NCBI GenBank assembly: GCA_028658405.1
Contig: JAKOGY010000011.1
Span: forward strand, 1-44,451
DNA: 44,451 bases
Source: Dolichospermum sp. ST_sed8
Lineage (GTDB): Bacteria > Cyanobacteriota > Cyanobacteriia > Cyanobacteriales > Nostocaceae
Direction of reading: 5' to 3'
In this document: one piece after another, positions 1-44,451 of the stretch
Position numbering within the stretch: position 1 is the first letter of the stretch
Layout of the letters: each line of letters begins with the position of its first letter
Notes under the pieces: generated by a model
Database searches by the model: none
What the model was told of the DNA's origin: nothing
What the model saw: the letters and a program-made list of their open reading frames with translations, nothing else
Translations under genes and position numbers: made by a program

Positions 1-649
1 ACCGCAGATGACTCCTACATTGGCGGACTCTTCAACAACACAGGCACAGTCCAAGTCAAGAAAGGGACGTTAAGGCTGATTGGGGGAGGGACTAATACTG
101 GTAGTTTCAGTATTGATAATGGAGCAACTTTAAAGCTGTCTTCTGACTACAACTTCAATGCAGGTAATAGTGTTACTGGTGCAGGTAACTTTAACATTGA
201 AAGTGGAATAATCACAGTTAATACCGCTTCTACTTGGTCTAATCCGATTACACTCACGGGAGGAACCCTAACGGGAGCAGGTGCTTTAACAATTTCCAAC
301 CTACTCAACTGGAATAGTGGCACATTAAGCGGTACGGGTAAAAAGACAGTCAGTGGAACATTAAACCTGAGTGGTTCTCAAACTTTAGATGGAACAACAT
401 TAGAAACCACAGGTGCAACTGTTTGGACAGGTAATGGTACGTTATATGCTACCAACGCTGCAACTTGGAATAATACCAGCACTGGCACTATTGACTTACA
501 AGGTGATGCAGATTTTTATCAATACAGTGGCGCTCAACTCACTTTCAATAATGCTGGGACTCTGACCAAATCCAACGGTACAACCGCAGATGACTCCTAC
601 ATTGGCGGACTCTTCAACAACACAGGCACAGTCCAAGTCAAGAAAGGGA
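1..649 (+). repeat. 67-bp exact direct repeat (1-67 and 583-649) inside the adhesin gene
   Basis: Bases 1-67 recur identically at 583-649, an offset of 582 bp (194 codons), so the reading frame is kept. The encoded segment begins TADDSYIGGLFNNTG. The second copy leads into a different continuation, so this is a shared module edge rather than a simple tandem copy, and more copies may lie upstream of the window. Confidence 0.9.
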
Positions 650-3600
650 GATTGAGATTTACCGGCGGTTATACACAGACAGCCGGAACGACTAACATTA
701 GTGGTGGTAGTCTCGCTTTTGATAATAGTCCCCTCAATCTCCAGGGTGGAACTCTTAACGGAACCGGAACTATCACAGGTAATGTTAACAATACTGGTAG
801 TCAAGTTAATCCTGGTAATACCATCGGTACACTCAACATCACTGGTAACTACAGCCAAAGCGGTACGGGAATCCTCAACCTAGAATTAGGTAGTGCAACC
901 AGTTTTGATAAATTCGCCATTACTGGTGCAGCAGATTTAGGGGGAACTCTCAAACTGAATTTAACCAGTGGCTTTACACCTACCATTGGGACTAAATTTG
1001 CAGTTTTAACTTATGGTTCTGCCACATTGAAGAGTTTTAACAACATTCAAGGCATAGATATCAGCAGCAGTCTGGCCTTTGCACCAACTTCTACAGGCAA
1101 TAATTTAACCTTAGAAGTAGTAGACCAAGTTAAGGATTTAGGGGCCATTAATTTCCTCAATCCTCAATCAGTCACAGACTTTGTAGGTGATACAGACCTA
1201 TCTGATTTTTATCGCTTCAATGTCACCACAGCCAGCAATGTCCAGGTTAAACTTACCAATCTAACTACAAATGCAGATGTGTGGTTAGTTGATGGACTAG
1301 GACGCACCATTGCCAAAGGTATTAAAACTGGAACTGCTGATGAACTGTTCAATTGGGCAGTTGATACCGGAACCTATTACGTCAAAGTTTTCCGACCTGC
1401 GGCTGGAAATAACACTAACTACACTTTACAAGTTGCCACCTCAACCGCTATTTGGCCAGTGCAGTTTGGAACATCTGGTCAAGAGCGAAATAGTGGAGTC
1501 AGTAACGACCGTGCTGGCAGTGTTTTTGCAGCAGGCCTTACCACTGGTGCTTTTGCAGGAAATACAAATGCTGGTGACACTGATGGCTATATTAGCAAAT
1601 ACAACCCCGATGGCAGTCAAGCCTGGGTTAAACAGTTCGGTACTTCTGGTACTGATTATGCCATTGGAACTGGTAATGATAACGCTGGCAATGTTTATTC
1701 CACTGGATACACCAATGGAGCTTTTACGGGAGCAACCAATCTCGGTAGTAACGATGGGTTTATCACTAAGTACACTTCTACTGGAACTCTAGCTTGGGTA
1801 AAACAATTTGGTACGGCTGCTGATGATACATCTTTCGGAATTAGTGTTGATAGTAATGGCAACAGCTATATAATTGGTAAAACCTCTGGTGCATTTGCGG
1901 GTAATGTCACCCAAGGAGCTTATGACGCTTATATTGCCAAATACGACACCAATGGCACTCAAACCTGGATCAAACAGTTTGGTACAAACCAAGATGATGA
2001 AACAATAGGCGTTAGCATAGATAGTAACGATAATATCTATGTTTTAGGCTCAACAGTAGGGGCATTTGCCGGAAATACCAATGCTAGTGGCTATGATGTT
2101 TTTGTCAGTAAGTACAACTCCAGTGGAACTCAGGCTTGGGTTAAACAACTCGGTTCATCTGGAAATAATTATGCCAATATAAATGGCATTAGTACCGATA
2201 GTACAGGAAATGTCTTTATTACTGGCTTTACCGATGGTACTTTCAGTGGCAACACCAGTTTAGGTTCTTATGATGGTTTTGTTGCCAAATATAGCACCAC
2301 GGGAACCCTGGCTTGGGTTAAACAATTTGGGACAACCTCCGAAGACTATTCTGCTGCCTCCAAAACTGATAGTGTTGGTAATACTTATGTTACAGGTTGG
2401 ACTAGTGGTCAATTTACAGGAAATACGGCTTTAGGAGGCTATGACGGCTTTTTAGCGAAATATGACACCAGTGGAACGAGACTTTGGGTTAAGCAATTTG
2501 GCACAAACTCAAATGATTATGCTAATGGTTTGAGTATTGATAACCTGGGTAATATTTATATCAGTGGTTGGACTGAAGGCAGTTTCCCTACCTACACCAA
2601 TCAGGGAGTGACGGATAGCTATATAGCCTTATTCGATACTAATGGCAATCAGTTATCTATTCCCGCGATTCCCGCATTAATTACCGTTGCAGCTACTGAT
2701 AGCAATGCTGGAGAAACAGCTACAGGGGTTACTCCTAACCCTGGTACTTTCACCTTAACTCGAACTAGGGATTTAAGTAAAGCGATTACAGTCAACTACA
2801 CCCTTAGCGGTTCTGCTACCAACGGCACTGACTACAGCAACCTAACAGGAACCGTCAGTTTTGCGGCAGGTGTGAGCAGTGCTACTGTCACCGTCACACC
2901 TACAGACGACAACATCTTTGAAGTAACAGAAACCGCTGTCCTCACCCTCACCTCTGGAACTGGCTATATCTTGGGAACTACTAGCAGTGCCACGGTTAAT
3001 ATTACCGACAATGACCCCCAACCTACCATTAGTATTAACGATGTTGCCGTTATTGAAGGTAATAGCGGTACTACTAATGCGACTTTCACTGTCACTCTCT
3101 CTAACACCAGTAGCCAACCTATAACAGTTAACTACGCTACCGCAAACGGCACAGCTACCACTGCTGATTTAGACTATAACGCGGCAAATGCAACCATCAG
3201 CTTTGCTCCTGGAGAAATCAGTAAAACTGTTACCGTTGCCGTTGTTGGTGATACCAAGAGCGAAAACCCCGAAGCCTTTACCGTTAACCTGAGCAATGTA
3301 ACTAACGCAACGATTACCAAAGCTACAGGGGTGGGAACTATTACCAATGATGATCTCCCAATTATTACCGTTGCTGCTACCGATAGCGATGCTGGGGAAA
3401 CAGCTACAGGCATTACTCCCAATCCTGGTGCTTTTACTGTAACTCGTAACGGTGATTTAACCCAAGCCATTACAGTTAACTATACTTTAAGCGGTTCTGC
3501 TACTAACGGCACTGACTATAATAGTCTACCTGGAACTATCAACTTTGCCGCAGGTGCAAGCACAGCCATTGTCACTGTCACACCTACAGATGACAACATC

Positions 3601-5589
3601 TTTGAAGGTACAGAAACCGCTATTTTCACCCTAGCCACAGGTACAGGTTATGCTCTGGATGTCACCAACAGTGTCACAGTTAATATTGCTGATAATGATT
3701 TACCCAGTATTAGCCTAGCTGTATCTCCTGCCAGCGTTATCGAAGATGGACCAACCAATCTGGTTTACACTTTCACCAGAACTGGAACCACAGCTAATGC
3801 CCTCACTGTCAACTATGGTGTTGGGGGAACTGCCATTTTCAACACAGACTATACTCAAACAGGTGCAACCAGCTTAACTGCAACCACTGGAACCATTACC
3901 TTTGCAGCGGGAAGCAGCACTGCAAGTTTAACTGTTGACCCCACAGCAGATACCACCGTTGAACCTGATGAAACCGTGGTCATCAGTCTAGCAACTGCTA
4001 CAGGTTACACTATTAATACAACAACAGCAGTCACAGGAACCATTACCAATGATGACTCCTCTGCACTGCCTGTGATTACGGTTGCTGCTACTGATGCTAG
4101 TGCGGCAGAAACTGCAATAGGTGTTATGCCTAATCCTAGTGTTTTCACTCTGACAAGGTTGGGAGGAAATATCAACCAACCCCTGACAGTCACCTATAGC
4201 CTGACTGGGACAGCTACTAACGGCGCAGACTATACCAGTGTAGCAAATAATGTTATCTTTGCTGCTGGCAGTAACACGGCGACGGTAACATTAACACCTA
4301 TTGATGACACCATTTTTGAAGGAACTGAAACTGCTATCCTTACCTTAGTCAATGGTACTGCATACACCCTTGGTACAACTGCTAATGCAACGGTCAGCAT
4401 TGCGGATAATGACCTGCAACCTACAGCTAACCTTAGTGCGACCCAAACCATTCTTGAAGGTAATACCAATCCTCAAAATGTCACTTATACGGTGACTCTT
4501 TCCAATACTAGCACTAGAGCTGTTACCGTCAACTATGCTACTGCTGATGGTACTGCTAAGGCTGGTCTAGACTATAGCAATACCACAGGCAGTCTGACTT
4601 TCAACCCAGGGGTAAAAACTCAAGTCATCAATATTCCCATTCTCAATGATGCACTCAATGAGGCGAATGAAACCTTGAACCTCAACCTGACTTCTGCTAC
4701 TAATGCTACTCTTGGCACTACCAAAACAGTTGCGACGACTATAACTGATACTCTGAGGGCTGCTATTACAACTATCTTGCCAGATGGTGTGGAAAATCTG
4801 ACTCTCACGGGAACATCTGCTATCAACGGAACTGGTAATGCAGGGGATAACGTTTTCACAGGCAATAGTGGCAATAACACTCTTACAGGTCTTGATGGTA
4901 ATGACACTTATGCTTTCTCAGTGATAGGTGTATTGGGAACGGATACGATTGTAGAAACGGCAACGGGAGGTATTGATACTATTAACTTTACGGGAACGAC
5001 TGCTGCTGTAAATATGAATTTGGCTGTTACGACTTCGCAAACAGTCAATAGTAATCTGAAACTCATTCTCTTTGGTAACAACGTCATTGAAAATGTGACA
5101 GGTAGTGCAGGAAATGACCGTTTAACAGGTAATGCTCTTGATAACTTGCTGGTTGGTGGTGCAGGTAATGATAAACTGCAAGGATTAGCCGGAAATGATC
5201 TTCTTTGGGGAGGATTAGGTAATGATATTCTGACTGGAGGAGTTGGAAATGATCAATATCTATTCCAAAATAATGGAGTATTTAGCACTGGTTTAGGTGT
5301 TGACTATATTCCCCAATTTGATGCCGGACAGGACAAAATTGTTTTAAGTCTTAGCACTTTCAATGCCATTACTAATACTGTTGGACAGGCTTTAAGTGAT
5401 TTTGCAGTTGTCACTGATGATGAATTGGTGAATGTTAGTAATGCGCGAATTGTTTATAGTCAAAGCACTGGCAGTTTATTCTATAACCAGGATGGTAATG
5501 TTCTGGGTGCAGGAACCGTGTTTGAGTTTGCCCAATTAGGGAATCTTGATATTACTTTAAGTGGTAGTGATTTTAGTTTGATTGTCTAG
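1..5589 (+). CDS. Giant secreted multidomain repeat protein, 5' end missing (beta repeats, PPC, SBBP propeller, Calx-beta, RTX)
   Basis: The frame is open from base 1, so the gene starts upstream and at least 1862 residues are visible. Domain order by eye: a Gly/Thr/Asn-rich beta-strand repeat region resembling autotransporter-type adhesins (about 1-375); a pre-peptidase C-terminal (PPC)-like domain (about 377-480); seven SBBP-type blades, each with a WVKQFGT-like strand (about 484-887), enough for a closed seven-bladed propeller; six Calx-beta domains ending in DND/NDD turns (about 893-1585); and hemolysin-type nonapeptide repeats of GGxGND form (about 1700-1757). RTX repeats and no cleavable C-terminal anchor suggest calcium-dependent folding after type I secretion, and an extracellular or adhesive role; that role is inference. 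No transporter genes are in the window. The domain composition is confident; the ligand is unknown. Confidence 0.9.
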   Translation, partial: TADDSYIGGLFNNTGTVQVKKGTLRLIGGGTNTGSFSIDNGATLKLSSDYNFNAGNSVTGAGNFNIESGIITVNTASTWSNPITLTGGTLTGAGALTISNLLNWNSGTLSGTGKKTVSGTLNLSGSQTLDGTTLETTGATVWTGNGTLYATNAATWNNTSTGTIDLQGDADFYQYSGAQLTFNNAGTLTKSNGTTADDSYIGGLFNNTGTVQVKKGRLRFTGGYTQTAGTTNISGGSLAFDNSPLNLQGGTLNGTGTITGNVNNTGSQVNPGNTIGTLNITGNYSQSGTGILNLELGSATSFDKFAITGAADLGGTLKLNLTSGFTPTIGTKFAVLTYGSATLKSFNNIQGIDISSSLAFAPTSTGNNLTLEVVDQVKDLGAINFLNPQSVTDFVGDTDLSDFYRFNVTTASNVQVKLTNLTTNADVWLVDGLGRTIAKGIKTGTADELFNWAVDTGTYYVKVFRPAAGNNTNYTLQVATSTAIWPVQFGTSGQERNSGVSNDRAGSVFAAGLTTGAFAGNTNAGDTDGYISKYNPDGSQAWVKQFGTSGTDYAIGTGNDNAGNVYSTGYTNGAFTGATNLGSNDGFITKYTSTGTLAWVKQFGTAADDTSFGISVDSNGNSYIIGKTSGAFAGNVTQGAYDAYIAKYDTNGTQTWIKQFGTNQDDETIGVSIDSNDNIYVLGSTVGAFAGNTNASGYDVFVSKYNSSGTQAWVKQLGSSGNNYANINGISTDSTGNVFITGFTDGTFSGNTSLGSYDGFVAKYSTTGTLAWVKQFGTTSEDYSAASKTDSVGNTYVTGWTSGQFTGNTALGGYDGFLAKYDTSGTRLWVKQFGTNSNDYANGLSIDNLGNIYISGWTEGSFPTYTNQGVTDSYIALFDTNGNQLSIPAIPALITVAATDSNAGETATGVTPNPGTFTLTRTRDLSKAITVNYTLSGSATNGTDYSNLTGTVSFAAGVSSATVTVTPTDDNIFEVTETAVLTLTSGTGYILGTTSSATVNITDNDPQPTISINDVAVIEGNSGTTNATFTVTLSNTSSQPITVNYATANGTATTADLDYNAANATISFAPGEISKTVTVAVVGDTKSENPEAFTVNLSNVTNATITKATGVGTITNDDLPIITVAATDSDAGETATGITPNPGAFTVTRNGDLTQAITVNYTLSGSATNGTDYNSLPGTINFAAGASTAIVTVTPTDDNIFEGTETAIFTLATGTGYALDVTNSVTVNIADNDLPSISLAVSPASVIEDGPTNLVYTFTRTGTTANALTVNYGVGGTAIFNTDYTQTGATSLTATTGTITFAAGSSTASLTVDPTADTTVEPDETVVISLATATGYTINTTTAVTGTITNDDSSALPVITVAATDASAAETAIGVMPNPSVFTLTRLGGNINQPLTVTYSLTGTATNGADYTSVANNVIFAAGSNTATVTLTPIDDTIFEGTETAILTLVNGTAYTLGTTANATVSIADNDLQPTANLSATQTILEGNTNPQNVTYTVTLSNTSTRAVTVNYATADGTAKAGLDYSNTTGSLTFNPGVKTQVINIPILNDALNEANETLNLNLTSATNATLGTTKTVATTITDTLRAAITTILPDGVENLTLTGTSAINGTGNAGDNVFTGNSGNNTLTGLDGNDTYAFSVIGVLGTDTIVETATGGIDTINFTGTTAAVNMNLAVTTSQTVNSNLKLILFGNNVIENVTGSAGNDRLTGNALDNLLVGGAGNDKLQGLAGNDLLWGGLGNDILTGGVGNDQYLFQNNGVFSTGLGVDYIPQFDAGQDKIVLSLSTFNAITNTVGQALSDFAVVTDDELVNVSNARIVYSQSTGSLFYNQDGNVLGAGTVFEFAQLGNLDITLSGSDFSLIV

Positions 5590-5623
5590 TTTTTCACAAT
5601 ACCGAATTTCTCTACCACAATCT

Positions 5624-5657
5624 GTAGATACCCAATTTCTTCAAGTTGGGTATCTAC
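5624..5657 (+). terminator. Strong hairpin just after the adhesin stop
   Basis: The perfect 12-bp arms GTAGATACCCAA (5624-5635) and TTGGGTATCTAC (5646-5657) begin 34 bp after the stop codon. Three more pairs (one G-T) close the loop to 4 nt. Only a short TTTT follows, a few bases downstream, so it is a plausible but not textbook intrinsic terminator. It could also be a dispersed palindrome. Confidence 0.5.
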
Positions 5658-5743
5658 GGCGGTTTTCAGGTAAATCAACCACGATGTATCCTCAAAACGG
5701 TTGGGACATGGAATGAAAGTAAAATCACGAAAAACCTAGATTT

Positions 5744-5773
5744 GTAGGGGTTTAGCTCATGCTCTACCCCTAC
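5744..5773. repeat. Degenerate copy of the GTAGGGGTTTAG...CCCCTAC palindrome
   Basis: GTAGGGG...CCCCTAC arms flank a diverged centre. Better copies occur at 33340-33368 and 34137-34165, where the core is TTTAGCAATGCTAAA. This is a dispersed intergenic palindrome of the kind common in filamentous cyanobacteria. The rest of the 5658-5884 gap shows no gene. Confidence 0.6.
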
Positions 5774-5884
5774 CCGCTTAAATCAAATAATTAAGCCGTT
5801 TTGAGTATAACGAAGGTTTGAGAGAGCCAATTGTCAAGGGGTGATGTCAAAATACAGCCATTCTCATTTTAAAAATAAAATTAG

Positions 5885-6226
5885 TTATTCTCCCAAACAA
5901 TCTATCACTGCTTCCATATCTAACATTGCCTGATTAAATCTATTTAACATGGCTTCTGCTACTTCAGGTTCAGCATTGAGATTCGATAATTTTTCTCTAA
6001 TCACAGAGTCCACTGCTTCTATCCACAGTGATAAATTGGTGTTTTTAGCTGCTAATAATAACCCCATATTAGTAAGCACAGATAAATGAAAACCTAAATT
6101 ATCCTGTCCACCGTAACCCAGATATCCGTTCCACAGTTCTAGTTTTGCTGGGGTAAATTCTTCATATTGCTCAAAAGTAATTCCACTGGGTTCTAATTGT
6201 GGCTGAGGTAAAGGTGGTTGATTCAT
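5885..6226 (-). CDS. Conserved-looking hypothetical protein, 113 aa
   Basis: Not recognised. I chose the internal ATG at 6226 (MNQPPLPQPQLEP...) over an upstream start because the extra 22 residues look non-coding. A Pro-rich N-terminus is followed by an acidic, mostly helical body with the segments FTPAKLELWNGYLGYGGQDN and a Leu/Ala-rich helix, and no signal peptide or membrane segment. The LELWNGYL phrase recalls segments in Uma2-type proteins, but no nuclease motif is present. The gene stands alone between the adhesin and a toxin-antitoxin cluster. Confidence 0.55.
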   Translation of the reverse strand: MNQPPLPQPQLEPSGITFEQYEEFTPAKLELWNGYLGYGGQDNLGFHLSVLTNMGLLLAAKNTNLSLWIEAVDSVIREKLSNLNAEPEVAEAMLNRFNQAMLDMEAVIDCLGE

Positions 6227-6628
6227 AATATTATACTGTAAATAATTTTGACATTTGTAAAATACGGTCGTTCCAAGCACCAAGGTCATCAATAATTTGA
6301 TTTCGTGCTTGGTGAGTTATTCCAAACTTCTGTAGTGAACTACCTACACTTCCCTTGCGGGTAAGTATAGGCTTCCTACCCAGTTAACAGCTTTTTGCTC
6401 TTCGAGAACAACAAGACTGATGTTAAGGCGATAGGCTGACCCCTTCGAAGGCAAAATCAAGGTTAATCAACAAAAATGATCATGTATCTAGCTTGGTTAT
6501 CGCTATTCTCTCGCCTTGCCGAGATATTCAATTCATAACACAAAATTTGTGAATTGTCTCGATGTTTTCCTTCCTTGCTGTCGCGATTGATGATAAAATG
6601 CAAGGATATTAATCTCAAAAAACGAAAT
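6227..6628. other. 402-bp intergenic region with a structured repeat
   Basis: No convincing gene. The notable content is a stem-loop at 6343-6371: 9-bp arms CCTACACTT/AAGTATAGG with an inner CCC-TTGC-GGG pairing. A conserved-looking tail follows to about 6450, including a small hairpin around GCTCTTCGAGAAC. On the minus strand this resembles the structured 3' end (RE/omega-RNA-like) of IS200/IS605-type elements in cyanobacteria, but no tnpA or tnpB is adjacent. The assignment is tentative. Confidence 0.4.
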
Positions 6629-6835
6629 ATGAGACAAGTAATTATTTATCCTGGTGAAAATGGTTATTGGGTCGCCCAATGTCCCAGTTTACCACCTTGT
6701 ATTAGTCAAGGGGAAACAAAAGAAGAGGCGATCGCTAATATTAAAGAAGCAATTGAACTGTATATTGAGTTACTTCAAGAAGAAGGTCGTGTTATTCCAG
6801 AAGATCAAGTTGAAACGGTAATGCTTGCTGTATGA
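6629..6835 (+). CDS. hicB: HicB-type antitoxin (module 1), 68 aa
   Basis: A single small HicB fold: MRQVIIYPGENGYWVAQCPSLP..., with the typical beta-strand, YWVAQCPSLPPCISQGET turn and EAIANIKEAIELYIELL helix. HicB antitoxins neutralise the HicA RNase and often autoregulate. The ATG at 6629 matches the normal family start; an upstream in-frame extension lacks family character. The stop overlaps the start of a downstream hicA reading frame (ATGA, 6832-6835), the usual coupling, but that hicA is frameshifted, so this antitoxin may have no cognate partner. No separate DNA-binding domain is visible. Confidence 0.85.
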   Translation: MRQVIIYPGENGYWVAQCPSLPPCISQGETKEEAIANIKEAIELYIELLQEEGRVIPEDQVETVMLAV

Positions 6836-7060
6836 GTAAATTACCTCAAGTTTCAGGAAAAGAGTGTATCAAAGCTTTGGGTAAGGCTGGCTTTTATATA
6901 AAACGGCAAAAAGGCAGTCATATTATTCTCTGTCGGGATGAACATGAGTGTAGAAGTGGTAATTCCAAATCATAAAACTCTCGATAAAGGAACACTACGA
7001 GCAATTATTAGACAAGCAGAATTAGATGTTGAGGAATTTATTGATCTGTTAGATAGTTAA
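6832..7060 (+). pseudogene. hicA: Frameshifted hicA toxin gene (module 1)
   Basis: The first frame reads MSKLPQVSGKECIKALGKAG and on to GSHIILCRDEHE, which is the HicA dsRBD-like fold including the catalytic GSH histidine, then runs out of family sequence and stops near 6970. The expected C-terminal half (VEVVIPNHKTLDKG to EEFIDLLDS) continues in the next frame from about 6944 to the TAA at 7058-7060. The total of 229 nt is one more than a multiple of three, which points to a one-base insertion (or two-base loss) near 6940-6955. It is either a natural inactivation or a sequencing error. Confidence 0.8.
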
Positions 7061-7186
7061 GTGTAGTTGTCGCTTTCCTTTTAGTTTACTGTTAATTTAG
7101 CTTGAGATGGTAATCAATTATTAGAATTAACATATATCATTTTTCGGTCTAGTCCGGCAAGCTAAACTATGATGTATTTATTATGT

Positions 7187-7192
7187 TATAAT
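7187..7192 (+). promoter_or_regulatory. TATAAT-like -10 element upstream of hicBA module 2
   Basis: A perfect TATAAT lies 33 bp before the second hicB start. No good -35 hexamer sits at 17 bp spacing, so this is a weak prediction. Confidence 0.3.
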
Positions 7193-7225
7193 TAGTTCAG
7201 ATCAACAACCATAAATGTAAAAGCA

Positions 7226-7429
7226 ATGAAAATCAAAGCTATTATTTATCCTGCTGAAGAAGGTGGTTATTGGGCTGAAGTACCTGCTCTCCCAGGTTGT
7301 ATAACCGAAGGAGATACAATGGAAGAATTGGTTAATAACCTTCAAGATGCCATACAAGGCTGGTTAGAAGTAGCGAATGAAATCCAAAAACCAGATCCTA
7401 TCTCACAAATTATTGAAATCGCAGTATGA
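7226..7429 (+). CDS. hicB: HicB-type antitoxin (module 2), 67 aa
   Basis: MKIKAIIYPAEEGGYWAEVPALPGCITEGDT is an almost canonical HicB partial RNase H-like fold, followed by a MEELVNNLQDAIQGWLEVA helix. It should bind and silence the following HicA. Its ATG is unambiguous and its TGA overlaps the hicA ATG by 4 nt, giving translational coupling. It is diverged from module 1, so the two modules look like independent acquisitions or an old duplication. Confidence 0.88.
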   Translation: MKIKAIIYPAEEGGYWAEVPALPGCITEGDTMEELVNNLQDAIQGWLEVANEIQKPDPISQIIEIAV

Positions 7430-7638
7430 AATCAATCTCAGGGAAAAAATTATGTAAAATTATTGAGAACAAAGGCTGGATTCTCAAAAAGATTACAGGT
7501 AGTCATCATATTTATGAAAAGCCTGATGAGAGTAAAATTATCTCTATTCCTGTACATCGAAATCAAGATTTAAAGCTGGGGACTTTAAAATCAATAATGA
7601 AAATGGCCGAACTATTGGAAGATGATTTAATTGCTTAA
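7426..7638 (+). CDS. hicA: HicA-type mRNA interferase toxin (module 2), 70 aa
   Basis: Full-length HicA: MKSISGKKLCKIIENKGW..., then KKITGSHHIYEKP containing the catalytic G-S-H histidine, then SIPVHRNQDLKLGTLKSIMKMAEL. HicA has a double-stranded-RNA-binding-like fold and cleaves mRNA during translation. It starts inside the hicB stop (7426), the standard order for cyanobacterial hicBA. Unlike module 1, the frame is intact, so this module is predicted to work. Confidence 0.88.
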   Translation: MKSISGKKLCKIIENKGWILKKITGSHHIYEKPDESKIISIPVHRNQDLKLGTLKSIMKMAELLEDDLIA

Positions 7639-7656
7639 TATTACAATTACAAAATA

Positions 7657-9237
7657 TCACTTTTCCGCCACAGTCCACCAAGCCAAACCATAAGATTGAA
7701 TAGCCTTATTCACCTGCTTTCTAAATTGCACTCGAATTTTATAATTACCATTAGTAGAAACTGGGCAAAAAATATGTTCAACACTATCAACTTCACTCAC
7801 AGAATCACAAACAACAACTTCATTATTTTTAACTAAATAAACATCAAGATTATTTAATCCTTTATCTTTAAATGTTTCTCCAATATCATACTCCTGATTA
7901 TTATCTTTATCATCCAACTCTACCAAACGATCCCAAATTAAAGTAATAGCGACAAAACTATTTTTTTTCAACCTCTTTTCTAAAATATATTCTTTAGCAG
8001 AATTAGCATTAACAGTACCATAATCCCAACCAATAGGCGGCACAGGTGCGTTAGATTTCCATTCACCACCATTCAATTGTTGATAACCTCGAAAAGCATT
8101 TAAATGACCCGCTCCCATTTGAGCATCTAGGGGAATTTTAGGATTTTTATAAGCGTCCGTTGCCAACCAATCTTGATTTTGTTTATCAACTAAAGTCCTC
8201 GTCATTCCCAACCGTAAACCATCACCACTATCTTGAATTTTATCTGCGGAATTGAGTAAAATAGATTTCATTACTTGATGACGACGAGCATTAGTAGTCC
8301 AATTTGGTTGTTTAGTTCGCAACTGTCTATCAACAAATTCCTGTAATAAAGCCACAGTCGCTGTAACCTGTGGTGAAGCAAAACTCGTACCAGTGGATTT
8401 ATTTAATTTACCATCAGGATTAAGTAAAGGAATATTAGTACCAGGAGCAACTAAACTAATCGCGCTTCTTTCATTAATATTAAATTCTTTCCCAGCCAAA
8501 CGATTTTCTATACCTTGATTAACACTAGCCAAATTAGAAACGTGAACCTTATTAAAAATTCCCTCTCGTTCCGATGAAAAAGCCACATTAATTGCGTTAA
8601 AATTGTCTGTAGGAATGGGAATCCCGCCTTTGCCTTGATTACCTGCAATAGTATACACAACATCATGAACACGACTAGACCAGTCAATACATAAAGTTAG
8701 TAAAGCATTACCATCTAACATAGCTTCTGGTCGAGGATCACGATCAAGAGGTTCACCAAAACTCAAATTAATAGCCCGGACATCACCACCATTTTGTAAA
8801 GCAATGTGTTGTGCTGATAAACACTCCTCCGGTTGACCGATTTTTTTTGTAGATCCTACAGCCGAAGAATATAGTCGGGCATTTGGGGCCACACCAGGAA
8901 AAGCCTTATCTTGACTCACCATGACACCAGAAACATTATAGGCATGAGGATCAACACCAACATTCGATTTAGCGGGGACATTGCGTGAAAATACCGCAAA
9001 TGGAGATACAGCCCGATTTTTAGAAACAGCCTTATCCCAGCCAAACATCCCCGGACGACCAATTTCCACTTGACCAATAGCAATTTTGCGCCCAGTCAAA
9101 TTATAAGGAGCTTGGTGTAATTTAAGTGCATCAATACCATTAGCACCTAAAAAATTGGCAAGCTTCACCCCAGCAAAGACTGGTAAAGTCAAACAAGAAA
9201 AACCTAAACCCCAAAAAATTAACCAATTTCTATTCAT
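7657..9237 (-). CDS. Secreted subtilisin-like (S8) serine protease with atypical Asp region
   Basis: Residues 1-22 form a signal peptide (MNRNWLIFWGLGFSCLTLPVFA). The subtilase core follows: His98 in HAYNVSGVM (the HGTHVAG site), Asn200 in AGNQG (oxyanion hole) and Ser285 in GTSFASPQV. The first catalytic site, normally V-x-D-T/S-G, reads IAIGQVEIGRPG (about 53-63), so the usual Asp is missing and Glu58 is the nearest acid. A C-terminal beta-rich region (about 400-526) follows the catalytic domain. Family knowledge says S8 proteases need Asp-His-Ser, so activity is uncertain. It is transcribed away from rpe and has no evident partner. Confidence 0.8.
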   Translation of the reverse strand: MNRNWLIFWGLGFSCLTLPVFAGVKLANFLGANGIDALKLHQAPYNLTGRKIAIGQVEIGRPGMFGWDKAVSKNRAVSPFAVFSRNVPAKSNVGVDPHAYNVSGVMVSQDKAFPGVAPNARLYSSAVGSTKKIGQPEECLSAQHIALQNGGDVRAINLSFGEPLDRDPRPEAMLDGNALLTLCIDWSSRVHDVVYTIAGNQGKGGIPIPTDNFNAINVAFSSEREGIFNKVHVSNLASVNQGIENRLAGKEFNINERSAISLVAPGTNIPLLNPDGKLNKSTGTSFASPQVTATVALLQEFVDRQLRTKQPNWTTNARRHQVMKSILLNSADKIQDSGDGLRLGMTRTLVDKQNQDWLATDAYKNPKIPLDAQMGAGHLNAFRGYQQLNGGEWKSNAPVPPIGWDYGTVNANSAKEYILEKRLKKNSFVAITLIWDRLVELDDKDNNQEYDIGETFKDKGLNNLDVYLVKNNEVVVCDSVSEVDSVEHIFCPVSTNGNYKIRVQFRKQVNKAIQSYGLAWWTVAEK

Positions 9238-9468
9238 AGCCGCTTGTTACTCCCTTCCCAAATCAAGATTTATCTTCTTCCTTCCTTCCTTCGTGTCCTT
9301 CGTACCTTCGTGGTTCATTAAATCTATATTCTTCCGGTAGTAAAGGACTAGGGAAGAGATAACAGAGAAAAGTTTTCTTGAAAATTTTAATTTTTGAATT
9401 AATTTTTAACAATTTCCCATATTTTGTTACGATGCTTACAGACGAAGACGCTTAAAAACCCACTAGCC

Positions 9469-10176
9469 ATGACCCAAAATTCATCTCAAAAACCTATAGT
9501 TATTTCTCCTTCCATCCTATCAGCAGATTTTAGCCGTCTAGGTGACGATATTCGCGCCGTAGACAAAGCTGGAGCAGATTGGATTCACGTTGATGTAATG
9601 GACGGACGTTTTGTACCTAATATTACAATAGGTCCTCTGATTGTGGAGGCGATTCGTCCGATTACAACTAAGCCACTGGATGTCCACTTGATGATTGTGG
9701 AACCAGAAAAGTATGTAGAAGGTTTTGCTAAAGCTGGCGCTGATATTATTTCCATACACGCAGAACATAACGCATCTCCTCACTTACACCGCACTCTGGG
9801 ACAAATCAGAGAACTCGGTAAGAAAGCTGGAGTTGTCCTCAATCCTGGTACACCTTTAGAGTTAATTGAATATGTTCTAGAATTGTGCGATTTAGTGCTA
9901 ATTATGAGCGTTAACCCCGGTTTCGGTGGTCAAAGCTTCATTCCTAGTGTAGTTCCTAAAATCCGCAAATTGCGTCAAATGTGTGATGAACGCGGTTTAG
10001 ATCCTTGGATTGAAGTTGACGGGGGACTAAAAGCTAATAATACTTGGCAAGTTTTGGAAGCAGGAGCTAATGCTATTGTAGCGGGTTCGGCTGTTTTCAA
10101 TGCTCCTGATTATGCTGAGGCGATTACCAATATCCGTAACAGTAAGCGTCCGACTCCAGAATTAGCTGCTGTTTAA
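9469..10176 (+). CDS. rpe: Ribulose-phosphate 3-epimerase, 235 aa
   Basis: Interconverts ribulose 5-phosphate and xylulose 5-phosphate in the Calvin cycle and pentose phosphate pathway (cytoplasm, metal-dependent TIM barrel). Visible signatures are [13 protein letters not shown] at the N-terminus, [21 protein letters not shown], the phosphate-binding [12 protein letters not shown] and the VDGG motif. The ATG at 9469 ([11 protein letters not shown]) gives the usual cyanobacterial length; a longer in-frame start at 9424 adds unrelated residues. A strong terminator follows within 30 bp, so it is probably monocistronic. Confidence 0.96.
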
Positions 10177-10203
10177 TTTAATACTTGTGATTAATTGAAA
10201 GCT

Positions 10204-10236
10204 AGATCCTCGATTTCTTTGGGAAGTCGGGGATCT
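10204..10236 (+). terminator. Intrinsic terminator downstream of rpe
   Basis: Arms AGATCCTCGATTT and AAGTCGGGGATCT pair over 13 bp (two G-T) around a short loop and are followed at once by ATTTTATTTTT. The GATCCCCGACTT-type sequence recurs at many cyanobacterial gene ends. It separates rpe from the operon that starts at 10425. Confidence 0.75.
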
Positions 10237-10424
10237 ATTTTATTTTTGATAAAATTTGATGCACTCTGGAATTTGGTTTCAGGGTGATATTTGCGTAATT
10301 TTTCTTGGTTTACTGCAATATAAATATAAAATAATTTCAGTAATTTTGACGTATTGGTTATTTCTAATTGTGATTTAATGAGATTAGTTGAGTAGCTTAG
10401 TATAAAAATTGTTAAGGTGTCGAG

Positions 10425-12914
10425 ATGGGGCAATTCTCAGACTGGATGATAGTTGGTGCTTTTACTCTTGGGTTTGGTATAACTGGTTCTCTGACGGGTA
10501 GAGTAGATGCAGGTTTGTTAGGAAGCACTACAGGAGCAATTATAGGGGCTTCTGTTGCCAGTAAATTACAAGATGATAAACAGCGTAATACATTAATTGA
10601 ATTGGATAAGCTAAGGGAACTGGTAGCTACACAAGAGGAATTAATAAAGTTAAAGCAACAAGAGGTAATTCTAAAAACAAGGGTAGAAGCGTTACGAAAA
10701 GAGGAAGCAGCACTAGCAGCAGTTAGAGGACAATATCAGGAAAAAAGAGCAGAATTACAACAGGTTGATCAAAAATTAACTCCCCTCAAGCAGCAACAAC
10801 AAGAACTAGAAAATCGCATTGCTGTAATTAATCAAAAAAACCCTGATTTATCTCATCTTGAACAACTGCAAGAACAGATTGAACAATTTAAACTTGAGAA
10901 AAGTGGGTTACAAGGCCAACTTAATGTGCTAACTTCTCAAGTTGAATCTTTAGAATCACAAAAGATAAATCTCAACGGTGTTGAAGCAGAATTAGCTGCT
11001 AAAAAAGTAGATTTAGATAGTCTAAGAACAAGAATTCAAGAACTGCAAACTCAATCTCAAGAAATAGAACATCGTGGGGCTGAATTAGAATTTGTCCGCA
11101 CTACCTATGATGGAATTGTTAGTCAAAAACAAAATTTTGAAGAGAGAATTAATCAGTTAAAACCACAAATAGATAGGTTGGAATCTGAGAAACAACGCAT
11201 TTTACAAACAATTCAAGACAATCAGAATGAGTATCATAAAGTTGAAGTATTACGACGTTCTCAGGTTGAATTTTTAGAATCACAAAAGATAAATATTAAT
11301 AATATTGAATCAGAAATAGCTACTAAAAATGTAGATTTAGATAGTCTCACTACAAAAATTCAAGAACTGCAAACTCAATCTCAGCAACGCACATCTGAAT
11401 TAGAATTTTTACGGATTACTTATGATGGAATTTTTAACCAAAAAGAAAGTTTTGAAGAAAGAGTTAATCAGTTAAGACCAGAAATAGACAGTTTAGAAAC
11501 TGAAAAACAACGCATTTTACAAGCAATTCAAGAAAACCAGAATGAGTATCACAAAATTGAAGAATTGCGGCAAAAATTACACGAATTAAAAATTGCTATT
11601 AGAGATAAAAAATCGGAATTACGAGAACTGGAAAGAGAAATTGAGCATTTGCAGGGTATTAAAGCTGCTCTAGAAGAAAATAATGCTAAGTTGGGACAAA
11701 AAAAAGAAGAACTTCAAGAAGAAATTAGAAGATTCAAAGGAGAAATCACCGAAATAGAAAATAGTGCTAAATTAGCATTACAATCTCTGAGAGAAAAACT
11801 TTGGACTGAACTACCTAACAATAAATTACAACTAGAAGAAAAAGAATTTATAACGGGTTTTATTCATAGTATTAAATCTCAAGGATTAACTTTTTCTGAA
11901 CGGGTAATTAACGCATTTCATACATCCTTAAAAGTCCAAGATATTTCTGCTTTAGTGATTTTAGCGGGAATTAGTGGGACTGGAAAAAGTGAACTTCCAC
12001 AACGATATAGTCATTATATTGGAGCGCAATTATTAACATTAGCTGTACAACCACGCTGGGATTCTCCACAAGATTTACAAGGGTTTTATAACTATGTTGA
12101 GAAGAAGTTTAAACCCACTGATTTGATGAGGGGACTGTATCAATATAATAAAGATTCAGAAATGGAAGATAGAATTGTCATTGTGTTACTAGATGAAATG
12201 AATTTAGCTAGAGTTGAATATTATTTTAGTGAATTTTTGTCTAAGTTAGAAAGTCGTCGTAATCATGCAACTTATTTAGAGATTGATGTTGGTAGTTTAC
12301 GTATAAATGAAAATGAACGTCGGTTACAAATTCCTAATGCTTTTTTGTTTGTGGGAACAATGAATGAAGATGAGACTACACAAACTCTATCAGATAAAGT
12401 ATTAGATAGAGCAAATGTTTTGACTTTTGGTAAACCGCAAAATTTAAAATTACGTCAAGAAAATCAAATTATGAGTAGCAATAATCAACCTTCAGAATAT
12501 TTACCATATTCTTATTTTAAAAGATGGATTATAGTCCCAGATCCTAATTCTGAAGTTGTCAAGAAAGTTAAATATTTCTTGAATGAAGCTAATGAAGTTA
12601 TGGAAAAAATTGGTCATCCTTTTGCCCATCGTGTTTATCAAGCTATTACTCAATATGTGGTTAATTATCCCGGAGTAGATAATATTGATGCACCAGCTTT
12701 TAAGTTTGCGCTTGCTGATCAATTTGGACAAAAACTATTACCAAAACTGCGAGGTGTGATGGTTGATGAATCACAGCAAGAATTAGATGAACTCGAGAAA
12801 ATTATTTCAGATATTGATGATAAACCATTAATTACAGCTTTTCAGAAAGCACGAAAAGGACATTATGGACAATTTAGTTGGCAAGGTTTAGTTTATGAGG
12901 ATAAACAAGCATAA
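10425..12914 (+). CDS. McrB-like AAA+ NTPase with glycine-zipper N-terminus and long coiled coil, 829 aa
   Basis: First gene of the operon, with an AAGG ribosome site 7 bp before the ATG. Residues about 5-48 form a Gly/Ala/Thr-rich hydrophobic stretch of glycine-zipper type, possibly a membrane anchor. Residues about 55-460 are nearly continuous coiled coil, including a tandem duplication of about 105 residues. The C-terminal AAA+ domain is of the McrB/AAA_5 branch: Walker A GISGTGKS (515-522), Walker B IVLLDEMN (586-593) followed by LARVEYYFSEFLSKLE, and a sensor-like GTMNEDE (644-650) where McrB GTPases have MNxxD. I infer a motor that works with the DUF2357 gene (1-nt overlap) like McrB with McrC. 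GTP versus ATP use cannot be told. Confidence 0.85.
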   Translation: MGQFSDWMIVGAFTLGFGITGSLTGRVDAGLLGSTTGAIIGASVASKLQDDKQRNTLIELDKLRELVATQEELIKLKQQEVILKTRVEALRKEEAALAAVRGQYQEKRAELQQVDQKLTPLKQQQQELENRIAVINQKNPDLSHLEQLQEQIEQFKLEKSGLQGQLNVLTSQVESLESQKINLNGVEAELAAKKVDLDSLRTRIQELQTQSQEIEHRGAELEFVRTTYDGIVSQKQNFEERINQLKPQIDRLESEKQRILQTIQDNQNEYHKVEVLRRSQVEFLESQKININNIESEIATKNVDLDSLTTKIQELQTQSQQRTSELEFLRITYDGIFNQKESFEERVNQLRPEIDSLETEKQRILQAIQENQNEYHKIEELRQKLHELKIAIRDKKSELRELEREIEHLQGIKAALEENNAKLGQKKEELQEEIRRFKGEITEIENSAKLALQSLREKLWTELPNNKLQLEEKEFITGFIHSIKSQGLTFSERVINAFHTSLKVQDISALVILAGISGTGKSELPQRYSHYIGAQLLTLAVQPRWDSPQDLQGFYNYVEKKFKPTDLMRGLYQYNKDSEMEDRIVIVLLDEMNLARVEYYFSEFLSKLESRRNHATYLEIDVGSLRINENERRLQIPNAFLFVGTMNEDETTQTLSDKVLDRANVLTFGKPQNLKLRQENQIMSSNNQPSEYLPYSYFKRWIIVPDPNSEVVKKVKYFLNEANEVMEKIGHPFAHRVYQAITQYVVNYPGVDNIDAPAFKFALADQFGQKLLPKLRGVMVDESQQELDELEKIISDIDDKPLITAFQKARKGHYGQFSWQGLVYEDKQA

Positions 12915-14464
12915 TGAAAATTTATCCTAGCCTATTTGCTTATCTAAATCAATCTCCTTTAATATCAGATATTCCTCAATTACAAGCTAGTCAACGTCCG
13001 ATCATTGTTCTAGAATCAGAGGAAATTCTATCAGAAACATCTTGCTTAATTCCTATTACTGATAGAGTTTATGAAATTGGATTTCCTTATTTGCAACCTA
13101 CTGATTTACAACATCATAATTTTGAGTTACAGTCTGGATTAACTTTAGATATTTCTGGAAAGTCTTATATCTTGCAGATTAGTGATGAAATATTAGATTT
13201 AGAGACTATTAAGGAAGAAGCAGAAATACAGGAATTAGAAAATAGATTGGGTGAACGTTTAGATAAAACAACGGCTAACTTAATTCGGTTATTTATTGGA
13301 ATGTTTACAGATATATTTAGTCATCAAAAAACAGTAAATACCAATATCATATTAATTGAATTACCAGAAAAATTAGAATTAGTAAATATTGAAGATGCAA
13401 ACTTACCGATTATAATTAGTTTAGATAAAAGATACCAATTGCGGCGAAAACTAGAAGCAATTAGTGATAAATTACGTCATCAACTCAGAAGACAAGCAGA
13501 ATCAATGTCTGTGGGTAAAATTCAAGAAATGGATAGTTATTGTTTGCGCGATTATGTCCGCAGACCAGGTTTAACTGCTGTGGAAAAAGCAGGTTCAAAG
13601 CAGCAGTTGATGGGTATCCAACGCTATCAAGATTTTAATACACCTGAGAATAAATTTCTAGTTTATTTTAGTCAAATTTTACATTTGAATTGTTTTCAAT
13701 ATGAGAGAAGTGGAGCAAGTCAATTTAGAGAGACAATTAGAAAAATCAGATTAGTAATTGATTTATTTAAACAACAACGGATAGTAAAAACTATTCAAGA
13801 TAGAAGCTATAAATTTACTCAGCCAAATTATGTTTTACAACAAAATCCTATATATAGAAGTTTTTATGAAGCTTATTTAGAATATTTGCGAAAGAAAAAT
13901 GAAAAGGAGAAGTTATGGACTTTCAGAAATGCGTTGTTAGCTGACAGTGTTTATATTTATTTAACAGCATCATTGCTGAAGTTTCAGGGAATAGATGTAG
14001 ATGCTAATTTAGCTATTAATGGTAGTTTAACTCCCGATAAAGGATGTTACCTTAATAAAGATCAGAATATTATAGTTAAGGTATTTCTAAAAAATCAAGT
14101 TTATGTATTTAGTTTAAAGAAACCACCTAAAACAATGATGTTTGATTGGGTATTAACTTTAGAAATTCACAATTTATATTCTCTGGAGTTAAAAACAAAA
14201 AAATTAGTTTTTCCCATTTGGGTGTTTTGGTATCGTCCCAATGATGATGTTATTTCTCAGATGAAAATATATTTACATAAATTAAGTAAGAATCATATTT
14301 TTGGACAAGGAATAGTATTTTATTTACAAAATCAAAGTCAAGAATTGATAACTGAAGAATTACCTTTTGTGAAATTATCTGAAAATTTCACAGAACAAGG
14401 ATTTTCTAGCACTGTTGAAATGATGACAAATTTAATTAAAAAAGTAGTGGATTTATCGGTATGA
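12914..14464 (+). CDS. DUF2357-type McrC-like protein, 516 aa
   Basis: Its start overlaps the McrB-like stop (TAATG) and its stop overlaps the next start (ATGA), so the three genes are tightly coupled. The middle of the protein (about 150-345) has the DUF2357 look: a basic helical segment RQAESMSVGKIQ, then TPENKFLVYFSQIL, an arginine-rich helix, QQNPIYRSFYEAYLEYLRKK and LWTFRNALLADSVYIYL. In related proteins this is joined to a PD-(D/E)xK nuclease; here the C-terminal beta-rich part (about 370-490) has FDWVLTLEIH and LELKTKK, but I cannot assign a clean catalytic set, so the nuclease may be degenerate or absent. The McrC-like role rests on family knowledge plus position. Confidence 0.7.
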   Translation: MKIYPSLFAYLNQSPLISDIPQLQASQRPIIVLESEEILSETSCLIPITDRVYEIGFPYLQPTDLQHHNFELQSGLTLDISGKSYILQISDEILDLETIKEEAEIQELENRLGERLDKTTANLIRLFIGMFTDIFSHQKTVNTNIILIELPEKLELVNIEDANLPIIISLDKRYQLRRKLEAISDKLRHQLRRQAESMSVGKIQEMDSYCLRDYVRRPGLTAVEKAGSKQQLMGIQRYQDFNTPENKFLVYFSQILHLNCFQYERSGASQFRETIRKIRLVIDLFKQQRIVKTIQDRSYKFTQPNYVLQQNPIYRSFYEAYLEYLRKKNEKEKLWTFRNALLADSVYIYLTASLLKFQGIDVDANLAINGSLTPDKGCYLNKDQNIIVKVFLKNQVYVFSLKKPPKTMMFDWVLTLEIHNLYSLELKTKKLVFPIWVFWYRPNDDVISQMKIYLHKLSKNHIFGQGIVFYLQNQSQELITEELPFVKLSENFTEQGFSSTVEMMTNLIKKVVDLSV

Positions 14465-16038
14465 ATGAACAAGAATTTTGGCAGAAATTACAACAATTAA
14501 TATATCAATCTGGTGAAATTTCTGAAACTACCCAAGCGCAATGGGAGAAATTAGTAGAAATTCATGATTCTCCATCATTACCTACACAATTAATTATAGA
14601 AACTGTTTGTAATGGTGCAGTGTATTTAAACGAGCGATCGCATTTAAACTTTCCTGCAATTACTCCTCATATTTCTATCAGTGGAAATCAACAAATAGCA
14701 TTAGAAATGGCACTTTCAAATAGTCCTATTTCTTTAATTTGTGGTTCAGCAGCTACAGGAAAAACTCGCATTGTAAATAATCTTGCTCATGCAGCTATCA
14801 ACCATTCTCATAGAGTGCTAATTTTAACTCATCACACTGCATCCTTAGCAGCTTATCGCAACTTAACAACTTATCCATTTTTACTATCTCAAGAGCAAGA
14901 TTATCATCAATGGATAATTAATCAATTGCGTTCTCAACATTTAGCACAACCGCAGATGGATTATTTACCATTACATCTGCTACCAGATGCAGAATTAGCA
15001 AAACTGCGAACTCCAGCAAAACTAGAAAAATGGTTGCCAATTATTGAAGATAATTCATATCAACAATTAACAGAACTATTAAAACCTGAATATCCTCACT
15101 TACGACAACCACGCATTCAACTATTAGCTTATCGTCTCAAACAGTTAGCACCATTATTACAACAACAATTAAAATTGAGTCAAATTTATAATAATCTTTC
15201 AGAACAGGGAATTAAAGAAATTGCTGATCAACTCATGGAGAATCCGCAAATCCCTATTGTGGGAACTGTTGAGGAATTTATGCACCCCAAAAATCAACTC
15301 TTATGGCAAACAAACTTTGATTTAATTATTATAGAAGAAGCACAATATCTTACCTGGATAGAATTAATACTATTATCGGGATTATGTCAAAAGCTGGTTT
15401 TGTTTGGTGAAGAAATATCAAAATATTATCCTAACTCTAACAAAACAAATTTGTTTTTTGCTAATTTATTTGACTGTTTTAAATGGTTAAAACAGCATTT
15501 ATTTCCAACTTATGTTTATCAATTAAAAGAACAATTTAGACTACATCAAGAAATAGCTAAACTTGTTTATCCTGGCATTTCTAATGATTCAATTCAAACT
15601 CAATCCTTAAATATTAATTCTTATCTTCCTGAAACTCCAAAAAGATTAGTGTGGCAAGATGTACCTCATGAAAATGCAGGAGAGCAAATTATTAAATTTA
15701 TTCAAAGTTTGAATACAGAAATAAGTTATCAAATCGGAATTATTACATTTTCGATGCAAGAGCGAGATTACCTGAAAGATAATTTATCCAAAGACTATGA
15801 TAAAATATTTATTGATATAGCAACAGAATGGACTGGAAGTGAACGAGAAATAATCATTGTCAATTGTTCAGATCATCCTGAAAATATTCCGGTTGAATAT
15901 ATCAACACAGCACTAACAAGAGCAAAAGATTATTTGTTCTTATTTGGTGATTATGACTTATGGAAAAAACATAATTCCCCAATTCAATCATTATTATATC
16001 AACGAGAATTATACAAAGAACGTTTAGTTATTATATAA
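14461..16038 (+). CDS. SF1 (Upf1/Dna2-like) helicase or ATPase, 525 aa
   Basis: Motifs in order: Walker A GSAATGKT (95-102), a motif Ia-like THHTASLAAYRNL, Walker B/motif II IIIEEAQ (289-295, Glu in place of the usual Asp), motif III-like LVLFGEE, motif IV-like YQLKEQFRLH, and motifs V-VI as TEWTGSEREIIIVN and NTALTRAK (482-489). This pattern fits the Upf1/Dna2 branch of superfamily 1, which unwinds RNA or DNA. It is compact, without extra accessory domains beyond the helical insertion at about 150-270. It overlaps the DUF2357 gene by 4 nt. In the operon it probably remodels the nucleic acid acted on by the other proteins. Confidence 0.85.
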   Translation: MNEQEFWQKLQQLIYQSGEISETTQAQWEKLVEIHDSPSLPTQLIIETVCNGAVYLNERSHLNFPAITPHISISGNQQIALEMALSNSPISLICGSAATGKTRIVNNLAHAAINHSHRVLILTHHTASLAAYRNLTTYPFLLSQEQDYHQWIINQLRSQHLAQPQMDYLPLHLLPDAELAKLRTPAKLEKWLPIIEDNSYQQLTELLKPEYPHLRQPRIQLLAYRLKQLAPLLQQQLKLSQIYNNLSEQGIKEIADQLMENPQIPIVGTVEEFMHPKNQLLWQTNFDLIIIEEAQYLTWIELILLSGLCQKLVLFGEEISKYYPNSNKTNLFFANLFDCFKWLKQHLFPTYVYQLKEQFRLHQEIAKLVYPGISNDSIQTQSLNINSYLPETPKRLVWQDVPHENAGEQIIKFIQSLNTEISYQIGIITFSMQERDYLKDNLSKDYDKIFIDIATEWTGSEREIIIVNCSDHPENIPVEYINTALTRAKDYLFLFGDYDLWKKHNSPIQSLLYQRELYKERLVII

Positions 16039-16047
16039 ATAAAAATC

Positions 16048-16566
16048 ATGAAATTACAAATTCAACTATCAGGAAAATTTCATAGTTTACTATTAACTGG
16101 TACAGATAAAATATCTGTATCTTTAGGTGATTTAATGAGAGAAGTGCAAGCTGTAGCTACTCAAAACCGCAGAAGAACACCGCAATTATTACGTCAATCT
16201 TTTGGCTTAGATTTCATCCCAGAATCAGTGTTAATTAACTTGTGTAAACAAGCAAATGATCTTACTAAAGAAAGTGAACTTTATCAAGTACCAGTTCTGA
16301 AATTATTACAACCTATTGAATCACAATTAAATAACCAAGCTGTTAACACATATTCTTATCAATTTACATCTAAAGAAGCTAATTTGCAACTGACAGCAGA
16401 TGATCCACAAATTCCCATTTTTATTAGTAATATTTCCGAACAACCAGGAATTTATAACCTGACTATAGAAAAACCTAATTATCCTGGTTTAGATCATGAT
16501 TATGTTCAAACAATATGGAATGATAGTAGAGACTATTGGCAAAATTTACCCAACGCTGATTTCTAG
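16048..16566 (+). CDS. N-terminal part of a PLD-family protein, closed early by a frameshift
   Basis: This 172-residue frame follows the helicase by 9 bp. It has no recognised domain: a short beta-rich start (MKLQIQLSGKFHSLLLTG), a helical middle and another beta-rich part. It stops at 16564-16566, while the next frame carries the PLD motifs. Reading through with one base fewer at the CCC of 16551-16553 joins ...DYWQNLP directly to TLISSYIIEDEEL... of the following ORF. The combined product would be about 453 residues (16048-17410). I therefore treat it as the 5' part of one broken or recoded gene. Confidence 0.7.
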   Translation: MKLQIQLSGKFHSLLLTGTDKISVSLGDLMREVQAVATQNRRRTPQLLRQSFGLDFIPESVLINLCKQANDLTKESELYQVPVLKLLQPIESQLNNQAVNTYSYQFTSKEANLQLTADDPQIPIFISNISEQPGIYNLTIEKPNYPGLDHDYVQTIWNDSRDYWQNLPNADF

Positions 16567-17410
16567 TTATATTATTGAAGATGAAGAACTAACAGAATTA
16601 ATTTGTCAAAAATCATTACAACTACCCCAAAGAGTTTGGATATTAACAGACTTGAGAAATGAAGTTTTAGATCGCATTGATGAGCAAATATCAGATAATG
16701 TATCTATATCAGAACAATACCAAATCACAGATGAGCGCAAAAAGACTTGTTTAAAAATGCTCCTAAATGCAAATATTCCTATTCGTAGCGGTGGTTTTCA
16801 TTTGAAAACTTATATTTCTGAACAGTACGCTTATTTAGGTTCTTGTAATCTTACTCGCGGAAGTTTAGATTTTAATAAAGAAGCTGGAATAGTTTTTATT
16901 AACAATTCACAACATCAATCATTAATTAATTTATTTCAGCAATTTTGGCAAAAATGCAGCAAAGATGAAGTTATACCTGATAGTAATAATGATGGTTTTC
17001 GTTTACGTTCTCTTTTTCATAATAGTCAAGATAAATATACCAACTATCCTAATTTTTTGACATCATCACAATATCAAAGAGATTTAATAGAACAACTGAG
17101 AAATTTTAAAGGAGAGGTAAAAATTTACAGTCGCAGTTTTCAACCTTCAGCAGAGATAGCAAATTATTTGCGTTTGTTAAATACAAACATTTTTATTGAT
17201 TCGAGTATATCAGTTATAAATCAAAACTTTAATATTCAGAAAATTAAGTATCTTCATGCTAAGATCACTATTTTAGGCAATCAAATAGCGTATATCGGGG
17301 GAATTAATTTTAATTTTGGTGATTCATATTCCCATGATTTAATGTATAAAACCACCGATACAAAGGAAATTAATCAAATAATTAGTAAACTAACATCATT
17401 ACATTTATAA
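16496..17410 (+). CDS. Phospholipase D-like (HKD) nuclease domain protein, 3' part of the split gene
   Basis: Two HKD-like half-sites are visible: HLK (His102, Lys104) followed by GSCN (115-118), and HAK (His254, Lys256) followed by GGINF (268-272). The Asp that often follows HxK is Glu in the first half and absent in the second. Two half-sites in one chain are typical of PLD-superfamily nucleases and phosphodiesterases, including those in defence loci. The ATG at 16496 overlaps the previous ORF by 71 nt and its first ~20 codons look out of frame with real protein sequence; the true start is probably 16048 by frameshift. The next gene starts 3 bp after its stop. Confidence 0.8.
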   Translation: MIMFKQYGMIVETIGKIYPTLISSYIIEDEELTELICQKSLQLPQRVWILTDLRNEVLDRIDEQISDNVSISEQYQITDERKKTCLKMLLNANIPIRSGGFHLKTYISEQYAYLGSCNLTRGSLDFNKEAGIVFINNSQHQSLINLFQQFWQKCSKDEVIPDSNNDGFRLRSLFHNSQDKYTNYPNFLTSSQYQRDLIEQLRNFKGEVKIYSRSFQPSAEIANYLRLLNTNIFIDSSISVINQNFNIQKIKYLHAKITILGNQIAYIGGINFNFGDSYSHDLMYKTTDTKEINQIISKLTSLHL

Positions 17411-17413
17411 CCT

Positions 17414-19786
17414 ATGACTAGATTATTCAATTTGGAATCTTATATTGATGCTTGTCAATATGCTCGCGTATTTCAAGATTCATCTTATCAGTTAGTTTCT
17501 CAAACTAGAGAAACATACAAATTTTTATTAGATAAATATGCTGAACATCGTTATTTATTACCACCAATTATTAATAATCATCATTCATCACAGTTAACTA
17601 TTAATCCCAGTAAATTAGATTATCTATCAATGGGAACTGAACTAACTCAGGGAGAAAAACCGCGTTTATTTATTATCAGTGATACATTAGATTTAATGAC
17701 GCTGAGTACAAGTAATATTTTAGGACGTAGAGACGGTTATCTGTACAGCAGTGCTTATTATTATTGGAATTATTACACAGAAATTAATCAACATCTAATC
17801 ACAAAACCATTAGTATTTATTAATTTAGATAATTTTGGTATTTTGACTTTAATTCCTATCAAGTTGATACAACCAGAAAATAGTCATTATAAAATTCCCA
17901 TTCTCGATACTAGAAATAAGATACATCTCGATCATAGTTATGATTGTATAGGAACATATACAAAGATTTGTAATAGTGTAGCTGGAATTTTATTAAATCA
18001 ATTTTCATCATTGTCTATAAATAATGAAACTGTTGAACATTTATCTGGTTATTTACAGAAGATTAACTTTTTTCAGCTTATTCAGTCTTACGTAAATCAA
18101 GAATCTGTAAATTTGATTATTGAAATAAACAACAATAATCAGATTTTTTGTAAGCAAGTTACTATATCAATATCAGAAATTGCTAATATTTTATGTCAGC
18201 ACATTAACTTTGACGATATCAATCAACTAGAAAATCAATATCCTCAATATCAGTTTATATTAGTTAGTCAATATAATATTTTTGAGAAAATTAAAACATA
18301 TTTACCAAATTTCATTTGTCCTCATCCTAGTTATCAACAATTTCCCGAAATATGGACAGAAAAAAATCATCTAAACTTTCCTTTATTTGCAATTTATTTA
18401 GATGAGATTAAATTTGCGGTTGCTATTTATGGTAAGAAAGAATGGATTAAATTATCTGATGAAAAAGATGCTATTTCTTACGAAGGTAAACCTACAGTTT
18501 TAATAGGGAGTATTCCCAGTTTAAAACAAGATTTTGTCCGTATTCCCCAGGGCAGAAGCAGTGCTAATTTACCTATTAGAGTTAATGCTCATGATTACTG
18601 TATAAATGGTATTCCGCAAGATTACAAAATTGAAATTGAGAACTATCAAGGAACAGAGGAAATTCGTGTTCAGATTCAGTTTAATTTACAACCTGGTTCT
18701 TTTCCAGAACTCAAAGTTAGAGATTTAGAAAATAAGTATAAAATCAAGACTAGCTTCGTCAATACAGAACAGACAAATGATAGCACTCAGAAATATTATA
18801 GTCATATTTTACCTGAACAAATTACAGCAAATCGTCAGCAAAGATCATTGTCTCAGATTGAAAGATTAAAAAGACGTAATGATTTTCAAGACTTTATAAA
18901 TGATTTAAACCATATTTCTAGTACATTAGATAAAATCAGTAAACAGGGTTATACGAGAAATAACTATAATTCTCTAAATCAAAATATTAACAATGCTAAA
19001 AACAAAATTAACCAACAACCAGATTTACTACAGTTTATAGATATTTCCTCAATTGATATAGTGGTTATTGAACTAATAGCAACCTTAAATCAAGCAAATC
19101 TTTCTAGGTTAGTTGATATTGTATATAATACACTAACTTCTAATCAGCCTTTAAACACAGATAAAAAAGATTTGTTGGTGTATACAATCATGTTCACTGG
19201 TAAATTATATCGTTTTTCTGAATATCTATTATCAGACAGATTATTCTTTCAATTACAATTACAGTTTAATAATGCTATTAATATTAGAGGTAATCTATCA
19301 AATGAATATCTACAATGTTTAGCTAGAATAGCAGAAAATGCAGAATCACAACGTCAATATTTCAGTTTATTTGACTCTCAATATAATTTAGAAATTAGTC
19401 AATATCTATGGGGATATGGCAATATTCTACTTTGGTATTATGATTTTAATTCATCAGAATTATTTCTAGATTATCAACACCATTTCACAAAAATAATGAA
19501 TTACTTACTATCTAAATATTATACTAGATTTTCTGATATTTATAAAAAATTTGCCTTCCTATCTCTAATTTATCTCCTAACTTTTCGCGCTCATGACTCT
19601 AAATTTTGTTGTAAAGATTCCCAAGAATTTCAATTAGCAAATAAAGTTATTGAACATTTCCAGCACGATAGAATCATGCTAAATACAGTTAGTAGAGAAA
19701 AACCTTTAAATCAGTATTTTCAAGAAATGATTGAAGGTACTTCCACCGCAAATGAAATAGAAAATCTTCTCCAAGTTCCTCTATAA
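17414..19786 (+). CDS. Unknown 790-aa protein, last gene of the McrB/helicase/PLD operon
   Basis: Not recognised. There is no signal peptide, membrane segment or Walker motif. The N-terminal part (about 1-240) mixes strands and helices; a middle segment (about 350-450) is beta-rich, with VRIPQGRSSANLPIRVNAHD, a run of alternating polar/hydrophobic strands and LQPGSFPELKV; the C-terminal 300 residues are helical and rich in Asn, Gln and Tyr. Position (3 bp after the PLD gene, same strand and AT-rich composition) ties it to the system. It may be a target-recognition or scaffold subunit, but that is inference from context only. Confidence 0.75.
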   Translation: MTRLFNLESYIDACQYARVFQDSSYQLVSQTRETYKFLLDKYAEHRYLLPPIINNHHSSQLTINPSKLDYLSMGTELTQGEKPRLFIISDTLDLMTLSTSNILGRRDGYLYSSAYYYWNYYTEINQHLITKPLVFINLDNFGILTLIPIKLIQPENSHYKIPILDTRNKIHLDHSYDCIGTYTKICNSVAGILLNQFSSLSINNETVEHLSGYLQKINFFQLIQSYVNQESVNLIIEINNNNQIFCKQVTISISEIANILCQHINFDDINQLENQYPQYQFILVSQYNIFEKIKTYLPNFICPHPSYQQFPEIWTEKNHLNFPLFAIYLDEIKFAVAIYGKKEWIKLSDEKDAISYEGKPTVLIGSIPSLKQDFVRIPQGRSSANLPIRVNAHDYCINGIPQDYKIEIENYQGTEEIRVQIQFNLQPGSFPELKVRDLENKYKIKTSFVNTEQTNDSTQKYYSHILPEQITANRQQRSLSQIERLKRRNDFQDFINDLNHISSTLDKISKQGYTRNNYNSLNQNINNAKNKINQQPDLLQFIDISSIDIVVIELIATLNQANLSRLVDIVYNTLTSNQPLNTDKKDLLVYTIMFTGKLYRFSEYLLSDRLFFQLQLQFNNAINIRGNLSNEYLQCLARIAENAESQRQYFSLFDSQYNLEISQYLWGYGNILLWYYDFNSSELFLDYQHHFTKIMNYLLSKYYTRFSDIYKKFAFLSLIYLLTFRAHDSKFCCKDSQEFQLANKVIEHFQHDRIMLNTVSREKPLNQYFQEMIEGTSTANEIENLLQVPL

Positions 19787-19898
19787 TCTAAAGACTATCA
19801 TAATAGCAAATATATCACTTTTCAGCTAAAGTCCGTAGGGTAGGTTAAGCGCATTTATGCTAAAATGCCATTACTGTACTCTGTAAGGAGTTTTCTGT

Positions 19899-19943
19899 AT
19901 GGCTAACGTTACTTACGATGAAATTTTTGGAGCAGTCCTGTAA
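19899..19943 (+). pseudogene. 14-codon gene remnant with a good ribosome site
   Basis: TAAGGAG precedes an ATG that opens MANVTYDEIFGAVL and then stops. The opening resembles the first residues of small cyanobacterial antitoxin-like proteins, and a T in place of C (TAA for CAA) would lengthen the frame by only a few codons. It is probably the 5' stub of a deleted antitoxin gene. The rest of the 19787-20080 gap holds a HIP1 site and no other gene. Confidence 0.3.
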
Positions 19944-20080
19944 TTTGGTAATCGCTAATGCTAACTCTTCTAGTATAAGTGGCGATCGCAAATCGCTCTA
20001 TAGAAATCGCTAACTTATCATTTTTCTTTGTTTTATTCCTTTGCAAAATCAGTTAAGATGAATCTGATCACTCTAGGTAA

Positions 20081-20563
20081 ATGACTATGAGATGGGAAGA
20101 AGTTTGTGAAAATAAACAATTACAAGATTTACCCTTCAAGATTGAATTGAATAAATGGGGGCAAATCATCATGAGTCCTGTAAAGATTAAACACTCATTT
20201 TATCAAGGAAGAATCCAACGTCTATTAGAATCTTTATTGAAAACTGGTGAAGTCATGCCAGAATGTGCAATTAATACATCAGATGGAGTTAAAGTTGCTG
20301 ATGTAGTTTGGTGTTCAGACCAAAGATTTGATCAAATTCAAGATGAAATATCAGCTTCTATAGCCCCAGAAATTTGTATAGAAGTTAAATCCACTGGTAA
20401 TACCTTTGAGGAAATGGAATTTAAGAAAAAATTATATTTAGAATCTCAAGCCATTGAAGTATGGTTATGTAATGAACAAGGTCAAATAAAATTCTATAAT
20501 GAACAAGGTGGACTATCACAATCTTTGTTAGTTCCTGACTTTCCTAACCAAATTAAACGATAA
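20081..20563 (+). CDS. Uma2-family (DUF820) putative restriction-type nuclease, 160 aa
   Basis: Uma2 proteins have a PD-(D/E)xK nuclease fold and are greatly expanded in cyanobacteria. Visible here are an N-terminal ELNKWGQIIMSP segment, a KVADVVWC strand with the Asp, and APEICIEVKS with the E-x-K pair, followed by a Lys-rich helix and IEVWLCNEQGQIKFY. The length is slightly short for the family. An alternative ATG lies two codons downstream (20087). Whether these proteins cleave DNA in vivo is not settled. It stands alone between the large operon and moaA. Confidence 0.82.
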   Translation: MTMRWEEVCENKQLQDLPFKIELNKWGQIIMSPVKIKHSFYQGRIQRLLESLLKTGEVMPECAINTSDGVKVADVVWCSDQRFDQIQDEISASIAPEICIEVKSTGNTFEEMEFKKKLYLESQAIEVWLCNEQGQIKFYNEQGGLSQSLLVPDFPNQIKR

Positions 20564-20622
20564 TTTCACTAGAAGTTATCGGTATAGTTCCAAAAAAACA
20601 TAGTTAGAGATAACCCTTAAAT

Positions 20623-21627
20623 ATGACAACCAGCGAAACTATAAACCAGGTGGACTACCTCCGTATCAGTTTAATTGATCGCTGCAATTTCCGTTGTCAA
20701 TACTGTATGCCAGCAGGTGCAGAACTTGACTATATCGTCAAACAGCAATTATTAACTGATAAAGAACTGCTTACCCTCATTCAAGAAGTCTTTATCCCTG
20801 TTGGTTTTACCCGCTTTCGCTTAACCGGTGGTGAACCCTTACTTCGTCCTCATGTAGTTGATTTAGTCGAAAAAATTGCTCATCTTCCCGAAACTCAAGA
20901 TTTAGCAATGACTACAAACGGGTTTTTACTTGCTCCCATTGCCCAAAATCTCTATGATGCAGGTTTAACAAGAATTAATATAAGTTTAGATTCTCTAGAT
21001 CCACATATATTTGAAGAAATAATCGGTAATAATGGACGTGGACGCTGGCAACAAGTATGGCAAGGAATCCAGTCTGCTTATGAAGTAGGATTCAGCCCAT
21101 TAAAATTAAATGTAGTCGTAATTCCTGGCGTTAATGACCATGAAATCTTAGATTTGGCTGCTTTAACAATTGATAAACAATGGCACGTCCGATTTATTGA
21201 ATTTATGCCCATTGGTAACGGAGACTTATTTAGCGATCGCGGTTGGATATCTTCAGCGGATTTACGTCAATCTATCCGTGAGCGTTGGGGCTTAACAGAA
21301 TCCCAAATTCGTGGTAACGGACCTGCCGATGTATTTCAAATTCCTGGGGCTAAAGGAACAATAGGATTTATTAGCCAAATGTCAGAATGTTTTTGCGATC
21401 GCTGTAATCGGATGCGTCTGAGCGCAGATGGTTGGCTACGTCCCTGCTTATTAAACGAAACAGGTCAAATTGACTTAAAAACCGCTTTACGGGCTGGCAT
21501 GAGTACAAATGAATTGCAAGCAGAAGTCAGAAAAATTTTAAATATTAAATCAGAAATAAACTTTAAGCAACGCGACTCTGGTACTGTCGGCACATACACC
21601 CGTACTATGTCGCAGATTGGTGGTTAG
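20623..21627 (+). CDS. moaA: GTP 3',8-cyclase MoaA, 334 aa
   Basis: The radical-SAM enzyme that, with MoaC, starts molybdenum cofactor synthesis from GTP. The N-terminal [4Fe-4S] site is C21-x3-C25-x2-C28 in [12 protein letters not shown]; the second cluster ligands are C258, C261 and C275 ([13 protein letters not shown]...RPC). TGGEPLLRP and the C-terminal Gly-Gly are also present. Full length. The cofactor serves nitrate reductase and other enzymes of a nitrogen-regulated cyanobacterium. No other moa/moe genes are nearby. Confidence 0.97.
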
Positions 21628-21850
21628 TCATTGGTTATTGGTCATTAGTCATTAGAGGATTCCACAAAAAGATAACCAAATCTTGTGGGATGGGCATCTG
21701 GTCCCTCCTGATATTATTAGTAAAATGCCTGCATCACAAGAAAATTTGGGATATTTTTTTATTTGTAAGTTTCTTAGTCATTAGTTAGTTGTTGGTTGTC
21801 AGTTGTCAGTTGTCTAATAAGCACTGACCACTGACCACTGACCATTGACT
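21626..21850. repeat. Short tandemly repeated heptamers between moaA and rpsD
   Basis: Runs of related 7-mers (GTCATTA/GTCATTG/GTTATTG at about 21626-21656; GTCAGTT and TGACCAC/TGACTAC at about 21776-21850) match the cyanobacterial STRR style. They are not CRISPR-like because there are no unique spacers. Confidence 0.75.
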
Positions 21851-21851
21851 A

Positions 21852-22460
21852 CTACGCTTGACGTGAGTAGTATTCCACCACGAGTAGTTCATTAACTTGT
21901 AATGCTACCCATTCCCGTTCAATTACACTATTGACCTTACCAGACAACTTAGTTTTATCAAACTCTAGATGACTAGGAAGGTTAGCTAAACCAGGATATT
22001 GCAAATTAGCTTCCACCAACTTCTTAGAAGCTTCTCTGTTTCTCACAGCAACTTCTTCACCAGGACGACATTGATAGCTGGCAATATCTACAACGCGGCC
22101 ATTAACAGTCAAGTGACCGTGATTCACCAATTGACGGGCGGCTGGGATTGTAGGAGCCATACCCATCCGAAAAACGGTATTATCCAGGCGCATTTCTAAC
22201 AATTGCAGTAACACCTGTCCGGTAGAACCAGCAACTCGTCTGGCTTTACGAACATAGCGGAGCATTTGTTTTTCGGTTAAACCGTAGTTCATGCGGAGTT
22301 TTTGCTTTTCCTCTAGACGGATAGCATACTCAGAGCGCTTTTTACGGTTTTGTCCATGCTGTCCTGGGGGATAAGCACGTCTAGCACTCTTTCGAGTTAA
22401 ACCTGGTAATTCGCCTAAACGACGGACAATTCTGAGGCGGGGTCCTCTATATCGGGACAT
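21852..22460 (-). CDS. rpsD: 30S ribosomal protein S4, 202 aa
   Basis: Primary 16S rRNA-binding protein that nucleates assembly of the small-subunit body. [16 protein letters not shown] at the start, the YPPGQHGQ motif and the S4 RNA-binding domain ([33 protein letters not shown]) are all present; length is standard for cyanobacteria. It lies alone here instead of in a large ribosomal operon, as is usual in cyanobacteria. Confidence 0.98.
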
Positions 22461-22690
22461 GAGTTTCCTTAATTTAATCCTTCTAAAATTTTATTCAGAC
22501 CTACCATTATGGCATAGTTCCCAAAAGTATAGACATTTATAGCTAAATTGTCTTCTATTTACCATTAATATTCAGATCAATCAATCCGTTAAATTCACCA
22601 ATTTTCGGTAAATTTCTGGTGATTGCACCATGGGAGAAGATTGGCAGCAGATTCTACGGTAGCATAACCTTGGTTGAATCGAAAACGGTT

Positions 22691-23260
22691 ATGTTAAAAA
22701 GCGAAAAAAAAATGAGTAACTTTGGGAACAAAAAAACCAATTATTCCTTCAGGAAATTTACAGCACCATTTATAACCATAGGTGGATTACTAACCAGTAG
22801 TTTACCTACTATGGCTGTTACCGATTCATATCGGAATGACTATCGAGTTTGTGCTGCTCAACTATTGAGCGTGGGTGTCAGCAAAAATCAAGCATCTCAA
22901 GGTTGTGCCTCTGCACTGAGACCACGAGAGTTATCCTCGTGTGTAACAAAAATTCATAAGCTTACACAAAACACACCTGTAGATGCCATTTCTTCCTGTC
23001 GGCAAGCTCGCCGTCCAGAGGATTTAGCAACCTGTGTCGTTAGCATTAGTAAGAGTTATCAGGGTTCTGAAAATTCAGCTACTTTAACATCCTGTAGTCG
23101 CAGTTTGTTACCAGTAACCTTTGCTGAATGTGTAGTTGGTTTACGTCGGGAAATTGATTTGAGTCCTACTCAGGCATTAGATACTTGTATTGATGTCAGT
23201 GAAGGATCTAGCGGTTCTGGCGCGGTGTCTACAAAGCCATTGGGTGTTAACCCCAAGTAA
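22691..23260 (+). CDS. Secreted Cys-rich cyanobacterial hypothetical protein
   Basis: The likely start is the ATG at 22691 or 22712; a GTG at 22619 would add a non-conserved-looking head. A basic N-region and hydrophobic stretch (FTAPFITIGGLLTSSLPTMA) make a signal peptide. The mature part holds about four loose repeats with paired Cys of the form C-x(10-15)-C, including RELSSCV, EDLATCV and FAECVV, so disulfide-linked helical hairpins are likely. No enzyme motif is seen. The protein is probably periplasmic or extracellular, and its function is unknown. Confidence 0.7.
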   Translation: MLKSEKKMSNFGNKKTNYSFRKFTAPFITIGGLLTSSLPTMAVTDSYRNDYRVCAAQLLSVGVSKNQASQGCASALRPRELSSCVTKIHKLTQNTPVDAISSCRQARRPEDLATCVVSISKSYQGSENSATLTSCSRSLLPVTFAECVVGLRREIDLSPTQALDTCIDVSEGSSGSGAVSTKPLGVNPK

Positions 23261-23310
23261 GAGACTCTCGCCTTGCCCCTCAATTTCCATGATTAAATAG
23301 ATTCATAACT

Positions 23311-23337
23311 GTAGGGTTGGTAAATATGCCACCCTAC
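23311..23337. repeat. Imperfect palindrome between convergent genes
   Basis: GTAGGGTTGG...CCACCCTAC pairs with a one-base bulge around an 8-nt loop. It lies between the ends of the Cys-rich gene and hetR, so it might terminate both strands, but it also looks like a dispersed GTAGGGTGG-type repeat. Confidence 0.45.
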
Positions 23338-23358
23338 CCCACATAAAAATTGTGTTTT

Positions 23359-24784
<1,426 letters not shown>

Positions 24785-27064
24785 CTATTTAGATGGTTGT
24801 GGCTGATTGGGTGTTTTTTTCCAGGTAATACTTGCTGTACCAATAGTCACTAAGATAACTCCTATGACTTGGACAATATCTAGGGATTCTTGGAGCATTA
24901 TACCGGCGAAAATCACGGTTAAAATGGGGACTGTAGCTCCAATCAAAGATGAGTAGGGAGAGCCTAGTTTACGAATACCAAAATTATTGAATAAGTAACC
25001 GCATAAAGTCAGAACACCTAGTATAAAAGCACTTAATACCAGTTCGAGTCCATTAGATGAGTTAATTGCTAAAGCTAAATTACTGGGTAAAGGGATAATT
25101 AAGCAAATAAAACTTAATAACAACATGGTAGTGAAGTTAATTAAAGTCAAAGATACCGGATGTAATTTGAGTTTAGTGGCGCATATCCTCGTAAGAACGA
25201 CGTACATTGCAAATGCTACCCCAGAGAAAATAGCTGTAATGCTTCCTAATGAGGTATTATTCACCCCTATAGACTGATTAGCTAAAATCAACAGTTCACC
25301 ACAAAAAATTGCCGCCATTGCCCCAATAATCAGTACATTAGGACGTTCTTGAAATAGAAACCACGACAGAAACACACTCATAACTGGATAGATAAAGAAG
25401 AGGGCGATCGCCATTCCTGTTGTAACTTCACCAATAGCAATATAAATAAGTACCTGTGATAAGAATAACAAGCAACCGCTAATTATTGATAAAAATAAAG
25501 CCTGTTTACTTTTCTGCTGAATAGGGGTTGCATTTGCTCGTAATGAAGTAAATAAATTTTCTAGCTCTTGCCAAATAAGAGGATGTAATATGGGCGATAA
25601 AAGTAACATTAATGGCACAACCACTAATAAACGTAGCATCAAAATCAAGAAAATATTACCCAATGTAGGTAAGATTAGCTGCTGTGTTGGTAATCCTCCC
25701 AAGGAATTAGAAGCTGTAAAGAAAATCGCTTTAATGGCTACGTTGTAAAGAGACGAAACCACTGTAGACAAAGAGATCAAAAGAAAACCTATCTGTAATT
25801 CTGACCAGTTAGGAGATGTGCGGGATCTTTGTTGTCTGGGTGTTGTTTGTTCTCTAGAAGTAGTTTGTTGTCTGGGTGTTGTTTGTTGTCTGGGTGTCGT
25901 TTGTTCTCTGGGAGTTGTTTGTTGTTTGGATGTTGTTTCCCGTCTTAATTTTGGTGTTGGTGGTCGTCCTGTTGGTAAATTAGGAGTTAAAACAGAACGT
26001 GGTTCAGATGGGGTATCTCCCAGGGATGGTGCTGTTAATACTTTAGAAGTCAAAACAGCAGTCGGTTCAAGGTTTTTGTCTTCCTGTGATGTATCTGGAT
26101 TTACGAAAGAACTAGATTCAGGGCTTTTATCTTCCGGTATCGCTGTTGGTAAATCTGGATTTACGAAAGAACTAGATTCAGGATTTTTATCTTCCGGTAT
26201 CGCTGTTGGTAAATCTGGATTTACAAAAGAATTAGGTTCAGGGCTTTTGTTTGTTGGGGAAGATAATATAACCGCATTAGCTGCTGATGTAGAATCACCG
26301 TGTGGTAATTCATGGGGAATCAAAGTAACTGGTTCAACAATCATTCTTTGTGAGGATTTTTCCCCATTCCCATTTTGATAAGGTATAGCTTCACCACGTG
26401 GGCTATTAGGTAGTTGTAAAACAGTGAGTGCGCCTCCTGTTACTGCCTTGACAGAATTAGTGTCTCGATTTTTTTCTACTTCACCTCGCAGACGATTCAC
26501 AAATTCTGCTAATATTACCTCCCCTTGCTGTTGTTGGCTATACATCCGTGACAACTGTTGAGAAAGATCACCTTGATAGTTTTTGAGTTCTTGTAATAGT
26601 GAACTAAAGGCAATAGTGACGGTATCATCCAGACTGTCTAGCATATTATTGACATTCTGTTCGATTTCATTAACTGCATTATTACCTAATTGAGTATTTT
26701 GAAGCGCAGCTTGATCAGAGGGGTTATGCTCTACAGATTGAGTAGCTAAAGTTTTTAGTGACGATTGTAATTGAGAAGATATATGTTTGGCTAAAACTTC
26801 TGCTAATTGACGGATTAACACCTGCTGCTCAGTGATTTGTCGTGATTGTTGTAAATGCTCTTTTTCCTCAAGTAACTTGTGAATATCGTTAGATAATCGG
26901 GTTTTTTCAGTTTCTAGCCGTTTTACGTCTTCCTGCAACGACCTCAGCACATTTTGCTGAAGATTTTCTAAATCCTCAACTACATCCCATAGAGCATTTT
27001 CGGCGGCTCTGGATAGCTCACCTCTAATGCGTGGGTTTTCTGGTCGTTTCTCAAATCGCCCCAT
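24785..27064 (-). CDS. Coiled-coil / low-complexity / EamA (DMT) transporter fusion, 759 aa
   Basis: Three parts. Residues about 10-210 are soluble and coiled coil (LQEDVKRLETEKTRLSNDIH and following). Residues about 230-412 are a Pro/Ser/Thr-rich linker with two tandem repeat arrays: a 20-residue SFVNPDLPTAIPEDK-type unit and a TTPRQQ-type hexapeptide in six copies. Residues about 425-755 hold about ten hydrophobic segments of an EamA pair (FFIYPVMSVFLSWFLFQERP in the first half, GATVPILTVIFAGIMLQESL in the second). EamA proteins are drug/metabolite exporters of unknown substrate here. The large N-terminal addition is unusual for transporters and may place it at a complex or septum (inference). 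It is next to hetR, upstream and on the same strand. Confidence 0.85.
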   Translation of the reverse strand: MGRFEKRPENPRIRGELSRAAENALWDVVEDLENLQQNVLRSLQEDVKRLETEKTRLSNDIHKLLEEKEHLQQSRQITEQQVLIRQLAEVLAKHISSQLQSSLKTLATQSVEHNPSDQAALQNTQLGNNAVNEIEQNVNNMLDSLDDTVTIAFSSLLQELKNYQGDLSQQLSRMYSQQQQGEVILAEFVNRLRGEVEKNRDTNSVKAVTGGALTVLQLPNSPRGEAIPYQNGNGEKSSQRMIVEPVTLIPHELPHGDSTSAANAVILSSPTNKSPEPNSFVNPDLPTAIPEDKNPESSSFVNPDLPTAIPEDKSPESSSFVNPDTSQEDKNLEPTAVLTSKVLTAPSLGDTPSEPRSVLTPNLPTGRPPTPKLRRETTSKQQTTPREQTTPRQQTTPRQQTTSREQTTPRQQRSRTSPNWSELQIGFLLISLSTVVSSLYNVAIKAIFFTASNSLGGLPTQQLILPTLGNIFLILMLRLLVVVPLMLLLSPILHPLIWQELENLFTSLRANATPIQQKSKQALFLSIISGCLLFLSQVLIYIAIGEVTTGMAIALFFIYPVMSVFLSWFLFQERPNVLIIGAMAAIFCGELLILANQSIGVNNTSLGSITAIFSGVAFAMYVVLTRICATKLKLHPVSLTLINFTTMLLLSFICLIIPLPSNLALAINSSNGLELVLSAFILGVLTLCGYLFNNFGIRKLGSPYSSLIGATVPILTVIFAGIMLQESLDIVQVIGVILVTIGTASITWKKTPNQPQPSK
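25830..25937 (-). repeat. 18-bp tandem repeat, six copies, coding TTPRQQ-like hexapeptides
   Basis: Six in-frame 18-bp units (plus-strand form TGTTGTCTGGGTGTTGTT) encode TTSKQQ, TTPREQ, TTPRQQ, TTPRQQ, TTSREQ and TTPRQQ in the linker of the EamA fusion. Being a multiple of three, copy number can vary without breaking the frame. Confidence 0.9.
26101..26250 (-). repeat. 60-bp tandem repeat (2.5 copies) in the EamA-fusion linker
   Basis: 26101-26160 and 26161-26220 differ at only a couple of bases; a diverged partial unit follows to about 26250. Each unit codes 20 residues of the form NPDLPTAIPEDKxPESSSFV. Confidence 0.9.
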
Positions 27065-27425
27065 CAGTTTCTAGCCTCTAACACCTTGATGATTAAGTTG
27101 CTGCCCCGGATACCAAATCAAAACTTGTATTAAGTTTCTTTGAGAAAACATCGGAAACTGCACAATTTCACGGAACTTATAAATTTAATTAACTTATACA
27201 AGATTAGTCCCTATCATTTTTTAGAGAATGATAGTTATAAAAGTCTTACATATTAAATACCTAACTACAAGCATCAAATCAGTGCGGAATGTGTCTTGCT
27301 TGATAGTTGACATTATAATTAGAGACTATCAAATTATGTCTCTCCTAATAAATCATTGTAATTAATGAGTCGAAATTATGCAAAAATCCTCTCTGCGGGG
27401 AGAAAATATTGTAAACCTCGGAAAT
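27065..27425. other. 361-bp intergenic region, no gene seen
   Basis: Contains small inverted repeats: CTATCATT/AATGATAG at 27211-27234 and TTGATAGT/ACTATCAA at 27300-27332. They lie downstream of the PiT gene and upstream of the EamA fusion, so they could be a terminator or operator, but no T-run is attached. AT-rich otherwise. Confidence 0.5.
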
Positions 27426-28670
27426 TTAGTGCCAAAAAGTTGCCATAATCTTGAAAATAGCGGCACTGAGGGCGGCACTGATAGGGACTGTTATTAACCA
27501 GGCGGCGGCGATATTTTGGATAGTGGAAAATTTTATTGATTTAATATTTTGTTGTACCAGTCCAATACCCACAACTCCACCGACAAGGGCGTGGGAGGTG
27601 GAAACGGGTAAACCCAAACGGGAAGCCAGTAAGATTGTGACGGCTGTGGCCAGTTCGGCACAAAATCCGCTGCTAGGTTCTAAGGAAATAATATTTTCGC
27701 CAATAGTAGCAATAACTTTTTTACCCCAAACGGCTAAACCTGCCACAATTCCCACAGCGCCGAGAACTAAAATCCACAAGGGTATGGTGAGTTGATGACT
27801 GGGGACTGCACCATGTTGATTGATGTAGGAAATTACTGCTAGGGGAGCGATCGCATTACCAACATCATTAGAACCGTGAGCAAAAGCAACAAAGCAAGCA
27901 CTCAGAACTTGAAATTTAGCAAATAAACCTTGAATTTTCGGTTCAATTTGACTATCTGCTAATTGTCGCCAACTGATCAGAGTCAGGCTAATTACAGCTA
28001 TCCCACCCGTAAATAAGGTAATGTCGTGAGGCGGAATATTAAATCCCCGTTCTCGTAAAAACAGGCTTAGGGGTTGAGTGAGTGTGGGGAGAATAATAAT
28101 GCCAAATACACTCAATAGCATTGTACTTAACCAGGGAATCCATTCCTGTAACTGGTTTAGAGGATGGGGTTGGTTAAAAATCCAGTGTTGAATTAGACTA
28201 TAAAACCCAGCGGCGATCGCTCCACTAATTATTGGTGTTAAAATCCAGCCAATAGTAATTAAACCAATGGATGACCAATCTATTGCCCCTACTCCTAATG
28301 CTACCCAACTAAAGCCAGCGATCGCTCCCACAATGGCATGAGACGAAGATACGGGTAAACCCCTAGCTGTGGCAATTTGTAGCCATACCCCACCGCTGAT
28401 GAGTACCGCTATCATCCCCATGACTAAAGTTTGTGGTGTCGTAGCGAATAAGGCAGGATTAACGATTTTTGTGCTAAGAGTAGACGTTACCTCTTGTCCA
28501 AACAAGACAGCCCCAAGGAACTCTAACACCCCAGCAATAATGATTGCTTGTTTAAGGGTGATAGCCTTAGAACCCACAGAAGTTCCCATGGCATTAGCAA
28601 CATCATTTGCACCCAAATTCCAGGCAACGTAGAAGGCTAAAAAGGCGACTATCGCGGTTTGTATTTCCAT
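27426..28670 (-). CDS. PiT-family inorganic phosphate transporter, 414 aa
   Basis: Low-affinity phosphate/cation symporter of the inner membrane. Two copies of the PiT signature are present: WNLGANDVANAMGTSVGSKA near the N-terminus and AHGSNDVGNAIAPLA in the second half, each in a hydrophobic repeat, with a LPVS(S/T)SHA(L/I)VGG(A/V) motif in both halves. I start at the ATG at 28670 (MEIQTAIVAF); four extra codons upstream are possible. Total hydrophobic segments are about ten. No PhoU-like gene is adjacent. A 16-bp inverted repeat CACCTATTAACAGGTG lies 13-28 bp upstream of the start. Confidence 0.93.
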   Translation of the reverse strand: MEIQTAIVAFLAFYVAWNLGANDVANAMGTSVGSKAITLKQAIIIAGVLEFLGAVLFGQEVTSTLSTKIVNPALFATTPQTLVMGMIAVLISGGVWLQIATARGLPVSSSHAIVGAIAGFSWVALGVGAIDWSSIGLITIGWILTPIISGAIAAGFYSLIQHWIFNQPHPLNQLQEWIPWLSTMLLSVFGIIILPTLTQPLSLFLRERGFNIPPHDITLFTGGIAVISLTLISWRQLADSQIEPKIQGLFAKFQVLSACFVAFAHGSNDVGNAIAPLAVISYINQHGAVPSHQLTIPLWILVLGAVGIVAGLAVWGKKVIATIGENIISLEPSSGFCAELATAVTILLASRLGLPVSTSHALVGGVVGIGLVQQNIKSIKFSTIQNIAAAWLITVPISAALSAAIFKIMATFWH

Positions 28671-29539
28671 AAAACAAATCATTCACACCTATTAACAGGT
28701 GAAAATTGTGATGAATGATTTATATTTTCCCTGTTTTTGGCTGTTAGAATTCGAGCGAGTTAGGAAACTCGACAAAATAGTTAACAGAACTTAATTTTAT
28801 CGGAAAATCGGGTGAAAATCTCGAACAATAATTACTGGGATTTTACTCACAAAACCGTGAGGACAAGCTTGAGAAACTTGATCTATCTATCACTTCAGCT
28901 AAATGTCTCTTCTCAAATCCCAACTGATAGCTTTTAACCATATTCCCCAAGGACAACTCCGAGTCATAGATGTTGCTTGTGGTAATGGATAAACACTAAA
29001 GTTAATGAGAGAAACTTGATCTAAAGTGATGAGTTGACAAATCCAAACCAAAGTTCTTTTTTTCCTTGATTCCGGTGATTATTCCCACCTATTAATACCC
29101 AAACATTGAACCATAAAAGCGATGACGAAGGGCGAGGTTAGTACGTGTATTAGTGATTTACTCACCAATACACGCCAAGGTTTGAGTAATTACCGGATGT
29201 TTTGATGAAATATTTGGTAAGTTTTCGAGTTTCGAGAGATGAAGTGCCGTAACTGTCTATGTTTTTAGCAGAGAAATTGAAATACTGATAGCTTGCGTAG
29301 TGATGCAGGAGCTATACTACTGAGGATAGATATAGTGATGTAACTGTGTATATCTGGTATCAGTCAAAGGAAAATTTTGAACAAGCGAATCAAACAAGTG
29401 TAGTGCTGTAACTGTCTATATCGTCTCAATTCAAGAAGCATTATGCAGGATACGAAAGATCCAATAATCCGGTAATATCATCTCGCTCGTTGCAGGTCTT
29501 ATCCTCCAACTATTAAATAACAGAACCGACATTGCCAAG
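28671..29539. other. 869-bp intergenic region with gene debris and repeats
   Basis: Holds a methyltransferase fragment (28903-29019) and three imperfect copies of an 18-mer, AGTGCCGTAACTGTCTAT (29243-29260), AGTGATGTAACTGTGTAT (29334-29351) and AGTGCTGTAACTGTCTAT (29402-29419). No intact ORF is supported. The 29200-29440 part could encode a small RNA, which I cannot show. Confidence 0.5.
28903..29019 (+). pseudogene. Fragment of a class I SAM-dependent methyltransferase
   Basis: The frame reads MSLLKSQLIAFNHIPQGQ then LRVIDVACGNG, an excellent methyltransferase motif I, then a TAA exactly after the glycine loop, followed in frame by TLKLMRET and a second stop. Family members continue with a residue at that stop and about 150 more residues. 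It is a decayed gene remnant; both ends are missing. Confidence 0.6.
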
Positions 29540-29773
29540 TTATCCATCCAAGCCTCTGCGACCACTACCTCGATGAGGATTGGGTTTTTCAGGTTGATTG
29601 GGGCTAGGTTTGGAGTTATCAGCGAGGTTGAACCTCTGGTTTACCAAAGGTGAAAGCTGAGAATCCGACTTAGCCATTGATAAAGGGGAAAAATGAGTCT
29701 GTACTGCTTCGCAGTTGAAAGCTAAGGAGCCACATACCAGACTCGATACTAAAAGTGAAATGGCAGCACGCAT
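29540..29773 (-). CDS. patX: PatX-type RGSGR peptide precursor, 77 aa
   Basis: N-terminal signal peptide (MRAAISLLVSSLVCGSLAFNCEA), a polar unstructured middle and a C-terminus NPHRGSGRRGLDG containing RGSGR at residues 68-72 (bases 29558-29572). RGSGR is the pentapeptide by which PatS and HetN inhibit HetR; PatX proteins are defined by a signal sequence plus an HRG(S/T)GR motif and occur near hetR in many filamentous cyanobacteria. I infer export or processing to a diffusible inhibitor of differentiation. A TCCGGA element sits upstream, as reported for heterocyst-specific promoters. Small size and repeat-free sequence make the motif decisive. Confidence 0.88.
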   Translation of the reverse strand: MRAAISLLVSSLVCGSLAFNCEAVQTHFSPLSMAKSDSQLSPLVNQRFNLADNSKPSPNQPEKPNPHRGSGRRGLDG

Positions 29774-29799
29774 AGTAGATGTCTATTTTAGAACTCTCT

Positions 29800-29836
29800 A
29801 CTTCACTAATACTTAACTTTTATATGTCTATCCGGA
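29800..29836 (-). promoter_or_regulatory. DIF1-type promoter (TCCGGA) upstream of patX
   Basis: TCCGGA at 29831-29836 reads identically on both strands and lies about 58 bp before the patX start. On the minus strand an AT-rich TAAGTATTA follows about 15-23 bp downstream as a -10 candidate. TCCGGA near -35 is the known DIF1 signature of promoters induced in differentiating cells. Confidence 0.6.
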
Positions 29837-29880
29837 AAATTCGCAAAAAAGTATTGTATTTTACTGAATAAAAGTTCATT

Positions 29881-31623
29881 TTATACTTCCTCAAGATGCT
29901 CAACAAGTAACCAATTTCCAGACAAATTTGGCCGCCCCCAAATCTTGAGCATTTTTTCTGGGGGAAAAGCTTGTAGTGCTTGATCTATATCCGATTTAAG
30001 CGTCACAAGTTGCCAATTTGTCGTAGTTAAATTGGTGTTTTCTGTAATATTAAATTGGTAGTTTTGCCAATCCAGGCGTTGGAATTTGCCTGTAAAGTTG
30101 CTGAGGTTTAATTTATTATCTAATCTCGGCGAAATACAAGGACAATTCCCATCAGCAGGATAAGCTTCTGGGTGGTCTAAATAATAAGTTTGCCAGTACA
30201 ACCAATCGGGATGATTAGTTAATAAGTTAAACAAGGGAACAATTACGCCAGGTGCATAGTCGTCTGTCAATAATGCAGCCTGCAAACTCTTCACTGGTAA
30301 ATCCCTGGGCTGACATTTTAGCACAATACAAAGACTTGCTGCCATACCTGCCGCTTGTCCGATTCCCATGACTACTGGTTGGAGTCTAGTGGCCCCGTTA
30401 GCGATGTGAGAAACGGAAATGTTCTTTTCGCAAACCAGTAAACCATCTGTACTTGCAGGAATCAGAGCGCGATAAGGGATAGTGAAGGGTGTTCCTGTCC
30501 ATCTTCCACCCCAACGAATAGATTTAGGTTGCAGCGAAAACTCAACACCGGGATAATGATGATCGTTGGCATAGTTGCCGACAGCGATCGCATCAGGAAA
30601 TGGTAATGCGGTTTTACTATTTGCTAAAGGCAAGATATCCTGTTCACAAACGGTTGTTAAGCCCACTAAACGGCGACTTTCCCGATAATAGGGATGGAGG
30701 GCAAAAGCGGAGTTAGCACTGGGGAAAAGGTTTTCTGCTAGTCCGTAACGCCTACCCAACTCCGTTTGGATGAAGTGGGCAAAATTTTGACTGTGCCAAA
30801 AACATTCTTGCACAAATTCGCGCTTTTTTACATCCGCATCTCGCAACCGATTGGCATTTTGGCAGTAATCGTTGCCCGCAATAGGCCAATTAATCATAAA
30901 TTGATTTGCTGGTAAGCGTCCGTAGTTCAAAAACTTTTCTGCACCATAGTTATCCCAAGCTCCTGTAAACTGAGATGGATCGTAGTTAGGTGCGGGGGGA
31001 ATTACTGGAGCAATATTTTCTCCATAATCTTCCATGACTACTACCCAAGTTGGTGCTTGGACTGGATAGGTTTGGGTAAGGGTGTTAAAATTTGCTGGTG
31101 CGCTGGGTTCTCCCCATTCTGACTGCAATTCCCAACCCCAGCGGTGAGGTACTTCTCCTAATGCTAATAAGTCTCCTAATTCTGTACCGTCAAGAATAAT
31201 TTTGGCGTTAACGGTGAAATCTGCAAAGCGGACACCTGTAATACAATCTTTTGTTCGCAAAACTTCTAATGGGACTTGTCCCGAAATCCATTGAAGATTG
31301 GGTAATTCTCGCACCCAATCGGCAAATATTTCTGCACCTATTCGCGGATTATAACTGAAAAAGCTGACCCAACTGTTATCTAATCCCCCTGGTTGTCTAC
31401 GTTGCAATTCTTGTAAAAAAGCTCCCCATAAACCTGTTTGCAATGCTTGTAATTCGTTTCCGTCTGGTGCAGATACACCGGCAGAGGTTAACATTCCCCC
31501 TAACCAAGAAAATTCACTGACTAAGATTGTGTTTACTCCTCGTCGTGCTGCTTGGATAGCGGCCGCTGTTCCACCGGTGCCTCCACCGACGACTAGGACA
31601 TCTGTTGTATAGGTTTGATTCAT
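29881..31623 (-). CDS. FAD-dependent oxidoreductase, 580 aa
   Basis: N-terminal dinucleotide-binding fold DVLVVGGGTGGTAAAIQAARRG with the GxGxxG loop at residues 13-18, then LVSEFSWLGGMLTSAG, typical of the FAD-dependent oxidoreductases annotated as xanthan lyase-like (FAD_oxidored). Near the C-terminus GLLVCEKNISVSHIANGATRLQPVVMGIGQAAGMAAS is the second FAD-contact region. I start at the ATG at 31623 (MNQTYTTDVLV); 15 upstream codons are not family-like. The substrate is unknown. No signal peptide is visible, so cytoplasmic. Confidence 0.85.
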   Translation of the reverse strand: MNQTYTTDVLVVGGGTGGTAAAIQAARRGVNTILVSEFSWLGGMLTSAGVSAPDGNELQALQTGLWGAFLQELQRRQPGGLDNSWVSFFSYNPRIGAEIFADWVRELPNLQWISGQVPLEVLRTKDCITGVRFADFTVNAKIILDGTELGDLLALGEVPHRWGWELQSEWGEPSAPANFNTLTQTYPVQAPTWVVVMEDYGENIAPVIPPAPNYDPSQFTGAWDNYGAEKFLNYGRLPANQFMINWPIAGNDYCQNANRLRDADVKKREFVQECFWHSQNFAHFIQTELGRRYGLAENLFPSANSAFALHPYYRESRRLVGLTTVCEQDILPLANSKTALPFPDAIAVGNYANDHHYPGVEFSLQPKSIRWGGRWTGTPFTIPYRALIPASTDGLLVCEKNISVSHIANGATRLQPVVMGIGQAAGMAASLCIVLKCQPRDLPVKSLQAALLTDDYAPGVIVPLFNLLTNHPDWLYWQTYYLDHPEAYPADGNCPCISPRLDNKLNLSNFTGKFQRLDWQNYQFNITENTNLTTTNWQLVTLKSDIDQALQAFPPEKMLKIWGRPNLSGNWLLVEHLEEV

Positions 31624-31636
31624 AATATTAAGTAAA

Positions 31637-31882
31637 TTGGTTATGGGGTATGAGGAGACGTTTATCACAGATCATCCTCTTGTGACTCATCATACTGGTT
31701 TTGGCATTAGACATCTGGTGAAAAAGAATGTAGGGACAATTCATGAATTGTCCCTACAAGGGTTTCTTGGCACAATTTCAGGAATCATCCTGATTATCGG
31801 TGTATTTATGGCTGTCATGTCCATATTACCCAAGTCTAATGATCAACTAATAGCTGATGGTAAAGCCAAATCAGGACATTAG
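31637..31882 (+). CDS. Possible small membrane protein, doubtful
   Basis: A TTG-initiated 81-codon frame ends in a convincing membrane segment, LGTISGIILIIGVFMAVMSILP, and a basic tail. The first half spans a dispersed palindrome (31730-31757) and looks non-coding, so this may be the tail of a gene whose front was overwritten by the repeat, or a short ORF starting later at TTG. Not recognised. Confidence 0.3.
   Translation: MVMGYEETFITDHPLVTHHTGFGIRHLVKKNVGTIHELSLQGFLGTISGIILIIGVFMAVMSILPKSNDQLIADGKAKSGH
31730..31757. repeat. Perfect palindrome GTAGGGACAATTCATGAATTGTCCCTAC
   Basis: The 14-bp arms GTAGGGACAATTCA/TGAATTGTCCCTAC meet with no loop; it is a dispersed cyanobacterial intergenic repeat family by appearance. 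Confidence 0.85.
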
Positions 31883-31897
31883 CCAGCCAATAAAGCC

Positions 31898-32009
31898 AGG
31901 GAATAAATTCCCTGTCTAAAAGCTAAAGTCGGTTGAAACCGACTGAATGGAAGAATTTTTTAGTCCGTTTTAACGGACTTCTGCTATTAGACGGGGAATT
32001 GATTCCCCG
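31898..32009. repeat. Cluster of four palindromes
   Basis: In order: AGGGAATAAATTCCCT (31898-31913), AGTCGGTTGAAACCGACT (31927-31944), AGTCCGTTTTAACGGACT (31962-31979) and CGGGGAATTGATTCCCCG (31992-32009). The first and last are sequence-related, as are the middle two, so the block has mirror-like order and would fold into consecutive hairpins. It is a known-looking mobile repeat block upstream of the TPR lipoprotein. Confidence 0.85.
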
Positions 32010-32074
32010 ACGGGTTATGAAATAAATGGAAAATTAACCACTTACCAAATTATCAAATACCAGGAGTAATATCT

Positions 32075-32605
32075 ATGAAATTACACAAATTATCCCATTT
32101 ATTATTCTTCTTTATCCTCTTATTTTCCGCTTCTGGGATTATTATCATTGGTTGTAGTTCTTCCGTATTGGCACGCAAACCAGGGACTTTATCAGAATCA
32201 AAATTAAATGATATTCAACAGGGGATGAGTGGAGGAGAAAATATTAATGAAAAAGGTTATTTAGTGGGGATAAATAGTAAAATTGCTCACCCGGTTTTAC
32301 AAAGTGATTTTCGCTATTTACAAAGTGAACAACCTGATGAGGAAAAATTAAAGGAATGGGGTAATTATAGTTGGGGTATTGCGATTAATTTAGGAGATAA
32401 AGCTGGTGCGATTAAATATTATACTCAAGCTATCACCATTAATCCTCAAGATGCCGAAGCCTACAACAACCGGGGAACTGCTAAATATGAATTAGGAGAT
32501 AAAGCTGGTGCGATTAAAGATTTAGAAACTGCAAAACAACTATTTCAACAACAAGGTAATACACAAAATGCTCAAAAAGCACAAGAATTATTGAATAAAT
32601 TGTAG
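32075..32605 (+). CDS. TPR-repeat protein with lipoprotein-like signal, 176 aa
   Basis: A hydrophobic leader (LLFFFILLFSASGIIII) is followed by GCSSS, so Cys27-type lipidation is possible though the residues before Cys are not an ideal lipobox. Two TPR units follow: GDKAGAIKYYTQAITINPQDAEAYNNRGTAKYELGDKAGAI. The C-terminal ~45 codons and the 3' flank are nearly duplicated 1297 bp downstream (gene at 33411). TPRs mediate protein contacts; no partner can be named. It is probably membrane-anchored or periplasmic. Confidence 0.75.
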   Translation: MKLHKLSHLLFFFILLFSASGIIIIGCSSSVLARKPGTLSESKLNDIQQGMSGGENINEKGYLVGINSKIAHPVLQSDFRYLQSEQPDEEKLKEWGNYSWGIAINLGDKAGAIKYYTQAITINPQDAEAYNNRGTAKYELGDKAGAIKDLETAKQLFQQQGNTQNAQKAQELLNKL

Positions 32606-32657
32606 CTACCATTATCTTTATTGTACCTTCTATTCTCTACCCATACATTAACCAACC

Positions 32658-32731
32658 CTAATCAAAAACAACCAAACTAACACCACAACGACTAGCTGCT
32701 TCCGCTAACCGAGAATCAAGAATTGCTAATG
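32658..32731 (-). pseudogene. VapC PIN-toxin 3' remnant, short copy
   Basis: The minus strand reads LAILDSRLAEAASRCGVSLVVFD and stop (32658-32660), the standard C-terminus of a VapC PIN domain. It is cut off on its 5' side just past the LAILDSRL phrase. It is a copy of the longer remnant at 33955-34119. Confidence 0.65.
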
Positions 32732-32816
32732 ATGTATAAATCTCTATAGCAGTTAACAGGTAACACTTCAACATCAAGTATAATTTTAATGATAAAAATT
32801 AAAATGATAGGTTTAT

Positions 32817-33104
32817 ATGAGGGTAGAATTTGAATGGGATGAAAATAAAGCGCAAATAAACATCAACAAACATGGCGTTAGTTTTGAAGAAGCAAAAACA
32901 GTATTTGATGATCCATTTGCCTTGATATTTGATGATTTAGCTCATTCTTTCGGAGAAAAAAGAGAGATTATTATTGGTTATTCAAATCAAAATCACTTAC
33001 TTTTAGTTTGTTTTACCGAAAGAGAAAGTAATTTAATCCGTATTTTTAGCTGTCGTTTAGCTACTAAAAAAGAGAGACAAGACTATGAACAAAACACCAA
33101 TTAA
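32817..33104 (+). CDS. brnT: BrnT-family toxin, 95 aa
   Basis: Begins with the family signature VEFEWDENKAQININKHGVSFEEAKTVFDDP, followed by EKREIIIGYSNQNHLLLVCFTERESNLIRIFSCRLATKKER, the RelE-like core. BrnT is an mRNA-cleaving toxin neutralised by BrnA. A TATAAT hexamer at 32779-32784 lies 32 bp upstream, and the next gene overlaps its 3' end by 20 nt. The pair sits between the two halves of a duplicated block, so it may be a recent arrival. Confidence 0.9.
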   Translation: MRVEFEWDENKAQININKHGVSFEEAKTVFDDPFALIFDDLAHSFGEKREIIIGYSNQNHLLLVCFTERESNLIRIFSCRLATKKERQDYEQNTN

Positions 33105-33306
33105 TCAACAAGATGATTTTGAATCAGATGATTTATTACCAGAGTATAATTTCGATTATACTAAAGCTCGTCCTAATCGTTTTGCTACTATCTCAGAAAA
33201 TAAAATTACCGTAATTCTTGATCCTGATGTCGCTAAAGTTTTTCAAACATCAGAAGCAGTGAATCGTGCTTTACGTTGTTTATTATCTGCTATTCCTGAA
33301 AAATAA
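33085..33306 (+). CDS. brnA: BrnA-family antitoxin, 73 aa
   Basis: An acidic N-terminus (DDFESDDLLPEYNFDYTKARPNRFA) binds toxin in this family; the C-terminus KITVILDPDVAKVFQTSEAVNRALRCLLSAI is the ribbon-helix-helix DNA-binding part that autorepresses the operon. The start lies 20 nt inside brnT in another frame, the usual order toxin-antitoxin for this family. Confidence 0.82.
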   Translation: MNKTPINQQDDFESDDLLPEYNFDYTKARPNRFATISENKITVILDPDVAKVFQTSEAVNRALRCLLSAIPEK

Positions 33307-33339
33307 AGCCATTACATCATTGAATATGATTGATATTCT

Positions 33340-33368
33340 GTAAGGGTTTAGCAATGCTAAACCCCTAC
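33340..33368. repeat. GTAGGGGTTTAGCAATGCTAAACCCCTAC-type palindrome
   Basis: Near-perfect copy (one arm reads GTAAGGG). The same family as 34137-34165 and the degenerate 5744-5773. Confidence 0.85.
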
Positions 33369-33410
33369 GTTTAATGTTATATTAGTTTAATATTCAAATT
33401 GAAAAAACCT

Positions 33411-33902
33411 ATGCGTAAACAAACCATTGAATATACATCACCATTAGATGCCTTAGTTGCCGTTACCAAACGACTAAGTATATATGAAAATCAACAAAAG
33501 ATGGATTCTGAAGAATTTTTCCATCAATATAATCAAGGTAAATTATCAGATGATACCCTATTTATAGAATGGGCAAATGATTACCGTCATTATAAAGCTG
33601 GTGCGATCGCTGATTTTACTCAAGCTATCACCATTAATCCTCAATTAGCCGAAGCCTACAGCAACCGGGGACTTGCTAAAGATGAATCAGGAGATAAAGC
33701 TGGTGCGATTAAAGATTATACTCAAGCTATCACAATTAATCCTCAATATGCCATAGCCTACAACAACCGGGGACTTGCTAAATCTAAATCAGGAGATAAA
33801 GCAGGTGCGATTAAAGATTTAGAAACGGCAAAACAACTATTTCAACAACAAGGTAATACTCAAGGTTATCAAAAAGCACAGGAATTATTGAATAAATTGT
33901 AG
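33411..33902 (+). CDS. Chimeric protein: antitoxin-like N-terminus fused to TPR repeats, 163 aa
   Basis: The ATG at 33411 gives MRKQTIEYTSPLDALVAVTKR and on to LFIEWANDYRHY (residues about 1-60), which matches small stand-alone cyanobacterial antitoxin-like proteins. Directly after DYRHY the sequence becomes KAGAIADFTQAITINPQ and two-and-a-half TPR units, nearly identical to the C-terminal half of the TPR gene at 32075. No signal peptide is present, so it is cytoplasmic, unlike its TPR donor. A TTG four codons upstream is a less likely start. Whether the antitoxin part still binds a toxin is unknown. Confidence 0.75.
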   Translation: MRKQTIEYTSPLDALVAVTKRLSIYENQQKMDSEEFFHQYNQGKLSDDTLFIEWANDYRHYKAGAIADFTQAITINPQLAEAYSNRGLAKDESGDKAGAIKDYTQAITINPQYAIAYNNRGLAKSKSGDKAGAIKDLETAKQLFQQQGNTQGYQKAQELLNKL

Positions 33903-33954
33903 CTACCATTATCTTTATTTTACCTTCTATTCTCCACCCATACATTAACCAACC

Positions 33955-34119
33955 CTAATCGAAAACAACCAAACTAACACCACAACGACTAGCTGCTTCT
34001 GCTAACCGAGAATCAAGAGTTGCTAATGGTAAATTTAACCACAAAGCTAACTCTAAATAAGCAGCATCATCAGCAGCTAAACCTTCCCGTCTTGCTAGTT
34101 TAAAAGTTGTATCTAAAGC
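33955..34119 (-). pseudogene. VapC PIN-domain toxin 3' remnant, long copy
   Basis: Minus-strand translation reads ALDTTFKLARREGLAADDA then AYLELALWLNLPLATLDSRL and AEAASRCGVSLVVFD, stop at 33955-33957. This is the last third of a VapC RNase with the acidic ADDA and LATLDSRL sites. The 5' two-thirds are missing; a dispersed palindrome (34137-34165) begins 17 bp beyond, suggesting it marks the break. Confidence 0.75.
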
Positions 34120-34136
34120 ATTTCATCTGTAGGGAT

Positions 34137-34165
34137 GTAGGGGTTTAGCAATGCTAAACCCCTAC
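34137..34165. repeat. Perfect GTAGGGGTTTAGCAATGCTAAACCCCTAC palindrome
   Basis: 29-bp near-perfect inverted repeat just upstream of the truncated vapC remnant and downstream of the DUF3368 gene. Confidence 0.9.
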
Positions 34166-34181
34166 CTTATTATCTCATAAT

Positions 34182-34664
34182 TTATTCATTAACCTGTTCT
34201 TTAAGAACCTGAATTAAATCATTAGATAACCATAAACCAGCTTTTTTTAAATATTGAATTGGTTCATCAATAGAAGTTATTAATCCCTGTTTCTTCGCTA
34301 AAACCAATATTCCCAAGGTTCCCATAAATGGCATATTTAAACTTTTCGCTACTTTTCTAGCAGCAGCATCATCAATAACTGCACGATAACCACTATTTTC
34401 TAAAGCAAATGTCAAAACTTCAGATTCTCCCAAATCTATACCCCAAGGTACAATTAAAGCAGAAATTTCAGTAATAATAACTGGTTTTACCCAATTAGTA
34501 TTAGGTAATTCTTGAGATGCTATATCTATTTTACCAGCTTTGACAATTTCACCCCATACACCACCAGGAACAATAATTTCTGTAAATAACTGTGGTAGTA
34601 AATAGGTAAGCTGGCTTTTAAATAGCACAATTAACGGTGATGTATTAATAACTATTTTATTCAT
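34182..34664 (-). CDS. DUF3368 PIN-domain toxin, 160 aa
   Basis: VINTSPLIVLFKSQL carries the first PIN acidic region (the NTSPL form typical of DUF3368), with further acidic sites at DLGESEVLTFA and VIDDAAARKVA, then MGTLGILVLAKKQGLI. PIN domains are Mg-dependent RNases. It follows the UPF0175 gene by 2 bp, the standard pairing in cyanobacteria, so it is predicted to be the toxin of a type II pair. Confidence 0.88.
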   Translation of the reverse strand: MNKIVINTSPLIVLFKSQLTYLLPQLFTEIIVPGGVWGEIVKAGKIDIASQELPNTNWVKPVIITEISALIVPWGIDLGESEVLTFALENSGYRAVIDDAAARKVAKSLNMPFMGTLGILVLAKKQGLITSIDEPIQYLKKAGLWLSNDLIQVLKEQVNE

Positions 34665-34666
34665 GT

Positions 34667-34924
34667 CTATTCATCTAAAGATGCAATTTCCTCAGCTAAC
34701 TCTTCCGCAGTATATTGAAATGGAGAAACTTTATAACGAATGAGAACATCCATAAATTCTATTCTATTTAAACCTGCTATTTCTGCGGCTTTACCTTGAG
34801 ATATTTCTCCCAATTCATACCATTTAACAGCAGCAGCTATTTTCATTTCTCTAGCTAATTCATCCGGTTCTTTTCCCAAGGTGGAAAAAACACTTTCTGG
34901 CAGTTCTATAGATATAGTTGTCAT
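34667..34924 (-). CDS. UPF0175-family antitoxin, 85 aa
   Basis: TISIELPESVFSTLGKEPDELAREMK is the UPF0175 N-terminal strand and helix; AAVKWYELGEISQGKAAEIAGLNRIEFMDVL is its helix-turn-helix; an acidic tail (AEELAEEIASLDE) follows. The role is neutralising the PIN toxin and probably autoregulation. First gene of the pair on the minus strand, leading into the toxin. Confidence 0.88.
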   Translation of the reverse strand: MTTISIELPESVFSTLGKEPDELAREMKIAAAVKWYELGEISQGKAAEIAGLNRIEFMDVLIRYKVSPFQYTAEELAEEIASLDE

Positions 34925-35082
34925 TTTTAGATACCTCTTGTTAATTTATTATAGCTGTTTTTAGTCTCAACTCTCATCTGATTGATAAGAAATACCTAAT
35001 AATTAGAGTATAACTAAATAATGCCAGTATCCCAGCCAAAGATATCTACCATAATCAACTATTAACTAAGTTCTGAGAACAA

Positions 35083-38000
35083 TTAATGAATTAATATGGC
35101 TTGAAACGTCACAATTTTCCAAGGTTGAATATTTTCTTCTGATTTAATACAATTCTCTAATAAATCAACTGGTTCTCCTAAACTTAAAACCTCACTTTTA
35201 AAAGATAAATTTGCTGTTTTTCCATGACATTCATAAAAGCGAATTATAAATTTTTCCAGATCATCTTCACTGGGTTTAAATGCCATTAAAATCAAATTAT
35301 CCGCTGATAAATCTAGAAAACTTTTACTTTGACAACCATGCAAATTAGATTGATAATTTGCTGGATTTACTAATACTTGCAAAGGCACATTTAACTCATA
35401 ACCACGTTTCACAGTTTCCGCTGCTTCCCAACTGCCCAAATGAGGGTATAAACTATAAGTAAATTCGTGTATTCCTCTATCAGCTTGAGAGTCTGGCCAG
35501 TTGGAACTTCTCAGCAAAGTGAGACGCAGTTGGTTAGGTTGGGCATCGTAACCATATTTACAATCATTGAGGAGACTAACCCCGTATTTTCCGATTTCTG
35601 TATCTGTGGTTAAATCTGCCCAACGTAAAGCGGGGACTTCCCATTTTGCCTGTTCTGCGGGGGTTTGGGGGTTTATAGTCCGACGAATAGCACCACAGGG
35701 AATTTCATAAGTGGCAAATTCGGCTTGGAGATTGAGAGGAAAGGCTGTTTTAACTAATACCTGATTTTCTTGCCAATTTACAGTATTAGCTATTTGCAAA
35801 AGTCGTGAACCAAGTTCTAAAATGTAATCTTGACAGAATTCCGATTTCCCTAGTTGACGCACTACTCGCAAACGTTGGTGAATTTCTCCATATTCTTGCC
35901 ATTGAATTAATTTTAATTGGGTTGCAGGTAGGGGTTTTGTGTTATAATTGGGGTCAATGTTCCAAGCATCCCAATATTGGCCGCTGTCGGTAAAAGCTTG
36001 AATTTGATTTCCCGCACCGCTGATAATTTCCCGTTGTTGGGTTTTGTCAAAGACGCTGGTTAAATCTCCAGTTTCAGGGTTAACTTGAATTTGTAGATAT
36101 TCATTTTCTAAAATCCAATTTGTGGGAAATATTTTGGGTTGGTGGGAAGATGGAGAAAGCCAGAAAATGCTGTAACCTATAGATGGGACAGTTGCGAAAA
36201 ATAATAAAGTTGCATTTTCACAGCTTTGAGATAAAATTTCTTTTCCTTCAAGATCAGAAACTTTCCAGGTTGGGTAGTCTGTGGTGATGATTTTCGCTAA
36301 ATCAACACTAACGACTTGGGAACGTTCCCAGTTGAGAGAGTTAAAAATTATGACGGGAATACTTTCAGAATTGGGAGGTTGTGGTATATTGATTTTGGAA
36401 GTGATTCCTATTAATGACTCCTCTAGTATTTTCCTTCCTATTTTTTCCACTGCTTCCCATTCAGGTATTGCATCTTCATAAACTTGGGTAATGGAAGAAC
36501 CAGGTAAAATATCGTGAAACTGGTTAAATAAAACTTTTTTCCACGCGGTTTCTATTTCCGTTTTCGGAAATTTCGCACCACAAAGGATATTTGCTAAAGT
36601 TGCGAATAACTCAGCACTATATAATAGATGTTCAGATTGACGATTCCAGCGTTTTTGATCTGCGTGGGTAGTATAACATCCTCTGTGAAATTCTAAATAA
36701 AGTTCGTTTTCCCAAACTGGTAAATTTTGACTTTCAGATTTTATTTGTTGAAGATATTTTTCGGAAGTTGTAAATTCTAACTTGGGGAAAATTGGGGAAT
36801 GTTCCCAACGTCGTGCGGTTTCTAGCATATCACGAGTTGGACCACCACCATGATCACCAACTCCGGGAAGCCAAAGAGAATTTTGTGAGCCTGTTTGAGT
36901 TTTCCACTCACAAGCATACTCTGTCATTTTAACCGGTGCGATAGTTTCGCCGATAGGTGCGGACATGAAACTTAATGTTTGACTACCATCAGGCGATCGC
37001 CACCAAAATAAGCCATAATCAAATTTAGTTGTATCATTCCAGCGAAGTTTTTGCGTCACAAAGAACTCAATTCCCGCATTTGCAAAAAATTGGGGTAACG
37101 TCGCACAAAAACCAAAGGTATCGGGAACCCAAACTACAGAAGATATTTTTCCAAACTTCTGGAGAAAATACCGCTGTCCATATAATAACTGACGAACTAT
37201 AGACTCACCAGCAATTAAATTCAAATCTGGTTCTACCCAAAAACCTCCGAAAACTTCCCATTTTCCCGCTATAACTTGAGTTTGAATTTCTCGAAACAAG
37301 TCGGGACGATTTTCTTCAACCCAACTATACAACGCTGGTGTTGTATGAGAGAAAATCAATTCGGGAAAATCCTGCTGGAGTTTTAAAACCGACTCAAAAG
37401 TATTTTGTGCTGCTTTCCAAGTTTCCTCAACAGGCCATAACCATGCTAAATCTAAATGAGCATGACCTAATAAATATATATTTAATTTTTCTTTGCTGAT
37501 AAATTCAGATAAACCTAAATAAGTTTCTCGTAAATTAACCAGATAAGTTTTCCAGTCTTGATTTTCTGCGTCTTGACGATTTGTGAGTTTTTCAACTTCT
37601 GTCGCTAAATCTGTAAGTTTTTCTGGTGCGGAATTTTCAAGAAGTATCTCTACAACTGCTAATTCATCAGCAATAAAACCAGCATCGGGATTATTGTAAT
37701 CTGTTGACTCGTAAATTGCAAGCGATCGCATTAATGCCCCGTTGTCGTGTCCCGGACTCACCAACTGCAAAACTATGGTAAACTCTTCACCAGGAGTTAC
37801 ACTTGGACTCAACAATACACGCGGTGAAGAATCAAACAAATCACCAGTCAATACTAGCTTACCATTAACATATACGAATGCCGCATCAGCCCACCACACC
37901 AAAGCCAAGCGCAAAGACAAACCTGTTAACGGAAAGTTATATAAATTCTGGGGAACAGAAAATTTTTGCACTAACCATAATACCTGTTTTCCCCCTTTCC

Positions 38001-38193
38001 AGGAAATATGGGCTTTTTCATTTAGCTCAACAGGTTGCCAATCAGTTAAACTAAATGGGATAAAATCAGTAACTACCCCGTCAGTTTCTTGATACCTCCA
38101 GCTTGACTGGATATCAACCTGACAATAAGAACGTAAATTTTCAATTGCTGTGGATATAGATTTGGTATTTAATGAGGATACAGGAAGAGTCAT
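35083..38193 (-). CDS. GH38 alpha-mannosidase, 1036 aa
   Basis: Hydrolyses alpha-mannosides; retaining mechanism with zinc. The catalytic domain begins with LLGHAHLDLAWLWPVEETW (zinc ligands H-x-H-x-D style), and VVWVPDTFGFCATLPQF contains the nucleophile Asp; a GPTRDMLE region and FHRGCYTTHADQKRWNR follow, then the C-terminal beta domains. The first 250 residues are a lectin-like beta region (WADAAFVYVNGKLV). I start at the ATG at 38193 (MTLPVSSLN) because the 16 upstream codons are hydrophobic and AT-rich without a ribosome site. No signal peptide, so likely cytoplasmic. Stands alone. Confidence 0.93.
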   Translation of the reverse strand: MTLPVSSLNTKSISTAIENLRSYCQVDIQSSWRYQETDGVVTDFIPFSLTDWQPVELNEKAHISWKGGKQVLWLVQKFSVPQNLYNFPLTGLSLRLALVWWADAAFVYVNGKLVLTGDLFDSSPRVLLSPSVTPGEEFTIVLQLVSPGHDNGALMRSLAIYESTDYNNPDAGFIADELAVVEILLENSAPEKLTDLATEVEKLTNRQDAENQDWKTYLVNLRETYLGLSEFISKEKLNIYLLGHAHLDLAWLWPVEETWKAAQNTFESVLKLQQDFPELIFSHTTPALYSWVEENRPDLFREIQTQVIAGKWEVFGGFWVEPDLNLIAGESIVRQLLYGQRYFLQKFGKISSVVWVPDTFGFCATLPQFFANAGIEFFVTQKLRWNDTTKFDYGLFWWRSPDGSQTLSFMSAPIGETIAPVKMTEYACEWKTQTGSQNSLWLPGVGDHGGGPTRDMLETARRWEHSPIFPKLEFTTSEKYLQQIKSESQNLPVWENELYLEFHRGCYTTHADQKRWNRQSEHLLYSAELFATLANILCGAKFPKTEIETAWKKVLFNQFHDILPGSSITQVYEDAIPEWEAVEKIGRKILEESLIGITSKINIPQPPNSESIPVIIFNSLNWERSQVVSVDLAKIITTDYPTWKVSDLEGKEILSQSCENATLLFFATVPSIGYSIFWLSPSSHQPKIFPTNWILENEYLQIQVNPETGDLTSVFDKTQQREIISGAGNQIQAFTDSGQYWDAWNIDPNYNTKPLPATQLKLIQWQEYGEIHQRLRVVRQLGKSEFCQDYILELGSRLLQIANTVNWQENQVLVKTAFPLNLQAEFATYEIPCGAIRRTINPQTPAEQAKWEVPALRWADLTTDTEIGKYGVSLLNDCKYGYDAQPNQLRLTLLRSSNWPDSQADRGIHEFTYSLYPHLGSWEAAETVKRGYELNVPLQVLVNPANYQSNLHGCQSKSFLDLSADNLILMAFKPSEDDLEKFIIRFYECHGKTANLSFKSEVLSLGEPVDLLENCIKSEENIQPWKIVTFQAILIH

Positions 38194-38289
38194 ATTTCTA
38201 ATAAAATAATATAAGTAATTGATATTGACGAAAATTAACAATTTGCTGGGAGTCTCATAACTTAACCCTACAACTTACAGATTATTATC

Positions 38290-39594
38290 ATGTCTTCTGA
38301 TTCTTCAAATCGCTATCAAAGCAAACTCTTTAACTTTGTCTACCAGCATTCTCGACGGTTGACACAAACATGGGAAAGCACCGTAAAAAATTTACAAGTT
38401 GCAACTCAGGTAGGTCTAGGTTCTCTACTCTATCCACTTTACCAATTATTGCAACAAAATGAAACAGCAAAACAATTACAGTCAGCAACTCCTCCAGCTA
38501 GTGACGCACCAATTCAACATATATTAGATATAGTCAAAAATCTTCCTCCTGGAGATGCTGATTTACCAACTTCCTCAAAAACAAATCCGCTCACATTTTT
38601 AGGATCTTTGTGGGAGAAAATTTTTCCCAAGCAGAATTCTCCAACTTCAGAAAATACCCTTCAACAGTATATACCAACAGTACAGGGAATTGCCATAGAG
38701 TTGCAAACTCGTAATTTGGTACTAGTGAGTGCGGATAATCGAATTTTTGATGTTTTCACACCTGGGCAAAATGTGAAATTAGCAGATAGAATTAATAGTG
38801 AAATTAGTGAATATCGGTATTCTTTACAATTAATTGCTCACCAACAAAAAGAATTATTACCAAAAATTGATCAGCTTCTAAATAAGTTGACTGATGAAGA
38901 TTCTATCATAGCACGAAAATCTCTCCTGAATCCAATGAAATTTTTTGGATTTCTAGATAAATTAGTTGCTAATTTAGAAATTATGGCTTTAGTTCCTGTC
39001 CAAAAACGCAGTCAGGAAATTGTCAATAATTTCCAAAAGCAGGTAACCGAATTAGCAATTAATCACGATGATTTAAAATCTCAACAACCACACATTTCTG
39101 ATTTAATTGCAGCCGCGATAAATTACTTTTTTGGAGGAAGAAATAATTATCAAATTAGCTCAACTTCTTCCCCTGAAAAACTACCAAATCAATCTAATTT
39201 TCCAGAGATTTTATCGCCAAATAATCAGTTAAATGCTGGTGATTCTTTAGGAGATACTTGGTTGACATGGAATGATTTATTTGGTGATACCAACAACAAC
39301 ATTGAGGAATCAGTACAGCAACCTCAGCCAAAATCGGGATTACCTGAGATTCGCAGTAAAATCGGTCAAAAAGCCCCTAAATCTGATAATGAGCAATTTC
39401 CAGGAAAAGGCAATCAAACCAGCCAGGAATTTAATTTTAAACCAGACTGGATTGATATTTCTGCCACATCATTAGGCTATGAAAAACACCCATTAGAACA
39501 AATCCTTGAATGGTTGGATAAGTCTATATTGTGGATAGAACAGATATTCACAAATATGGTTTATTTCTTCAGAGGTTTATTGTTGGGTAGATAA
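38290..39594 (+). CDS. Cyanobacterial hypothetical protein, 434 aa
   Basis: Not recognised. A basic, helical N-terminus (SKLFNFVYQHSRRLTQTWE) is followed by a Gln-rich linker, a short beta motif VQGIAIELQTRNLVLVSADNRIFD, a helical middle and a long disordered Pro/Asn/Gln segment (about 280-380); the C-terminus WLDKSILWIEQIFTNMVYFFRGLLLG could be an amphipathic membrane-associating helix. Divergent from the mannosidase across about 95 bp. No enzymatic motif is seen. It is probably lineage-specific. Confidence 0.7.
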   Translation: MSSDSSNRYQSKLFNFVYQHSRRLTQTWESTVKNLQVATQVGLGSLLYPLYQLLQQNETAKQLQSATPPASDAPIQHILDIVKNLPPGDADLPTSSKTNPLTFLGSLWEKIFPKQNSPTSENTLQQYIPTVQGIAIELQTRNLVLVSADNRIFDVFTPGQNVKLADRINSEISEYRYSLQLIAHQQKELLPKIDQLLNKLTDEDSIIARKSLLNPMKFFGFLDKLVANLEIMALVPVQKRSQEIVNNFQKQVTELAINHDDLKSQQPHISDLIAAAINYFFGGRNNYQISSTSSPEKLPNQSNFPEILSPNNQLNAGDSLGDTWLTWNDLFGDTNNNIEESVQQPQPKSGLPEIRSKIGQKAPKSDNEQFPGKGNQTSQEFNFKPDWIDISATSLGYEKHPLEQILEWLDKSILWIEQIFTNMVYFFRGLLLGR

Positions 39595-39692
39595 TTAACA
39601 AAAGTCAGGAATTGAGAAGAAAGAAAGAGTCACATTTATCCGCGTTCATCTGCATTTATCTGCGTTTAATTATTAAGTAGTGGAGTTTGGAT

Positions 39693-40475
39693 TTAAAATT
39701 CTACAATAACTGGAGTATGATCACTAGGTTGAACTAACTTCCGAGGTTCAACATCAATAACACAACTCTGAGCGCGTTCATACAAACTTGGTGTCAAGTA
39801 ATGATGATCTATACGCCAACCTAGGTTTCGTTTAAAAGCAGCAGTCCGATAATCCCACCAACTATAATTTTTCCCTTCGCTGTTAAATTTACGAAAAGCA
39901 TCTGCAAAACCTAAACTGAGGATATCTCGTAAAGCTTGACGTTCTAAAACAGATGCCATAATGTGATTGTTTATCTTTACCTGATCATTAATATCTATAT
40001 CTTCTAAAGCAATATTAAAATCACCACACATAGAAATAGCCGAATTTGATAATAGTAAAGTCTGTAAATATTCCTTGAGGATTTTTAACCAGCCTAACTT
40101 ATATTCATACTTTTCGCTGCCGATAGATGAACCATTGGGAACATAAAGATTCACAATTCTTACTCCCTCAATTACACCTGAAATTACTCGTTTTTGTGCA
40201 TCCCATTCTGATTCTATCTCCGGTAAAATATTACCAAAACCTACACTTACATCTGTTAAGGGTTGACGACTAATTAAAGCTACACCATTATAAGATTTTT
40301 GCCCGGAAATATACAGATAATAGCCTAAATTTTCAAACGCGATAAGGGGAAAGTCCTGATCTATGACTTTAGTCTCTTGTAAACACAAAACATCAACAGG
40401 ATTTTCTGTTAACCAATTGATAACCTGTTCTAAACGAGTTCTTACAGAATTGACATTCCAAGTAGCAATTTTCAT
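39693..40475 (-). CDS. xth: Exodeoxyribonuclease III (AP endonuclease), 260 aa
   Basis: Base-excision-repair nuclease acting at abasic sites and 3' blocks. Motifs: MKIATWNVNSVRTRL (Asn7-type), VLCLQETK with the metal-binding Glu, NLYVPNGSS, CGDFNIALEDID and the terminal QPSDHTPVIVEF with catalytic His, plus WRIDHHYLTPSL. Full length. Alone on its strand. Confidence 0.96.
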   Translation of the reverse strand: MKIATWNVNSVRTRLEQVINWLTENPVDVLCLQETKVIDQDFPLIAFENLGYYLYISGQKSYNGVALISRQPLTDVSVGFGNILPEIESEWDAQKRVISGVIEGVRIVNLYVPNGSSIGSEKYEYKLGWLKILKEYLQTLLLSNSAISMCGDFNIALEDIDINDQVKINNHIMASVLERQALRDILSLGFADAFRKFNSEGKNYSWWDYRTAAFKRNLGWRIDHHYLTPSLYERAQSCVIDVEPRKLVQPSDHTPVIVEF

Positions 40476-40839
40476 TAGTTAATAATTGAGAAGGATAGTA
40501 AAATAATGTTAAATTAATTGTCTCAGGAAATTGGATCTTTATGATCCCTAAGATAGATGAATAAGGTCTATACTGGTTTATAGTTTAATAATGTTCTCCT
40601 GATTGTTCATGGTTTTAATAAAAAATATGAATTTGCAGAAACATCTTAACAGCCAGTTAATTTAGCATTTATGGATAGTTTTTCACCAGAAATTTCTCCA
40701 AATTGGAGAATTGCGAATGGGGGAATAAAAGACTGCAAAAATGAACGGCATTAAAGTTTAAGTTTGAATTGTTTAATGGTAATGCCTAGATTAACTTTAA
40801 CATTACCTGGGGCTATTTTTTTAAAAGGAGGACATTGGT
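40476..40839. other. 364-bp intergenic region, leader of the zinc-ribbon gene
   Basis: No gene seen. Two structures: a 17-bp palindrome TTCTCCAAATTGGAGAA (40694-40710), and an inverted repeat GGTAATG (40778-40784)/CATTACC (40801-40807), 33 bp before the downstream start, that could be an operator or leader hairpin. AAAGGAGG at 40824-40831 is a very strong ribosome site. Confidence 0.5.
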
Positions 40840-41037
40840 ATGAGTATTATAGTTAACACCTGCCCCTGCTGTGGTGGTTCGATTTTGCGTCATGTCCGTC
40901 ATCATGAGGTTTATTGGTTTTGTCTTTCCTGTAAACAGGAAGTACCAGTTTTAACTGTAAATGGTTTATCTAAACCAATATCTAAGTTAGAAACCCGTAA
41001 TCAAGAAATTCTACCTCAAACGGCTTTGAGTTCTTAA
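40840..41037 (+). CDS. Small zinc-ribbon protein, 65 aa
   Basis: C8PCC11 and C28LSC31 knuckles in NTCPCCGGSILRHVRHHEVYWFCLSCKQEVP make a zinc ribbon; the remaining 30 residues look disordered. It follows a near-perfect Shine-Dalgarno (AAAGGAGG, 40824-40831). Similar one-domain proteins are common in cyanobacteria; a regulatory or nucleic-acid role is possible but not shown. Single gene. Confidence 0.78.
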   Translation: MSIIVNTCPCCGGSILRHVRHHEVYWFCLSCKQEVPVLTVNGLSKPISKLETRNQEILPQTALSS

Positions 41038-41362
41038 ATTTATCAAGATGAGAAATAGAGAACTAAGTAGGGAAAATTTAGATAAAATCAGATATTGCCA
41101 ATTTAAAATCCAAAATATAGGAATCATAAATGATATTTGAAAAATTTTAAGTAGTGTAGGGTGGGCAATGCCCACCGGATAAGGGTTTTGGTGGGCAATG
41201 CCCACCAATAGTATCTTTCAAAAATCAAATATTAGTCCTATATATCCAGATATTATTAAGTATGGGACAAAACCGTATTTAATGGATTTTAATAGTGTAA
41301 TATCAACCGTACTTTTGGGCGTGTATCTTGCGCCCCTACTTCTTTTTTATGGGTGAAAAAAT
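41038..41362. other. 325-bp intergenic region with paired palindromes
   Basis: Contains GTGGGCAATGCCCACC twice (41161-41176 and 41191-41206), 14 bp apart, a dispersed repeat family. The rest is AT-rich with no gene. A small minus-strand frame here is repeat-derived. Confidence 0.75.
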
Positions 41363-42385
41363 TTGTTAGCAGCATTACTCTACGGACAAGAGGATTTACG
41401 CCTAGAACAAGTTCCTGATCCTACTCCCCAAGCCGGAGAGGTGGTGATTCAGGTGGAAGCAGCCACTACTTGTGGTACAGATTTGAAGGTATGGCGACGG
41501 GGTGGCCATGCTAAAATGTTGACACCACCGACATTATTTGGTCATGAAGGTGCGGGACGGATTGTGGCTGTTGGTGCTGGGGTGACGAATTGGCGGGTAG
41601 GAGAACGAGTGGTAGCAAATAATTCTGCTCCCTGCATGAAATGTTTCTTTTGTCAACGCCAAGAATATTCTTTATGTCCTCATTTAACTTGGAATAATGG
41701 TACATTTGCGGAATATATCCGAATTCCTGCTCCCATTGTTGGGCATAATTTATTACAAGTTCCCGATCATTTGCCCTTGGTATTAGCAGCAATGACTGAA
41801 CCGCTGGCTTGTGTATTACATGGTATCAGTCGTTCCGGTGTTAAACCCCATGACCGAGTAGTTGTTTTAGGTGATGGGGCGATTGGGTTGATGTTTGTCG
41901 CAGTTTTAGCAGAATATACTCAAGTAATATTGTGGGGTGGTAGTGACCAACGGTTAGAAATTGGTAAAAAGCTAGGTGCAGCAAAGACTTTCAATTATCA
42001 TCAAGTTACGGATATTGCTAACACAGTCAAAGAGTTAACCGACGGCTGGGGTGCAGATGTGGTTATAGAAGCTACTGGTGTACCGAGTGTATGGGAAACA
42101 GCGATCGCTTGCGGTCGTCCTGGTGCAACTATCAATTTATTTGGTGGTTGTCCAAAAGATACCACAATTACCGTCAATACCGAAAAATTGCATTATAGTG
42201 AACTTACTCTCAAAGGCGTATTTCACAATACACCAGAATATGTAAAAGCAGCTTTATCGCTTATCGCTAGTGGGACAATTCCTTTTGACTTACTTATTAG
42301 TGAACACCGACCTTTACAGGATCTAGAACAGGTATTCATGGATATGAAGGCACGGAAAGTCATTAAAGTAGCAATGTATAACTAA
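41363..42385 (+). CDS. Zinc-dependent MDR alcohol dehydrogenase, 340 aa
   Basis: Medium-chain dehydrogenase with catalytic-zinc residues Cys37 (TTCGTD), His61 and Glu62 (GHEGAG), and four structural-zinc cysteines at 91, 94, 97 and 105. Nucleotide-binding loop VVVLGDGAIGLMF is in the middle. The substrate could be a polyol or alcohol (threonine dehydrogenase/sorbitol dehydrogenase-like sequence), not decided. The start is TTG at 41363 because homolog-like MLAALLYG begins there and no in-frame ATG precedes it. Confidence 0.9.
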   Translation: MLAALLYGQEDLRLEQVPDPTPQAGEVVIQVEAATTCGTDLKVWRRGGHAKMLTPPTLFGHEGAGRIVAVGAGVTNWRVGERVVANNSAPCMKCFFCQRQEYSLCPHLTWNNGTFAEYIRIPAPIVGHNLLQVPDHLPLVLAAMTEPLACVLHGISRSGVKPHDRVVVLGDGAIGLMFVAVLAEYTQVILWGGSDQRLEIGKKLGAAKTFNYHQVTDIANTVKELTDGWGADVVIEATGVPSVWETAIACGRPGATINLFGGCPKDTTITVNTEKLHYSELTLKGVFHNTPEYVKAALSLIASGTIPFDLLISEHRPLQDLEQVFMDMKARKVIKVAMYN

Positions 42386-42546
42386 GTCAAGTTGAGAGTT
42401 ATTAATTTTCCAAGATTTTTGAGTTTGTAGAGTGCGTGTAGTAGTTAAGGCGGTTAAACTGTTGTTTAAACAACTGGTTTTATCCTTGAAAACTTCTAGA
42501 GTGAAAATTCTAACCCCTAACTAACTAGCAACTTACGTTAAAAAAA

Positions 42547-43158
42547 ATGCTCAAACAATCTTTACTAAAATTATTGATTTTACCTTCTTTTTTAATACCT
42601 TGGTTATCAATAGAAATACTGCTAAATTCTCCTGTAAAAGCTTTACCTGGAGACAGTACAGAAGAGGTAACTTCGTGGATTCAAGCACATCCAACTCTAC
42701 AGCCAAGACAGGGAGAACGATTATTTATAAGTAAAAGCGATACAGCGGCTCAAAGATTCACCTTCCAAGCCTCTGTATTACCTCCCGGTAGAATCATATT
42801 TACCAAAGATCATGCTACAATCCGCACTGAGGGCATGACCATGTTCGATGCTGTTAATGGCATCACGTTACAACGTTTAGAAGAATCTTTGCGAGTAATT
42901 TATAGTTTGGATGTGTATCAAGATTATAATGATGCTCAAATTGTCTATCAATATCCTAATCAGAGTAATATTAGTACATCTAGATTAGCAAAAACACCGA
43001 TTCGGGAAGCCTTACAGGGAGAATTGCGATTGGGAGATCGTTATGCTTATTGGGTAGAAATTGCCAAACCCAGCGGAAAAAAAGCCATTGTTGGTAACAT
43101 TACGGTTTTACTCAAAGCCGATTTAGGTAAATTAGAAACAGAATTAAGAACCCGCTAA
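42547..43158 (+). CDS. Secreted cyanobacterial hypothetical protein, 203 aa
   Basis: A clear signal peptide (MLKQSLLKLLILPSFLIPWL, cleaved about residue 33 after VKA). The mature part begins LPGDSTEEVTSWIQAHPTL and is beta-rich (FTFQASVLPPGRI, RTEGMTMFDAVNGITLQRLEESLRVIYSLDVYQDY). No known enzyme motif. Alone on the strand; it is probably periplasmic. Confidence 0.75.
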   Translation: MLKQSLLKLLILPSFLIPWLSIEILLNSPVKALPGDSTEEVTSWIQAHPTLQPRQGERLFISKSDTAAQRFTFQASVLPPGRIIFTKDHATIRTEGMTMFDAVNGITLQRLEESLRVIYSLDVYQDYNDAQIVYQYPNQSNISTSRLAKTPIREALQGELRLGDRYAYWVEIAKPSGKKAIVGNITVLLKADLGKLETELRTR

Positions 43159-43163
43159 TTTAT

Positions 43164-43505
43164 CTATAAAGTTTGCCACGTTCCAGAAAAAATACTTTCA
43201 GCCGCTAAGGAAATCCGGACTAAATCCTCATTAAGCAGAGGTGGCCAGTCCACACCTGCTTTTCGTCCCGCTGCAAAAAATCTTTGCGCCTTTATGGCTA
43301 ACTGATATAACGCAAAAACCAGTTCTCTGTCTAAGCTGGGTGCTGTTTTCAAGGCTTCAAATACCACTTTCAAAGCTAATAGGGTGGAAGTAACTTGACC
43401 AGGAACAGGAGGTTTACCTTGTTGTAAACGACTTAACAGAGTATCTGGATTATCTAGGGTTGCGGTCTGGTCTATGAGTAGTTTCCGGGCTATTTCGTAG
43501 TTCAT
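43164..43505 (-). CDS. Small helical cyanobacterial hypothetical protein, 113 aa
   Basis: Compact all-helix protein (NYEIARKLLIDQTATLDNPD, then a Pro-rich turn KPPVPGQVTS and helices ALKVVFEALKTAPSLDREL, ALYQLAIKAQRFFAAGR). No motif assigned; it has the look of a conserved cyanobacterial protein. Convergent with the secreted protein, with 5 bp between stops. A TCCGGA inside its coding sequence is coincidental. Confidence 0.75.
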   Translation of the reverse strand: MNYEIARKLLIDQTATLDNPDTLLSRLQQGKPPVPGQVTSTLLALKVVFEALKTAPSLDRELVFALYQLAIKAQRFFAAGRKAGVDWPPLLNEDLVRISLAAESIFSGTWQTL

Positions 43506-43696
43506 GCTTCTAGCTAATTTCCATACTGTGCAAAAGTTACACTTTATTAATATATTAGAAGCATCTAGCCCAGGAAGGTTGCAATTTTTCCGAAAAATGG
43601 GTAATAGGTAACAGTAAAGAGTTTATTATCCTGATTTTGCTGTTTAATTTGGGAAAAAACCCAGTACCAATTCCCTGTTCCCTATTTTCTAATTCT

Positions 43697-43885
43697 ATGA
43701 TTATTACCTTAATAGTAGCTTGGATAGTTTTTGTCATTCTCTGGAAATTAATCAAAACCACCATTAAAACCGCTATGATATCCGCTGCCATCGTAATTTT
43801 ATTATACTTTGGTTTCGGTATTACTCCCCAAGATATTTGGCATCAATTTGCTCAAACTTTTTCCCAAACACCAGCAAAGAAGTAA
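43697..43885 (+). CDS. Small single-pass membrane protein, 62 aa
   Basis: Starts at the ATG at 43697 (MIITLIVAWIVFVILWKL); the upstream 20 codons look like non-coding extension. Two closely spaced hydrophobic stretches separated by Lys residues (IVAWIVFVILW and AAIVILLYFGFGI) suggest one or two membrane passes. Similar small proteins occur in cyanobacteria; function unknown. Confidence 0.6.
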   Translation: MIITLIVAWIVFVILWKLIKTTIKTAMISAAIVILLYFGFGITPQDIWHQFAQTFSQTPAKK

Positions 43886-43946
43886 GAATTAAAAAAATTC
43901 AAACTTCTATTGATGATGGTTGATGACATTACAGGTATAACCTTTT

Positions 43947-44162
43947 TTGATAGTATTTCTAGTGGCTGAGGGGGAAAAAGATAAAAGTGCGATAGCCAAG
44001 CTTACAAGAATGCTCGCAATAGTATATTATTTAGCTAGGTTTGACATCATACCTTTCTCCGATTTTACTAATCCTTATAAAAATCCGGCTGACGTACCAA
44101 AAAAGTATAGCCAGCATATAAATCTACAGAAGTTATTTAAAGCTGATGGTTCCTATGTCTAA
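43947..44162 (+). CDS. Hypothetical ORF of 71 aa, uncertain
   Basis: TTG-initiated frame: a basic/hydrophobic first half (KLTRMLAIVYYLARFDIIPF) then NPYKNPADVPKKYSQHINL. Its last codons overlap the next gene (ATG at 44155). No family recognised; the upstream end is unclear, and it may be a truncated gene. Confidence 0.4.
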   Translation: MIVFLVAEGEKDKSAIAKLTRMLAIVYYLARFDIIPFSDFTNPYKNPADVPKKYSQHINLQKLFKADGSYV

Positions 44163-44388
44163 ATATGAAAGCACTCGTGAAGATGCACAGCATAGTCCCT
44201 ATATTGTAGTCCTTAATCCCAGTGAACCAGATGGGATTCAAACCGAACTAACGCCCCTATCCCGTGATAAGTTTCGGGAAGTGTTGGGGGATACTCGTTC
44301 TGGTTGTCACTCACTTTTGAGAGATCATGAGGGTTTGCAGCCACAAGAAGCCGTTGATGCAATGGTTAAATTCTTATTTGCTAATTGA
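44155..44388 (+). CDS. Small conserved-looking hypothetical, C-terminus abutting an IS end
   Basis: ATG at 44155 (MSKYESTREDAQHSPYIV) chosen over 44146. Hydrophilic 77-residue protein with LNPSEPDGIQTELTPLSRDKFREVLGD and a final helix EAVDAMVKFLFAN. The TGA stop (44386-44388) lies inside TTGACACTCCCC, the conserved terminus of an IS200/IS605-type element, so the natural C-terminus may have been changed by the insertion. Confidence 0.6.
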   Translation: MSKYESTREDAQHSPYIVVLNPSEPDGIQTELTPLSRDKFREVLGDTRSGCHSLLRDHEGLQPQEAVDAMVKFLFAN

Positions 44389-44451
44389 CACTCCCCGGTC
44401 TAAAGACACGGGGATTCTTAATCGAATAGTTGTAAAGACAACTGCTCGAAT
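44385..44451 (-). mobile_element. Right end of an IS200/IS605-type element, continuing past the window
   Basis: TTGACACTCCCCGG starts a hairpin with arms CCCCG-GTC and GAC-A-CGGGG (44393-44413), followed by a second hairpin AGTTGT-AAAG-ACAACT (44428-44443). Read on the minus strand this gives ...GGGGAGTGTCAA, the end form seen next to tnpB genes in cyanobacteria; tnpB would lie beyond the right edge on the minus strand. The two hairpins may belong to its omega-RNA. Confidence 0.55.

Follow-up and report, generated by a model that had tools for sequence, protein, structure and literature searches.

What kind of system is encoded by the tightly packed genes between rpe and moaA in the cyanobacterium Dolichospermum sp. 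ST_sed8, and is it still complete in this genome? The stretch that we analysed (hereafter the window) comprises 44,451 nucleotides of contig JAKOGY010000011.1. The original prediction, made from the letters of this stretch, described a five-gene operon with an McrB-like motor, a DUF2357 protein, an SF1 helicase, a PLD nuclease and a subunit of unclear kind, and likened it to the coiled-coil nuclease tandem (CoCoNuT) systems. According to the main text of Bell et al. 2024 (PMC11090510), Type III-C CoCoNuTs, predicted from sequence mainly in Cyanobacteriota, have a CnuE with two PLD domains, a separate Hsp70-like CnuD and an inactivated CnuC nuclease, and are devoid of TerY-P. As described below, the CoCoNuT assignment is upheld by the NxD motif, the long coil and the further components, and we conclude with a probability of about 0.85 that the operon belongs to Type III-C and that its effector gene has been disrupted in ST_sed8.

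Organization of the operon

The cluster spans 10425-19786, between rpe and moaA, with all open reading frames (ORFs) on the plus strand. The same-strand cluster proposed originally is real, but it consists of six ORFs (829, 516, 525, 172, 304 and 790 aa) rather than five, the PLD gene being present as two overlapping ORFs. Neighbouring genes overlap by 1 and 4 bp or are 9 and 3 bp apart, and the GC content is 29.8% in the operon and 38.7% in the remaining window, so that the close packing and AT-richness noted at first sight are borne out by measurement. A profile search of the window ORFs gave matches to AAA_5, DUF2357, AAA_11/AAA_12 and PLDc_2, in agreement with the predicted domains, and no Rfam RNA was detected in 9000-21000. 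The features are as follows.

10203..10237, plus strand: terminator-like hairpin after rpe, upstream of the operon
10425..12914, plus strand: cnuB, 829 aa; hydrophobic Gly-rich hairpin, coiled coil, McrB-like GTPase
10934..11566, plus strand: tandem repeat in the cnuB coil, 2 x 315 bp; 105 aa, or 15 heptads, per copy
12914..14464, plus strand: cnuC, 516 aa; DUF2357 (McrC N-terminal-like)
14461..16038, plus strand: cnuH, 525 aa; UPF1/SMUBP2-like SF1 helicase
16048..16566, plus strand: cnuE 5' fragment, 172 aa; N-terminal domain, with a frameshifted tail at the end
16554..16555, plus strand: cnuE deletion junction; 338 bp of locus L035 (8804-9141) absent
16496..17410, plus strand: cnuE 3' fragment, 304 aa; most of both PLD domains and both HKD-type motifs, homology from ~16553
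17414..19786, plus strand: cnuD, 790 aa; Hsp70-like NBD/SBD and C-terminal helical region

The order B-C-H-E-D, whose conservation the original prediction had proposed to examine, is kept in about 18 other cyanobacteria, among them Anabaena, Trichormus, Nodularia, Hassallia, Calothrix, Mastigocoleus, Planktothrix, Spirulina, Microcystis and Pseudanabaena, and the arrangement is therefore not due to chance.

Assignment to Type III-C

In CnuB, a coil of ~400 aa (about aa 50-480), which matches SMC and other coil profiles, precedes an AAA_5 domain at aa 511-662 with the Walker A motif GISGTGKS from aa 515 and the NxD motif GTMNEDE near aa 643. GTMNEDE was found in all 20 cyanobacterial CnuBs examined (the window and 19 others), and the main text of Bell et al. 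(PMC11090510) names NxD instead of NxxD in the GTPase as the hallmark of the CoCoNuT branch. Together with this motif, the clustering of the GTPase domain with other long-coil NxD GTPases supports the earlier placement of the AAA+ gene in the McrB branch. In a GTPase-domain tree built without the published reference set, the cyanobacterial sequences fell on one side of a branch with modest support (77/96); rhizobial Type III-B-like sequences were nearest to them and Type II/III-A-like ones next. When the GTPase domain alone was searched against PDB with phmmer, no relative was obtained, and phage records yielded just two weak partial matches, both to the GTPase.

The remaining components were examined in the same manner. 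CnuC matches DUF2357 above the cut-off and shares the core IQEMDxYCLRDY...PG with its homologues (16 sequences), but no invariant or recognisable D-(D/E)xK motif was found in the C-terminal half of the 16 aligned sequences, and a CnuC profile retrieved nothing meaningful from PDB sequences. CnuH matches profiles of ZNFX1, SMUBP2, DNA2, SEN1 and UPF1 and carries motif I (GSAATGKT), motif II (EEAQ), WTGSER and ALTRA, with just ~95 aa ahead of motif I and a helical insert of ~160 aa between motifs Ia and II; since motif II reads EEAQ and not DEAQ, the strength of its ATPase is uncertain.

CnuD, the 790-residue product that the original prediction could not place in any subtype, showed no significant match in sequence searches of Pfam, NCBIfam, PADLOC or PDB. 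An AlphaFold model built with 19 homologues (pLDDT 79; the first 110 residues poor) was used in a fold search: all 50 PDB matches listed were Hsp70-family chaperones or chains from complexes with them, including DnaK (best E-value, 8e-8), BiP, Sse1, Ssb and Ssz1. The TM-scores of these matches were low (about 0.2-0.35), probably due to extra domains in the long query and a differing lobe orientation, and so the call relies on the uniformity of the matches and on the E-values. By fold comparison alone, then, the modelled CnuD is Hsp70-like, and a separate Hsp70-like CnuD gene is a marker of the subtype, which places the system in Type III-C. In three other loci (L031, L032 and L033), only the last 40-100 CnuD residues are left, apparently as relics of lost operons; we considered whether these C-terminal pieces form a separate small protein and judged them, short of proof, to be remnants beside unrelated genes.

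The window agrees with every Type III-C feature that could be checked: five components in one cyanobacterial operon with no TerY-P genes seen in the window, an NxD GTPase with a long coil, a UPF1-like CnuH with a helical insert and without an SmpB-like/RTL N-terminus, and an Hsp70-like CnuD as its own gene. CnuC, with DUF2357 and no recognisable D-(D/E)xK motif, and CnuE, with two PLD domains but no wHTH recovered by fold search and with a split gene in the window, resemble the described proteins in part. It departs from the described type in two respects, namely the split of cnuE by a 338-bp deletion and a hydrophobic hairpin in CnuB. Three other systems share some of these features. First, Type III-B-like loci on rhizobial plasmids (L073, L077) share a hydrophobic N-terminal segment and the NEDE motif of CnuB, a homologous CnuC and helicase, and a separate downstream gene in the CnuD position, but their order is helicase, extra gene, B, C, D, they have no annotated PLD nuclease, and their CnuD is not alignable by sequence, with no link to the window CnuD in sequence profiles. 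Second, Type II/III-A-like loci on Klebsiella and Photobacterium plasmids (L074, L075) also encode a long-coil NxD GTPase, a DUF2357 protein and a UPF1-like helicase; however, their order is kinase-H-E-B-C, the CnuB N-terminus is not hydrophobic and a separate CnuD is absent. Sequence profiles gave no link between the window-type CnuE and the III-A-like CnuE. Finally, McrBC Type IV restriction has the same pairing of a GTPase motor with an McrC-like partner, whereas the window has NxD in place of the McrBC NxxD, a coil in place of the DNA-binding domain and an McrC homologue without a nuclease motif.

Disruption of the nuclease gene cnuE

In intact relatives, CnuE is the product of a single gene (546-602 aa). 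The 172-aa ORF of the window corresponds to residues 1-171 of intact CnuE and the 304-aa ORF to the part from about residue 284. Anabaena sp. UHCC 0204 carries the operon at the same rpe-moaA site, with a CnuH 97% identical to that of the window, and relative to this strain a segment of exactly 338 bp is missing from the window at 16554/16555; its loss removes ~113 codons and shifts the frame. The HKD nuclease gene of the original prediction does keep its two PLD motifs, but it is split in two and disrupted. Programmed frameshifting was considered and discarded, as 113 codons are absent and the relatives use a single frame.

The deletion was seen in one draft assembly of 532 contigs, and the junction is clean, without a clear repeat; both points would suit an assembly or sequencing artefact in an otherwise intact operon. 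However, the flanks are 99% identical to the relative right up to the junction, and the missing 338 bp were found nowhere else in the genome assembly, which also excludes a misplaced piece. We regard an artefact as quite improbable. It may also be supposed that the two ORFs form a working split nuclease, of which the 172-aa and 304-aa parts are made apart and act jointly. The 3' ORF retains both HKD-type motifs, has a possible start at 16496 and shows a dN/dS of 0.29 (cnuE_b), and neither part contains further stops. Against these points stand the ~113 aa that are present in all intact relatives and gone here: in the model of an intact CnuE, which matches two-domain PLD proteins including the PLD3/PLD4 nucleases, the deleted segment covers the linker that joins the N-terminal domain to PLD domain 1, along with the initial strand and helix of the latter. 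(The fold search did not recover the elongated or distorted wHTH predicted for CnuE.) In addition, among the 13 of 218 family genomes that carry cnuE, 11 have a near full-length frame and one has a partial match (G533), and so the window has the only split among complete cnuE genes of the family; that cnuE can be lost is indicated by an IS66-broken copy in another genome. A split nuclease is therefore hard to credit, and a disrupted gene with likely functional loss of CnuE, as judged from the model, is the reading that we retain.

A candidate membrane anchor in CnuB

The glycine-zipper N-terminus remarked on in the original prediction is present and conserved, in the form of a two-segment uncharged hairpin. 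In the window, this Gly-rich, hydrophobic hairpin lies at aa 7-46, with borderline hydropathy (1.28 over 19 residues). Two uncharged or nearly uncharged Gly-rich hydrophobic segments precede the coil in 19/19 Type III-C CnuBs with complete starts (L023, the start of which lies beyond the end of its sequence stretch, was left out). Two near-identical rhizobial CnuBs, classed by us as Type III-B-like because of their gene order, begin with a single clear hydrophobic helix (ILLLVLTAVALVALIGA), whereas three Type II/III-A-like CnuBs (Klebsiella, Photobacterium and Caballeronia) have charged N-termini with neither hairpin nor hydrophobic helix. The coil itself varies: the 315-bp (15-heptad) tandem duplication of the window is absent from the close relative L035, the CnuB of which is exactly 105 aa shorter.

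The main text of Bell et al. (PMC11090510) contains no mention of a hydrophobic hairpin or of membrane anchoring for CnuB; there, "transmembrane" refers solely to CoCoPALM/FtsB, EssC-type ATPases, ShdA and a 4-TM protein, and "glycine zipper" solely to a III-A accessory protein. From its conservation, we infer membrane anchoring of CnuB as a candidate new feature. Our tentative proposal, to which we give somewhat less than even odds, is that Type III-C and III-B CoCoNuTs are membrane-tethered, with CnuB anchored by an N-terminal hairpin (III-C) or single helix (III-B) and a coil length variable by whole heptads, unlike Type II/III-A. The conserved hydrophobic N-terminus would then suggest where the complex sits, and the GTPase, helicase and nuclease would work near the membrane. 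The Gly-rich hairpin could also be a membrane effector itself.

Distribution and decay

A profile search of genome contigs returned 21 loci, all cyanobacterial (21/21), and presence was patchy, with the operon in 16/386 genomes of the phylum and 13/218 of the family. A complete operon is located on plasmid pSYSX of Synechocystis PCC 6803 (SGL_RS01425-01445; L072:10840-19992), the Cnu proteins of which have 29-46% identity to the window proteins; Synechocystis, Nostoc and Anabaena are not named in the main text of Bell et al. (PMC11090510). Type III-C is known only from sequence, and because PCC 6803 is amenable to routine genetics, the pSYSX copy makes the prediction directly testable. An annotated ArdA antirestriction gene lies ~4 kb downstream of the pSYSX operon.

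At least one core gene is disrupted in 8 of the 26 assessable loci, that is, those in which all five genes are expected within the sequence stretch, a count that draft assemblies may inflate. In addition to the window (E), the affected loci are L026 (E, by an IS66 insertion), L029 (B, C and E), L030 (most genes), L034 (D missing; C, H, E and most of B kept), L043 (GTPase domain of B lost; H, E and D kept), L045 (B, a segment with the P-loop region lost) and L052 (H). Two contig-edge loci, L041 (H lost) and L055 (multiple losses), are extra to the 26. Independent losses of different subunits thus leave CnuH and CnuE in place where the GTPase domain of CnuB (L043) or the whole of CnuD (L034) is gone, which argues against a simple antitoxin role of CnuB or CnuD towards the nuclease; genomes of this kind should not persist if either protein served to restrain a constitutively toxic CnuE. 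In the cnuH-cnuE interval of L023 (5949-8360), there are two 80-aa ORFs that resemble the CnuE N-terminus and a DDE transposase fragment.

Genomic site and proposed role

The neighbours of the operon are housekeeping genes (rpe, moaA and rpsD), and the window of this heterocystous cyanobacterium also contains hetR (23359-24258); these surroundings are not a large defence island, although the content of the rpe-moaA interval varies across the genus. It is almost empty in G428 (L114), and holds Uma2 alone in G101 and G147 (L110, L112), PIN and DUF433/DUF5615 toxin-antitoxin-like genes with Uma2 in the closest relative G062 (L104), and, in G070 (L113:1161-5576), the first 34 cnuB codons after rpe followed by a GrpE-Hsp70-DnaJ cassette. 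This pattern of gain and loss fits a defence cassette in a small hot spot, not a large island. The G070 cassette encodes an Hsp70, a DnaJ-TPR protein and a GrpE-domain protein, the last with a hydrophobic N-terminus, and occupies a site that elsewhere holds the operon with CnuD. Downstream of cnuD in the window, ~13 codons of an antitoxin-like gene are left at 19898-19936 (MANVTYDEIFGAV); G062 has the antitoxin-like gene in full, along with a PIN-domain gene (L104:10547-11211, minus strand), and thus about 610 bp seem to have been deleted here too.

In the intact system, CnuB would be held at the inner membrane by its N-terminal hairpins, reach out via the long coil and, by analogy with McrBC, form a GTPase ring that CnuC stimulates. 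The Hsp70-like CnuD may recognise aberrant or viral RNA or a translating complex, as predicted in the main text of Bell et al. (PMC11090510), and CnuH would travel on RNA or single-stranded DNA and feed CnuE, which would cleave viral or host nucleic acid and thereby stop the infection. In this genome, with the linker and the beginning of PLD domain 1 (its first strand and helix) gone, we expect cleavage to be abolished or severely reduced. That the system sits at the membrane, forms a complex, targets RNA and serves in defence is what we infer, and RNA targeting and phage defence are predictions for the window system as they are for Type III-C in the main text of Bell et al. (PMC11090510).

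The same components might instead serve in quality control of RNA or proteins, as a membrane-linked complex centred on the Hsp70-like protein and the UPF1-like helicase, with no role in defence. The conserved hydrophobic N-terminus of CnuB, the housekeeping neighbours on the chromosome and the GrpE-Hsp70-DnaJ cassette at the same site in G070 would all be in keeping with such a role. Nevertheless, the patchy presence in the phylum and the family, gain and loss at a variable site, frequent disruption, a plasmid copy near an ArdA gene and McrBC ancestry fit defence better, and we consider quality control unlikely.

Selection at the locus

Compared with Anabaena UHCC 0204, dN/dS was 0.17-0.44 for the cnu genes and 0.04-0.09 for rpe and moaA, from which the cnu genes appear to be under purifying selection in this lineage, constrained yet evolving faster than the housekeeping genes. 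In the same comparison, dS was 0.06-0.09 for cnuH and the 3' part of cnuE but 0.25-0.38 for cnuD, rpe and moaA, and the low values in 14461-17410 suggest recombination there. Elsewhere in the window, 652-5589 encodes a 1645-aa protein with Calx-beta, beta-propeller (SBBP) and RTX repeats, which is probably secreted.
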